DNA from: Peronospora farinosa
Taxonomy: Eukaryota > Oomycota > Peronosporomycetes > Peronosporales > Peronosporaceae
Reading direction: 5' to 3'
Assembly: GCA_947646735.1 (NCBI GenBank)
Contig: CANTFK010000055.1
Span: 177,468 to 241,467, forward strand
Length of the DNA: 64,000 bases
Shown here piece by piece: positions 1-64,000 of the stretch. The notes beneath the pieces are model-generated. The model searched no databases, was not told the origin of the DNA, and worked only from the letters and a program-made list of their open reading frames with translations. The first letter of the stretch is position 1. Every line of letters begins with the position of its first letter. A program made the position numbers and the translations under genes.

Positions 1-1344
1 GGGAATCGGGCGTACCTATCATCGGATTTGACGATATTGTCATTGGAGGGGTCTATTTCGGAGCGTCCAGAAATATGTGGGTCAGTGAATGGATTGTGAG
101 ACTGGGAAAGGGAGGCCCACTTTACAAGGTAAGTCTCCGGGAATGTTGAAGCGACGTACCCCTTCCAAATTACCGCGATGGACCACATACCATCTCTCCC
201 CAAGTCGCATAAAGGAAATACGGAGCTACTGATCTGGGTCGACCTGTTCACAGGTTATGTGATGGCTAAGGCTAGGGCGTCACGGACAGCCCACACAGTA
301 GCTGAGGGATATGAAGAATGCGTGTTCCGCCGCTTTGGTATCAGTGAGACGATCCGTCACGCTCGGGAACCGGGGTTTATGTCGGACTTCTTCCGAGCGT
401 TCAGTCGTATGGTGGGTCAACGTCAGAGAGCGAACATGGCCTACCGACCTCAATCGAACGGCACTGCGGAGAGAATGGTCCAGACTCTAACAAGATCGCT
501 CAAGATGTACGTAGCCGACGTGGGACAGCGAGACTGGGATGAATACGCGTAACGTTTAACGTTTGCGTTAAACACGGCTCAAGACAGAGTGCGGGAAGAA
601 ACACCGTTTTATCAGGTACATGGATGGGATGCTAGGACCACTCTTGAGACTATGTTACCGATGGTGAACACTCGACGTCGAGAATCAGGACCTCGGAGAT
701 GGAGATATCGAATTTAAAGTCACTATCAGCGAGAAAGAGACCAATTCAACGTGAACTTACGGGCGGCTAGTCAGGTTCGGGTGCAAGCGCACAATAAAGG
801 GGTAGTCGGCCACGAAATTCAGCCAGGGGCCCGGGTATGGCTATACTTAGAACGGGTGAAAGAGGGGTATGCCAAGAAAATGGCCCACCTATGGCACGGA
901 CCGTTCCGAGTCCGAGAATTAATCGGAGATCATGCAGTACGTCTGGAATTACGAGGTACAGAATACAGACTATTCCCAATCGTGCACATCTCCAAGCTCA
1001 ATCCCGTCAGAGAGTTCCCCGATCGACCGAACAGCGAGCTGAAAGTGGATGGAACAGATCGAGTCGACTTCGATGAGTGCCTGTTTCCAGAAGACAGCTG
1101 GGTGCGGGGATTGGAAGAGGGCGAGTATGAAGTCGAAGAAATTTTAGAGAGTCGTACAGGTATGAAGACTCGGTATGGGAGGCAACAACGAGAATTCCTC
1201 GTGCAATGGAAGGGGCACCCTGACCCCTCGTGGGTGGACGAAGTGGATCTGAATTGCGGAGCTTTACTACGGGACTTTGAGCGCAAGAAGACAAGCCATA
1301 ACCGTTTCGAAGTAATGCAAGCCATGAAAATTGGCAGACGGTAG
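1..1344 (+). pseudogene. Integrase and chromodomain of outer family A element (broken)
   Basis: Positions 1-177 hold a frame-broken HHCC zinc-binding end of integrase (remains of RSVQKYVG and DCETGKGG). Positions 178-552 hold the catalytic core: WVDLFTGY supplies the first Asp and NGTAERMVQ the Glu. The second catalytic Asp is lost, because codon 361-363 is GCT (Ala), giving HAREP where the inner copy has HDREP. A TAA at 550-552 and further frame damage separate this from 751-1344, which holds the integrase C-terminal barrel (IVHISKLNPVREFP) and a chromodomain with YEVEEILESR, FLVQWKGHPDPSWV and LLRDFER. Integrase would insert element cDNA into the genome and the chromodomain would steer it to marked chromatin. 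The lost Asp and the stops make this copy inactive. Confidence 0.9.
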
Positions 1345-1771
1345 CAAGATCCTTGGAAGGTAGACCGGTTCCATCTTTGATAGACCTGGTCTCTCATTGG
1401 TCGGCCCGTCCCCTCGTTGGTAGACCTGGGTCGCCGGCGGGGCGGCCTCGACCTTCCACGAGTTAGGAGTATAGGAGAATGGAGAAAAAAGGAAGACGAT
1501 GGCCAAGATCACCTGGAACAGAGGAAAGCATGGCAAGAGGAGATAGAAGATGGACAAGCACACAAAATAAGATCGAAGAGAAAAGACATATTCATGTTCA
1601 AGTGAAGACCTAAACGGATGGCCCAAACTTACCTTTAAGGCGTCGAACTACAGCGCCAGGATGGGGCACAGAAGACAAACGATACTGAGTGAGCCACGGC
1701 CACGCGGAATCCGACACCCGAAGAGCCTCAAGCAGGTCGACTGGATCCGACCCCTCTTCACGACCAGGGAA
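1345..1771. other. Spacer between pol and antisense ORF, outer family A element
   Basis: No convincing coding sequence is seen on either strand. It contains imperfect copies (about 1380-1435) of the TTGGTAGACCTGG word that is tandemly repeated in this element's LTR at 16115-16255. The equivalent spacer in the inner copy is 10858-11162. Confidence 0.5.
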
Positions 1772-2007
1772 CTAATAAACCACACGGCGGGTTCGAGGAA
1801 GATGACGGAAGAGGGGGTCCAGGAAATTGTCGAGATCGCAGTGGCCCTTGCTCATCCCAATGAAGATAAGGTCGACCACCTCCCGCCACGCTCGAGTCGC
1901 CCGACTCCGACGCTTCTTCCGCGCGTTGTAGTAGGACGCGAGGAAAGAGTTCGCGCACGCTTGGTCTTTGAAGATCCACAGGCAGTGGATCGCCTCCCAA
2001 AGTGCTT
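1772..2007 (-). pseudogene. C-terminal part of the antisense ORF of the outer family A element
   Basis: Read on the minus strand this encodes a W-rich, basic stretch with NARKKRR followed by RAWREVVDL, GHCD and NFLDPLF. It aligns with the C-terminus of the intact antisense protein at 11163-13115 (NARKKRR, RAWMDVLE, GHCDVNILLDPYF). The rest of the ORF lies beyond the inserted element, at 14376-15776. If one copy of the GCTT target duplication is removed, the reading frame is continuous across the insertion point. Function is unknown; no catalytic motif was recognised. Confidence 0.75.
2004..2007. repeat. Target-site duplication, left copy (GCTT)
   Basis: GCTT immediately precedes the inner family A LTR and is repeated directly after the second LTR at 14372-14375. 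A 4-bp duplication fits Ty3/gypsy-type integration. Confidence 0.8.
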
Positions 2008-3107
2008 TGTGGTGAAGTGCCAGGGAAAGTTGAAGTTTAAGGGAAATAGAACAGAGAGCAAGAGAATTTCTGGTCACTTCCCCGAGGGAGTGACCACGAC
2101 CCGGCCTCGCGGATTTACAACCACACACGAGGCCCCGCCTTAATAAGAATATAAGGACCCAGACGTGCGGAGCCAGCACAGGCCCCAGGCCCCGAAAACA
2201 GGTTCCAGGGGCCCAGGAGCCCAAGGGTCCAGGCGTACAGGGGACCAGGGGCACAGGGGCACAGGGCCCAGGAGCACAGAGACCCAGGGGTAGAGGGACC
2301 CAGGGGTACAGAGGCCCAGGGGTACAGAGGCCCAGGGTCCTAGAGGCCCAGGGGTACAGGGGCCTAGGGGCTCCGGGGTACAGGGGCCCAATGTCCGAGG
2401 GTGCAGATTCGGTACACAGAATATCGAAGATTACAGAAAGTACAGGCACCAAGGAACTAGCTTTTCCTCCAAAAATCCACACGGGGCACTATCTAGATCA
2501 AAGGGTTAAGGTTAGGCAAGAAAAGCATACAAAGTATAAGGTAAATAAACACACTCGAATTTTTATTACACTTGGCAGCTTTAAGCGCCCCTTTTAAGCT
2601 TCTCCGTTGCTTCACCTCTTCCGGGCGGGATACCCTTTGGCCCCCAGACGTCCAGCAGGTGTCAGACGGCTCAAGCAACGCAAGTTGAACCTCAGGATAG
2701 TTGGCCTGAGGTGTCAAGTAAGTGTCAAGACTCTACGACCCGCTACAGGAAGCGGTTTCCCTACGGGGAAGAGCACAAAGGGGTCGAAGGACCAAGAACA
2801 GTCAGACACCAAAGGGGTACATAGTACCAGGTGCATCGCTATCGACTAAGTCGATTGAGCCCAAGAAACCCGGTCTCAAGTGAAGTATATCCACTCGGGG
2901 ACCACCAAGTCCAAGTCCTATACAAAGACCAAGTCTTTAAGTCTTCTGCGTCTAACGAGGAGCAAGACCAGCCAAGCCGACGGGTACACAAGGTGAGACC
3001 CAAGATTGACGCAACACGGTATCTAAATATCCCCTCTGTAAGTCGGCAGTCCGGCGCTGTGTGTGTTTGTGGTTCTCTCACGTCGTTTGAGAATCCACTC
3101 CACCACA
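2008..3107 (+). repeat. 5' LTR of inner family A element
   Basis: It begins TGTGGTGAAGTGCC and ends CACTCCACCACA, so it has TG...CA ends. It matches 13434-14371 nearly base for base outside a minisatellite. It is 1100 bp against 938 bp for the partner, and the difference is almost entirely the repeat tract at about 2205-2390. Related LTRs are at 15904-17096 and, reversed, at 34063-35494. Confidence 0.9.
2180..2395. repeat. G-rich minisatellite inside 5' LTR
   Basis: Degenerate tandem copies of about 18-20 bp built on CCCAGGGGTACAGAGG. The other LTR of the same element has only about one copy at 13615-13655, so the tract expanded or contracted after insertion, or during transfer of the LTR. 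Confidence 0.85.
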
Positions 3108-3108
3108 A

Positions 3109-3126
3109 TGGGCGCGTGCCCGGATC
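3109..3126 (+). promoter_or_regulatory. Candidate primer-binding site of inner family A element
   Basis: One base after the LTR the sequence reads TGGGCGCGTGCCCGG. The leading TGG would pair with a tRNA CCA end. It does not match the initiator tRNA-Met used by families B and D here; I could not identify the primer tRNA. Confidence 0.5.
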
Positions 3127-3354
3127 TTCGGGAGACGCGAGATTTCACCGTGAGTCCCACGAAGAAGAAAATACAACGGTCAAGATAGACCAAGGGACAA
3201 TTAAGACACTGGAAACCGGATCGCCAGTGATTAAGAAGGAAGAAGGATTGGAGGACCTGCGGAGGCCGGGGAGGAGCTCTGCTATTGAGTTCAAGGTGGA
3301 ATATGAAGAAAAACCACAAATCCTCCCTCTTATGTCTTCGTCGAAGAAGACAAT

Positions 3355-5589
3355 ATGGGCCGTAATAAATATTATGGTCCAGGGGTCCCAAGTTTGACAG
3401 CGAAAGCTAAAAAACAAGGGACCCCGAAACAAGTCTCCCAACCTACCACTCAAGAGCCAAAGGTGCCCAAGAACAAGCAGCAAAAGAAGCAGAAGCATAC
3501 CAAGTTGAAGGCACCGAGAGGCGAAGACACGAAGGACGAGTTGGGAGAGAGCCAAGGCGTGGCCAGTAAGGACTGGACAGAAGAAGATTTGGAAGAAGCC
3601 TACCATCGGAATAAATTGAAGAAGTTTCTTCGAAAGGACCCGGTGATGAAGGCGCTCAAGGTCAAGCTTATGGACCAGGTCCACGGTCCGATAACGGCTC
3701 TTCCCACCACGACCACAGACCTGGAGGTCCTCAAGGCCGTAATGAATCTGCTACATGAAGCTGGGATGGATGCTGGGAACTTTACCGCTGAGACCCTCTT
3801 TGATTTCGGGTTCGAGACCTTGAAGAAGACCTTAGTGACCCTGCATGGTCACCTCAAGACGTTAGTGGGGGAGTTCCCCCCGAAGGAAGTACCCCGTCAA
3901 GATGGAGGAGTAGTGGATCCTGGTGTGGGCTCTCCTGCTGCGTCACTCGGTGAATCGTCACCAAGGTCTCAATATGAATCGGCCACCTCATCTATGATGT
4001 CGGCCCTGATGGATACGGTGGACCGAATGCAACTGGGTCCAGCTGGTGCAGCGTTATTAGAAGCACGAATTCGCGAAGCTGGCCATATGGACACAGCAAC
4101 TCCATGGGTCCAGCGCCAAGCAGAGGAGGAGACGGAAGCCCGGTGCAAAGTGGAGCCAAGGTTGATGGGGACAAAAACGAATCAGGAAACAAAGGCTGAG
4201 TCAGTTTCCCCTAGCGCACTCCAGTCGTCCTTTAATAAGGCGATGACCAAGTTCCTTGAAGAGCAAGGCTCCACAAAAGTTGCAGTGGACAGGGGACACA
4301 CCACGAAGGGTCAAGGACCAGTTCATCCCAGGGTCTCCCAGCGAATTGAGTGCCTAGGACCACTAGGCGATATTCCTGATGTGGACATGGAGTCTGTGGG
4401 GTAAACCCATGAATCATACGACCCAGATGACTTGGCGTTCCCGATGACCTCAGCGCGAGCGACTGTGGCCGCGGCTACGGCAGGAAGACCCCCTACTGTT
4501 GTTCCACACATTAGGGTATCGGCCTCGTCGGATCTTAAGGAATTTAGCGGAAGGGACCACGATGAAGATCGTGCCAGAAGCTGGAGCACTAAGGTAAAGA
4601 CGGCTTTTCTCTGAGACCAGGCACCAGACAGCGAGAAGTGTCTCATCTTTGGGTCCCTGCTCACAGGTCCAGCTCAGAATTGGTATCGACAGCTAGATCG
4701 AACGGTACGCGTCGATTGGAAGCTGCTCCTGCGACAGTTCCAAGCACAATTTTGCGGCTTGGGGGTGTCGGTGGCCCGACAATATTATCACGCCAGAAAG
4801 AGAACCGATGAGTCACTCTTGGAATATCTATACCGTTTGAATGTGGCGGGACTCAGGGCCAAGCTAGATATTAAGGGTGGACCCCCCAGTGTAAAGCGTG
4901 AACACGTGGACCATTACGTGGAAACCTTGGATGATTGAGGATTAGCGGACCAGCTTACATTGCTCAGCCTTTCTGATGCAGATGACCTGGAGGAAGTCCT
5001 GCTGGCTCGTCAAAGAGCGAAGACGCGTCAAGGAAGGGTCTTGTTCGGTTCCAGCAAGTTTCGCCAGAAGGCCCCAACCACCCCAGACCACATCAAGAGT
5101 CAGCTGAGAAGACCCGTCCAAGTCATCCGAGCCACTTCTGAAAGTGAAAATGACCAAGGGTCCAGTTCCAGTGGGTCTGAGGGAGAAGGTGACCTCAGAA
5201 GAATTTATGCGGCGGCGAGTAAGCCTTACACTGGTAGGGCGAGGAACGTAGATGACCCCCGGGACCATCAGGACCCAGACCCAGACCGAGGTCGACGCAT
5301 GGCAGAGGGACCTGGACAAAAGGTGGTTCCAGGGACACCCGCGACAATGTGTACCCATTGTGGGTCTAGGAAGCATGGGGATCTGGACTGTTGAAGCGAC
5401 TCGTTTGCGAGTGCTGTGGAAAGAAGGGTCACCCAGCCGACCGCTGCCTGTTTGTGTGTCGCGGTTGTGGCAAGGTTCACGACGTCGGCAAGTGCCCGAT
5501 GGAAGAGTTCTACAATCTGATTCGCCAGTGTTACAACCCGACCAAGCACGCAGGGCAGCTGCCCGAGGCGGCGGAGAAGATGTTAAATT
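3355..5589 (+). pseudogene. gag of inner family A element (capsid region plus three zinc knuckles)
   Basis: Starts at the ATG at 3355 with a basic N-terminus (MGRNKYYG). The capsid-like core lies around 4430-4930 (KVKTAFL, GPAQNWYRQL, LEYLYRLN). Three Cys/His knuckles follow: CTHCGSRKHGDLDC just before 5394, CECCGKKGHPADRC at about 5404-5445, and CRGCGKVHDVGKC just after. The frame is broken by TAA at 4402-4404, TGA at about 4612, TGA at about 4936 and a shift near 5393. Gag would form the particle and bind element RNA; three adjacent knuckles is more than the usual one. Confidence 0.8.
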
Positions 5590-5667
5590 AGAACGCTCGC
5601 CAGGTTTGAATCTGGTACGAACCGAGCGTTCTGATTATTACAGTTATGCAGTTGTGGAAAGCATTCG

Positions 5668-6330
5668 GTGGAAAAGGTCAATAAGATGGATGAATTGATT
5701 GGAAATACATCGGGCTTTTGCATTAATTCTGTTGCTGCTGTGGCCAATGCATGTATACCTCACGTTTATTACCGAGGGGAGACTATGATGACATTGGATT
5801 TATTGCCGGGAGAGTCAAGAGGATACTGGAAACACCATGCCCCAGGAAAGTGGTTTAAGCAAGCCAAGGCCTCTGGGAAAGTTAACAATATTCGTGCGAA
5901 TTTACTGCTTGATTCTGGTGCCGAGATATCTATTTTGGATATCGCCTTTGCTCGTAAGGCAGGCTTCCAGATTAACACAAGCGAGAAACAAGAGTGTGTG
6001 GGCATTGGAGAAGCAGTTTACACCACGGAAGGGCGAACGAAGATCAAGATAACGTTAAATGGTGTATTAGTATACTTCTTCAATGTGTGGGTCGGGTCCA
6101 TGGCCGGCCAGGATGTGCTACTAGGAATGGACTTTATGGTGCCAGCTGGAATTCGCTTGGACATGGCGGACGGAACTATTTGCTTGCCAGACGAAGTTCG
6201 AATCCAGCTGACAGGTCGCAAGACCTTGTATAGTGGCCATGTTTCTGAGGTAAAATTGGGCCAGTACGTGAATTTACCGGCGACAATATATGTCGAGGTT
6301 CCTCTGAAGAAGGTTACGTCGGACCAGTGA
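5668..6330 (+). pseudogene. Aspartic protease domain of inner family A element
   Basis: A 220-codon open stretch contains LLLDSGAEISILD, the DSGA active site of retropepsins, with a supporting VLLGMDFM strand (the usual LG-D/PW position). The enzyme would cut the Gag-Pol polyprotein. The flanking frames are interrupted, so this is a segment of a broken pol and not an independent gene. Confidence 0.8.
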
Positions 6331-6339
6331 AAATTATGG

Positions 6340-7118
6340 ATGACCCGGGGAGACAGATGGGTGACTACGATGATCCAAGGACATGGACATCGTCAATTCT
6401 TGAGGGTCACCAATGTGAGTGACAAGGATCTGATCCTACACGAGGATACCAAGCTGGGCATTTGGCTGGCTAAGGACCGGGTTCCCCGAGCCCAAGGATT
6501 CGTGTCAGTTGGTTCTAGGAGGTACGCTGAATGAAAAAATTAAGCCTACCAAGCAACCATCGACGAGGAGGATGCAGAAACCACTCAAGAAGAAGTGTAC
6601 CAAGGTCCGATGGTCGAGAAACCTCAGTACACGACTCCACAGAGATGTTGCTACGGACGGGGACCCAAGTGCCAGTGGTTAACGTGGTGCACGAGTCTGT
6701 TATGAGTTACCCTGAGTCATTACCATCAGATCAGGAGTCTGGAGGGGAGGCCCTCGATAGAGGTCAACCAGCTGGAGCTAGCGTGGGCACGGAAGTCTCA
6801 TCTAAGGATATGGCCGATATGGAGAGAGTCCACCCAGAGGGGGGTCCACAGGTCCACCCAGAGGAGGGTCCACCGGTCCACCAAGAAGTGTGTCCACAGG
6901 TCATCAAGGCTGAAGTATATACTTTCGATGAATAGGTCTGTGTTCACGAGAGTGGAGACTTATGTGCCGAGGATATCGACAAAAATTGGTCTGTTATCAC
7001 TGAGATCACCCCATCCACGAACAAAGTTACGTTAGAAGACATCCAGATCCCAGACCCCGGTGGTACGCCAAAGGAGGAGGTAGACCGCCTCCACCAGATT
7101 AAATGGAGTTAACGACAT
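6340..7118 (+). pseudogene. Protease-to-RT linker of inner family A element
   Basis: Open stretches at 6340-6534 and 6531-6935 encode acidic linker sequence, including repeated VHPEEGP-type units at about 6825-6900. No domain was recognised. A TAG at 6933-6935 and later stops break it. Confidence 0.5.
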
Positions 7119-8510
7119 TTGCTGATGGGAAAAGGTAATGCATTACCCCCGGCGGCTCGAGGAGCAGTTTGCTACATTGATGTTGGGAACGCACGGCCAA
7201 TCCCCCATAGGGTACGGAAGGTGGCCCCTCAATTTAGGGAGAAGCTGGCAGACCTGATAAAAGGCCTCTTGTCATCCAAGATAATCCAGCATTCCACCTC
7301 CCCATGGGCCAGTTCAATTGTAATTATTGTTAAGAAGAATGGGGTGGATATAAGGCTGTGCATTGACTACCGGATGGTGAATGATTTAACGCGGCTTATG
7401 GTGTATCCTATGCCTCTCGTGAATGAGTTGCTGGAAGACCTAAATAAGGCCCTGTGGTACTGCTCACTGGATATGGCTAGCGGCTTTTGGGTGGTCAGTA
7501 TGACCAAACGAGCCCGTTTAATCTCGGCGTTTGTAACCCCGCTCGGACTTTTTGAGTGGAGACGAATGCCGTTTGGACTGAAGAATGCGCCGCAGATCTA
7601 TCAGCGGCTGTTGGAAAATGCTTTATATGGGTTTCTTACGATTTTCTCATAGCCGGGCTCTGACAAAATAGAGGACCTGTTCGAGGTGGTCCATCCAGAG
7701 GGAGACCTCAAGAAGTCTATATTAGGACGTAGGTCCTATATCGACGACATTTTGGTGACCTCGGAGTCATGGGATGACTTATGCGTGAAAGTGGAACGAC
7801 TTTTGGAGGTGTGTGACAAGTGGAACTTATCGATCAGCGCGGTTAAGAGCTCATGGGGCTGTCGAAAGGTAAATTACCTTGGCCACCAAATGTCAGCGGA
7901 AGGGCTGGAGGCCCACCCTAAAGACCTTTAGTCCTTGGTGGACTTACCGTTACCCACTACCCTGAAAGCTATGCAGTCGTTTCTCGGAAGTCTCAACTAT
8001 TACAGTCGGTTCCTGGAGGACTACGCCATTTATGCATCCATCCTGTACGAACTAAGGGAAGTGGATTACCACATATTACGACGCCGGATGAGTGGAACTG
8101 GGGACACCCAGAGGAGTGACCAGGAGGAAGACCGATGGACTCGGGTGCAGGTGGTCTTTGCGATATTGAAGAATAAGATAGACACCGCCTCAATCCTCCG
8201 TCATTTTGATCCTTGCCGAGAACCGGTCGTCGTTTATGCCAGTGAGTGGGCCATCTCGGCATCCCTGGTGCAGGAATATGAGGGGGGTGTATATGCCGGT
8301 AACTTTCACGAGTCGAACTATGAAGCCAAACGAGATCAACTATGGGCTGGTGGACAAGGAAGTGTTGGCGCTATTGCGTACACGTCACTGGTCACCCGAC
8401 CTATCAAGGTCTTGACCCGACACTCAACACTGGCGTGGTTAGTCCGGTCACCTGGTCTACAAGGCCGCCTTGGAAATTGGGCTGCGCTCCTTTCCCAATG
8501 AACGTTAGAA
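7119..8510 (+). pseudogene. Reverse transcriptase and degenerate first RNase H of inner family A element
   Basis: RT motifs occur in order: SPWASSIVIIVKKN, RLCIDYRMVN, WYCSLDMASGFW, FEWRRMPFGLKNAPQ, then the catalytic YIDD at 7737-7748 after a stop at about 7650. The thumb (YLGHQMS) is followed by a stop at about 7931 and by FLGSLNYYSRFLEDY. The following Ty3-type RNase H fold (VVVYASEWAISASL, NEINYGLVDKEVLALL in a shifted frame at about 8325, VLTRHSTLAWL) lacks catalytic residues: Tyr at 8235-8237 and Arg at 8418-8420 stand where families B and C have Asp (VVCDAS, YTDHAS). It therefore resembles a connection domain. Confidence 0.85.
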
Positions 8511-9279
8511 GTGGTCAAGTGTGAGCGCGGCGAAGATGAAATACTGTGGACATTAGCGCCAAGCATTACGCCTCGCGAAAATATGGACTCTATTCTATCT
8601 TCAATCGCCCCCAAGAGACATCCGCGCCAAGCTATCACGGTGGTTCCTCCTACAGTCGAACCTGAGGAAGTCTTGTACGTGGTCAGTTTCGATGGGTATG
8701 CACGAGTTAAGCGTGGGGGAGGAGCCTGCAGTGCTATTGTGTGGCAACTACCGGAATGGATGGTAGTCGCCGCTGCTTCCCGGTATTTGACTGAAACGAC
8801 AGTAAATGAGGCAGAGTATGAAGGCCTATTGTTGGACTTCCTTCTACTGGATAACCTGGAGCGTAGACGTCTAGTAGTGTGTGGAGATTCTAACCTGGTC
8901 GTGCGACAGATGCGAGGAGAAATCGAGTGTAAGGCGCAGGGCCTGACAGTACGATGGGCGAAGGCCCTTGAAAAACTCAGGTTCTGGCCCGTTCACGAGT
9001 TTCTACACATGAAGCGCGAATGGAACCAAAGTGCAGACCGACTTGCTAACGTGGCTTTGCACCAGCAACAGGGTGCCGGAAGAAGAGTTAAAGGACCTTG
9101 AAGCGATCAACCGTCTACCTGAGCTCTTAATACCCAAGGACCAGAGCCATGCATTGCGAGTTACAGCTGTTACGAGATCCCGGGCCCTATCCAGAATACC
9201 GACGGAAGTCGTGCAAGAGGATGTGGTGCAACGGATAAGGATCGAACGAATTGCAGCAGCCCAAGATGAAGAGATGTGA
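8511..9279 (+). pseudogene. Second RNase H (RNase HI-like) domain of inner family A element
   Basis: An open stretch holds a complete D-E-D-D set: Asp in SFDGYAR (8691-8693), Glu in NEAEYEG (8814-8816), Asp in CGDSNLVV (8886-8888) and Asp in QSADRLAN (9036-9038). This is the cellular/archaeal-like RNase HI pattern, different from the retroviral-type domain just upstream. It would degrade the RNA strand of the RNA-DNA hybrid, taking over from the disabled first domain. The domain itself is uninterrupted; the polyprotein around it is not. Confidence 0.85.
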
Positions 9280-9333
9280 ATACGTGATTTAAAGATTTAC
9301 CTACGGGGCAACTGGGGTAGTCTATCGGCAGAG

Positions 9334-10434
9334 GTGGCATTTACGTGTGGAAAGATTGAGATGAACTACGCTTTGGATGATGACGATCTTCTTCTGTACT
9401 GCCCTTACCAGGGAACAGTAGATGAGGACCGTGAGGGGTTTATTCGGCTAGTTATACCCGAAAGTCTACAACAAGACTTTCTACACCACTACCATACGAG
9501 TCTAGAAGGGGGACACCAGGGAATTGACCGTACATACCAACGGATCCGGAAACATTTCTATTGGAAAGGCTTATTTCGGAGTGTTCAGCGCTATGTTGGC
9601 ACTTGCGTAGACTGCGAGACTGGCAAAGGGGGCCCCACCTTACGAGGGAGAAGTCCAGGGAACATTCAAGCTACCCACCCGTTCCAACTTATCGCGATGG
9701 AACATATCCCATCTTTGCCCAAGTCGTTCAAGGGTAATACCGAGCTGTTGATTTGGGTGGACCTGTTTACGGGATATGTAATTGCCAAGGCTAGTTCGTC
9801 GAGGTCGGCCCAAAACGTGGCAGAAGGTTACGAAGAGTGCGTATTCCGTCGGTTTGGGGCCAGTGAGGTGATTGGTCACGACAGAGAACCCAGTTTCATG
9901 TCACATTTCTTTCGTGCTTCTAACCGCATAATTGGGCGGAAACAGCGGGCGACTATGGCGTATCGATCACAGGCCAATGGCACAGCAGAAAGAATGGTAC
10001 AGACCATTACACGGTCCATCAAAATGTATGTGTCCGAGGTAGATAAGAAGAACTGGGATGCCTATGCAGAAAGGCTCACTTTCGCGTTGAATACGGCCCA
10101 GGACCGGATCCGAAAGGAAACGCCAATGTTCTTAAAACATGGCTGGGATGCTCGAAGTACTCTAGAAGCCACCACACCGTTAGGCAGCACGAAGCGCCGT
10201 GAATGTGAGCCCCGTCGATGGCGACATAGCGTACAACGTCAGTATCGCAGAGCGAGGGAACAAGCCAACGAATTTTTATTACGATCTGCGATGGAAAGTC
10301 GGGCCCAGGCCCACAATGAGGAGGTGGTTGATGGTCATATTGAGGTGAATATTCAAGTCTGGTTATACTTGGACCGGGTCAAGGAGGGGACGCTCGAAAG
10401 CTGGCACATCTATGGCATGGGCCGTTCCGAGTGA
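9334..10434 (+). pseudogene. Integrase of inner family A element
   Basis: The HHCC zinc domain is present (HHYHTSLEGGHQG ... CVDCETGKGG), followed by the D,D-E core: Asp at 9760-9762 (WVDLFTGY), Asp at 9880-9882 (HDREPSF) and Glu at 9988-9990 (TAERMVQ). All three catalytic residues are intact here, unlike the outer copy. The C-terminal part ends in a frame shift at about 10430, after which the frame continues at 10431-10649. Confidence 0.85.
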
Positions 10435-10857
10435 GAGAACTGGTGGGTGACTATGCCATTCGTTTAGATATCAGTGATACAGGCTACCGTATATACCCGT
10501 TGGTACACGTGTTAAAACTGAAGCTGGTCCGGCAATACCCGAATAAACCAGACACGGTGTTGGTGGTAGACGAAGCGAACCGGGTGGATTTTGATAAAGC
10601 TCTATTGCCAGAAGACAGTTGGGTCGCGGAACTGGAAGATGAAGAATAAGAAGTAGAGAAGATTCTAAACAGACGTGTGGGAAGAAAAACTCGGTACGGA
10701 CGGATCCAGTGTGAATACCTGGTACAATGGAAAGGATATCCTTACCCGTCATGGGTGGATGAGGTGGAACTCAACTGCGGGGGATTACTTAGGGACTATG
10801 AGCGCAGGCAGGCTGCTCGGAACCGATTCGAGGCAATGCAGAGTCATGAAGAGTAGT
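10431..10857 (+). pseudogene. Integrase C-terminus and chromodomain of inner family A element
   Basis: Encodes the barrel-like stretch LVHVLKLKLVRQYP, then after a TAA at 10647-10649 the chromodomain EVEKILNRRVG, EYLVQWKGYPYPSWV and LLRDYERRQAARNRF. The aromatic/W pattern matches the chromodomain at 1120-1310. It ends pol at the TAG near 10855. Confidence 0.8.
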
Positions 10858-11162
10858 GGGGAGAGTTCATCTTGGGAAGGCCAAGATGATGCAAGAAGGA
10901 GGCGGTATTTGTCATACATTTACAAGGGGGTCAAGTAATTATATTCGAGAGTGCGACAGCATAAAGGAGATTGCAAAGTAGTGTGAAAGGCCTAGAGTAC
11001 CAGGGTACAGGGGCCCAGGGGTACAGGGGCCCAGGGGCCAAGGAGCATAGGCCCAAAGAAAAGGAACGTGAAGTTACGGGAAAAGCGTTGGAGCAGAAAG
11101 CTAGCTGACTAAACATTTTATGCATCGGTGGCCGGGCGAAATTTGCCGGAGAGACGAGGGAC
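10858..11162. repeat. Spacer with short G-rich tandem repeat
   Basis: No coding sequence is seen. Positions 10990-11045 contain copies of CCAGGGGTACAGGGG, the same word that forms the LTR minisatellite at 2180-2395. The spacer lies between the end of pol and the stop of the antisense ORF. Confidence 0.6.
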
Positions 11163-13115
11163 CTAAAAGGCGGGGTGTTCCTGCACGTTCTTGCGATAGA
11201 ACACGCGCCAGGGGTCAGTGTCGTCTGCGGTATGCAAAGCCCTCAACAAGTCCAACTGAGGATCCTCCGTGGTGACGATTGGGTACCAGACGGTCAGCTG
11301 ACGGGTCGGGATCATGGGCTGGAAGTAGGGGTCAAGAAGAATGTTGACGTCACAGTGACCGGCCTTCATCCCTTCCAGGACCTTCTCAAGTACGTCCATC
11401 CAAGCCCTCACCGCCTTGGCCCGCCGTTTCTTCCTCGCATTGGACAGCCGAGAGGCGTATTGGCTCTTTGTACGGAGTTCGGAGAAAAGAGGAAGTCGGT
11501 ATCGGTCTTCCCATAGACACTGGCGTGACGCATCGACGTATGTATCATGGAGCTTCACGAGGTCACTGAACCAGCCGGACACCGAGAAAGAAATAGGGGT
11601 TACGGTCACGACCCCCTGAGACCAAGGACATGAGTCCATCAGAAGCTGAAGTTGAGAGTCCTTCATGAGGCCTTCGCGCCAGATTGGGGGACTTCGGGGC
11701 TTCTGGTCTTCAGAAGCACCCACCCAAGACAGTGGAAGCGATAGCTTGGACCAAAGTTCCTCTGGCATCAGCTGGGTGGTAACGAGGGCCCCTACCTGGG
11801 AAATCGACCAGGGGTCAACGTCTTCCGCGGCGAACGTGCTGGGTGTCGCATAACCAGGAAGGGAAGAGCCGTGGATGTTACGGTCGGAGAAATCATCATG
11901 GGTGGGACCCTGGCTGGCAGGACCCTCAGGTGTTGGTATTGGATCCTCGCTGCTGGGACCCTCAGATGTGGGTGCAGAATCCTCGCTGCTGGAACCCTTG
12001 GAGGGAAGTGCTGGACCCTTGCCGCTGGAATCTTTGGGTGGTGGTGCGGGACCCTTGCGGCTGGAACCCTTGGATGGTGGTGCGGGACCCTTGCCGCTGG
12101 AACCCTTGGGTGGTACTGGACCCTTGCCGCTGGAACCCTTGGGTGGTGGTGCTGGACCCTTGCCGGCGGGGCCTTTGCGGCGGGAACGTTTGGCCGGTGG
12201 ATTACGCTTAGCATGGCTAGACTCGTCACTCTCAGTTTCAGAGTTTGGTCCAAACATTTCCAAGAACCCGTCGGAGTACGTCGTTCGAGCCTTATTGTTC
12301 CTTGACGCCCGAGACGCTGCGTGGGAGGTGCGAGGGGATGAGGACCTTGAAGGTGGAGTGGGAACCTTGGACTTGGCCTTAGTTGATAGGTCTATGACCT
12401 CGGGGCTGACCTCTGAAGTAGAGGGTACAGGGCCGGAGCGACGACTGGAAGCCCGCGACCTGGCCATGGCGGCGAACATCGAGTCGTCACTACTGCTATC
12501 CTCGGCCTCAGATGACACCGGGGCACGATTGGCTTTCCGCTTCTTCGGCGTAAGGGGCGACCGAGCCTTGGATGAAGGCGAACGTGACCTTTTCGTCGTT
12601 CTGAAACTTTGGGCTTTGGTAGTGGCTGGAGTCAATTTTGCCGCCGTGCCTCGAGCAACCGTTAGCTGCTTCTGCAGCTGGTCACGTTCCCGGAGGAGAG
12701 TCTTCACGCGGCTCTTGTAGTTGGCAACCTCCTTCTGGAGTACCAACACTTGTTTGGACAGTTCTTGAGGACTGCGAAGTGCGTTCAACTTGGACTCCAG
12801 CGACCGAATCTCAGCCGAAGAATTTTTAACAGCCTCGTTGTACTGGTCCTTCCAGTACTTGATCTGGGATCGGGATTCTTCCACTTCCCGAGAATTGTCC
12901 ACCCGTTGGGCGAGTGCATCCCGGTACTCGGCGATGGCCAGCTGGTCCACTTCATGCTCGTGGACCAGATTCCGGACCCAAGACTGTATCCGGGGAGCAT
13001 GGGTCACCTCGAATTCTGTAAGGTCGTCTACGCGACGCTGTAATTCCGCGGTCCGGCGATGTTCCATCTGGTAGGCCCGTTTGAGGACCCTGTGTTCCTC
13101 AGCGAGGGTTTCCAT
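11163..13115 (-). CDS. Intact antisense ORF of family A retrotransposon (650 aa, unknown function)
   Basis: The first in-frame ATG is at 13115 (reading backwards); the frame is open to 13133 and beyond but without an earlier ATG. Residues 1-155 are heptad-rich (LKRAYQMEHRR, SLESKLNALR, VLVLQKEVANYK) and probably form a coiled coil. Residues 160-310 are basic and Ser-rich (TKRSRSPSSK, TPKKRK), suggesting nuclear localisation. Residues 312-395 are tandem KGPAPPPKGSSG-like repeats. Residues 415-650 form a W-rich domain shared with the outer copy, ending NARKKRRAKAVRAW ... GHCDVNILLDPYF. It lies opposite in direction to gag-pol, between pol and the 3' LTR, the place where plant Tat elements carry antisense ORFs. 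It has no stops although gag-pol has many. Function is not known; a role in RNA or chromatin binding would be a guess. Confidence 0.75.
   Translation of the reverse strand: METLAEEHRVLKRAYQMEHRRTAELQRRVDDLTEFEVTHAPRIQSWVRNLVHEHEVDQLAIAEYRDALAQRVDNSREVEESRSQIKYWKDQYNEAVKNSSAEIRSLESKLNALRSPQELSKQVLVLQKEVANYKSRVKTLLRERDQLQKQLTVARGTAAKLTPATTKAQSFRTTKRSRSPSSKARSPLTPKKRKANRAPVSSEAEDSSSDDSMFAAMARSRASSRRSGPVPSTSEVSPEVIDLSTKAKSKVPTPPSRSSSPRTSHAASRASRNNKARTTYSDGFLEMFGPNSETESDESSHAKRNPPAKRSRRKGPAGKGPAPPPKGSSGKGPVPPKGSSGKGPAPPSKGSSRKGPAPPPKDSSGKGPALPSKGSSSEDSAPTSEGPSSEDPIPTPEGPASQGPTHDDFSDRNIHGSSLPGYATPSTFAAEDVDPWSISQVGALVTTQLMPEELWSKLSLPLSWVGASEDQKPRSPPIWREGLMKDSQLQLLMDSCPWSQGVVTVTPISFSVSGWFSDLVKLHDTYVDASRQCLWEDRYRLPLFSELRTKSQYASRLSNARKKRRAKAVRAWMDVLEKVLEGMKAGHCDVNILLDPYFQPMIPTRQLTVWYPIVTTEDPQLDLLRALHTADDTDPWRVFYRKNVQEHPAF
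11930..12180 (-). repeat. Tandem repeat encoding Pro/Lys/Ser units in the antisense ORF
   Basis: About seven imperfect copies of a 30-36 bp unit encode KGSSGKGPAPPP-like peptides. Copies near 12050-12180 are most alike; those toward 11930 have drifted to SSEDPIPTPEGP. Confidence 0.8.
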
Positions 13116-13433
13116 GGACTGGGCCCTTTCCACCGCGACACGTAAAACTTCCCAAGCTTGAGAGACCTCCAGATAATTGGGGGCTCCCCCATAAAGTCCA
13201 CGGTCGGGGCGACCTCGTCAGGGTCAGGTCCAGGAAGCTCGGGAAGAGGCCAACGGTCACGTGCTTGGAACCCGGTGAAATATTACGAGAAGTCACTAAC
13301 GGATACAAGACGTGTGAGTTGGTGAACGCAACCACCCAAACAACGTAGGATCACTTACTGTTAATTCGAAGAGTTTGGACAAGGGTGCACATGGTCTTAC
13401 CGCAGTTCGAAAGACCAGCGCGCAGGGGACAGC

Positions 13434-14371
13434 TGCGGTGAAGTGCCAGGGAAAGTTGAAGTTTAAGAAATAAACAGAGAGCAAGAGAATTTCTGGTCAC
13501 TTCCCCGAGGGAGTGACCACGACCCGGCCTCGCGGATTTACAACCACACACCAGGCCCCGCCTTATTAAGAATATAAGGACCCAGACGTGCGGAGCCAGC
13601 ACAGGCCCCAGGCCCCGAAAACAGGTTCCAGGGGCCCAGGGGCTCCAGGGCCCAATGTCCGAGGGTGCAGATTCGGTACACAGAATATCGAAGATTACAG
13701 AAAGTACAGGCACCAAGGAACTAACTTTTCCTCCAAAAATCCACACGGGGCACTATCTAGATCAAAGGGTTAAGGTTAGGCAAGAAAAGCATACAAAGTA
13801 TAAGGTAAATAAACACACTCGAATTTTTATTACACTTGGCAGCTTTAAGCGCCCCTTTTAAGCTTCTCCGTTGCTTCACCTCTTCCGGGCGGGATACCCT
13901 TTGGCCCCCAGACGTCCAGCAGGTGTCAGACGGCTCAAGCAACGCAAGTTGAACCTCAGGATAGTTGGCCTGAGGTGTCAAGTAAGTGTCAAGACTCTAC
14001 GACCCGCTACAGGAAGCGGTTTCCCTACGGGGAAGAACACAAAGGGGTCGAAGGACCAAGAACAGTCATCCACCAAAGGGGTACATAGTACCAGGTGCAT
14101 CGCTATCGACTAAGTCGATTGAGCCCAAGAAACCCGGTCTCAAGTGAAGTATATCCACTCGGGGACCACCAAGTCCAAGTCCTATACAAAGACCAAGTCT
14201 TTAAGTCTTCTGCGTCTAACGAGGAGCAAGACCAGCCAAGCCGACGGGTACACAAGGTGAGACCCAAGATTGACGCAACACGGTATCTAAATATCCTCTC
14301 TGTAAGTCGGCAGTCCGGCGCTGTGTGTGTTTGTGGTTCTCTCACGTCGTTTGAGAATCCACTCCACCACA
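13434..14371 (+). repeat. 3' LTR of inner family A element
   Basis: It starts TGCGGTGAAGTGCC and ends CTCCACCACA. Apart from the contracted minisatellite it differs from the 5' LTR at only a few sites that I could see by eye, which suggests a fairly recent insertion or LTR homogenisation. It is followed by the GCTT duplication. Confidence 0.9.
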
Positions 14372-14375
14372 GCTT
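14372..14375. repeat. Target-site duplication, right copy (GCTT)
   Basis: Repeats 2004-2007 directly after the 3' LTR. Confidence 0.8.
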
Positions 14376-15776
14376 GACTATGCTCTTCGTCAAACTGGAT
14401 GTAGGCCGCTGCCAACTGGGCGAACCAGCCAACAGGTCGGAAGGAAACGGGCTGCATGGGGACACGAGCTTTCACCGAAGGTTCCGCCGCTAGCAATCTC
14501 TGGATCATTGGAGGGTTCACCAACGACCTCTTCCATTTGGGGGGACGGCCGAGGTTTCCATCCGGAGGGCCGAACCAACCCCAAGGTAGATCCATCTGGT
14601 CGACCAAGTCTTTGGGAGACATTGTTACAATGCACCACGAATTGACCAGGTCGACCGGCCAAGGTGCCACTTCCGCGGCGGAGAAGGTCTTCGACTGCAT
14701 GTATCCGGGGATCATGGCGTCTCTGGGAAGCAGGCTGGAGTCGGCCAAAGGGGGCGAAGTGTTGTCCGCAACAGTAGGCCCGCTCTTGTATTTCTCCGCA
14801 GACGACTCGGGCTCCGATTCCGATGTCCTGAACATCGCCCGTTTCAGCGAGAGGTCGGTAGCCGAGGTGGTCCTCAATGGAGGAGCGGACGTCGACGGAA
14901 GACGTACAGGGTTCGCACTGGCGGGGCGCCGACTAGCAGAACGAGACTTGGCCAGAGCCGCCCGAAGGGTCTCGCTGTCGTCGCTGAGGTCGTCGTCTGA
15001 AGACTCCAGCACGACAGGAGAACGGCCACCATAGACTGCCGATAGCGGTATAACAGAGGCGTCGGGCCTCGGAGGTTTGGAGGCTTTGGCGGGTACACGG
15101 GGTGACGGCCGCCTGGACCGCTTACCAAGTGCTTTATCCGGCCTCGAAGGGAAACCTACGACCGGGGGCGAAGTCGCTGAAGGAGGAGCTGGTCCCGGAG
15201 GTGGACCATGGAGAAGTCGACGTGATCAAACTCTGCGGCGAGAAGCGAGTAACGGCTTCGGATGTGGTCGACCTTCCATCACAGAAGATCCACTAGTGTA
15301 GTCTCGCGCTGAAGAGCTTCGCGGAGTTGGACCACCAGCCGGGAATTGTCGCGTAACGTCTCTTCCAGACGCTCACAACGAGTGGTCAATAAGGTGGCCG
15401 AAGTAGGTAGGACACCTAGTCGACCCTCGCAGGCTTCTATGCGGTGGGAGTGTGCGTACACGAGAGCTTGCAGTTCCTGCAGAGCTACACGCACGTCGAC
15501 TGGCGCGGAAGACGGATTGACAACCATGGAGACCGGCGTGGCAGAAGAATCTGCCGTCTCGGCAGGAGGCAAAGCGGTGAAAACAGGAGAGCTGTTAACG
15601 ACGACAGTTTCGGCAGTACTCAACGGTGAAGACACCGGCACGGAAAGGTTGGCCAAGGACGCCTCTTCGAATGGAGATTCAACCGAAGGCGCGACGACGA
15701 TCGAGGTCGGCTCTTCGGACGGTGGATCAGCGGACGGTGGGTCAGCAGACGGTGGGTCAGAACCAGGGGAAGACAT
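14376..15776 (-). pseudogene. N-terminal and central part of outer family A antisense ORF
   Basis: Begins at the ATG at 15776 with an acidic Ser/Pro-rich N-terminus (SADPPSADPPS) that differs from the inner copy. A heptad-rich stretch follows (LQELQALVYAHSHRIEACEG, LEETLRDNSRLV). A TGA at about 15279, a TAG near 15155 and a frame shift near 15130 lead into a basic region (KRSRRPSPRVPAK). From about 15060 down to 14376 the frame is open and shares PGY, FSAAEV, W and PVSFRPVGWFAQL with the inner antisense protein. It is cut at the GCTT site and continues at 2007-1772. Its overall layout (coiled coil, basic, W-rich domain) equals that of the inner copy, so it is a homologue that has begun to decay. 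Confidence 0.75.
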
Positions 15777-16069
15777 GGCTGGAAAGACACGAGTTAGATA
15801 TGGACGAGCAACAAAAGGGATAGTAAAGGACCTACGTGACGAAGGAAGTTAAGACATGCGCGTGATCAATTCATTGTACGGTTGAGCAAGTGCAGGGGGC
15901 GGCTGTGGTGAAGTGCTAATTTTGTGATGTGGAGGTCCCAAACTCCAGTTGGATTCGGAGTATAGGCCGTGGGTCAGGGACAGGGGACCAGAGAGACAGG
16001 GGCCTCGAAGGGGGGCGACCGTTGGTGAAGAACAATCCGCAGGATCCGCCGAAGAAAAATCAGTATCAG

Positions 16070-16089
16070 GGTACCGGTTAACCGGTACC
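16070..16089. repeat. Perfect 20-bp palindrome in LTR
   Basis: The sequence GGTACCGGTTAACCGGTACC is fully self-complementary. It lies in the U3-like upstream half of the outer LTR, where a dimeric DNA-binding protein could sit; this is inference only. Confidence 0.6.
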
Positions 16090-16114
16090 AAAGGGAGTTG
16101 ATCATGGCCCTTCA

Positions 16115-16255
16115 TTATCGACCTGGCCCCTTGTTGTTGACCTGGGTCCCTCATAGGTCGACCTGGGTCCCTCATAGGTCGACTTGGGTCCCTCATTGGT
16201 CGACCCGGTCCCTCATTGGTAGACCCGGTCCCTCATTGGTCGACCTCGGCCCCTC
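16115..16255. repeat. 20-bp minisatellite in outer family A LTR
   Basis: Six to seven tandem copies of GGTCGACCTGGGTCCCTCAT with small changes. The unit differs from those of the inner LTR (2180-2395) and of the reversed solo LTR (34770-35040), but the position within the LTR is similar. Confidence 0.85.
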
Positions 16256-17096
16256 GGGGTTTAGCCACTTCGGACCAGTTAATACAAGGATCAGAGTAGT
16301 CGACACAAGGAATCAGAGCTTCAGGCAAGGATAGAGTAAAGGAGTTAAAAGGATAGGACTTTATTAAAATACTACTCAATTTGCGATCTACTTGGCAAGT
16401 CTTCGTCGCTCTGTAAAGGAACTCGAGTCTGGCCACACGCCTGTTTCGAGGAAGGGATGTTTTTGGCCCCCCGTTGAAGACAGACGTGTGGTTAGACTCA
16501 AGTGCGAGCTTAACCTCACGTGGCACGACCCCGTCTCCCAAGAAGAACTTGCTCTAAGTTACTCACTGTTCCGGGAAGGGATATATATTTTGGCCCCCCG
16601 TCGAAGACAGTTGTGTAGCGAAGTTCAAGTGCGAATAGAGCTCCAGGATATATTTGGCCTATGAGCTCGTTCGAGTAGCAACACCCCCCCCCCCCAAGAC
16701 ACGCTATCGGAAGCGGTCTCCCTCACCTCAAGGTCCGGGAGCAACGTAAAGGTCAGGTGGTTGATAACCCTGAAAAACGAAGGGAAAGGCCAGGGACGAC
16801 AAGCTCCCTGAAGAATTTGGCTCTAAGCCCACTCTCGACCAGGCCGACCAAGTGGCCACCTACCGGCCCACCGAGTGAAGCATATCCACTCGAGGCCCCC
16901 CAGCTCTACCTCCCTCAAGGCAGACGTCTACATCTTCACCAAGTCCTCCGAAGAGTGCAACCCGCCAGCCGACGGGTACACAAGGTGAGAGAAGGTTCAT
17001 TTGCGGCATCGGGGTACCCCCTCCGACAGTCGGCAGTCCGGCACAGTGAGTGGTTTGGGGTCTCATAATACAATTTTGAGAACCCACTCCACCACA

Positions 17097-18539
17097 AACA
17101 ACACGTTCGAAGGCCCACCTTCTTGGACCGAGACTGATCCAAGGGTCACTAGTTTCGACGTGCCCTTGATCTTCTTAATACGTCTGGTGCTCGTTCTTCG
17201 AGTCACCACAACCTTTGACCTGGAAGAAGGTGTCGTTGCTATTTCAGCTAACGCACTCCTTCCAACCGCACCAGGCTCTTGGCTCTGTGCCGGTTCTTGT
17301 GGCGCTTGACTTCCTGTCAGCCCACCATCAACTGCCACAAGCTCTCGGGCCTGTGCAAAACTATTGGACGCATGACTACTTGTCATCGTCCCATTCGCTA
17401 CACCAGTCTTTTTGACCTGGGTAGGAATATGTGTCACCTGGCTTTCTGCCAGGGCACTTCAAACTACACCACTCCTCTCGAGCTGGGTAGTTCCTGGTGT
17501 CGATTGACATACCGTCATCGCACCCTCGACTGTGTTGGACACAGCATCAGCCACATAATCCTCTCACAAGAGCACATCCTTTCCGGTGTCTTGCGTAGAG
17601 CTAGCGACTGTGCGTGTACGTCAGTCTATCCATGGTTGGTGTTTAGCCAACCAAGGCATGCCTAGGATGAGGTCATACGGACTCTCCATACCTAGCACTG
17701 TGAACTTCTCTTTACAAGAGAATTTAATAAAACTGAAGGCGAGTTCAACTTGAACTCCCTCCAATGTAACGAGCGCGCCGTTCGCTAAACGAACGATCAC
17801 CTCTTCTCGCTTGCCATCCTGGCAAAGCGACTCATAACTCGCCGGTATCTTTTACAGAGCCGCGAGTTTCGCAAAGTTTTGTGATGCACCCGAATCCACG
17901 AGAAGGGTCATCACTTGGTCATAGCCTCGTACTCGAGCGCTATAGACCAAAAGGGTTGAGGTCCGACCTTTCGGAACCTCAGGGACTATGCTAACCATTT
18001 GTTCGATCACTCTGAACTTAGGGGTAGCTTCAGAGTCCGCGACAGTAGGGCATCCCGCCCCTACTGCGCTCTCGCATTTCCCGACCCATCTTGGGCAGGT
18101 GCTGAACCCGTGCGTCGTGCACGATTCTTCGAACCACCCTTCGGGTCGGGAGACCTTTTGCTGGCTGCCTTAGCACCAGCAGCTACTTTGGCATAGCAGC
18201 GAGCCATCATATGGCCTCGCTTGCCGCACTTGCAGCAGATCACATCTGCATTGCCTAACTCCATAGGAGTGGCATCAGACCTTTCGGCCGACGGCCTGTA
18301 ATAGGCTGTCGCCGAGGCGCTGTTGTAGGATTGCTCCACAACTAAGGCAATGTCAATTGCCTCTTCCATCGTCGCTGGCACCTTTTGAAAAAGGACCTGA
18401 CGCGATGGGCCGTGCCTAAGTCCATTCATGAACGTGGCCACCTTGATACGTTCTGGTATCGGTTCCCCATTAATGGACGCCGACAGCAAACGCATCTCCT
18501 GCACAAATTCTTACAGAGAGCGTTTGGCCTGTCGTGCTC
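17097..18539 (-). pseudogene. Family C gag-protease fragment (minus strand)
   Basis: The minus strand matches the family C element at about 35590-37050. It carries the gag zinc knuckle CCKCGKRGHMMARC (about 18200), the sequence around ALVVEQSYNSASATAYY, the protease region (LLVDSGASQNFAK, about 17900) and the downstream Thr/Ser-rich linker. It is cut at both ends: by the outer family A LTR at 17097 and by the family B LTR at 18540, where gag is broken inside the GARQAKRSL region. Several in-frame stops make it non-functional. Confidence 0.8.
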
Positions 18540-18845
18540 TGAAATGGGCCAACCTATTACATGAATAGTTATAGAATTAATACATTATTACATAAGTAGG
18601 CATAGGGCAGTATCCGATTAGCGGATACTGCGCGTCATTTTATTATTGGTATGTTATTGGGGTGCCAGACTACTCAATAATCAACCATTAATACATCGAC
18701 TTCCATATTAAGTGGTTCCCATGAGCTAGGAAACATATTCGCACTTACTAAGAATTAAAACAAAACAAAAAAAGGGTTATATTTCTAACATAATTAGGAG
18801 CGCTTCCTTAACGTTCTTTTTAGTGTAAGATGATAACGGATTACA
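18540..18845 (+). repeat. 5' LTR of family B element
   Basis: Runs from TGAAATGGGCCAACC to GGATTACA. It matches 25438-25756 with scattered substitutions and small gaps, for example loss of about 15 bases near its end. A hairpin with 10-bp arms and an ATTAG loop lies at 18607-18631 and is kept in the other LTR at 25505-25529 with one mismatch. Confidence 0.88.
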
Positions 18846-18847
18846 CT

Positions 18848-18858
18848 TAGTAGCACTT
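18848..18858 (+). promoter_or_regulatory. Primer-binding site, initiator tRNA-Met type
   Basis: TAGTAGCACTT starts two bases after the LTR. It differs by one base from TGGTAGCACTT, the complement of the CCA end plus acceptor strand of the initiator tRNA-Met genes at 51459-60593 in this window. The exact form occurs in family D at 28301-28311. Confidence 0.7.
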
Positions 18859-18871
18859 CGTAGTCCTTCCA

Positions 18872-19910
18872 ATGACCAGATTCGAGATGAACATGGACGA
18901 GTATTTAGTAGCTCTAGCGGTCTCGCTGGAGCATTCTGATTCCCACATCTCACCTCGATGAATTAGCAGGCACTACACCGCGTCGCGGCTGGGTCTGGTG
19001 GATATATCGTGACGTCGCGGCTGAAAAAAGCGACGTCCGATGCTCAACGTGCCTCCATTCAAGACTTTATGGTGCGCGAGCTCGCCGAAGCGAATCGGCG
19101 AGTATTGACTCCCTCGCGCACTTCGCACTATGACGCTATCAAGATGGAGACGTCAATGTACTCCGGTGATGGTCCGGATCATCTCCCCCTCAATCGCTGG
19201 TTTCGCGAGGTGGATATTGCAATAGCGTCAAGATTAATTGACGCTCCGACGGCCAAGATTAATTTCCTGCTGTCTCGCCTTGTTGGCAAAGCCAAGGAAT
19301 GGGCTCTTGGAAGCTCGTCGTAGATGAGTCGGCGTTTCCTACGCTAGATGATATCTAGCGTGACTTACGACTGGCTTTCAAGCCTCCTTAAGATGAATCT
19401 CGCTTGCGTGCAGGTTTCTTCTTACTCCAACAGGGCAAGCTGTCGATGCGTGACTATGTGCAGAAGACACGTCATCTTGCTTCGTGCATTACCACGCAGC
19501 CAATTGACATGGCTTCACAAGTCCATGTCTTTATTTTTGGAATGCAAGAGGGCATGACGCGCTACTGCCTCACACGTGCTGAGCCAAAGTCCCTCGAGGA
19601 GGCATTTGCCCTCGCGCTTCGTGAGGATTACACTGTCGCGTCGTCGTACCTGCACGCAGCGTCACAACATTCCCGGACGTCTGGACCAGATTCAATGGAA
19701 ATTGATGCATTCAAGTCCTCTCGTGGTCGCGGCAAATCATTAAGCCGCGACATTCGCGATCCTAACACGATGAAGTGTTTTCGCTGTGGTAAAACAGGCC
19801 ATCGTGCGGCTGTCTGTCGTGCACCTGCGCCGGTGACGATGAACACAGCTGTCTCACGAGGAGACGCTGTGTCGTCGGTGGTCCCGCCAAAAAACGAGCG
19901 GTTCCAGTAG
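18872..19910 (+). pseudogene. gag of family B element
   Basis: An ATG at 18872 opens a short N-terminus ended by TGA near 18959. Further gag segments follow at 19009-19323 ([22 protein letters not shown]; capsid-like) and 19404-19910 (FFLLQQGKLSMRDYVQKTRHLAS, FIFGMQEGMTRYCL) ending with a CCHC knuckle CFRCGKTGHRAAVC at about 19776-19818. A stop at 19321-19323 and a shift near 19390 break the frame. It belongs to the retrotransposon-gag fold, which packages the element RNA. Confidence 0.8.
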
Positions 19911-19912
19911 GC

Positions 19913-21016
19913 GTGGGGCTCCCTACTGGCAGAAATGGAGCCCCGAGTACTCAGGTGGCAGCTCGGGCTCCTAGCCCCAAAGTGATTCATACCCACTTCA
20001 ATGCCACCACCATGCGCGATGATTCGAGACTGATTATTATCAGTCTCATCGTCGCTGGAGTGAAGCGACCACTTCGAGCGTTGTTGGATTCTGGCGCTTC
20101 CAACAACTTCTTTCGTGCATCCTGTTTGTCCCTTCTCCCGTCGAATGTCACGGTTCGAGAAGGTCCAGGTGACATCGTTGTCAAACTTGCCGATGGACAA
20201 CCAAAACGTGTCCCGCGTAAAACAGTGGTTTTACCGTACACTTTCGACGGTTTCCAGAGCAAAGACGAATTTTTGGTGTACGAGATGAACTATGCATTTG
20301 ATTGCATACTTGGGATACCGTGGCTGTCACGGTATCAGCCGAAGATAGATTGGCTATCTCGGTCCGTCAAACGACGAAGCGGTTATGACGTCAGTGAAGT
20401 GTTCACTCATTTGTTGGTCACTTCATCCGATTGGCCTCACGTCAGGGTCGTGAACAAGCTTGCCACGAATAGTAGCCAACACAGAGAGAGCGATAGCCCT
20501 CTGTGCGCAGTATGTTTTGTTACACTGATGGAGCCACAGAACAAGGCGGCCGAACAGCGGTTCCCGCATACACAGACATCGGTCGAACAGGGGTTCCCGA
20601 TTCACAACGAGGCGGTCGGACAGCGGTTCCCGCACGCGCAGACATCGGTCGAACAGGGGTTCCCGATTCTCAACGAGGCGGTCGAGCAGAGGCTCCCGCA
20701 TACAAGCACATCGGACGAGCAGAGGCTCCCGATAAATATCGAGGCGGTCGAGCAAGGGCTCTCGCAAACAAGTGAAGCGGTCGAAGACGAGTTCACGCCT
20801 TTGGTTGACGAGAATGGGCGGACTAGGGATCCGCATGAGACCGACGTGGTGGAGACAGAGCTCCCACGTCTAGAGGGGGTACATCATCCTCTTGTGATAG
20901 CGACGTTCCAGTCTCGAGCAGGGGCTCGAGACGCAAGAGAAAACGCAAGAAAGGAGCACGCCGATCACCGAGACGACGAAAGTCACGTCAAGATGCTGAT
21001 GCAAATAATTCCGTAG
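19913..21016 (+). pseudogene. Protease region of family B element
   Basis: A 367-codon open stretch with the retropepsin motif ALLDSGASNNFFR (about 20088-20120) and the second conserved strand FDCILGIPWLSRYQP (about 20300). The C-terminal half is filled by 12-residue repeats. It would cleave the polyprotein, but upstream and downstream frames are broken in this copy. Confidence 0.8.
20527..20775 (+). repeat. 36-bp tandem repeat in protease-RT linker of family B
   Basis: Seven to eight imperfect copies encode units such as EQGFPIHNEAV and EQRFPHTQTSV. All units keep the frame (36 = 3 x 12), so the repeat expanded within coding sequence. Confidence 0.8.
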
Positions 21017-22818
21017 TGACGGAATCCGTATGCGCGCTTGAATATGTGGAGGGATCCCCACATCGTGGCCGCTACATTGAGGTAGCGAGTCCACCGTGCA
21101 CTGCTGCAGATATCACATCTCTGCCAGACCTTACATGGAAAGACTTCCTTAATGACCTCAAGGCTGGCGACATCGAGCAAGTGCGCATCGTTTCAGCCAC
21201 CGAAGCAGCCAGTGAAGAAGTTCTGGAGGCTCGCCCAAAGAGCGCCGAGCCTAAATCAGCGAGCGAAGAACGCTTTGCGGCACAGTCTTGGGATGATCTT
21301 CGTGCTTCGGGCAACCCTGTATACGATATCGCCCGTGAGTACGCCGATATTTTCCCGGAGAAAATTCCAGCTGAGCTTCCGGCAGATCGTGGTGTGCGGC
21401 ACGAGATAGATCTCGTGCCAGGATCGAAATACCACGTGACAAGGCAGTGGACGCTACCGCGCGACCAAGTCATCGCTATTGATGAATTTTTCGAGGGTCG
21501 CCGCAAGGCTGGCCATGTCCGCGAGACATTCGAGTCCAACTTTCTGTGTGAAGAAAGCCACCGGCGGTTGGAGCATTGTGCACGCCTTCAACAAGCTGAA
21601 TGACGCCACGATCCCGGCTCAAACGCCTATCCTTCGAAAAGACATGGTATTAAATACCATGTCCGGGAGCGAGATCTACAGCGCCATAGATCTGACAGAC
21701 GGTTTCTATCAGATCCTGATGAGGTACAGTGACATTCCGTTCACTGCGGTCTGCACCCCAAGCGGGATGCTTTGGGAGTGGCTAGTCATGCCACAAGGTC
21801 TTAAGAATGCTCCATCTACGTTCAATCGGATGGTGACACAAGTACTTCGCCCACTTCGCGACTTTGCACCGAGCTACTTTGACGACATTTTCGTTCACAG
21901 CCGCGCTGAGCAAAAGCTCAGCGCTACGGAGGTACACCTTTGACACTTGAAGTATATGTTTCAAGTTATGCGCGAGAATACATTGTATGCTAATTAGAAG
22001 AAATGCGTCTTCTGCGCTCCCGAGATTCCAGTACTCGGTTGCTACGTCAGCAAGGAAGGTGTCCGCGCTGATCCTGAGAAGATCTCATCGATCTGTTCCT
22101 GGCCAACGCCCAGGAACCAAACTGAATTACGTCAATGGCTCGGTCTGGCGAATTACTTGCATAAGTATACAAAGAACTATGCTGAGCTAATTCAGCCATT
22201 ATCGACTTTGCTCAAGAAAGATGCAGTATGATTATGGACGGCAGAACATCAATCTGCCTTCGACTCCGTAAAGAAGAGCTTGTCCGAGGCACCTGTGCTA
22301 ATGCTACCTGATGACTCTAAGCCATTCCACGTCGTATGTGACGCGAGTAATTTCGCTATAGGATGTGCCCTCATGCAATTTGATGACGAGGGTCGAGAGC
22401 GCGTCGTGAGTTTTTAATCACGACAGATGAAACCTGCCGAGAAAAATTATCCGGTACACGACAAGGAACTTTTGACTATGCGTTACGCGCTAATCAAGTT
22501 TAGAGTATATTTGCTCGGTGAAAAGATGTTTTCTATCTACACAGATCACGCATCATTGCGTACCGCCATCAAGAGTCCTCACTTGTCCCAGCGTATGGCA
22601 CGGTGGTTGTCATTTTTGCCGAGTATAATTTTGTGGTGCATTACAAGCCCGGCAAGAATAACATTCTCGCCGATGCGCTTTCTCGTCGTCCTGATTACGA
22701 TCCTCGGCGCGACATGGGTCATCAAACGGAGTATGTTGATGACGACGAAGATATCTGTGTGTGTTGTATTGAACTGGGACTTAATGCGATGATTTCGACC
22801 CCCGTGCTTTCGATCTGA
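21016..22818 (+). pseudogene. Reverse transcriptase and RNase H of family B element
   Basis: Positions 21016-21603 encode the RT lead-in (HEIDLVPGSKYHVTRQW). After a frame shift near 21520, 21479-21943 carries the palm: SPTFCVKKATGGW, IYSAIDLTDGFYQ, WLVMPQGLKNAPSTF and the catalytic FDD in SYFDDIFVHS (about 21880). The thumb and tether (PVLGCYVSKEG, QWLGLANYLHKYTKN) follow with stops. The RNase H keeps its acidic residues: VVCDASNFAIG, NYPVHDKELL and YTDHASLRTAI. Another shift at about 22610 precedes KPGKNNILADALSRR. Confidence 0.85.
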
Positions 22819-22908
22819 ACTCAGATCGCTGAATCCTACGCGAATGATTCCTTCTATGCAGGAATCATCAACTATCTCAGGGAACCGAGCGAAAAATTAC
22901 TCGCGAAG

Positions 22909-25124
22909 TTGACGAAACCAACATTCGACAACATCAAGCGCTACGCGCTTGACGGACCGCTGCTGACGTACACGATGGACGTCTTTGATTCCCCGCGTGT
23001 CGTCATCCCTGCTGATGACGACCTTCGAGCCCGATTGGTTCATGAATTTCACGACAGCCCAGCTGGCGGACACCTGGGTCGCGAGAAGACGTTTGCAGCT
23101 ATTTCTCGCGTATTTTCTGGCCGCGAATGTATAAGTACATCCAGAAATGGGTGCGCTCCTGTGAAACCTGTCAGCGTGTGAAGCCCGCGCCGTCTTCACA
23201 AGCCCCATTGCGTCCGCTTCCGATTGCTACGGAAGCCTGGCGCTCGGTCAGCATGGATTTTATCTTTGGCCTTCCACCGGATGAACAGAAACGCACGGGC
23301 GTATTGGTTCTAGTGGATCGATTCAGCAAAATGGTGCATTTTGCTCCGGTCTCCGCCAACATTACGGCAGAGACGACAGCGATGATCTTCATTGATCTTA
23401 TCTTTAGGCATCACGGCTTGCCAGAATCTATTGTTTCGGACCGTGACCCGCGTTTTACTTCGGCTTTCTGGGCCGAATTATTCCAGCTATTAGGCACGCG
23501 GTTGCTTATGTCTACGGCTTCCCATCCAGAGACGGATGGGCAAACGGAGCGTGTGAACAGAGTGCTCGAATATGTCTTGCGCAGTTATGCAACATCGTTC
23601 TCATCATGGAGTTCATTTCTTCCACTTGCAGAGTTTGCAATAAACAATGCTGTCCACGCGTCAACCGGGTTGACGCCCTTTTTCGTTAACAACGCGAGGC
23701 ATCCTCGCGTTCCGGCGCTTCTTGCTCTCTCAGCTTCAGAACACCCTGTCTCAAAGCTTGGTGGGGGAGTATCTACGGATGGAATTGCGCCGAAACTATT
23801 GATGATTGATTCCGATGCGCATAAGGTTGCTGCCGATGCACCTAATACTGGTAATTTCGTGGACAACGTCATATCGACTCCTGACGCGATGCTTTCTCCC
23901 GTTGCCAATTTTGCTCCAAAAGAGAACACGTCGCCTGTAAGTTCGGCTGCAGTAACCAAATTTCTGCTATTACGACAAGGAATCACGCGTTTTGTGCGAG
24001 ATGCATTACAAGAGGCAGTCGACAAGCAAAAGGAGAATGCAGACAGAAAAGGACGAAAGAATATGTTGATATTTCGAGAAGGTGACAGAGTATTGTTATC
24101 AACAAGTGGATTACCGAGCACCTCAGTGACGAATTTGGGCGCTAATAAGTTAGCGCCAAGATACATTGGCCCACTTCGGGTTGTTAAGGTGCACGGTGAC
24201 GCTTACACGCTAGACATACCTACATCTATGCGTTTGCACCCGACGTTCTACGTCGGGCGCCTCAAGGCTTACCTGCCGGCGGATCTCCCTTCGAATCTTC
24301 CCCGCTCTTCTGTGCCGTCTCAATATACGACATCCCTTGACGGCGACGTTGACGACGACTGGGACCAAGTCCTGCCCGAACGCGTGCAGACCCGATCTGC
24401 TGGGGTCCTCCGAACGCAGTCGTCTCAAGTTGACGTAGGCGCTCAACCAGTACCAGCTGCTCACGTCGAGTCCGCTCAGCAGCCTCAGTCGCAGCATCCG
24501 CACGATCTTGAGATCTCTCAGCCATCTCGCGAGCATCAAGTATGGCATTCTTCGATTCCTCGACTTCAGCGTGAAGTAGACGCAGCTCATCATTCGACTG
24601 CACTGGAGCCCGATTACGAGAATCGGCGCTCATCGCCAGAGGCGTTCCGTCGTGATGCTCCTCCTCCCTTAGTTGATGCATCGGGTGCGCGACGCTGGAT
24701 TGTCGACCGAATTGTCGATCACGAGGATCACAAGTTTTATGCGCCGAGTAACAACTCGGCGCCCATGAAGAAGCGTGTCGAGAAGCATTACAGGGTTCGC
24801 TGGTTGGGATATTCCCCGGCGGACGATACATGGGAGCCATCGAGTACGCTGTTCCAAGATGTACCAGACGTGGTCGAGGATTATGAGTCGCGTAGGAAGA
24901 CGGCTATTGCAAGTGAAGCTGCCGATTCCATCCCCAATCTCGCGAGCCGTGATGCTCCCGAGCAACAGAATTTTGACGACGAGTCCCCGAGCGATTCCGG
25001 GATCTATTATGAGGCTCGAGAAAACTTGGATGGCATTTGCGACTATGTGGGTTGCCATAGCGAATCGAATATGGCAGACGTGGGGATCGAACCAGCGACA
25101 TCACGATCAAGAACTCAGTGGTAA
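22909..25124 (+). pseudogene. Integrase and chromodomain of family B element
   Basis: The zinc domain starts in one frame (HEFHDSPAGGHLGREKT) and shifts near 23125 to CETCQRVKPA. The long open frame 23127-25124 has the D,D-E core MDFIFGLPP, SDRDPRFTS and GQTERVNR, a C-terminal barrel (LAPRYIGPLRVVKVHGDAY, HPTFYVGRLKAY), a 130-residue Gln/Ser-rich linker, and a chromodomain (WIVDRIVDHED, YRVRWLGYSPADDTWEP). The last residues, VGIEPATSRS, come from an inverted tRNA-like sequence. The linker is much longer than in family C (about 50 residues). Confidence 0.85.
24262..24633 (-). CDS. Possible antisense coiled-coil ORF inside family B pol linker (123 aa)
   Basis: Reading backwards from the ATG at 24633, the product has a strong heptad pattern (RLLHAEVEESKNAILDAREM, ERSQDRADAATEAAERTRR, LVERLRQLE). 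An in-frame ATG also exists at 24840. It overlaps the sense-strand linker between integrase and chromodomain, which is otherwise low-complexity. The antisense proteins of families A and C lie in comparable places and also contain coiled coils, so this may be a related antisense gene fused into the pol linker. It could equally be a chance open frame opposite Gln/His-rich sequence. Confidence 0.35.
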   Translation of the reverse strand: MSADSRNRAPVQSNDELRLLHAEVEESKNAILDAREMAERSQDRADAATEAAERTRREQLVLVERLRQLETTAFGGPQQIGSARVRAGLGPSRRQRRRQGMSYIETAQKSGEDSKGDPPAGKP

Positions 25125-25141
25125 ACCACTGCACCAACGGA
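25072..25141 (-). other. tRNA-like sequence with both Pol III promoter boxes
   Basis: On the minus strand, 25136-25126 reads TGGTGCAGTGG (A-box form) and 25093-25083 reads GGTTCGATCCC (perfect B box). The D-arm is plausible, but acceptor and T-stem strands do not pair properly, so it is a tRNA relic or a SINE-head-like sequence and not a working tRNA. It overlaps the last codons of the family B pol frame. Confidence 0.5.
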
Positions 25142-25423
25142 ATGATAGCGAATGAAGAGTTTCGTTATGACTTCTCGCAATTCTGGATGATTAGCGCTGA
25201 TATAACGGTATAGCGTCCACGGGATCAAGTGTGCGTCCGTGACTCGCGGTGTCTGCTCCATGCAGATCGTACGGTTGTTGTCGTCAGATATATCATTGCG
25301 CGCGCGGCCAGGGTCATGCTGCTCAGTTGCGTGTCACTGAGCAGGTTCGAGGTTGTGTCGCTGCATCTTTGGTGAAAAGAATCATTTTCAAGTTATGTGC
25401 TTACGTTGTAGTAAGCACAACTT

Positions 25424-25437
25424 AAAGAGGGGGGTGA
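25424..25437 (+). promoter_or_regulatory. Polypurine tract of family B element
   Basis: AAAGAGGGGGGTGA lies directly before the 3' LTR start TGTAATGGGG. It is the expected plus-strand primer. Confidence 0.8.
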
Positions 25438-25756
25438 TGTAATGGGGCAACCTATTACATAAGTAGTTATAGAATTAATACATTATTACATAAGTAGGCA
25501 TAGGGCAGTATCCGATTAGCGGATACTACGCGTCATTTTATTATTGGTTTATTATTGGAGTGCCAGACACAATAGTTTACCAATAATAAATTGACTTCCA
25601 TATTAAGTGGTTCCCATGAGCTAGGGAACATATTCGCACTTACTGCGAATTAAAACTAAAACAAAAATAAAACAGAGTTATATTTACGAGTTAATTAAGA
25701 GCGCTTCCTCAACGCCCTTTTAGTGTAAGACGGTAACGGTTCCTTAGCCCGTTACA
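25438..25756 (+). repeat. 3' LTR of family B element
   Basis: Starts TGTAATGGGGCAACC and ends AGCCCGTTACA, giving inverted TGTAA...TTACA ends. It interrupts the family D protease-RT junction immediately after the motif ELPN. Confidence 0.88.
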
Positions 25757-27035
25757 TTAGGCAACTCGCACGGAACGGATTCAGGGAATACATCCTTGAA
25801 TTCGACCAAATCCTTGTACAAAGGATTTGACTTCAGCGACTCCCAGGATTGCGATGTATATCGTTCAATCCGAGTCTTCTCATCAAGGACACTTTCGTCC
25901 ATTGATGAGCTGCTGAGAACCCGTTCGTTCTCGGCAAAAACGGTTGCTGACCGAATGTCAGTCATGTACTCGTCTTCTGCGACGAGCACACAGATCTGCT
26001 TGACTTTTCCACTACGCAGATCACGCAAGAACCTTTTAGGTTCTAGCGTAGGCAACTGAGTTATCTCCAAAGTTAACTTCGGAGGCGCGATCAGATCAAG
26101 CGTATAAGCGCCTACATTTGATCCGTCATTAACCAAGACGTACAACGTCTTGGTTACTTCCTGGGGACTTATTCCCTCAGGGCACTGGAGACTTATTTCC
26201 TCAGTGATTATTTCCTGGGGACTTATTCCCGCAGGCTCGATGGAACCTGTTCCATCGACTTCCTCTAGCTGTGGTGGCGCAACCACAGCGAGATCCTCTA
26301 CGATCAACTCTCCAGTTGATCTAGGATTACCGTGTTGCCGCTTCTGGGCAACCGGTTTACTCTTCGGTGAATGCTGCCCTCTAGGCGAGCATTCATGTCC
26401 CGGTCCACTCGGCTTATTCAAGTGGTGGACCTTCGGCGCTGCCTGTGCTTGTGCACAGCCGCCGGCAGCTTGCTCCACAGCGTGACTGTCTGTCACGCTG
26501 AGTTCTTGTGCAGTCGTACTAACGATTGAACCACAAGTGAGGCCATCACACTCACTCGTAGTACATTCACACGCTTGTGAACGCTCCAAGACGTTCATCA
26601 GATGGCCATCTGATGAACAAGCGGCAGGCATCTTCACGGTTCGATGCTGCCAGCTGACCCATGGCTCATACCTTCTAGGCCATGGTAATCCTAGGATGAC
26701 ATCAAATTTGTCGTCCAGATCGAGTACGATGAAATCATCATCGTACTTTTTACCTTCAAGCGTGTAGTAAATTCCCACTACACGATTTTTACTGTTACGG
26801 ATGCGCCAGTTGCAAGGCGCACCGTCATCCTCGTTGGAGGGGTCTCGCGCTCAACATATTTGAGCCTACGATCATCTAGCGATTGGCGTCGAACAACTTT
26901 GTTCGAAGCCCCACAATCAACTAGGGCGCGAAGTGACATGTTCTTTGTCACTTCGATCTTCAATGTGATGAGGGATACCTCATCACTGGGAGCGGCAACA
27001 CACAGTGACTGTGTGTTGGGAGCAACCTTCGTCAA
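25757..27035 (-). pseudogene. Protease and RT lead-in of family D element
   Basis: The active-site region reads ALVDCGASNK, with Cys where retropepsins have Ser or Thr after the Asp. A one-base shift in a T run at 26785-26789 separates this part (26778-27035) from the rest. The second conserved strand is FDVILGLPWPRRYEPW at about 26690. A linker and the pre-RT segment (KDVFPESVPCELP) follow and end at the family B LTR. Confidence 0.8.
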
Positions 27036-28299
27036 GAGTCCCGCGAACTCTCTTGACGTTGCTGGATCAGTAGGGCGCTCCGCCCCTACTGACCCCGACC
27101 GTTTTTTGATGGTCCACCACGTTGTTGCGATTTCGCAGCAACGTGGGACCCACGTCTCTGGCCCTTCTTGGCAGACGGTCGATCGTCACTCTCAGTGTTA
27201 CGAGACACTGGGCGTGGGGCACTACACTCATAAGCGTAGTGGCCCAACTTCTGACAGCGATTGCACTTTTGCAATCGCTTGTACCCTGGAGAGCGAGGTT
27301 GCTCGCTCTCTACATAGGAGAGGTCCATTGGTTCTGGACCTCCGCCCTCCTGTCGTCTCGGTGGACGATAGGACCCCGAGTGGACGTGAGCCTGTTGCAG
27401 GCTACAGTCCTCCTGTCCCGCTGAAGAGATCGCTTGGTCCAGCGATTCTAGCTCCAAGCGGAACAGGTGGGTCTTAACAGGACCATCTGTCAGACCCTTG
27501 ATGAACACAGTAACCTGCGTGTGTTCATCGATTGGGTTCAGCACAATACAACTAACGAGGTATCGTACGTGTTGGGCGTAAGCGTGTATATCACGCTTAC
27601 CCTGTTTCAAATTCAGGAGCTCAGCCCGAGCCCTAAATTCGGCGCGAGGCGGTTCAAACGTGTGTTTGAGCCGCGCGAAGACATCATACGTTGAGAAAAC
27701 GTATGGGTCGTGCAGTTTGAGTCCTAAGGCCCAAGCTTTGGCACGTCCTGCCAAGTTCGACATGGCGAACTTGACCTTCATCGCATCGTCATCGATGCGA
27801 CGAGCCTCATGGCATCGTCGAGCTTGACGAACCATCTTAACAAGGAGTCGCTTTCGACTGCCTTGTACTTGGAGACATCAATCTTCAAGGACTCAGGTCG
27901 ACGTGTATACGCCGACCCGGCAGCAACAGCACTAGCCTGCTGTTGTCTCAACAGTTCAGACTGTTGAGCACCCTGCTGCATCAACAAGTCAGCTTGTTGA
28001 GCGCCTTGTTCTCTCAACAGTTCAACCTGTTGAGAACCTTGCTCCTCTAGCAAGGTGAGTTTCTTTACAACTTCGTCAAGTTCATGTTGTATGAACTTGG
28101 CGATGGTTGCATGTTGGTCGTCTCCGATAAGAGAGAGCAACATGGCACAAACGGCAGGGTTGCCGATGGTTTCAGCCATACGCTGAACCGCATTCCATTC
28201 GAGGTCACTCAAATGGCGGCAATCATCACGCGTTGCGTGATGACGTTCATCACCCGCTGATTCCATAGCGGGTGGTGCGGTGGTCGCTGAACGGACCAC
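25796..28299. repeat. Hairpin-dense tract in family D coding region
   Basis: At least 25 inverted repeats with arms of 6-13 bp, mostly 8-10 bp and fully paired, and loops of 0-8 bases occur about every 40-110 bp. Examples: 26237-26258, 26302-26321, 26478-26500, 26593-26618 (13-bp arms, no loop), 26723-26747, 26965-26986, 26997-27017, 27256-27279, 27289-27310, 27685-27705, 27947-27968, 27981-28000, 28013-28034, 28037-28055, 28077-28099, 28223-28243, 28253-28272. They run through gag and protease codons. Confidence 0.85.
27086..28266 (-). pseudogene. gag of family D element
   Basis: The first in-frame ATG is at 28266. The N-terminal half contains repeated LLEEQGSQQVELLREQGAQQ-type heptads (about 27940-28060), probably a coiled coil, then LLRWFVKLDDA. 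A frame shift near 27800 leads into MKVKFAMSNLAGRAKAWALG and the capsid end (FLKHTFE-like, ELLNLKQGKRDIHAYAQHVR). The CCHC knuckle is CNRCQKLGHYAYEC near 27220-27260. It is a typical retrotransposon gag, broken once. Confidence 0.8.
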
Positions 28300-28300
28300 A

Positions 28301-28311
28301 AAGTGCTACCA
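28301..28311 (-). promoter_or_regulatory. Primer-binding site for initiator tRNA-Met
   Basis: On the minus strand TGGTAGCACTT follows the LTR after two bases. All eleven bases are complementary to the CCA end and acceptor strand of the initiator tRNA-Met genes at 51459-60593. Confidence 0.85.
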
Positions 28312-28313
28312 GG

Positions 28314-28773
28314 TGTAGTGGGGCACCCTCCGACTATACTGATTACAGTATAGTCTACTTTCACTGATTACAGTGAAAGCAGGTGACTTAAAGCCTTTCT
28401 TACTTAAAAAAGCAGAGGAAGCTTTACTTTGAAATAACACGCTTAGAAGTAGAGGAAAAGGAAACTGTATTTAATATAGTTTACGATCTAATAAAACTAA
28501 TCTGTTATAACCTATGTTAACTATATTAAACTACAACTATGTATGTTGACAACTTGCCCTCCACTCATTGCGCGCGTCCACCGTTCATTGGTCAGCGCGT
28601 TGGTTGATATAATGGCCCATATCAACCAATGAGAGGGTATCTCCAACTTCAAGGAGATCTAGGGACAATATTATAGGAAAAGATAATATTGTCAAATATT
28701 ATTAGTTATAAACATATTTTTATTGACACTTCATACAAGGGTCAATATTATGTAACGGCCTCACCCCGTTACA
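28314..28773 (-). repeat. 5' LTR of family D element
   Basis: On the minus strand it starts TGTAACGGGGTGAGGCCG and ends CCCCACTACA (460 bp). Two adjacent hairpins sharing a central GATTAC lie at 28332-28355 (9-bp arms) and 28358-28379 (8-bp arms) close to the primer site. Confidence 0.85.
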
Positions 28774-29471
28774 ATAATACAGTGCCATTCTGCACAAGCT
28801 GTTAAAGTAGACTAAGCGCTTTCAGGATCCGGCAAACTATATCCTGTCGAAGCCAAATCTCGATACGTAGTCGGCAGCAGAGCGCATCACGAAGAAAGCA
28901 AATTGTAGTGTACGTGCAGAAAAACCTTCAGGAACACCGCCATGTCAATTCGACCTTGGGTCTGGGCCATTTGGCTTAACGGTAAGAATGTCATAACTTA
29001 GATTAAGTGTGACTGCATCAAAGGCTGCAATGTGGTAGTTGGCAAGCTGAAACTTGCGGCTTTGTTTACTTGGCACATTCGTCACATGACACGAGAAATA
29101 TCACGTTTTTAAACGTTGCAGTATGTGAAGCGGTCACGGTCAACTGATTAATCACGGCGACGGTCGTTCGGCCTGACGCGTGTCCTTCGGGCTTGCAGCT
29201 CCTAGATGTCTCCATTCGTCTTTCACACTTTGCACGTTTGATAGAATACACGTCGGCCTTCAGCTCCTATGGCGTTTGTGTGCACTTTATCTTCTCCATT
29301 CATATTCCCTTTTTTGCACGGCGCTTACCATGTTAATGCCCAAGCCCGTGCTTCATTGCATGTTTTATACCAATACCGGTACACATAATAAAGAAAGACG
29401 TGTCACAAAAATAGAAAGACGAAGAGAAACCAGCACTGATCAACTTGTCTTTAAGTCAAAAGTAAAGGTAA
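28774..29471. other. Intergenic region upstream of subtilase gene
   Basis: No gene, repeat boundary or RNA gene is evident. It should hold the promoter of the subtilase at 29472; I see no clear core-promoter motif. Confidence 0.5.
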
Positions 29472-32400
29472 ATGGGTGTGATCTGGAAACTACTACTCTT
29501 CGTTGGGCTTACAAAGCGTTGCCTCGCTTCTCTGTATGATGCGAGGGGTCTCGAGTTCGCAGATGTCGCCGCGATCTGCACCTTCCACTGTTCTGCCGCC
29601 CACTTGTCTCAGTCTACGCAATGTCTACCGTCTCTCTGCGGCCATAGACGCGCGTTAAAAGTCCATGATCAGAAGATTGATGTGCTTACATGCAACGATG
29701 TCGAGCAAAACGTGTCAACTCTGGCGTTCTCGTTCGTGCTGTCAAGCGCAGACAGCGCCGAGGTGTTTCAGGGCTTTTACGATGCCTTCTTCCAGGCGTA
29801 CGACGCCATGCTGGGGGGCAACAGCGTCACAGCCGACGCCTGCCAGCTGGCGTTTTTACAAGACAAATTACTCCCAAGTGTGCAGGATGGGGACTCGAAG
29901 CAGGAGGAGGAGATAGAACGAAAGCCCAGATTGGTTAAGCTGGTGACGACACAGGAGCAAGACCAAGATAGAGTATGCATCACCACAATACAAAAAGTAT
30001 GGGGAAGCGAAGAGAACGAGACGCCGTTGCTGACGAGGAAAGGAGACAATCTGGGAGAAAATACGGTTATGTTTGTGCACGCCGACGAATTGGTGGTTGA
30101 GAAATTACGAGCGCTAGAATGCGTGGACATTGTGCTGGATCTGCCGCCGATTCTGAAGCTCATGCCATTTGCACGAAGCGCTGCTCAGTTAAGTGATAGA
30201 ATGAGAAGACAAGGGAATGTATCGATGGCGGCGCCTGCTATGGAGATTAGACTGGTGCAAGGGGCAAATCTACAGTCTGTTATGAATTCATTTGAGCTAC
30301 GAGCGCGCGAGCTCTTCGGACTACTTAATCTATTCGAAACGAGCAAATATCAGCCAAGCTCGATATTTACAAAACCATTAGAAGATCTAACCACGTGGAC
30401 AAATGTGCTAGGACTCGCTGTAGTTGCAAGCGCAGTCGAATGGATAGATGAACGGCACGATATCACAGCGAACCTGTTACGAGGTGAAGAGAAGGAACGC
30501 TGGACGCACATGCAGAGCCGTCGCCGCCTTGATGCTTACGTTCCAAGTCTGGTTGGTGTGGAATCAGCAAGAGAGTCAGGTATTCGTGGCAATGATGTCG
30601 TTGTAGGGATCACAGACACGGGACTGTATCTCTATCACGATCAGTTGGATCAAGACGATCGTGATATATTTTCTCGTATGGTGATGTCGGCTCGCAAAGT
30701 GGTTATGTACAATGCCTGGGCAAACAAAGCAGATGAAGCAGAGACTATTACTTGTGGTCATGGCACTCACGTCGCAGGCCTTCTGGCTGGCAGCTCGTTT
30801 AGTGGTAAAAATGTTGATTTGGGAATTGCAGACAAGGCTCGTATAGCATTTATGGACATTGGGATCCAGAGTGATATCTGTGCCGGTAAATTAAATTGCC
30901 CTGTGTCGCTGGCTACACCCGCAGATGCCAGCGACCTTCTGAAACGTCAAATGGATGCAGGCGCTAAGATTTTTTCGTTTTCGTGGGGTACACCTGGATC
31001 GGACTATAGCTCTCAAGCCAGAGATCTGGACGCCTTTATTTACAACAATCCTGATGTGCTCGTAGTTGTGGCGGCAGGCAACAGTGGTGAGTCCTCCATC
31101 ACTGGTCAGCGCACCATATCATCACCATCTGGCGCCAAGAACGTGATTTCGGTTGGCGCATCACTTAACTCAGCAGCATCGTTCACGGAGTACGCGTGCT
31201 CCGACGTTTTCAACGAGCACACGGTAGCGTCGTTTTCGTCCGCAGGGCCTACCACAGATGGAAGAATGAAGCCTGATGTTGTGGCACCTGGAATGAGTCT
31301 TACATCAAGTCAGTCAGAGGCCCCGGGATCAACGCGAAAGAGTATGGCTACGTGCTCACTTCAGGGCACATCGCAGGCCACACCAGTGGTCACTGGTGTC
31401 GCTGTGCTTCTCTATGAGTGGCTTCGCGATGGTTGGTGGAAAGACGGCCGTAAAAATACTGCTAACGCTATGAGCACGATTCCTGCTTCCTTGTTGAAGG
31501 CATTGATTATTCACAGTGGAGATTCCTTGCGAAAGCGAATGGGTGCGTTGCCCACTAGCGGTATTGTGTCATGTTCGAGGTTATCCTCGGATTCTATTGA
31601 TGTGACGTTCCCAGACGTCTACCAGGGCTACGGCAAACCAAATCTTACAAACATTGTGGATGGGACCAGCTTGAGCAGAACTAGTAGTGGCAATGGCAGC
31701 AGCAAACGACCGCCGTCTCTGTATTTTCTGCCAAATTCTACTAAAAACAGTGAGCCAGCAGTCGCCCACGGAGGTAAAATTGTGATTTCATTTACGGTAG
31801 CTCGTGGTGTGGATTTGCGCGCTACGCTCGTATGGACTGATCCGCCAGGGTCGACTCAGGCGACGTCGCAGTTGCAGCACGATCTGGACCTAGTTATTCG
31901 CGTTCGCAATGGTACTCGAACGTTTGGTCCACTGACAGCAGATCCGAGCACAGGAAGGGATTCGAAGAACAACGTAGAGATGGTGCAGGTTTCCTACGCT
32001 GATCTTTTAGTTGCTGCCACCGGCAGTAACACAAGCAGCAGTAGTAGTCGCGACACATTAAACAACTCAGCACTCAGAGATAATGGAGAAATAGTGATTG
32101 AGGCAGTCATCTACGGCCGAAGTGTGCTGCTGGCGGATAACCAAAAGTTTGCTTTTGTGGCGTCGTCCAGCGTCATTGGATCCATGTTAGGATCAGCAGC
32201 CTCAAATGATAGCAAGTCTTTCTGGTCTGCCAAGGTAGTCGGCATTATCGTGGGCTGTGTAATTGTGCTGCTTCTAGTTATTTTTTTGGCCACGCGCTGG
32301 ATTTATGGCCGCAGCAAACAAGGAGCCAGCTCAAGGCATTTGGAGGAGCAATGCCCGGCTAGGATTGCAGGATCTGTGTACTATCCAGCCTATCAGACAG

Positions 32401-32717
32401 TGACTGAAACTCCAAGTACACATCGATGTCCATACTGCCCGTTTACAACACCTAGTGCTGTGACGATTGTTGCTCATGTGCAAAGTGACCATTCTCAAAA
32501 TGTGCCTGACCCAGTCGCTGTATTAGGTGGCAGCAGGATATTTGGGTTAGAACCGGCTATGCCAGTAGTGACATTGACATCCAGTCCAAATCTCAACATG
32601 CCACCGACAGGAGTGCAAAACTATGCAGACGATGATAAGCAAGAATGTCCGCACTGCCAATTTGTCGCGCCCAACGCTGTGATCCTAGTTAATCACGTTC
32701 AGCATATGCACGTGTAG
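29472..32717 (+). CDS. Subtilisin-like (S8) serine protease with membrane anchor and two C2H2 fingers (1081 aa)
   Basis: An uninterrupted 1081-residue frame starts at ATG 29472 with a hydrophobic leader (VIWKLLLFVGL) likely to be a signal peptide. A long pro-region precedes the S8 domain at about 370-665: catalytic Asp382 (GITDTG), His430 (CGHGTHVAGLLAG), oxyanion Asn537 (AAGNSGES) and Ser634 (LQGTSQATPVV). Residues 665-915 form a beta-rich C-terminal region (VDLRATLVWTDPPG; typical of P/jelly-roll-like extensions). One transmembrane helix lies at about 922-943 (GIIVGCVIVLLLVIFLA), followed by a basic stop-transfer (RWIYGRSK). The tail has two fingers of form C-x2-C-x12-H-x4-H: Cys986, Cys989, His1002, His1007 and Cys1059, Cys1062, His1075, His1080. 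With type I topology the protease faces outside or the lumen and the fingers face the cytosol. The role is unknown; surface shedding or processing is an inference. Confidence 0.9.
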   Translation: MGVIWKLLLFVGLTKRCLASLYDARGLEFADVAAICTFHCSAAHLSQSTQCLPSLCGHRRALKVHDQKIDVLTCNDVEQNVSTLAFSFVLSSADSAEVFQGFYDAFFQAYDAMLGGNSVTADACQLAFLQDKLLPSVQDGDSKQEEEIERKPRLVKLVTTQEQDQDRVCITTIQKVWGSEENETPLLTRKGDNLGENTVMFVHADELVVEKLRALECVDIVLDLPPILKLMPFARSAAQLSDRMRRQGNVSMAAPAMEIRLVQGANLQSVMNSFELRARELFGLLNLFETSKYQPSSIFTKPLEDLTTWTNVLGLAVVASAVEWIDERHDITANLLRGEEKERWTHMQSRRRLDAYVPSLVGVESARESGIRGNDVVVGITDTGLYLYHDQLDQDDRDIFSRMVMSARKVVMYNAWANKADEAETITCGHGTHVAGLLAGSSFSGKNVDLGIADKARIAFMDIGIQSDICAGKLNCPVSLATPADASDLLKRQMDAGAKIFSFSWGTPGSDYSSQARDLDAFIYNNPDVLVVVAAGNSGESSITGQRTISSPSGAKNVISVGASLNSAASFTEYACSDVFNEHTVASFSSAGPTTDGRMKPDVVAPGMSLTSSQSEAPGSTRKSMATCSLQGTSQATPVVTGVAVLLYEWLRDGWWKDGRKNTANAMSTIPASLLKALIIHSGDSLRKRMGALPTSGIVSCSRLSSDSIDVTFPDVYQGYGKPNLTNIVDGTSLSRTSSGNGSSKRPPSLYFLPNSTKNSEPAVAHGGKIVISFTVARGVDLRATLVWTDPPGSTQATSQLQHDLDLVIRVRNGTRTFGPLTADPSTGRDSKNNVEMVQVSYADLLVAATGSNTSSSSSRDTLNNSALRDNGEIVIEAVIYGRSVLLADNQKFAFVASSSVIGSMLGSAASNDSKSFWSAKVVGIIVGCVIVLLLVIFLATRWIYGRSKQGASSRHLEEQCPARIAGSVYYPAYQTVTETPSTHRCPYCPFTTPSAVTIVAHVQSDHSQNVPDPVAVLGGSRIFGLEPAMPVVTLTSSPNLNMPPTGVQNYADDDKQECPHCQFVAPNAVILVNHVQHMHV

Positions 32718-33635
32718 TTGAATTGATATATGCACCACTATAATGAGGTGCATATATATTAAAATGCTTATGACAATCACGGCCGATGGTATAACATCCA
32801 CAGTGATTGTCGGTGTCTGCATCACGGCTGCTGCCTCTATATGAACGTTATGAGTCCTGGAAGAATCTGCTCTTGCTGAGCTGCAACCTGTCCTTATTGC
32901 TTTTGCTCTTCTCGTCCGTCTGCACGAACAGGAGAAACAGTAGAACGACCAGAAAATGGTAGGCGACTCAATTTTTGCTGTAAAGTCTGGACGAAGTTGA
33001 GGTGGAACTATTACACGAAGATATATAAGCTACGGACTGAATTTATATTCAGAAAGCACGACAAAGATGTTCATGCCGTTTCCAGTACCGTAAATAAGAT
33101 CAGGGGGTTACAGTGTCAGCTGACGCGCTCATACGAGTATTATCTATCTTCTATATCTTCTATACTGTATAATGAAAGAATTGTGTCCGCTACACCAAAG
33201 GTCAATCTGCACCCGTCATTTCGACGGACACGGTGCGCGAAGCCTGCTTTTAATTTTCGTACCCATCTTTTTACTTTACAACATCCGGTTGATTATAGAA
33301 ATCTAAATGAGTAAGACACAATACATATGGGTCACTTCACTTATGGTAACTGATTACAATTCAACCTGATGACAATGCTTGATTTTGCCAATGCCAAGGC
33401 TTAAAGTATATTTGAGGACTGAGCCATGATTTAAAAAAAATTAAGCATGTATCTCATCTAATAATCTAAAAAGGCTGCATTTGATATTGCAATATGAAGT
33501 GGTGAATATGAACACGTATGTGTGCCATCGTTTCGTATATTAATGTTATAGATAGAAGCCGACATATGGACACTCTACTATGAATATCTGCACATGTAAT
33601 TTAAATGCAAACTCTGCCATTGCGAAATGAGCCAA
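32718..33635. other. Intergenic region, AT-rich
   Basis: No gene recognised. Short inverted repeat TGCACCACTATAATGAGGTGCA at 32731-32752 directly after the subtilase stop may be part of its 3' UTR. Confidence 0.4.
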
Positions 33636-34062
33636 AACAGGGCATCTAGTTACACGTAAACATTAAGTAATATACTTAATGTTTGGTTTAAAAGTATCCA
33701 TGATTACTTTTGACCTGTCACTTGGATGCGATACACAAACGTGATCCACCCTCGTGAATGTGATGTCCATTGATAGATTCACATGAGAAGGGATGACGCT
33801 AGTTGAAGCTAGGCATCGCGACGTCTCAGAAGGACGTCATTCGCAAACTTAAATCTAGATTTAAGATCATGCGACAGGATACGCTTCTAAAGAGTCGCGT
33901 ATCCGATCTATCTATATATATATATATATATATATATAGCCAATTAGTAGTTAAATATATATTTAGCTATAATTAATTAAATATAGCTCAGTCTTGAATT
34001 TGCTTAAACATACGCACCACGCACGAGAAGCTAACAAAACTTCTACGTGACGTCGGTGACTT
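33636..34062 (+). repeat. Partial 5' LTR of family C element
   Basis: It matches 41486-41904 closely, including the ATTAAGTAATATACTTAAT palindrome. The TA microsatellite at about 33913-33940 is longer here than in the 3' LTR (41757-41768). It stops at 34062 where the reversed family A LTR begins, lacking the last 170 bp or so. Confidence 0.85.
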
Positions 34063-34769
34063 TGTAGTGGAGTGGATTCTCAAACAACGTGAGAGAATCA
34101 CAAACACACACAGCGCCGGACTGCCGACTTACGGAGGGCTTCCCCGATACCGTGTCGCGTCAACCTTGGGTCTCACCTTGTGTACCCGTCGGCTTGGCTG
34201 GTCTTGCTCCTCGTTAGACGCAGAAGACTTAAAGACTTGGTCTTTGTATAAGACTTGGACTTGGTGGTCCCCGAGTGGATATACTTCACTTGGGACTGGG
34301 TTTCTTGGGCTCAATCGACTTAGTCGATAGCGATGCACCTGGTACTATGTACCCCTTTGGTGGCTGACTGTTCTTGGTCCTTGGACCCCTTTGTGTTCTT
34401 CCCCGTAGGGAAACCGCTTCCTGTAGTAGGTCGTAGAGTCATGACACCTCAGGCCAACTATCCTGAGGTTCAACTTGCGTTGCTTGAGCCGTCTAACACT
34501 TGCTGGATGTCGGGGGGCCAAAGGGTATCCCGCCCGGAAGAGGTGAAGCGACGGAGAAGCTTAGGAGGGGCGCTTAAAGCTGCCAAGTGTAATAAAAATT
34601 TGAGTGTGTTTATTTATCTTATTCTCTGTATGCTGTTCTTGCCAAACCCTAACCCTTCGCTCTGGATGGTACCACGTGTCAACTTGTGGAAGAATAACTG
34701 GCTCTTTTAGGACATGGGACTTGTACCGGCTCTGCACTTTAAGGAAGCTTTGTACCTTCTATAACTTGG

Positions 34770-35040
34770 GGTCCACCGGTCACCTGGGTCCACCTGTCAC
34801 CTGGGGTCCACCAGTCACGTGGGGTACACCTGTCACCTGGGGTCCACCTGTCACCTGGGTCCCCCGTCACCTAGGGTCCACCTGTCAACTGGGGTCCACC
34901 TGTCGTCTGGGGTCCACCTGTTGTTTGGGGTCCACTTGGCATCTGGGGTCCACCTGTCACTTAGGGTCCACCTGTCACCTGGGGTCCACCTGTCACCTGG
35001 GGTCCACCGGTCACTTAGGGTCCACCGGTCACCATGAGTC
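34770..35040. repeat. 19-bp minisatellite in reversed family A LTR
   Basis: About 13 tandem copies of GGGGTCCACCTGTCACCTG with small changes. Confidence 0.9.
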
Positions 35041-35234
35041 ATCTTGGTCCACCTTTGGTGTCGGGACCACCTTGGGTTGTGGTCCACTTTGGATCATGAT
35101 TCACCTTGAGTCCTGGTCCACCGTGGGAACGTGGTTGCCCTCGAGGCACTGGACTTTCAGGTTCTTTGGACTTGTGCCAGCTCTGCACTGTAGGGCAACC
35201 TGGCACTTCTCCAAGTGACTTCAGGACCCTGAAC

Positions 35235-35370
35235 CTTCGGTACCCCTGTCCCCAGCGACTGGTACCCCTGTCCCTGGCGACTGAAAACCCCGTCCCCGGT
35301 GACTGGCACCTTGTCCCTGGCGACTGAAAACTCTGTCCCCGGTAACTGATACCCCTGTCCCTGGTGACTC
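35235..35370. repeat. Second minisatellite in reversed family A LTR
   Basis: About six copies of a 22-25 bp unit built on CCCCTGTCCCTGGCGACTG, just past the 19-bp array. Confidence 0.8.
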
Positions 35371-35494
35371 TGAGCTGAACCTTGGGACCTTGCGAGACGC
35401 TATCATAGTCATTCCCTCGAGGGAGTGACCTGCATTTCTGTGCTCTTTATTACGATGTCCTCTGGGGCCCCGATTCTCTTGGCACTTCTCCACA

Positions 35495-36078
35495 CTAATG
35501 CTGATACATTGCCATCATGGGCGATCTTTAAGGCAAAGATTTCCGCCATGTATCAGCCGCCTAACAAGGAAGTGTTGCTTATGGCGCGCTTCTTTGGAGC
35601 ACGACAGGCGAAACGCTCTCTGCAAGAATTTGTGCAGGAGATGCGTTCGCTGTTGGCGTCCATTAATGGGGAACCGATACCGTAAAGTATCAAGGTGGCC
35701 ACGTTCATGAATGGACTTAGGCACGGCCCATCGCGTCAGGTCCTTTTTCAAAAGGTGCCAGCGACGATGGAAGAGGCAATTGACATTGCCTTAGTTGAGG
35801 AGCAATCCTACAACAGCGCCTCGGCGACAGCCTATTACAGGCCGTCGGCCGAAAGGTCTGATGCCACTCCTATGGAGTTAGGCAATGCAGATGTGATCTG
35901 CTACAAGTGCGGCAAGCGAGGCCATATGATGGCTCGCTGCTATGCCAAAGTAGCTGCTGGTGCTAAGGCAGCCAGCAAAAGATCTCCCAACCCGAAGGGA
36001 GGTGCGAAGAATCAGCGTACACGACGCACGGGTTCAGCACCTGCCCAAGATGGGTCGGGAAATGCGGGAGCGCAGTAG
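35495..36078 (+). pseudogene. gag of family C element (N-terminus missing)
   Basis: The frame enters from the solo LTR junction at 35495 (ADTLPSWAIFKAKISAMYQPP) and runs to 35685, where a TAA breaks it, then 35695-36078. It carries RSLQEFVQEMRSLL, VATFMNGLRHGPSRQVLFQ and the CCHC knuckle CYKCGKRGHMMARC at about 35900-35940. It ends in a basic tail at 36078. It is homologous to the minus-strand fragment at 18061-18539. Confidence 0.8.
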
Positions 36079-36141
36079 GGGCGGGATGCCCTACTGTCGC
36101 GGACTCTGAAGCTACCCCTAAGTTCAGAGTGATCGAACAAA

Positions 36142-37228
36142 TGGTTAGCATAGTCCCTGAGGTTCCGAAAGGTCGGACCTCAACCCTTTTGGTCTATAGC
36201 GCTCGAGTACGAGGCTATGACCAAGTGATGACCCTTCTCGTGGATTCGGGTGCATCACAAAACTTTGCGAAACTCGCGGCTCTGTAAAAGATACCGGCGA
36301 GTTATGAGTCGCTTTGCCAGGATGGCAAGCGAGAAGAGGTGATCGTTCGTTTAGCGAACGGCGCGCTCGTAAAATCAGAGGGAGCTCAAGTTGAACTCGC
36401 CCTCAGTTTCAGTGACTTCTCTTGTAAAGAGAAGTTCACAGTGCTAGGTATGGAGAGTCCGTATGACCTCATCCTAGGCATGCCTTGGTTGGCTAAACAC
36501 CAACCATGGATAGACTGACGTACACGCACAGTCGCTAGCTCTACGCAAGACACCGGAAAGGATGTGCTCTTGCAAGAGGCTGATGTGATTGATGTTGTGT
36601 CCAACACAGTCGAGGGTGCGATGACGGTATGTCAATCGACACCAGGAACTACCCAGCTCGAGAGGAGTGGTGTAGTTTGAAGTGCCCTGGCAGAAAGCCA
36701 GGTGACACATATTCCTACCCAGGTCGAATAGACTGGTGTAGCGAATGGGGCGATGACAAGTAGTCATGCTTCCAATAGTCCTGCACAGAGCCGAGAGCCT
36801 GTGGCAGTTGATGGTGGGCTGACAGGAAGTCAAGCGCCACAAGAACCGGCACAGAGCTATGAGTCTGGTGCGGCTGGAAGGAGTGTGTAGCTGAAATAGC
36901 AACGACACCTTCTTCCAGGTCAAAGGTCGTGGTAACTCGAATAACGAGCACCAGACGTATTAAGACGATCAAGGGCACGTCAAAACGAGTGACCCTTGGA
37001 TCAGTCTCGGTCCAAGAAGACGGACCTACGAACGAGTTGTTCGAGGCCGTCAACGACAAGATGCCGGAGGCATCCTCAGTTGAGGTGCTCCAACTGGTCT
37101 TGTCATCTGCCGAAGAGATAGTAAATCTCTCGGAGATGTCGTGGGATCTGTTCCTGTCCGAACTAAAGGAAGAAAAGATCCACGAGATAGTCACACCAGT
37201 TCCAGAAGAGAATGTGGTGGACTGTTGA
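36142..37228 (+). pseudogene. Protease and linker of family C element
   Basis: The retropepsin motif TLLVDSGASQNFAKL ends at a TAA (about 36285). The second strand YDLILGMPWLAKHQPW follows at about 36455-36510, then a TGA. The Thr/Ser-rich linker has more stops (about 36678, 36729, 36887) before an open stretch at 36929-37228 leading toward RT. Hairpins at 36344-36360, 36415-36435 and 36486-36506 lie within the codons. Confidence 0.75.
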
Positions 37229-37303
37229 TCTTCATCCACAATGGATGAGAGCGTCTTGGAGACCGACAAAAAGAAACGGTTCGCTGCTCAAGGCTGATGT
37301 GCC

Positions 37304-38278
37304 TTGAAGGACAGCCCGTTCTATGATGTTCTGTGGAAACACCGTGATGTGTTTCCAGCAGAAGTGCCGAGCCGCCTACAGGCCGATAGGGGCATCAGGC
37401 ACGAAATTGACCTGGAGCCTGGCACCAAGTATTGTGTGACCAGGCAATGGCCGTTGCCGAAGGAACAAGTCGATTACATCGATGAGTTCTTCGACAAGCG
37501 AGTCAAGGCGGGACATATGCGTGTGAGCAAGTCGCCTCACTGCAGCCCGACCTTCTGTGTGCGTAAAGCAACAGGTGGATGGCGCGTGGTTCATGCTTAT
37601 AATAAGCTGAAAACGGCCACCATTCCGTCTCAAACGCCGATCCCGCGGAAAGATGTCTTGTTGAATTCCATGGGAAAGTCAACTATCTTTTCCGCGTTGG
37701 ATCGGAAGGATGGCTACTATCAGGTTCTCATGAGAGATACTGATGTAGCCAAAACGACACTAAGCACCCCAAGTGGTATGCTGTGGGAGTGGCTTGTGAT
37801 GCCACAAGGGTTGAAAAATGCTCCGGCAACATTCAACCGAGTAGTGGCTCACGTGATGCGTCAGCACCGTGCCTACGCGCCCCATTACTTTGACGATGTA
37901 TTCTTGCATAGTAGGGTGGAGGACGGTCTGAGCGCGATAGAGTCGCACAAGCGTCATTTAGACGCTGTGTTGCAGATTTTGGGTGCCGCCCAATTATACG
38001 TGAACTTGCAAAAGTGCGTAATAGGGGTCCCCGAGATACCTGTACTGGGGCTGCATCGTAGGTGCACATGGTGTACAAGCAGACCCAGAAAAGGTAAAGG
38101 CTGTAAAGGAATGGCCAGTCCCACGTCATTTGGAGGATCTGCGCCAATTCCTTGGGATCGCTAATTACTTGCATAAGTACAGCAAGAATTATGCGGAGCA
38201 GACCAAGCCATTGTCTGACCTTTTGAAAAGGATACGGAATGGACTTGGTCAAAGGAGCAAGAAGATGCGTTCACTTCA
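37304..38278 (+). pseudogene. Reverse transcriptase of family C element
   Basis: The frame 37304-38164 has HEIDLEPGTKYCVTRQWPLP, SPHCSPTFCVRKATGGWR, IFSALDRKDGYYQVLM, WLVMPQGLKNAPATF and the catalytic FDD in HYFDDVFLHS (about 37890). A frame shift at about 38045 in the thumb (after IPVLG) is followed by QFLGIANYLHKYSKNYAE in another frame. Confidence 0.85.
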
Positions 38279-40108
38279 GTGAAGCAATCTCTTGTAGAGG
38301 CACTGGTCTTGGCATTGCCAGACGCGGATAAGCTCTTTAGCGTCGTCTGCGATGCAAGCAATTTTGCAATCGGCAGCACGCTCATGCAAAAGGATGACAA
38401 CGGGGTTGACCGTGTCAAATTTTATCAGTCTCGGCGTTTAAAAGCTGCCGAGCTGAATTACCCTGTGCATGACAAGGAGCTACTTTCCATTAAGTATGCC
38501 CTTGTGAAGTTTCGGGTGCACCTCTTGGGCACCGAACCTTTTGTGGCTTATACGGATCATGCATCACTGCGGACCGCTATAAATTCACCGCATCTTTCGC
38601 CGAGAATGGCGATTATGGCGAGATGGCTAACATTCTTCTCTGAATTTATTTTCAAAGTTGAATATAAGCCAGGTAAGTCGAATGTCTTGGCTGACGCGTT
38701 ATCGAGCAGATCAGACGTCGAGGCGAGACACCAGGAAAGTGTGTCTCGTGCGAAAGCACAAGGTGAGTCGTCAACATTGGCAGCCATGAAGGCCTACCAT
38801 GTGACGAGCTCATTGGCCTCTGATATAAAGGAGTGCTACAGTCAGGACGAACATTGTCGCCTGCTGTTGGATCATTTTGGTGGACGAAAGGTTATTCTTC
38901 CGTCACACCTTAAAGCGAAACTAAATTTCTTTAGTTACAGTGATGGCCTGCTATGGCATCAAATGTCACCCTGTGATCCCTTGAGAATCTACTCCCCTCA
39001 TGACACAGATCTCAAGCTGATGATACTTCACGAGTGCCATGATGTGCCATCTAGTGGGAATCTGGGCCGTGAAAAGACATTCTTACGAGTGTCAGAGGAA
39101 TATAGGTGTTCCCACCTATATCGGTGGGTGGCCAACTATATTCGCTCTTGCGAAGAGTGTCAGCGCATAAAGCCTGCACATTCTAGCAGTGCGCCACTAA
39201 GGCCAATGCCGATTCCAACTGAATGTTGGAAGTCGGTCAGTTTGGACTTCATGTTTGGATTACCGCCTGAACATAAAGGCAGGACGGGGCTCGTCGTCTT
39301 TGTAGACAGACTGAGCAAGATGGTGCATTTGGCACCATGTAGCACCAAGATCTCAGGAAAAGAGGCTGCCCTCTTGTTTCTGGATCACGTGTATCGACTA
39401 CACGGGATGCCCGAGTCCATAATATCGGACCGGGATCCGCATTTTACGTCGGGTTTTTGGCGACATGTGTTTGAGCTGCTGGGTAGCAATCTCCACATGT
39501 CAACCGCTGATCAACCCCAGACCGATGGCCAAACAGAACGGGCCAATCGAGTCGTGGCGGATGTGTTGCGTACTGTAGCGACTTTCAAAGAATGGATCAA
39601 GCAATTTCCATTCGTTGAGCTCGCTATTAATAACAGTGTTCACGCCAGTACGGGTGAAACACCGTTTTACATTAACGGACTGCGTCATCCTCGAACGCCA
39701 GTCTCGTTTGTACGCAGCTCGAGTCTTAGTGGGGGAGGGCCCCTCACTTCGCTCGGTGCGAATGCCAAAGAGGGCCAAGGTTGCCCTAGTGACACTGCTA
39801 ATTTAGCAGTGGTCACGACACCTATAGGTGTCAATGAGGAGGCACGGCAAGAAATGCCAGTGCTCCTTGATGATGACACTATAGTGTTGTCAACAGCGTC
39901 GACCCATGAACGACCTCTTGGAGGCGTCATCGGCGAGCTGGATGCTAAAAGCGTGAGCGAAGCTCAGTGCTTTGTGGATGAGCGATTAGCCATCACACGT
40001 AAAGTCCGTGACGAAATGGCAAGCGCACAGAACAAGCAAAAACAATATGCAGACCAGCATGGTCGCAAAAACAATGAGCACTTTAGTGTGGGGGAAAAGT
40101 GCTATTAA
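38279..40108 (+). pseudogene. RNase H and integrase of family C element
   Basis: A 609-codon open stretch. RNase H acidic residues are present: VVCDASNFAIGSTL, NYPVHDKELLSIKY and YTDHASLRTAI. Integrase follows: the zinc domain (HECHDVPSSGNLGREKT ... CEECQRIKPA) and the core LDFMFGLPP, SDRDPHFTSGFW and GQTERANR. It ends with a TAA at 40106-40108 shortly after HFSVGEKCY, before the chromodomain. Confidence 0.88.
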
Positions 40109-40163
40109 GTACTGCTACCCTACCTAAACATGCAATTTCTGTACTGGTGGTACTACTAAGCTA

Positions 40164-40505
40164 TTGCCCCGACTTGACTCGAAAGATCAGCTACCTCACT
40201 ATTCAGCGCAGCGGACTCAGCCTGCGACTGAACAGCAGCAGGGTAGGCAGCCGCGAGTAGGTGGGCGTAATCGCCGATCCTATCGGGCGCCACCTGTGTT
40301 GGTGGACACGGAAGGGAATACGCGCTTCCTTGTTGGAAGGCTGTTGGCGCACCGGTTTGTGAAGCGAAAGCTTCAAATCCTTGTCCAGTGGAAGGGTTAC
40401 CCAACGAGCTTTAACTCATGGGAGCCTGTGGACGCTTTGCGCGTTGACGTGCCTGGGCTGGTGGCTGCTTATGTGAAGCAGCACCAGCTGGCGTCTTCCT
40501 GCTAG
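40164..40505 (+). pseudogene. Integrase end and chromodomain of family C element
   Basis: It encodes NRRSYRAPPVLVDTEGNTR and the chromodomain FLVGRLLAHRFVKRKLQILV followed by QWKGYPTSFNSWEPVDAL. It is separated from integrase by a stop and a shift (40106-40163). Its last 95 bp overlap the antisense ORF at 40411-41373. Confidence 0.85.
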
Positions 40506-41373
40506 GTCCGGAAGGACTAGCAGAAGAAGCGTGGCGAGAATCAATTGGGGGTCGCTTACCACCCAAAATTTCATGCGCACGCTTCATGGCGAAGATGATT
40601 CGCTGCGACCGTTGTTTCGTTGCATCTACATGCAACGTTACACGGCGCCGAAGTTCAGCTTCATAGTCGTCGGCTGTTTCGTTAGAACGCAGCACGACTG
40701 GAATTGGGAAAGCATGACCAAATGCTTTGCCCTGCCTTTACCACAAAGGAAAGACGCTATAAAACCAATGAGCGTCAATAGTAGCACACTGCAAAAGCGC
40801 TACACTAGACCCCTTCGATTTTATCCACTCGGATGGAGGTGGCATTGGTGGCAAGCCACCACTCGCGTAGCCGCCCTCGCGACGGCGGGCTAGTGAGGCC
40901 GAACGTGTACTCAGTGGAGCTTTAAGATCACACTCACCTGAGTTTGACTCTCCATTAAGGATTGTTAAGACATCAGCCTGAGGAGTCACATCTGACTGAG
41001 TCGCGACTACTCCTTTCGAATTAGCGTGCTCAGTCTTAGTCGCTGCGCTCGTAGGCGCAGGCGACGAGGTTTTAACTTTGCTTGTAGGAAGCATAGATGC
41101 TTCCTCAAGGACGGGTGCCTCGAATGATGGGGACATATGTCCCATCAATGCGCATTGCTCATCACCACTTTGGGGTGATGGCAGTGGTGTGGTCTCATTG
41201 TAGTCTACAATGAGAGATGGATCTTCATCCACATTATCGTGAGATGGAAGATCCACCCCAGTGCCTGACGCACTTTGCGACGGCTGCGATAAATCGCGGC
41301 GCGTGCGCTTAGTGCTGGACTGCATGGGTGCCTTTGCAGGCGACCCATCAGCCTTACCACGTTTCGGTGGCAT
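40411..41373 (-). pseudogene. Antisense ORF of family C element (one in-frame stop)
   Basis: From ATG 41373 on the minus strand a basic N-terminus (MPPKRGKADGSPAK, STKRTRRDL) suggests nuclear localisation. An acidic Ser/Thr-rich middle and a helical C-terminus follow (NETADDYEAELRRRV, RSQRIIFAMKRAHEILGG). The only interruption is a TAA at 40738-40740, after which the same frame continues to 40411. It occupies the same place (between chromodomain and 3' LTR) and direction as the antisense ORF of family A, but I see no obvious sequence similarity. Function unknown. Confidence 0.6.
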
Positions 41374-41464
41374 GAGTACTGAGCAGACTAAAGCGGCGCG
41401 TTTATAACGGCTCGCAAGTCTCTCTGTCTCGTAGGCGATGTTTTACGAAATGTAAACATCGTTC

Positions 41465-41479
41465 TAAAACGGGGGATGG
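41465..41479 (+). promoter_or_regulatory. Polypurine tract of family C element
   Basis: AAAACGGGGGATGG lies directly before the LTR start TGTAACAGGG. Confidence 0.7.
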
Positions 41480-42076
41480 TGTAACAGGGTATCTAGTTAC
41501 ACGTAAACATTAAGTAATATACTTAATGTTTGGTTTAAAAGTATCCATGATTACTTTTGACCTGTCACTTGGATGCGATACACAAACGTGATCCACCCTC
41601 GTGAATGTGATATCCATTGATGGATTCACATGAGAAGGGATGACGCTAGTTGAAGCTAGGCATCACGACGTCTCAGAAGGTCGTCAGTTGCGATCTTAAA
41701 TCTAGATTTAAGATCATACGACAGGATACGCTTCTAAAGAGTCGCGTATCCGATCTATATATATATATAGCCAATCAGTAGTTAAATATATATTTAGCTA
41801 TAATTCATTAAATATAGCTCAGTCTTGAATTTACTTAAACAAAAGCATCACGCACGAGAAGTTGCAAATCTTCTGCGTGACGTCCGTGCTTTAGTGTTAA
41901 GAAGTTCGTTGCACTCTCGCTTAAGCGAGAGGCAACTGGTGGTACGACTGCTTAAGCAGTCGACCAACCTCCCAACCACCCTCGCACGCGAAGGTAAGAC
42001 GGTCTTACCGCTTCCTCGCTTGTGCATAAGGTGTGTGCTCGTAGTACGAGGCAACTTCGAAGAAGTGCCCGTCTAC
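41480..42076 (+). repeat. 3' LTR of family C element
   Basis: Starts TGTAACAGGGTATC; the end is placed at GTGCCCGTCTACA (42076) by comparison with the relic LTR at 50290, where a primer site follows the same ending. It contains several perfect palindromes (41914-41931, 41945-41962) and hairpins (41848-41880, 41993-42009). Confidence 0.8.
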
Positions 42077-42851
42077 AAGCTGGTTCAAAAACCTCGACGA
42101 AGGGCCAAAGCAATTTTGGGCTCTTGGCCATAGCCCAGAAGCAATTGAGTTGCTTTTTGTGGATGCAGCATACATGAATCAGAAGTCATTAGAATATTTC
42201 CCGCCTCCGCCATCTATGAACATTGGTAACGACAAGAGCGATGACGACATGGAGCCAGACGCCTTCGCATTTGCTGAAGGCATAGTTCGACAGACCGCAG
42301 TGAGCAAAGTCGAGGAAAAAGCTCAAACTTATTTTGCTCTTTCGCCTGTTCGCATACACTAGGTGACATTGGAGTGGTGAGCACTGCATCAGCTGCAATT
42401 CTCCACACTTGCAAGGATGGCAAGATTTTATCTGGCCATCCCCGCGTCTTCAGCTCCGTCTGAGAGAGTTTTCTCTCAAGGTAGAAGAACTTACCGGTGG
42501 GACAGAAATTTACTTTCCCCTAAAAACTTGGAGAGGCTTCTGTGCCTCAAGGATTGGATAAGGACACATGGTCACGTTTCTTTGTCGGCAAGGGACTAGT
42601 TTTTTCGTTTGTCAGCCCGCTTGAACTTCCCACGTGGGAGACGTAGAGTGTGGATACTTTTATTACCAATTTCATAATGTTTTTCTCCCTTACATATTGT
42701 TTAATAGTCCGCAACTCTGCATGTTTTTTGCGCGGGTAACATGGGTAATTACCCGCGGGTATGAGCCCAAGTCGTGGGTAATGAAATTTGAATGAGTCTG
42801 AGTCGTGGGTAAACGCAATTACCCAACCCAGACCCATGGGTACCACCTCTA
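42077..42851 (+). pseudogene. hAT transposase C-terminal remnant with 3' terminus
   Basis: 42370-42596 encodes the hAT dimerisation region: ALHQLQFSTLARMARFYLAI, PASSAPSERVFSQGRR, NLLSPKNLERLLCLKDW, with one stop (TGA near 42378). 42150-42362 is an acidic stretch that may be an upstream part of the same protein. The 3' end is probably 42843-42851 (CCACCTCTA), matching the usual hAT terminus. The 5' part is missing; the family C LTR ends at its left edge. Confidence 0.7.
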
Positions 42852-43229
42852 GTCTCATCACAAAGTTTCAATAAGTTACTTTACCACATTGTATTATCAA
42901 AGTGAACTATCTATCAAAATTAGATTTGTAATTACCTTGTCTTGACTATACAAAAATACATACATGTATAAATAACTTTGTAACCTCCATTATCTGCGCG
43001 CGTGCCACCACGTGTAAGTTTACCAGGTGTGACTTTGGAACCTATGCCGCTGACAAATGAGATTAAAGAACAAATTGATACACAGAATTTAGTCGACACA
43101 TTGTTTGGTCACACACTGAGACCATTGTGCCCGACATCTGCCTTGTATTACTTTTTCAGGTCTTGTTACTTCGTAATATGGTCTTGCAACGCCTAATGGT
43201 AATATGAGACTCAACTAAAAAATTGGCAG
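42852..43229. other. Intergenic, nothing recognised
   Basis: An AT-rich stretch with a short open frame at 43002-43196 that resembles no family I know. Confidence 0.4.
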
Positions 43230-44348
43230 CTACAAACTGTTTTTTTCCCATCGCTTCCGCATCTTTTTCTTTTTACGCCGAGCATTGTTGCTGTCGCTAC
43301 TGCGTCTGTGAATAGCACCCCGTTTTTTCAGCTTTCTTATTTCTCCGTTCCAGCGCTTCGCACGTGTAAGTACTAGCAAAAAAGCTGGGATTGCGATCAT
43401 TGCGATTGCTCCAGGAATCATGGGAGCCGCAGCAGCAATAGTGTCAGCAATCGCAGCTAATGCAGCAGTTGTGGAAGCTTTTGTGGGGCCGATAGCTCGG
43501 TCTTCGACTTCGTGTAACAGTAGCTTGCACATTTGACGCCATTCATGAGACTGCCTAAACTGGTCGTATGTGGCATCAATACTATTGTCTCCTTCGGGTA
43601 GAAACACCGCCACTGCGTCAGTTAATCTTCCAACGAAGGCCTGGGGTGTAAACTCTTCGATTATTCCTTCAGAACGTGTCCATTGCTGCATCAAATACTC
43701 GCGCCAGTACTTGGACGACATCATACTATTCTTTTCATCACTGAATTGAAAATGGCTAGCTGTGACTTTGTAAAGGAACAGGAACACCGAATTGGTACAG
43801 TCAAAGACTCGGCTGGCTTTACCCTCTACAAAGTGCTGGAACTGGGCGCGTTTGCCATTAAGAGGGTCCAGAAACACGTCCAACACTGGCAAAGCGGTAT
43901 CATCCAGTACCTGCACATTATCAAAGACGAAGAGATTACGATCGGGGCACGCGTGGAGTGGTGTGACCAGAGCGATGCGCAGCCTTTGCTTGATGTCGTA
44001 GTTGGATGTTCGCGAGGGCTTGAGCAGCTCCTGAAAGTCAACGCTCTGCACTGTATGCAAAGATCGAGAAGCACCAAAAAGTGAAGAGGCCACGGCACCA
44101 ACTAGAGAGTGCAAAAGATCGCTAGAATTAGAGAAAAGCATGAGTGCTAGCGGCTGGTGGCGGTCGAAGTCATTAGCGATGAAGCGCTCGGTCAGCGTCG
44201 AGATCACAGAAGGTGAAGTAACCGGTCCGAGGCACTTCAAAACATGCGACTCAAGACGAGAGGTCAAAACTTCTTGGGAGTAGTGAGCACACTGCTTCCC
44301 GAAGACGAGCGGCAGCAGCAGCAGTAGCAGCAGGTGGAGTGGTAGCAT
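43230..44348 (-). CDS. Torsin-like degenerate AAA+ membrane protein (372 aa)
   Basis: ATG at 44348 opens a signal peptide (residues 1-17, LLLLLLLPLVFG). Residues 60-290 follow the torsin pattern: a strand after PLALMLFSNSS where the Walker A loop should be, but no GxxxxGK; a Walker B-like strand NLFVFDN at 138-144 with Asn replacing the catalytic Glu; a following PVLDVFLD helix; then NSVFLFLYKV in the sensor-1 position. A hydrophobic helix at about 308-329 (GAIAMIAIPAFLLVL) is followed by a very basic tail (RRKKKKMRKRW). ER or nuclear-envelope lumen with a short cytosolic tail is the likely topology. Loss of Walker A is as in torsin cofactors (LAP1/LULL1 type), so it may be a non-hydrolysing partner. 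The family call rests on pattern only. Confidence 0.55.
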   Translation of the reverse strand: MLPLHLLLLLLLPLVFGKQCAHYSQEVLTSRLESHVLKCLGPVTSPSVISTLTERFIANDFDRHQPLALMLFSNSSDLLHSLVGAVASSLFGASRSLHTVQSVDFQELLKPSRTSNYDIKQRLRIALVTPLHACPDRNLFVFDNVQVLDDTALPVLDVFLDPLNGKRAQFQHFVEGKASRVFDCTNSVFLFLYKVTASHFQFSDEKNSMMSSKYWREYLMQQWTRSEGIIEEFTPQAFVGRLTDAVAVFLPEGDNSIDATYDQFRQSHEWRQMCKLLLHEVEDRAIGPTKASTTAALAAIADTIAAAAPMIPGAIAMIAIPAFLLVLTRAKRWNGEIRKLKKRGAIHRRSSDSNNARRKKKKMRKRWEKNSL

Positions 44349-44454
44349 CGAGCAATTAACTGACGATCCAATCGTACTTAATAGAGACCATAATGTCTTA
44401 AAACTCTTTCAAAATTTTAGGTATCTCTTGGTGAAATTCAAAACCATTAATTAA

Positions 44455-45192
44455 TCTTATAGCTGCGTCATCAGATCGTTCGCATAGTCGATCAGTTCCT
44501 GCTCTTTGTTGGCGAATGGATAGTCCTCAAATCTGGTCACATCAAAATTGTCCACAACGCTGGATTCTGCGGCAAACACGTCTTAAGTCCGTGAAAAAAT
44601 CGCCGTCCTGATGGAAATCGATCTCGTATTCCTGCTTGATTTCCTGATTGCTGTACCGATGTCCCATTTACTGGAAACACAATATCTTCCTCGTCCCCCA
44701 CTGTAATGTTTTCGCTTCCAGTAAAACATTTGCAGATGTGTCCAGCTACTTTGGGTCGAGTTCTTTACATTACCCTTTGGTTTCTTAGCGTTCCGGTCAA
44801 GAAATAACACGTTGCATCGACGTCAAACTGAACCAAGGTCACATCTTCTGATTTGTTCCCGCTCGGTGTCCACCGAACCAAACGCAAATGACGTCATGTA
44901 AATAGGCGTCTGCGCTTTCATCCAGGCCAGTCGAAAGGTATCCTAATCGGTATGGACCAATTCTTATTTTCTATAAGTGGTTCGGACGGTAGTACACGAA
45001 GAACATGAACACCTTTAGTGCCGCTGCCCGTTTTCGATTATTGAGTATTTGACCGCTTCCCTGCTCGAGCATGTCAACAAATAAAGGTCGACGAGCTCCA
45101 AAAGCAAAGATTTGCGTAGGATATACATGGTGCCAGAAGTCCGCCCAATAGATGGCAACGTGCTCGCGATATTCCTGACTTTCGAACGACAT
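44455..45192 (-). pseudogene. Broken gene of unknown function
   Basis: On the minus strand ATG 45192 starts a protein-like frame (MSFESQEYREHVAIYWADFW). It stops near 44971 and coherent stretches continue in other frames: ATCYFLTGTL, then CFTGSENITVGDEEDIVFPV, and finally VVDNFDVTRFEDYPFANKEQ near 44500 with a stop at about 44460. At least two shifts or stops intervene, though an unrecognised intron cannot be excluded. Family not recognised. Confidence 0.4.
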
Positions 45193-46648
45193 GTTGGATC
45201 ACCTACAGAAACGTATCAGCGTCAGAAACAAGACAATTTTAAATTATGCTGTGCTGAATGGCGTGGATTTTGGACCCAGTAATTGTCGGATCAATGATAG
45301 TTTTCATATCACGTTTGTGAGCTATTGCTGCTCCATGCCCAAACTGTCCCCATAATTGGTGTGCGTACTACTTCAGGCTTTGAAAAAAAAAACGATTGGT
45401 GGTGTGCAAATATTAGACCGCAAGACGCTAATAGTAGAAGACGCTTGACAGAAGTCTGAAGTACACGACCTTAAAGATGCCATTGTTGCCTAAAAAAATT
45501 GATGGGTCTGACGTATTCTGTGCTAAAGCATTTTCGTAATCGCTTTGAGCCATAAGCCCAAGGTTCGCTATATCAGCGGCCATTGCGCACAAAAAAAATC
45601 ACATGCTCACGCAGACTTGAACAACAGAGTTTCATGACGCAAAACGCTTCACCAGTGTACCTCGCAATATCCGGAAACACCATTCTGAGCAAGTTGGTTG
45701 CAAGGAGATCCGATCTCGGTTCGCGTTTATTGTACGAGTCATACTGTCCAGTCTGACGCCACACGCACTTGAGATTGTTGCAAATTTTGTGAGACGAAGA
45801 GGTAATATGCCGTACGTTTGCCCTACAACCGCTCTTTCCTCTTCGCAATTAGCTTATTAGCTGCATCGACAAGCCGTTGTATAGGCTCGATAACTAGGCG
45901 AACCTCACGCGTAGTTTCTTTGAGGCCAGCCAAATCATGATGATATTCCTAATCGCGGTCTGCAGCATTGTTTCGTAAATTAGACAACAGTGCAGCATCG
46001 TTTCTAGGTATATACTGGTGGGTCTATCGGATCACAAAAACACCAAGAACTGAAGCTGCATAAAAACCCCAACACCACGTAAAACTGCAGCCATTTTTGC
46101 GCGATCAACGTCTAGCTGGCGCAATGGCAGCGGAAGACAGAACGACATTTTGGGCTCGTAAAACGGAAATGCCGTGAGGCAGAGCGACGCATGCTGATTA
46201 AATTCGTAATAAAGGCTCCTGGTGACTGTGCCTAGATGGCCACATCATCGGACGCGCACCCGATGGGCAAGTTCTGCTTGTCGCCTATCATGTTCGCTTT
46301 GTCTCATCACTAGCATTTACGATTTGCCGCCATTACAAAACACGCAGATGCCTTCGAATAATCCAACTCTCATTGCAAATGTGCAATAATGGTCGCCATC
46401 CGTACTGCATCGAACAATCGACAAGTATCGAGTCAGAGCACGCAAATTGTGATGGCATGCCCTAGTGCCAGAACCAACAGCAGCATAGCAGCTCAGTTAA
46501 CCACATGGAGGCGGGTGAGCTGGCCTCTTGTAGCATCGCACTACTGGTTCAATTAAACAGTTAAGAACTTTTCAGCAGGGTCTCCTTCATCTAAGTGAGT
46601 AGATTCCAGTGCTTGTGGCGCTGTCCATGATCCATTCTGAACCACTCG
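45193..46648. other. Decayed sequence without an intact gene
   Basis: The minus strand at 45573-46010 contains protein-like fragments (AALLSNLRNN, LAGLKETTREVRLVIEPIQR, LVDAANKLIAKRKERL) separated by stops, suggesting an old coding sequence. The rest (46010-46648) shows nothing that I can recognise. Confidence 0.4.
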
Positions 46649-47557
46649 TTAGGTTCCCAAATCCGGCTCATTGAATATCTTGGTTTGTTCTATCCTTGGC
46701 CTCGAATGTGCTGTTTCTTTAATAACGGTAGAGGCTCGCAGCGGGCCAGTGTCCACGTCGCGTACCTTGTTTCGATGCCGCAGCGCATTCTGAGAATCAT
46801 CGTACACGTCGCTTAATTCAACAGGACTTGTCGATTTCAATTTCGGCTTCCTGGCAATAGGTATCTCATCCGAACTAACAATCACAGTACCTTCCATTTG
46901 GGCAAGAATGCCTAAATCCTGGCCGTCCGATTTCGCAGCATTTGCTGGTGCATTTTCCCGTGCATCTTCCTTAATCTGGTGATCCCCTCTCTTTAATTCT
47001 GACTGTTCAAGTGGTTCTGTTGCCTGCGTCTTCTCGGCTTCTACATTCGCAACTTTAGCCTCATGTAGGTGCTTTTCAACCTTTGATAAATCCTTAGGTC
47101 GGACGTCTAACTCTAAATGCTCTATGTCGTGGTGTTGCTGTTCATCTTCTCCTTCTTCCGCTCGATCCACAGCATTCGTCTCCTCCACTTTCTTCGCTTC
47201 AATTGCTCGACCCACTCGTATGTTCCCCCTGCTACGTGGCCTCAGTGAATGCACAAAAAAGCTTTGACTGTTCTGCTCTGAGCCCACCACACGACCAATG
47301 CTAGCAATGTCGTCTGCAAAGTAAATAGCACCAAAGTATAGCAGCACACACAATACAAAGCACGTGCGCAGCTGCAGTGAGCTGATTTTTCGGGACCGGT
47401 CATTCCGGTCACAGCGCTTAGCGTATACCCGCTGGGCATGTACATGCGTCTCTTGCAACGAATAGCTCACCGCCGTGATGTTAGTCCGTGATGCAGGAAT
47501 GCGCACGTATTGCGGGGACCCGCCCACGATGCCGCGTAGTTTGCGGTGAAGTGCCAT
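46649..47557 (-). CDS. Predicted type II membrane protein of unknown function (302 aa)
   Basis: The first ATG is at 47557; the open frame extends to 47671 but only from a TTG codon. A 60-residue basic cytosolic head is followed by one hydrophobic helix at about 61-80 (LQLRTCFVLCVLLYFGAIYF) and a charged, probably disordered region rich in Glu/Lys/His (EGEDEQQHHDIEHLELDV). No catalytic domain was seen. The short-head plus helix layout is that of Golgi glycosyltransferases, but the catalytic part is absent. The frame lies 111 bp downstream of the end of the hydrolase gene on the same strand. Confidence 0.55.
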   Translation of the reverse strand: MALHRKLRGIVGGSPQYVRIPASRTNITAVSYSLQETHVHAQRVYAKRCDRNDRSRKISSLQLRTCFVLCVLLYFGAIYFADDIASIGRVVGSEQNSQSFFVHSLRPRSRGNIRVGRAIEAKKVEETNAVDRAEEGEDEQQHHDIEHLELDVRPKDLSKVEKHLHEAKVANVEAEKTQATEPLEQSELKRGDHQIKEDARENAPANAAKSDGQDLGILAQMEGTVIVSSDEIPIARKPKLKSTSPVELSDVYDDSQNALRHRNKVRDVDTGPLRASTVIKETAHSRPRIEQTKIFNEPDLGT

Positions 47558-47667
47558 AACGAGAATAACGTTGACTATCCACGAATCAGGTTTTGTATGA
47601 ATGAGAATATTATTCCTTTCGAATGGCATAAAGTCTATACAATTCGGAGCCGATACGCATATACACT

Positions 47668-48924
47668 TCAACTGACCTCATGAGCTCCGACAATCGTGTT
47701 GCTTGGCATAGTCGGTTTGGAAGGCATCATACCAAGCCAGTCGGAGAGCACTTTGCCAAGAACGGCACCGTCCATACTGGTGACGGTCATATATCCCTCC
47801 GATTGTAGCCACACATGATGGTCGCCTTCGATGTTAAACCGCGTCAAATTCGTCAGCTGTGCATACGAATCTAGGATCTTTGTCATGTTGCCGTAGAATT
47901 CGCTAGCATCAAACAGCGTTGTGAATGGATAGCCTGCAATGCCCAATCGCACCAACTCGTAATACTGGCGTTGCGTCTGGTCTGCGATGCTGTTGATGAA
48001 CAACCACTCGCTCTTGGATACTTGCTTGATCAGCGCGCCAACCATCTCGGGAACGGTAGCCTTGCTTGCCTTACACTCTGCTACCATCGACTTGGGGAAG
48101 TTGAGGTCTATATCGCACCCACCGAAAAAATTGATAATGGAACTCGAGGGTGACTTGTATTCCGGGAGCACATCGACGTAGCTGTCCGCCAGAACTTGGA
48201 ACTTCGTCGACTTCTGCTCGACTTGCCACATATCGACAATCTTTGCAGACCAGAATTGTGCGGCCAGCGACCCTGCACTGTAGCCACCGACGACCACCTG
48301 CTCCGGACTAGGGTAGTTCTCAAGTGCCCAATCGAGCACAGCCTTCGTGTTGTTGTAACCATTTAAGTACATACCTCGATTCTGGCCAAGGCACTGCTTG
48401 TTGCCTAGTGCTTGGCTGTAGTCACTTTCAAAAGGCGCCAAGTATGTATTCCCCACAAAGACATCCCCAGTGCAGTATGGCAGGAATACAATGTCCCAGT
48501 CATTGAAAGGGTTGTCAACAGCACCGCGGTCCATGATGCCACTGCTGTTAGCCCTAGCCATCGTCGTCATTAGCGAGTTGGCTCCAAGTTGACACTGCAG
48601 GGCGAAGTTACAAGTGTCCTCATCGACGCAGGCACCTCCTCCCTGAAAGTAGATTAGCACCTTGGACTTCTTCGTGGTCGGGTATACTTGGAAGAAGTAC
48701 GTCGAGCGTGACTCGAATGTCGTGGTGTCGTCCAAGTAGTCATCGAACGCACAGCGTGTGTTGCCCCCAGGGTAAATGAGAACGCTGCCATCGTTACCGT
48801 ACGTTGTGAGCAAATCAATCGCGCACTTTTCTAAGGGTCCGAGCTTGCAAGTGCTACCGTCAGCTGCATGCGCAACCAGCGTAGGAAGAGCCAAAAGCGC
48901 CACAGTAAGCTTAGAGGTGAACAT
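47668..48924 (-). CDS. Pectin-acetylesterase/Notum-family hydrolase, secreted (418 aa)
   Basis: ATG at 48924. Signal peptide at 1-20 (LTVALLALPTLVAHA). The fold is an alpha/beta hydrolase of the pectinacetylesterase/Notum type: oxyanion loop YFQGGGACVDEDTC (Gly95-Cys99), nucleophile Ser216 in GGYSAGS, Asp315 in SIADQT and His369/370 in GDHHVW. Cysteines are plentiful, as expected for a secreted enzyme, and several N-glycosylation sites occur (NSSG, NNTK, NMTK, NLTR). The family removes acetyl groups from plant pectin or acyl groups from secreted substrates. In a plant-associated oomycete the pectin role is likely, but this is inference. The length is normal and there are no interruptions. Confidence 0.88.
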   Translation of the reverse strand: MFTSKLTVALLALPTLVAHAADGSTCKLGPLEKCAIDLLTTYGNDGSVLIYPGGNTRCAFDDYLDDTTTFESRSTYFFQVYPTTKKSKVLIYFQGGGACVDEDTCNFALQCQLGANSLMTTMARANSSGIMDRGAVDNPFNDWDIVFLPYCTGDVFVGNTYLAPFESDYSQALGNKQCLGQNRGMYLNGYNNTKAVLDWALENYPSPEQVVVGGYSAGSLAAQFWSAKIVDMWQVEQKSTKFQVLADSYVDVLPEYKSPSSSIINFFGGCDIDLNFPKSMVAECKASKATVPEMVGALIKQVSKSEWLFINSIADQTQRQYYELVRLGIAGYPFTTLFDASEFYGNMTKILDSYAQLTNLTRFNIEGDHHVWLQSEGYMTVTSMDGAVLGKVLSDWLGMMPSKPTMPSNTIVGAHEVS

Positions 48925-49959
48925 ATACTATCAGCAATCTGCAAATCCGATGTATAGGACGAAGTCTCTTTGGAAGTGAGGAAAGAGCACAGCTACTGTG
49001 ATCTCCCAGAAACGGGATAGGCGTAAAGCAGATACAAAGTTGCTGCCTATCGCGTGCGCGTCCAACGATGTGGCAATCGGGACAAGCAGCCACATGCTTA
49101 ATGATTACTGTATATAATCAGCATGTGTCGCCCTGCCGCACCAGCTCCATTTTTACGAGCCCAAAAGTCGTTCCGTCACGAAGCGACGAAATTGTCTCCA
49201 GCTGTCATTGCGCCAGCTGGGCGTTGAAGCATGCCCCAAAGGCTGCTGTTTTATTTTTTACGTGGTGCTGGGGTTCTATGCAGCTGTAGTTCGGTGCTTT
49301 GTAATCCATTCTGAAGAATGCGAGAGGGTCAAAGACTAATGTCAAATTAATTTAAAGAACGATGTGGCATATCCGAGGGCATATAATTTGTTGCTGAACC
49401 GTTTACAATTTTTGTTGATGATGCGACGTAGTGAAAATTGAATTGTATTTTTCGGCTCGCTAGCAAGCTTTTTAGTCTGCATGAATGCGACATTTGCAGT
49501 AGCTGCAGGAGCGTTAAGATCAATGAGTTCCGCGGTAAGACTATAGCATAATCTTTCCACATGGAAGGATACTGACTGCAACGTGTGATAGATGCTGATT
49601 TAAACATACTCATAACGTCTTTAATTTGTTCTAAAAGACTTGTTCGTGTATAATGAAGAATGTTGACGGATCGGTGCGCATACATAGCACACAAGTATTG
49701 TGCTGGTGCCGTCGAATGGGCAATGTCGAAACAAACATCACGGCAATTCAGGAGGTCAGATAGCTCAAATTATAAGAGATGATATAAATCTTAGCCATAT
49801 TGCGTCACTAGAACAGTCCTAATAAGTGTGTGGAATGTTCTTGTAGTGTGTCATTCTTTGTGCAGCTTGGTACATAATTTTGACACTTATATATGATGAC
49901 GTCACAGACGGTTGTCCATCAGCGAGCTCAAAAATATTTATAAGCTCGCACGTAGGGAT
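48925..49959. other. Intergenic region
   Basis: No gene recognised. The first part should hold the promoter of the minus-strand hydrolase at 48924. Two short overlapping minus-strand frames near 49342-49694 show no family resemblance. Confidence 0.45.
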
Positions 49960-50290
49960 TGAAAGAGACGCGTATCTGATCTTTACATATCAACCAATCA
50001 GCGAGTAGCAACAGTTATATTTAGTTTAGTTTCTATAAAATATAAGTCAGTCTTGAATTTGCTAACTACCTTTCATTGCGCACGAGAAGCTGGATCAGCT
50101 TCTGCGTGTCGTTCCCAAGTACTTGTTAGAAGTTCGTTGCGCGGTTCGCTTCGACGACGGAATCTGTTGGTGCGGTCGACCAAGCACCCCACACCGTGCA
50201 CGGAGGAGTAGACGGTTCTACCGCTTTCTCGCGTGCTTGAAGGTGTGTGCTTCGTGGTACGCGTCAGATTCCTAGAAGTGCCCGTCTACA
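49960..50290 (+). repeat. Relic LTR related to family C
   Basis: It shares with the family C LTR the blocks GTCAGTCTTGAATTTGCT, GCACGAGAAGCT, AGAAGTTCGTTGC and the ending GTGCCCGTCTACA. The left boundary is not clear. It is followed by a primer-binding site but not by a recognisable family C gag. Confidence 0.7.
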
Positions 50291-50292
50291 CC

Positions 50293-50304
50293 TGGTAGCA
50301 CAAG
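50293..50304 (+). promoter_or_regulatory. Primer-binding site after relic LTR
   Basis: TGGTAGCACAAG starts two bases after the LTR end. The first nine bases pair with the initiator tRNA-Met 3' end, as in families B and D. Confidence 0.65.
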
Positions 50305-50564
50305 TAGTGTTCCCACAGCCCGTCTTTCTGAGCGTGTGTGAATGAGGATGGGCCTCAATATGGATTGGACCCAATTCCCCAACTCTCTCATTATCATAAG
50401 GAGTTGTCAGAGCATTTGGCGCAGGTCAACCTCTTACACTGTCCTCCTGAGAAATGTGGTGAAGTACTTTCCGAAAATGTGAAAAACTTAGGGTCCAGTT
50501 GGATGGAAGGACCCTGGAACCGCTCACCTGGTAAAGGAACCGGATAGAAAGGGGACTTAGGGGT
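50305..50564 (+). other. Sequence between relic LTR and satellite
   Basis: A 69-codon open stretch at 50338-50547 is not recognised; it may be the start of a gag that the satellite cuts off. Confidence 0.3.
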
Positions 50565-51432
50565 AACTGACTGATATGGATGATGTGGCTCCTAGATGCT
50601 TGGCAACGACGCAAGTATATCTACCGATGTCTGCCAACGGTGCCGGACAGTCTGAAAGAGTCACACGCGTGCACTCTGCCCGGACCGACATTCCGCGCCA
50701 TCTACCGACTCTTCACTCCACAGATATGCCCACTTAAGTCTGGACAGACCGCTGTCTTCACAACGTGTTGTCATCGCGTCGATACGAATAACAGCCACAA
50801 AACGCGTGCACCACTGGCGTATCATACCACTGTGCACGCTGTGTAGATGGTAGTTGCGTCTTAATGGTCGCACAACAGCCGTTCTCATTGGTTCAAGCAT
50901 GACGAGACTTGATCCTTGGGTCACCTCTCACAACTGACTGATATGGATGATGTGGCTCCTAGATGCTTGGCAACGACGCAAGTATATCTACCGATGTCTG
51001 CCAACGGTGCAGGACAGTCTGAAAGAGTCACACGCGTGCACTCTGCCCGGACCGACATTCCGCGCCATCTACCGACTCTGCACTCCACAGATATGCCCAC
51101 TTAAGTCTGGACAGACCGCTGTCTTCACAACGTGTTGTCATCGCGTCGATACGAATAACAGCCACAAAACGCGTGCACCACTGGCGTATCATACCACTGT
51201 GCACGCTGTGTAGATGGTAGTTGCGTCTTAATGGTCGCACAACAGCCGTTCTCATTGGTTCAAGCATGACGAGACTTGATCCTTGGGTCACCTCTCACAA
51301 CTGACTGATATGGATGATGTGGCTCCTAGATGCTTGGCAACGACGCAAAATATAGCTACCGATGTCTGCAAACGGTGCAGGACAGTCTGAAAGCCAGATG
51401 ACGTCAGATATGGTCAAAACGATGCAGCAAGT

Positions 51433-51436
51433 AAAA
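51433..51436 (-). terminator. Pol III T4 terminator, tRNA copy 1
   Basis: Four T on the minus strand, 22 bases after the tRNA 3' end; the same spacing is found in all four copies. Confidence 0.65.
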
Positions 51437-51458
51437 CGCATTACGGGCGGATAAGCGA

Positions 51459-51530
51459 TAGCACTTGTTGGTCTCGATCCAACGACCTTTGGGTTATGAG
51501 CCCAACACGCTTCCTCTGCGCCAAAGTGCT
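51459..51530 (-). tRNA. Initiator tRNA-Met (CAT), copy 1
   Basis: A 72-nt minus-strand gene with all four stems paired. Anticodon CAT sits in a loop closed by TTGGG/CCCAA, giving the three G:C pairs of initiators. It also has the A1:U72 pair, and A54 and A60 in the T loop (ATCGAGA). The A box TGGCGCAGAGG and the initiator-type B box GGATCGAGACC are intact. CCA is not encoded. TTTT follows at 51436-51433. Confidence 0.95.
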
Positions 51531-54500
51531 GCTCGGCACACATCATTACCCAAACACACACAAAATCAGCCAATGCAACACCCTCACACCACTACACCGA
51601 GTCACACGCGTGCACTCTGCCCGGACCGACATATCCGCGCCATCTACCGACTCTTCACTCCACAGATATGCCCACTTAAGTCTGGACAGACCGCTGTCTT
51701 CACAACGTGTTGTCATCGCGTCGATACGAATAACAGCCACAAAACGCGTGCACCACTGGCGTATCATACCACTGTGCACGCTGTGTAGATGGTAGTTGCG
51801 TCTTAATGGTCGCACAACAGCCGTTCTCATTGGTTCAAGCATGACGAGACTTGATCCTTGGGTCACCTCTCACAACTGACTGATATGGATGATGTGGCAC
51901 CTAGATGCTTGGCAACGACGCAAGTATATCTACCGATGTCTGCCAACGGTGCCGGACAGTCTGAAAGAGTCACACGCGTGCACTCTTCCCGGACCGACAT
52001 TCCGCGCCATCTACCGACTCTTCACTCCACAGATATGCCCACTTAAGTCTGGACAGACCGCTGTCTTCACAACGTGTTGTCATCGCGTCGATACGAATAA
52101 CAGCCACAAAACGCGTGCACCACTGGCGTATCATACCACTGTGCACGCTGTGTAGATGGTAGTTGCGTCTTAATGGTCGCACAACAGCCGTTCTCATTGG
52201 TTCAAGCATGACGAGACTTGATCCTTGGGTCACCTCTCACAACTGACTGATATGGATGATGTGGCTCCTAGATGCTTGGCAACGACGCAAGTATATCTAC
52301 CGATGTCTGCCAACGGTGCCGGACAGTCTGAAAGAGTCACACGCGTGCACTCTTCCCGGACCGACATTCCGCGCCATCTACCGACTCTTCACTCCACAGA
52401 TATGCCCACTTAAGTCTGGACAGACCGCTGTCTTCACAACGTGTTGTCATCGCGTCGATACGAATAACAGCCACAAAACGCGTGCACCACTGGCGTATCA
52501 TACCACTGTGCACGCTGTGTAGATGGTAGTTGCGTCTTAATGGTCGCACAACAGCCGTTCTCATTGGTTCAAGCATGACGAGACTTGATCCTTGGGTCAC
52601 CTCTCACAACTGACTGATATGGATGATGTGGCTCCTAGATGCTTGGCAACGACGCAAGTATATCTACCGATGTCTGCCAACGGTGCCGGACAGTCTGAAA
52701 GAGTCACACGCGTGCACTCTTCCCGGACCGACATTCCGCGCCATCTACCGACTCTTCACTCCACAGATATGCCCACTTAAGTCTGGACAGACCGCTGTCT
52801 TCACAACGTGTTGTCATCGCGTCGATACGAATAACAGCAACAAAACGCGTGCACCACTGGCGTATCATACCACTGTGCACGCTGTGTAGATGGTAGTTGC
52901 GTCTTAATGGTCGCACAACAGCCGTTCTCATTGGTTCAAGCATGACGAGACTTGATCCTTGGGTCACCTCTCACAACTGACTGATATGGATGATGTGGCT
53001 CCTAGATGCTTGGCAACGACGCAAGTATATCTACCGATGTCTGCCAACGGTGCCGGACAGTCTGAAAGAGTCACACGCGTGCACTCTTCCCGGACCGACA
53101 TTCCGCGCCATCTACCGACTCTGCACTCCACAGATATGCCCACTTAAGTCTGGACAGACCGCTGTCTTCACAACGTGTTGTCATCGCGTCGATACGAATA
53201 ACAGCCACAAAACGCGTGCACCACTGGCGTATCATACCACTGTGCACGCTGTGTAGATGGTAGTTGCGTCTTAATGGTCGCACAACAGCCGTTCTCATTG
53301 GTTCAAGCATGACGAGACTTGATCCTTGGGTCACCTCTCACAACTGACTGATATGGATGATGTGGCTCCTAGATGCTTGGCAACGACGCAAGTATATCTA
53401 CCGATGTCTGCCAACGGTGCCGGACAGTCTGAAAGAGTCACACGCGTGCACTCTTCCCGGACCGACATTCCGCGCCATCTACCGACTCTTCACTCCACAG
53501 ATATGCCCACTTAAGTCTGGACAGACCGCTGTCTTCACAACGTGTTGTCATCGCGTCGATACGAATAACAGCCACAAAACGCGTGCACCACTGGCGTATC
53601 ATACCACTGTGCACGCTGTGTAGATGGTAGTTGCGTCTTAATGGTCGCACAACAGCCGTTCTCATTGGTTCAAGCATGACGAGACTTGATCCTTGGGTCA
53701 CCTCTCACAACTGACTGATATGGATGATGTGGCTCCTAGATGCTTGGCAACGACGCAAGTATAGCTACCGATGTCTGCCAACGGTGCCGGACAGTCTGAA
53801 AGAGTCACACGCGTGCACTCTTCCCGGACCGACATTCCGCGCCATCTACCGACTCTTCACTCCACAGATATGCCCACTTAAGTCTGGACAGACCGCTGTC
53901 TTCACAACGTGTTGTCATCGCGTCGATACGAATAACAGCAACAAAACGCGTGCACCACTGGCGTATCATACCACTGTGCACGCTGTGTAGATGGTAGTTG
54001 CGTCTTAATGGTCGCACAACAGCCGTTCTCATTGGTTCAAGCATGACGAGACTTGATCCTTGGGTCACCTCTCACAACTGACTGATATGGATGATGTGGC
54101 TCCTAGATGCTTGGCAACGACGCAAGTATATCTACCGATGTCTGCCAACGGTGCCGGACAGTCTGAAAGAGTCACACGCGTGCACTCTTCCCGGACCGAC
54201 ATTCCGCGCCATCTACCGACTCTTCACTCCACAGATATGCCCACTTAAGTCTGGACAGACCGCTGTCTTCACAACGTGTTGTCATCGCGTCGATACGAAT
54301 AACAGCCACAAAACGCGTGCACCACTGGCGTATCATACCACTGTGCACGCTGTGTAGATGGTAGTTGCGTCTTAATGGTCGCACAACAGCCGTTCTCATT
54401 GGTTCAAGCATGACGAGACTTGATCCTTGGGTCACCTCTCACAACTGACTGATATGGATGATGTGGCTCCTAGATGCTTGGCAACGACGCAAGTATATCT

Positions 54501-57500
54501 ACCGATGTCTGCCAACGGTGCCGGACAGTCTGAAAGAGTCACACGCGTGCACTCTTCCCGGACCGACATTCCGCGCCATCTACCGACTCTTCACTCCACA
54601 GATATGCCCACTTAAGTCTGGACAGACCGCTGTCTTCACAACGTGTTGTCATCGCGTCGATACGAATAACAGCCACAAAACGCGTGCACCACTGGCGTAT
54701 CATACCACTGTGCACGCTGTGTAGATGGTAGTTGCGTCTTAATGGTCGCACAACAGCCGTTCTCATTGGTTCAAGCATGACGAGACTTGATCCTTGGGTC
54801 ACCTCTCACAACTGACTGATATGGATGATGTGGCTCCTAGATGCTTGGCAACGACGCAAGTATAGCTACCGATGTCTGCCAACGGTGCCGGACAGTCTGA
54901 AAGAGTCACACGCGTGCACTCTTCCCGGACCGACATTCCGCGCCATCTACCGACTCTTCACTCCACAGATATGCCCACTTAAGTCTGGACAGACCGCTGT
55001 CTTCACAACGTGTTGTCATCGCGTCGATACGAATAACAGCCACAAAACGCGTGCACCACTGGCGTATCATACCACTGTGCACGCTGTGTAGATGGTAGTT
55101 GCGTCTTAATGGTCGCACAACAGCCGTTCTCATTGGTTCAAGCATGACGAGACTTGATCCTTGGGTCACCTCTCACAACTGACTGATATGGATGATGTGG
55201 CTCCTAGATGCTTGGCAACGACGCAAGTATATCTACCGATGTCTGCCAACGGTGCCGGACAGTCTGAAAGAGTCACACGCGTGCACTCTGCCCGGACCGA
55301 CATTCCGCGCCATCTACCGACTCTTCACTCCACAGATATGCCCACTTAAGTCTGGACAGACCGCTGTCTTCACAACGTGTTGTCATCGCGTCGATACGAA
55401 TAACAGCAACAAAACGCGTGCACCACTGGCGTATCATACCACTGTGCACGCTGTGTAGATGGTAGTTGCGTCTTAATGGTCGCACAACAGCCGTTCTCAT
55501 TGGTTCAAGCATGACGAGACTTGATCCTTGGGTCACCTCTCACAACTGACTGATATGGATGATGTGGCTCCTAGATGCTTGGCAACGACGCAAGTATATC
55601 TACCGATGTCTGCCAACGGTGCCGGACAGTCTGAAAGAGTCACACGCGTGCACTCTTCCCGGACCGACATTCCGCGCCATCTACCGACTCTTCACTCCAC
55701 AGATATGCCCACTTAAGTCTGGACAGACCGCTGTCTTCACAACGTGTTGTCATCGCGTCGATACGAATAACAGCAACAAAACGCGTGCACCACTGGCGTA
55801 TCATACCACTGTGCACGCTGTGTAGATGGTAGTTGCGTCTTAATGGTCGCACAACAGCCGTTCTCATTGGTTCAAGCATGACGAGACTTGATCCTTGGGT
55901 CACCTCTCACAACTGACTGATATGGATGATGTGGCTCCTAGATGCTTGGCAACGACGCAAGTATATCTACCGATGTCTGCCAACGGTGCCGGACAGTCTG
56001 AAAGAGTCACACGCGTGCACTCTGCCCGGACCGACATTCCGCGCCATCTACCGACTCTTCACTCCACAGATATGCCCACTTAAGTCTGGACAGACCGCTG
56101 TCTTCACAACGTGTTGTCATCGCGTCGATACGAATAACAGCAACAAAACGCGTGCACCACTGGCGTATCATACCACTGTGCACGCTGTGTAGATGGTAGT
56201 TGCGTCTTAATGGTCGCACAACAGCCGTTCTCATTGGTTCAAGCATGACGAGACTTGATCCTTGGGTCACCTCTCACAACTGACTGATATGGATGATGTG
56301 GCTCCTAGATGCTTGGCAACGACGCAAGTATAGCTACCGATGTCTGCCAACGGTGCCGGACAGTCTGAAAGAGTCACACGCGTGCACTCTTCCCGGACCG
56401 ACATTCCGCGCCATCTACCGACTCTTCACTCCACAGATATGCCCACTTAAGTCTGGACAGACCGCTGTCTTCACAACGTGTTGTCATCGCGTCGATACGA
56501 ATAACAGCAACAAAACGCGTGCACCACTGGCGTATCATACCACTGTGCACGCTGTGTAGATGGTAGTTGCGTCTTAATGGTCGCACAACAGCCGTTCTCA
56601 TTGGTTCAAGCATGACGAGACTTGATCCTTGGGTCACCTCTCACAACTGACTGATATGGATGATGTGGCTCCTAGATGCTTGGCAACGACGCAAGTATAG
56701 CTACCGATGTCTGCCAACGGTGCCGGACAGTCTGAAAGAGTCACACGCGTGCACTCTTCCCGGACCGACATTCCGCGCCATCTACCGACTCTTCACTCCA
56801 CAGATATGCCCACTTAAGTCTGGACAGACCGCTGTCTTCACAACGTGTTGTCATCGCGTCGATACGAATAACAGCAACAAAACGCGTGCACCACTGGCGT
56901 ATCATACCACTGTGCACGCTGTGTAGATGGTAGTTGCGTCTTAATGGTCGCACAACAGCCGTTCTCATTGGTTCAAGCATGACGAGACTTGATCCTTGGG
57001 TCACCTCTCACAACTGACTGATATGGATGATGTGGCTCCTAGATGCTTGGCAACGACGCAAGTATATCTACCGATGTCTGCCAACGGTGCCGGACAGTCT
57101 GAAAGAGTCACACGCGTGCACTCTTCCCGGACCGACATTCCGCGCCATCTACCGACTCTTCACTCCACAGATATGCCCACTTAAGTCTGGACAGACCGCT
57201 GTCTTCACAACGTGTTGTCATCGCGTCGATACGAATAACAGCAACAAAACGCGTGCACCACTGGCGTATCATACCACTGTGCACGCTGTGTAGATGGTAG
57301 TTGCGTCTTAATGGTCGCACAACAGCCGTTCTCATTGGTTCAAGCATGACGAGACTTGATCCTTGGGTCACCTCTCACAACTGACTGATATGGATGATGT
57401 GGCTCCTAGATGCTTGGCAACGACGCAAGTATAGCTACCGATGTCTGCCAACGGTGCCGGACAGTCTGAAAGAGTCACACGCGTGCACTCTTCCCGGACC

Positions 57501-59372
57501 GACATTCCGCGCCATCTACCGACTCTTCACTCCACAGATATGCCCACTTAAGTCTGGACAGACCGCTGTCTTCACAACGTGTTGTCATCGCGTCGATACG
57601 AATAACAGCAACAAAACGCGTGCACCACTGGCGTATCATACCACTGTGCACGCTGTGTAGATGGTAGTTGCGTCTTAATGGTCGCACAACAGCCGTTCTC
57701 ATTGGTTCAAGCATGACGAGACTTGATCCTTGGGTCACCTCTCACAACTGACTGATATGGATGATGTGGCTCCTAGATGCTTGGCAACGACGCAAGTATA
57801 TCTACCGATGTCTGCCAACGGTGCCGGACAGTCTGAAAGAGTCACACGCGTGCACTCTTCCCGGACCGACATTCCGCGCCATCTACCGACTCTTCACTCC
57901 ACAGATATGCCCACTTAAGTCTGGACAGACCGCTGTCTTCACAACGTGTTGTCATCGCGTCGATACGAATAACAGCAACAAAACGCGTGCACCACTGGCG
58001 TATCATACCACTGTGCACGCTGTGTAGATGGTAGTTGCGTCTTAATGGTCGCACAACAGCCGTTCTCATTGGTTCAAGCATGACGAGACTTGATCCTTGG
58101 GTCACCTCTCACAACTGACTGATATGGATGATGTGGCTCCTAGATGCTTGGCAACGACGCAAGTATATCTACCGATGTCTGCCAACGGTGCCGGACAGTC
58201 TGAAAGAGTCACACGCGTGCACTCTTCCCGGACCGACATTCCGCGCCATCTACCGACTCTTCACTCCACAGATATGCCCACTTAAGTCTGGACAGACCGC
58301 TGTCTTCACAACGTGTTGTCATCGCGTCGATACGAATAACAGCAACAAAACGCGTGCACCACTGGCGTATCATACCACTGTGCACGCTGTGTAGATGGTA
58401 GTTGCGTCTTAATGGTCGCACAACAGCCGTTCTCATTGGTTCAAGCATGACGAGACTTGATCCTTGGGTCACCTCTCACAACTGACTGATATGGATGATG
58501 TGGCTCCTAGATGCTTGGCAACGACGCAAGTATAGCTACCGATGTCTGCCAACGGTGCCGGACAGTCTGAAAGAGTCACACGCGTGCACTCTGCCCGGAC
58601 CGACATTCCGCGCCATCTACCGACTCTTCACTCCACAGATATGCCCACTTAAGTCTGGACAGACCGCTGTCTTCACAACGTGTTGTCATCGCGTCGATAC
58701 GAATAACAGCAACAAAACGCGTGCACCACTGGCGTATCATACCACTGTGCACGCTGTGTAGATGGTAGTTGCGTCTTAATGGTCGCACAACAGCCGTTCT
58801 CATTGGTTCAAGCATGACGAGACTTGATCCTTGGGTCACCTCTCACAACTGACTGATATGGATGATGTGGCTCCTAGATGCTTGGCAACGACGCAAGTAT
58901 ATCTACCGATGTCTGCCAACGGTGCCGGACAGTCTGAAAGAGTCACACGCGTGCACTCTGCCCGGACCGACATTCCGCGCCATCTACCGACTCTGCACTC
59001 CACAGATATGCCCACTTAAGTCTGGACAGACCGCTGTCTTCACAACGTGTTGTCATCGCGTCGATACGAATAACAGCAACAAAACGCGTGCACCACTGGC
59101 GTATCATACCACTGTGCACGCTGTGTAGATGGTAGTTGCGTCTTAATGGTCGCACAACAGCCGTTCTCATTGGTTCAAGCATGACGAGACTTGATCCTTG
59201 GGTCACCTCTCACAACTGACTGATATGGATGATGTGGCTCCTAGATGCTTGGCAACGACGCAAAGTATAGCTACTATGTCTGCAAACGGTGCAGGACAGT
59301 CTGAAAGCCAGATGACGTCAGATGTGGTCAAAACGATGCAGCAAGTAAAACGCATTACGGGCGGATAAGCGA

Positions 59373-59444
59373 TAGCACTTGTTGGTCTCGATCCAACGAC
59401 CTTTGGGTTATGAGCCCAACACGCTTCCTCTGCGCCAAAGTGCT
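59373..59444 (-). tRNA. Initiator tRNA-Met (CAT), copy 2
   Basis: Identical to copy 1 over all 72 bases, in the second long satellite unit (59229-59802). TTTT at 59350-59347. Confidence 0.95.
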
Positions 59445-59946
59445 GCTCGGCACACATCATTACCCAAACACACACAAAATCAGCCAATGCAACACCCTCA
59501 CACCACTACACCGAGTCACACGCGTGCACTCTGCCCGGACCGACATATCCGCGCCATCTACCGACTCTTCACTCCACAGATATGCCCACTTAAGTCTGGA
59601 CAGACCGCTGTCTTCACAACGTGTTGTCATCGCGTCGATACGAATAACAGCAACAAAACGCGTGCACCACTGGCGTATCATACCACTGTGCACGCTGTGT
59701 AGATGGTAGTTGCGTCTTAATGGTCGCACAACAGCCGTTCTCATTGGTTCAAGCATGACGAGACTTGATCCTTGGGTCACCTCTCACAACTGACTGATAT
59801 GGATGATGTGGCTCCTAGATGCTTGGCAACGACGCAAGTATATCTACCGATGTCTGCAAACGGTGCAGGACAGTCTGAAAGCCAGATGACGTCAGATGTG
59901 GTCAAAACGATGCAGCAAGTAAAACGCATTACGGGCGGATAAGCGA

Positions 59947-60018
59947 TAGCACTTGTTGGTCTCGATCCAACGACCTTTGGGTTATGAGCCCAACACGCTT
60001 CCTCTGCGCCAAAGTGCT
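59947..60018 (-). tRNA. Initiator tRNA-Met (CAT), copy 3
   Basis: Identical to copy 1, in the long unit 59803-60376. TTTT at 59924-59921. Confidence 0.95.
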
Positions 60019-60521
60019 GCTCGGCACACATCATTACCCAAACACACACAAAATCAGCCAATGCAACACCCTCACACCACTACACCGAGTCACACGCGTG
60101 CACTCTGCCCGGACCGACATATCCGCGCCATCTACCGACTCTGCACTCCACAGATATGCCCACTTAAGTCTGGACAGACCGCTGTCTTCACAACGTGTTG
60201 TCATCGCGTCGATACGAATAACAGCAACAAAACGCGTGCACCACTGGCGTATCATACCACTGTGCACGCTGTGTAGATGGTAGTTGCGTCTTAATGGTCG
60301 CACAACAGCCGTTCTCATTGGTTCAAGCATGACGAGACTTGATCCTTGGGTCACCTCTCACAACTGACTGATATGGATGATGTGGCTCCTAGATGCTTGG
60401 CAACGACGCAAAGTATAGCTACCGATGTCTGCAAACGGTGCAGGACAGTCTGAAAGCCAGATGACGTCAGATGTGGTCAAAACGATGCAGCAAGTAAAAC
60501 GCATTACGGGCGGATAAGCGA

Positions 60522-60593
60522 TAGCACTTGTTGGTCTCGATCCAACGACCTTTGGGTTATGAGCCCAACACGCTTCCTCTGCGCCAAAGTGCT
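60522..60593 (-). tRNA. Initiator tRNA-Met (CAT), copy 4
   Basis: Identical to copy 1, in the long unit 60377-60950. TTTT at 60499-60496. Confidence 0.95.
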
Positions 60594-63500
60594 GCTCGGC
60601 ACACATCATTACCCAAACACACACAAAATCAGCCAATGCAACACCCTCACACCACTACACCGAGTCACACGCGTGCACTCTGCCCGGACCGACAATCCGC
60701 GCCATCTACCGACTCTTCACTCCACAGATATGCCCACTTAAGTCTGGACAGACCGCTGTCTTCACAACGTGTTGTCATCGCGTCGATACGAATAACAGCA
60801 ACAAAACGCGTGCACCACTGGCGTATCATACCACTGTGCACGCTGTGTAGATGGTAGTTGCGTCTTAATGGTCGCACAACAGCCGTTCTCATTGGTTCAA
60901 GCATGACGAGACTTGATCCTTGGGTCACCTCTCACAACTGACTGATATGGATGATGTGGCTCCTAGATGCTTGGCAACGACGCAAGTATATCTACCGATG
61001 TCTGCCAACGGTGCCGGACAGTCTGAAAGAGTCACACGCGTGCACTCTGCCCGGACCGACATTCCGCGCCATCTACCGACTCTGCACTCCACAGATATGC
61101 CCACTTAAGTCTGGACAGACCGCTGTCTTCACAACGTGTTGTCATCGCGTCGATACGAATAACAGCCACAAAACGCGTGCACCACTGGCGTATCATACCA
61201 CTGTGCACGCTGTGTAGATGGTAGTTGCGTCTTAATGGTCGCACAACAGCCGTTCTCATTGGTTCAAGCATGACGAGACTTGATCCTTGGGTCACCTCTC
61301 ACAACTGACTGATATGGATGATGTGGCTCCTAGATGCTTGGCAACGACGCAAGTATATCTACCGATGTCTGCCAACGGTGCCGGACAGTCTGAAAGAGTC
61401 ACACGCGTGCACTCTTCCCGGACCGACATTCCGCGCCATCTACCGACTCTTCACTCCACAGATATGCCCACTTAAGTCTGGACAGACCGCTGTCTTCACA
61501 ACGTGTTGTCATCGCGTCGATACGAATAACAGCAACAAAACGCGTGCACCACTGGCGTATCATACCACTGTGCACGCTGTGTAGATGGTAGTTGCGTCTT
61601 AATGGTCGCACAACAGCCGTTCTCATTGGTTCAAGCATGACGAGACTTGATCCTTGGGTCACCTCTCACAACTGACTGATATGGATGATGTGGCTCCTAG
61701 ATGCTTGGCAACGACGCAAGTATATCTACCGATGTCTGCCAACGGTGCCGGACAGTCTGAAAGAGTCACACGCGTGCACTCTTCCCGGACCGACATTCCG
61801 CGCCATCTACCGACTCTTCACTCCACAGATATGCCCACTTAAGTCTGGACAGACCGCTGTCTTCACAACGTGTTGTCATCGCGTCGATACGAATAACAGC
61901 AACAAAACGCGTGCACCACTGGCGTATCATACCACTGTGCACGCTGTGTAGATGGTAGTTGCGTCTTAATGGTCGCACAACAGCCGTTCTCATTGGTTCA
62001 AGCATGACGAGACTTGATCCTTGGGTCACCTCTCACAACTGACTGATATGGATGATGTGGCTCCTAGATGCTTGGCAACGACGCAAGTATAGCTACCGAT
62101 GTCTGCCAACGGTGCCGGACAGTCTGAAAGAGTCACACGCGTGCACTCTTCCCGGACCGACATTCCGCGCCATCTACCGACTCTTCACTCCACAGATATG
62201 CCCACTTAAGTCTGGACAGACCGCTGTCTTCACAACGTGTTGTCATCGCGTCGATACGAATAACAGCAACAAAACGCGTGCACCACTGGCGTATCATACC
62301 ACTGTGCACGCTGTGTAGATGGTAGTTGCGTCTTAATGGTCGCACAACAGCCGTTCTCATTGGTTCAAGCATGACGAGACTTGATCCTTGGGTCACCTCT
62401 CACAACTGACTGATATGGATGATGTGGCTCCTAGATGCTTGGCAACGACGCAAGTATATCTACCGATGTCTGCCAACGGTGCCGGACAGTCTGAAAGAGT
62501 CACACGCGTGCACTCTTCCCGGACCGACATTCCGCGCCATCTACCGACTCTTCACTCCACAGATATGCCCACTTAAGTCTGGACAGACCGCTGTCTTCAC
62601 AACGTGTTGTCATCGCGTCGATACGAATAACAGCAACAAAACGCGTGCACCACTGGCGTATCATACCACTGTGCACGCTGTGTAGATGGTAGTTGCGTCT
62701 TAATGGTCGCACAACAGCCGTTCTCATTGGTTCAAGCATGACGAGACTTGATCCTTGGGTCACCTCTCACAACTGACTGATATGGATGATGTGGCTCCTA
62801 GATGCTTGGCAACGACGCAAAGTATAGCTACCGATGTCTGCCAACGGTGCCGGACAGTCTGAAAGAGTCACACGCGTGCACTCTTCCCGGACCGACATTC
62901 CGCGCCATCTACCGACTCTTCACTCCACAGATATGCCCACTTAAGTCTGGACAGACCGCTGTCTTCACAACGTGTTGTCATCGCGTCGATACGAATAACA
63001 GCAACAAAACGCGTGCACCACTGGCGTATCATACCACTGTGCACGCTGTGTAGATGGTAGTTGCGTCTTAATGGTCGCACAACAGCCGTTCTCATTGGTT
63101 CAAGCATGACGAGACTTGATCCTTGGGTCACCTCTCACAACTGACTGATATGGATGATGTGGCTCCTAGATGCTTGGCAACGACGCAAGTATATCTACCG
63201 ATGTCTGCCAACGGTGCCGGACAGTCTGAAAGAGTCACACGCGTGCACTCTTCCCGGACCGACATTCCGCGCCATCTACCGACTCTGCACTCCACAGATA
63301 TGCCCACTTAAGTCTGGACAGACCGCTGTCTTCACAACGTGTTGTCATCGCGTCGATACGAATAACAGCCACAAAACGCGTGCACCACTGGCGTATCATA
63401 CCACTGTGCACGCTGTGTAGATGGTAGTTGCGTCTTAATGGTCGCACAACAGCCGTTCTCATTGGTTCAAGCATGACGAGACTTGATCCTTGGGTCACCT

Positions 63501-64000
63501 CTCACAACTGACTGATATGGATGATGTGGCTCCTAGATGCTTGGCAACGACGCAAGTATAGCTACCGATGTCTGCCAACGGTGCCGGACAGTCTGAAAGA
63601 GTCACACGCGTGCACTCTGCCCGGACCGACATTCCGCGCCATCTACCGACTCTTCACTCCACAGATATGCCCACTTAAGTCTGGACAGACCGCTGTCTTC
63701 ACAACGTGTTGTCATCGCGTCGATACGAATAACAGCAACAAAACGCGTGCACCACTGGCGTATCATACCACTGTGCACGCTGTGTAGATGGTAGTTGCGT
63801 CTTAATGGTCGCACAACAGCCGTTCTCATTGGTTCAAGCATGACGAGACTTGATCCTTGGGTCACCTCTCACAACTGACTGATATGGATGATGTGGCTCC
63901 TAGATGCTTGGCAACGACGCAAGTATAGCTACCGATGTCTGCCAACGGTGCAGGACAGTCTGAAAGAGTCACACGCGTGCACTCTTCCCGGACCGACATT

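What the first reader, a model, noticed from the sequence alone, without database searches (positions are those of the whole stretch)
25796..28380. Pervasive short hairpins throughout the family D retroelement
Reading the tract by eye gives more than 25 inverted repeats with arms of 6-13 bp (mostly 8-10, fully paired) and loops of 0-8 bases in 2.5 kb, often back to back (27947-27968, 27981-28000, 28013-28034, 28037-28055, 28077-28099). The largest, 26593-26618, is a 26-bp perfect palindrome. A simple estimate for random sequence (arms of at least 8, loops up to 8) is below one per 2.5 kb. They lie inside gag and protease codons, so protein sequence and folding must both be satisfied. Possible causes: RNA structure used for packaging or reverse transcription, Dicer substrates or decoys, or template-switch mutation that turns near-palindromes into perfect ones. 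I know of no described feature like this for oomycete Ty3 elements.
Basis: partly seen in the sequence, partly recalled or inferred. Interest (0 to 1): 0.88.

Follow-up and report, generated by a model that had tools for sequence, protein, structure and literature searches.

The report
Retrotransposon packed with short hairpins
A jumping element in a microbe akin to downy mildews carries dozens of short perfect hairpins along its genes and ends, far beyond chance and equally on both DNA strands, so something besides protein coding has shaped its sequence.

Summary
In 25796-28380 there are 32 non-overlapping perfect hairpins (arm >=8, loop <=10) against 0.39 expected (largest of 100 dinucleotide shuffles: 2). 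Synonymous-codon shuffles of another copy agree (gag 19 vs 0.64, pol 25 vs 0.71). The tract is a cut copy of a young Ty3/gypsy family (D). The 44 other copies compared have 2.6-14.8 such hairpins per kb, fewer with divergence. Two related families in the window are enriched; a third LTR element and host DNA are near chance. Folding-energy excess is 46% in D; a published survey gives 15% for SARS-CoV-2 and 23.4% as its highest genome mean. One hairpin sits behind a canonical -1 frameshift site; the rest have no individual explanation. The hairpins are strand-symmetric, mostly 8-10 bp in stem, mostly not at homologous places between families, and vary less in arms than in loops. Best reading (0.45): a genome-wide ordered structure, GORS-like, kept as a density and not only for the sense RNA. 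Main rival (0.3): fold-back template switching; loop inversions show that it occurs here, but hairpin birth by it was not seen.

The parts
25757..28774 (-). Window copy of Ty3/gypsy family D (LTR/leader, gag, protease, start of RT), cut at 25757; 35 perfect hairpins (arm>=8, loop<=10)
   Evidence: alignment to other copies ends here; 35 hairpins vs 0.40 expected
27086..28299 (-). gag, split over two overlapping frames in this copy (27778-28299 and 27086-27835); in L041 a 406-aa frame with Retrotrans_gag and Ty3_capsid
25744..27035 (-). protease and start of RT; pol frame is -1 to gag in L041
27068..27107 (-). -1 frameshift signal: AAAAAAC, 9 nt, then hairpin 27067-27092 with the gag stop codon
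   Evidence: 352 matches in the genome, 0 for the reversed pattern
25807..25829 (.). hairpin, arm 9 loop 5
26028..26044 (.). hairpin, arm 7 loop 3
26130..26156 (.). hairpin, arm 12 loop 3; perfect in 1 of 44 other copies, a G.T pair in 35
26237..26258 (.). hairpin, arm 10 loop 2
26268..26289 (.). hairpin, arm 8 loop 6
26302..26321 (.). hairpin, arm 8 loop 4
26478..26500 (.). hairpin, arm 9 loop 5; loop exactly inverted in copies L037 and L042
26593..26618 (.). 26-bp perfect palindrome; hairpin present in 36 of 44 other copies
26723..26747 (.). hairpin, arm 10 loop 5
26761..26784 (.). hairpin, arm 8 loop 8
26889..26906 (.). hairpin, arm 8 loop 2; loop inverted relative to L012 (shared with L039)
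26929..26955 (.). hairpin, arm 10 loop 7
26965..26986 (.). hairpin, arm 9 loop 4
26996..27018 (.). hairpin, arm 11 loop 1
27067..27092 (.). hairpin, arm 9 loop 8 (frameshift stimulator, inferred)
27141..27155 (.). hairpin, arm 7 loop 1
27256..27279 (.). hairpin, arm 10 loop 4
27289..27310 (.). hairpin, arm 9 loop 4
27320..27342 (.). hairpin, arm 8 loop 7
27500..27529 (.). hairpin, arm 10 loop 10
27578..27600 (.). hairpin, arm 9 loop 5
27685..27705 (.). hairpin, arm 8 loop 5
27752..27773 (.). hairpin, arm 8 loop 6
27781..27800 (.). hairpin, arm 8 loop 4
27924..27945 (.). hairpin, arm 8 loop 6
27947..27968 (.). hairpin, arm 9 loop 4
27981..28000 (.). hairpin, arm 8 loop 4
28012..28035 (.). hairpin, arm 9 loop 6
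28036..28056 (.). hairpin, arm 8 loop 5
28077..28099 (.). hairpin, arm 9 loop 5
28223..28243 (.). hairpin, arm 9 loop 3
28251..28274 (.). hairpin, arm 8 loop 8
28332..28355 (.). hairpin, arm 10 loop 4 (non-coding)
28358..28379 (.). hairpin, arm 9 loop 4 (non-coding)
28664..28693 (.). hairpin, arm 11 loop 8 (LTR/leader)
28751..28773 (.). hairpin, arm 8 loop 7, at the outer end of the element
18566..25527 (+). Related Ty3 element E2 (RT-RH aligned part 67% aa identical to D), also hairpin-rich, mostly at other positions
   Evidence: 28 hairpins vs 1.15 in 18565-25750
33644..41764 (+). Related Ty3 element E3 (pol 48% aa identical to D), folding excess 23%, fewer perfect hairpins
   Evidence: 18 vs 0.80

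Best explanation
Family D carries a genome-wide ordered secondary structure: many short hairpins, stems mostly 8-10 bp, loops mostly 4-6 nt, often about 9 nt apart, through LTR, leader, gag, protease and RT. SHOWN: density far above dinucleotide and synonymous-codon shuffles; shared by the family and, with other hairpins, by two related families; equal on both strands; arms vary less than loops. INFERRED: the element is kept densely folded, the density and not the particular hairpins being what matters, as described for the GORS of RNA viruses; because both strands fold equally well and G.U is not favoured over A.C, the sense RNA is probably not the only molecule concerned, and single-stranded cDNA is a candidate. 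SPECULATIVE: the benefit is shielding from host silencing or nucleases, or compaction in the particle. One hairpin (27067-27092) is explained separately as a probable -1 frameshift stimulator.
For: 32 vs 0.39; gag 19 vs 0.64, pol 25 vs 0.71 under synonymous shuffles; MFED 46% in D, 23% E3, 11% E2, 2.6% E4, 0.1% and 2.1% in two host stretches, against survey genome means of 15% and at most 23.4% (passages of PMC7642675). Stem lengths in L012: 2 at 7 bp, 16 at 8, 21 at 9, 9 at 10; hairpin stability more even than with permuted stem lengths (sd 3.01 vs 3.60+-0.22 and 2.71 vs 3.45+-0.27); linkers of 7-13 nt 16 vs 6.3 in L012 and 17 vs 5.8 in L041. Between seven old copies arms diverge less than loops in 21 of 21 pairs and less than outside in 20 of 21 (pairs reuse copies). 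Variants shared by >=4 copies rarer in arms than loops, relative to singletons (odds ratio 0.42, p 0.005). Double changes in L057 7 of 7 Watson-Crick.
Against: Sequence outside hairpins is as constrained as the arms by the same test (out vs loop odds ratio 0.40; arm vs out p 0.76-0.92, 0.14). Distinct double changes over all copies are 17 of 35 Watson-Crick against 0.41 expected, p 0.23. Only 1 of 9 hairpins of E2/E3 in aligned coding lies within 3 nt of a D hairpin. Stems of 6 bp are also in excess in D (22 vs 4.6) and E2 and E3 have an excess at 7 bp, so the sharp lower limit is seen in D only; E2 has no preferred linker. The stem-length/G+C correlation is weak (p 0.024 and 0.055). No function was tested.
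Confidence: 0.45

Rival explanations
1. Mutational origin: fold-back template switching, by the element's reverse transcriptase or by host DNA polymerase, repeatedly copies one arm into the other and so makes and homogenises perfect inverted repeats, without selection for structure.
For: Strand symmetry and Watson-Crick-only arms. Loop inversions, the signature of such switching (PMC8604942, section 6): 4 of 31 multi-change loop variants are explained by a central inversion: two exact by two or three transversions (L037+L042; window+L039), one with one further change (L051), one that two transitions could also give (L015, L024, L042, L057). Hairpins not at homologous places between families.
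Against: Multi-nucleotide changes that create complementarity are at control level (words >=7: 6 gains vs 8 and 8 in two controls; 78 losses; 514 blocks). Changes that restore single mismatches 20 vs 15.9 expected, P 0.18. The element does not clearly depart from conserved residues in arms (RT 2 of 29 vs 9 of 251, gag 3 of 46 vs 5 of 125). Arms vary less than loops. Young LTR element E4 in the same genome lacks the feature, so the bias would have to be lineage-specific. Loop inversion can be a consequence of hairpins.
Confidence: 0.3
2. Selection on the sense RNA alone (packaging, dimerisation, reverse transcription, or hiding target sites from silencing RNAs).
For: One hairpin lies behind a canonical slippery site. 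Counted by sequences, single changes in arms lean to G.U: 252 vs 150 A.C against the window copy, 241 vs 191 against L012; intermediates of paired changes 48 vs 22; variants shared by >=4 copies 14 vs 11 or 8 vs 4.
Against: As distinct events the lean is small or gone (singletons 68 vs 71; 85 vs 94). Mismatches fixed in the family: A.C 12, G.U 10, other 8; in L041 stems A.C 13, G.U 7; in the window copy A.C 9, G.U 4. Folding excess sense/antisense 46.2/48.8%; G.U share of pairs 6.1/6.0% against 12% in shuffles. No Rfam match.
Confidence: 0.12
3. By-product of base composition, codon use or the 33-nt gag repeat.
For: A 33-nt repeat (27941-28054) contains several of the hairpins.
Against: Dinucleotide, codon-permutation and synonymous-codon shuffles give 0.17-0.71 hairpins; hairpins also fill LTR, leader and RT; host DNA and E4 of similar G+C are near chance.
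Confidence: 0.02

Closest known systems
[quoted passage not shown]
   Same: Raised folding energy along the coding genome from many local stem-loops; pairings mostly not homologous between relatives; paired sites less variable than unpaired loops.
   Different: An LTR retrotransposon; MFED 46% against genome means of 15% (SARS-CoV-2) and 23.4% (highest there; a local peak above 50% is reported in one gene); uniform short stems; strand-symmetric with no G.U preference. I did not measure strand symmetry in viral GORS.
Template-switch inverted repeats in yeast coding DNA (PMC8604942: abstract; section 6)
   Same: Perfect short inverted repeats inside genes; exact spacer inversions between relatives.
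   Different: There, tens of events over a genome (39 genes); here some 45 hairpins in 3 kb of one element family, conserved across copies, with no births detected.
Yeast Ty3 and Ty1 genomic RNA structure (PMC11381356: abstract; section 29)
   Same: Ty3-type element; structured regions dispersed over the genome; frameshift site in a stable region; palindromes at the 5' end.
   Different: There structured regions are up to 30% of a mosaic with flexible parts; here nearly every 120-nt window of L041 is over-folded (92% with z below -2).

Membership tests
Ty3/gypsy LTR retrotransposon | Ty3-type gag, aspartic protease, RT and RNase H | tested here: met
   Retrotrans_gag, Ty3_capsid, RVP_2, Peptidase_A2B, RVT_1, RT_RNaseH in L041
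Ty3/gypsy LTR retrotransposon | integrase after RNase H, and two LTRs, for family D itself | not tested
GORS | folding energy well above shuffled controls throughout the genome | tested here: met
   MFED 46%, 13 pieces of L041, 15 shuffles each; 92% of 77 windows z below -2; only 4.7 kb of the element was available
GORS | pairings not homologous between related genomes | tested here: met
   1 of 9 E2/E3 hairpin centres within 3 nt of a D hairpin
GORS | paired sites less variable than unpaired sites | tested here: inconclusive
   true against loops, not against sequence outside hairpins
GORS | acts in the sense RNA genome | tested here: inconclusive
   sense and antisense equal; no viral yardstick was run
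GORS | positive-strand RNA virus, link with persistence | tested here: not met
   integrated LTR element; I therefore say it works like GORS, not that it is a member
Template-switch hairpins | spacer inversion between relatives | tested here: met
Template-switch hairpins | arms created by multi-nucleotide changes copied from the partner arm | tested here: not met
   6 gains vs 8 and 8 in controls
-1 programmed frameshift signal | slippery heptamer in the gag frame, stem 5-10 nt downstream, pol in the -1 frame | tested here: met
   frameshifting itself not testable; the rule is recalled
Known structured RNA family | match to an Rfam family | tested here: not met
   0 matches at E<=1 in 18500-29300

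The most novel reading that the evidence does not exclude
A retrotransposon lineage keeps an array of uniform 8-10 bp hairpins along its whole genome with a strand-neutral target: single-stranded cDNA as well as RNA must fold. Hairpins are replaced over time while the proteins are preserved. I know of no such constraint described for a retroelement.
Probability: 0.3. Interest if true: 0.9.

Novelty: new variant of a known kind. Interest (0 to 1): 0.8.

Why it matters
Genome-scale structure is known from RNA viruses, where it is associated with persistence and possibly with shielding from recognition. Finding it, stronger than the genome means in the survey passages I saw, in a mobile element with hundreds of copies gives a case in which gain and loss of structure can be followed copy by copy. 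Strand symmetry makes the usual RNA-only explanation testable and brings in the cDNA stage or template switching. It would also change how codon choice and protein variation in such elements are read.

Tried and rejected
Chance and composition: rejected. Tandem-repeat origin: covers only a few hairpins. Conserved individual RNA elements: not found, except the frameshift hairpin. Sense-RNA selection alone: disfavoured. Birth of hairpins by template switching in present copies: not seen. Preferential repair of single mismatches: not significant. Compensatory change over all distinct events: not significant. Codon register of stems: all three registers occur. Overwriting of conserved residues: not significant; arms are less identical to E2 and E3 than outside in RT (0.52 vs 0.69; 0.32 vs 0.51) but not in protease or gag; in RT, arms avoid conserved columns (29 of 63 vs 251 of 418, p 0.04), in gag they do not (p 0.64). 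Periodic placement: no clean period. Linker or loop motif: none seen by eye. DNA of D-like elements from other organisms: none found; relatives were available only as proteins.

Rows dropped: of 50 D loci, six were dropped before counting (the window copy and five duplicates), leaving 44. These are the 30 best-scoring of the 153 matches (1893 candidates, 150 scored) and 20 picked over the range of identity. In one search (six E2 loci) L063 gave no aligned rows because of its orientation. One search counts cells, distinct events.
Full report
WHAT IS THERE. The tract 25796-28380 lies in a minus-strand Ty3/gypsy element, family D. The window copy runs from about 28774 to 25757, where its match to other copies ends. 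Copy L041 has gag (Retrotrans_gag, Ty3_capsid) and a pol frame with aspartic protease, RT and RNase H. The best protein relative of the RT is from Peronospora effusa (98% over 501 aa), so the host is probably that downy mildew or near kin (inference). The family is abundant: 153 gag matches from 150 scored of 1893 candidates in the 46.9 Mb assembly.

THE HAIRPINS ARE REAL. With arm >=8 and loop <=10 the tract holds 32 non-overlapping perfect hairpins; 100 dinucleotide shuffles give 0.39 on average and at most 2. In L041 gag has 19 and pol 25, against 0.64 and 0.71 in 200 synonymous-codon shuffles each. The LTR/leader has them too. Of 35 hairpins in the window copy, 34 recur in 15-38 of 44 other copies and one in 1 of 44; density in the 44 runs from 2.57 to 14.82 per kb. 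Copy L012 has 45 in the same 3.0 kb.

HOW EXTREME. Folding-energy excess over dinucleotide shuffles in 350-nt pieces is 46% for D (4.7 kb of L041), 23% for E3, 11% for E2, 2.6% for E4 and 0.1% and 2.1% for two host stretches; against synonymous shuffles it is 47.6% for gag and 42.6% for pol. Passages of PMC7642675 give 15% for SARS-CoV-2, 7.5-10.7% for HCV and 23.4% as the highest genome mean, with one local peak above 50%; its shuffling differs from mine. E4 (2.05-14.4 kb) is an LTR element with an integrase domain whose end repeats share long identical runs. Its interior has 3 hairpins against 1.2 expected and a 1.2-kb end repeat 2 against 0.15, so being an LTR element in this host is not enough to give the D pattern.

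ANATOMY. In L012 stems number 22 at 6 bp (4.6 expected), 2 at 7 (1.2), 16 at 8 (0.2), 21 at 9, 9 at 10, 3 at 11 and 2 at 12. L016 and L050 also have 2 at 7 bp; L041 has 8; E2 and E3 have an excess at 7 (12 vs 2.0, 14 vs 2.5), so the dip is a feature of D. In L012 38 of 51 loops of the long stems are 4-6 nt. Stability is more even than with permuted stem lengths, and AT-rich stems tend to be longer (rho -0.32, p 0.024; -0.27, p 0.055). Neighbouring hairpins (arm >=7) are often 7-13 nt apart, most often 9: 16 vs 6.3 in L012 (p 0.0004), 17 vs 5.8 in L041; E2 has 1 vs 1.5 and E3 2 vs 0.6.

ONE HAIRPIN EXPLAINED. Hairpin 27067-27092 holds the gag stop codon, nine bases after AAAAAAC read as TCA AAA AAC in gag, a canonical -1 slippery site (rule recalled); pol is in the -1 frame in L041. 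The pattern has 352 matches in the genome and none when reversed. Frameshifting itself is inferred.

STRAND SYMMETRY. If only the sense RNA were selected, G.U should be tolerated more than A.C. Mismatches fixed in the family are A.C 12, G.U 10, other 8; in L041 stems A.C 13, G.U 7, other 4. Folding excess is equal on both strands (46.2 and 48.8%) and G.U makes 6.1 and 6.0% of predicted pairs against 12% in shuffles. Against this: counted by sequences, single changes in arms lean to G.U (252 vs 150; 241 vs 191), and shared variants lean slightly (14 vs 11; 8 vs 4); as distinct singletons the lean is gone (68 vs 71). Viral GORS was not measured for this.

MAINTENANCE AND TURNOVER. In aligned coding, 1 of 9 E2/E3 hairpin centres lies within 3 nt of a D hairpin. 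Within D the set is old: in L058, 20% divergent, 65 pairs have one change and 5 two, of about 270 by my arithmetic. Between seven old copies arms diverge less than loops in 21 of 21 pairs and less than outside in 20 of 21 (copies are reused, so no formal test). Variants shared by four or more copies are rarer in arms than loops relative to singletons (odds ratio 0.42, p 0.005), but outside sequence is as low as arms. Double changes are 7 of 7 Watson-Crick in L057, yet 17 of 35 distinct ones over all copies, not above expectation. In the few E2 copies arms also diverge less than outside, but those hairpins were chosen in one of the copies compared, which favours that result.

TEMPLATE SWITCHING. 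Four of 31 multi-change loop variants are explained by inversion of the hairpin centre, for example TGTCT to AGACA, the signature described in PMC8604942 (section 6). So switching, in the element's or the host's replication, happens at these hairpins. Creation of complementarity by multi-nucleotide change is at control level (6 vs 8 and 8) and restoration of single mismatches is not above expectation (20 vs 15.9, P 0.18). With few replication rounds between these copies, a slow rate of birth is not excluded.

JUDGEMENT. The pattern resembles GORS in kind but exceeds its published strength and differs by strand symmetry and by uniform stems. I hold a maintained folded state most likely (0.45), a purely mutational origin next (0.3), sense-RNA selection alone unlikely (0.12). 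Its purpose is speculation. That nothing like it is in print for LTR elements rests on the listings of nine searches of one open-access library.

Noticed in passing
27068-27107 (-) and 19889-19928 (+): A -1 frameshift signal (AAAAAAC, 9 nt, hairpin with the gag stop) shared by D and E2, with 352 genome matches.
   Followed up: partly
2050-14371: A different LTR element (E4) with near-identical end-repeat runs, an integrase domain, a 656-aa reading frame on the opposite strand (11163-13133) and almost no hairpins.
   Followed up: partly
50565-64000: Large tandem array with a spacing of about 367 bp; no hairpins against 2.7 expected.
   Followed up: no
one search list, e.g. L047, L048, L050, L051, L053: A set of gag copies of family D carrying two to four TGA stops each; possibly a non-coding subfamily that still spreads.
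   Followed up: no
L040 1-5059: Two D copies lie head to head, an inverted pair.
   Followed up: no
25756/25757; also L047, L055, L058: The join of D to E2-like end sequence at the same D position recurs near or in other copies, which may mean that one insertion was copied as a compound element.
   Followed up: no
27941-28054: A 33-nt direct repeat in gag, three copies 69-79% alike, overlapping several hairpins.
   Followed up: no
33644-33911 and 41491-41758: The ends of E3 hold A+T-rich perfect palindromes (arms 8-14) that raise the local count around 33.6 and 41-42 kb.
   Followed up: no
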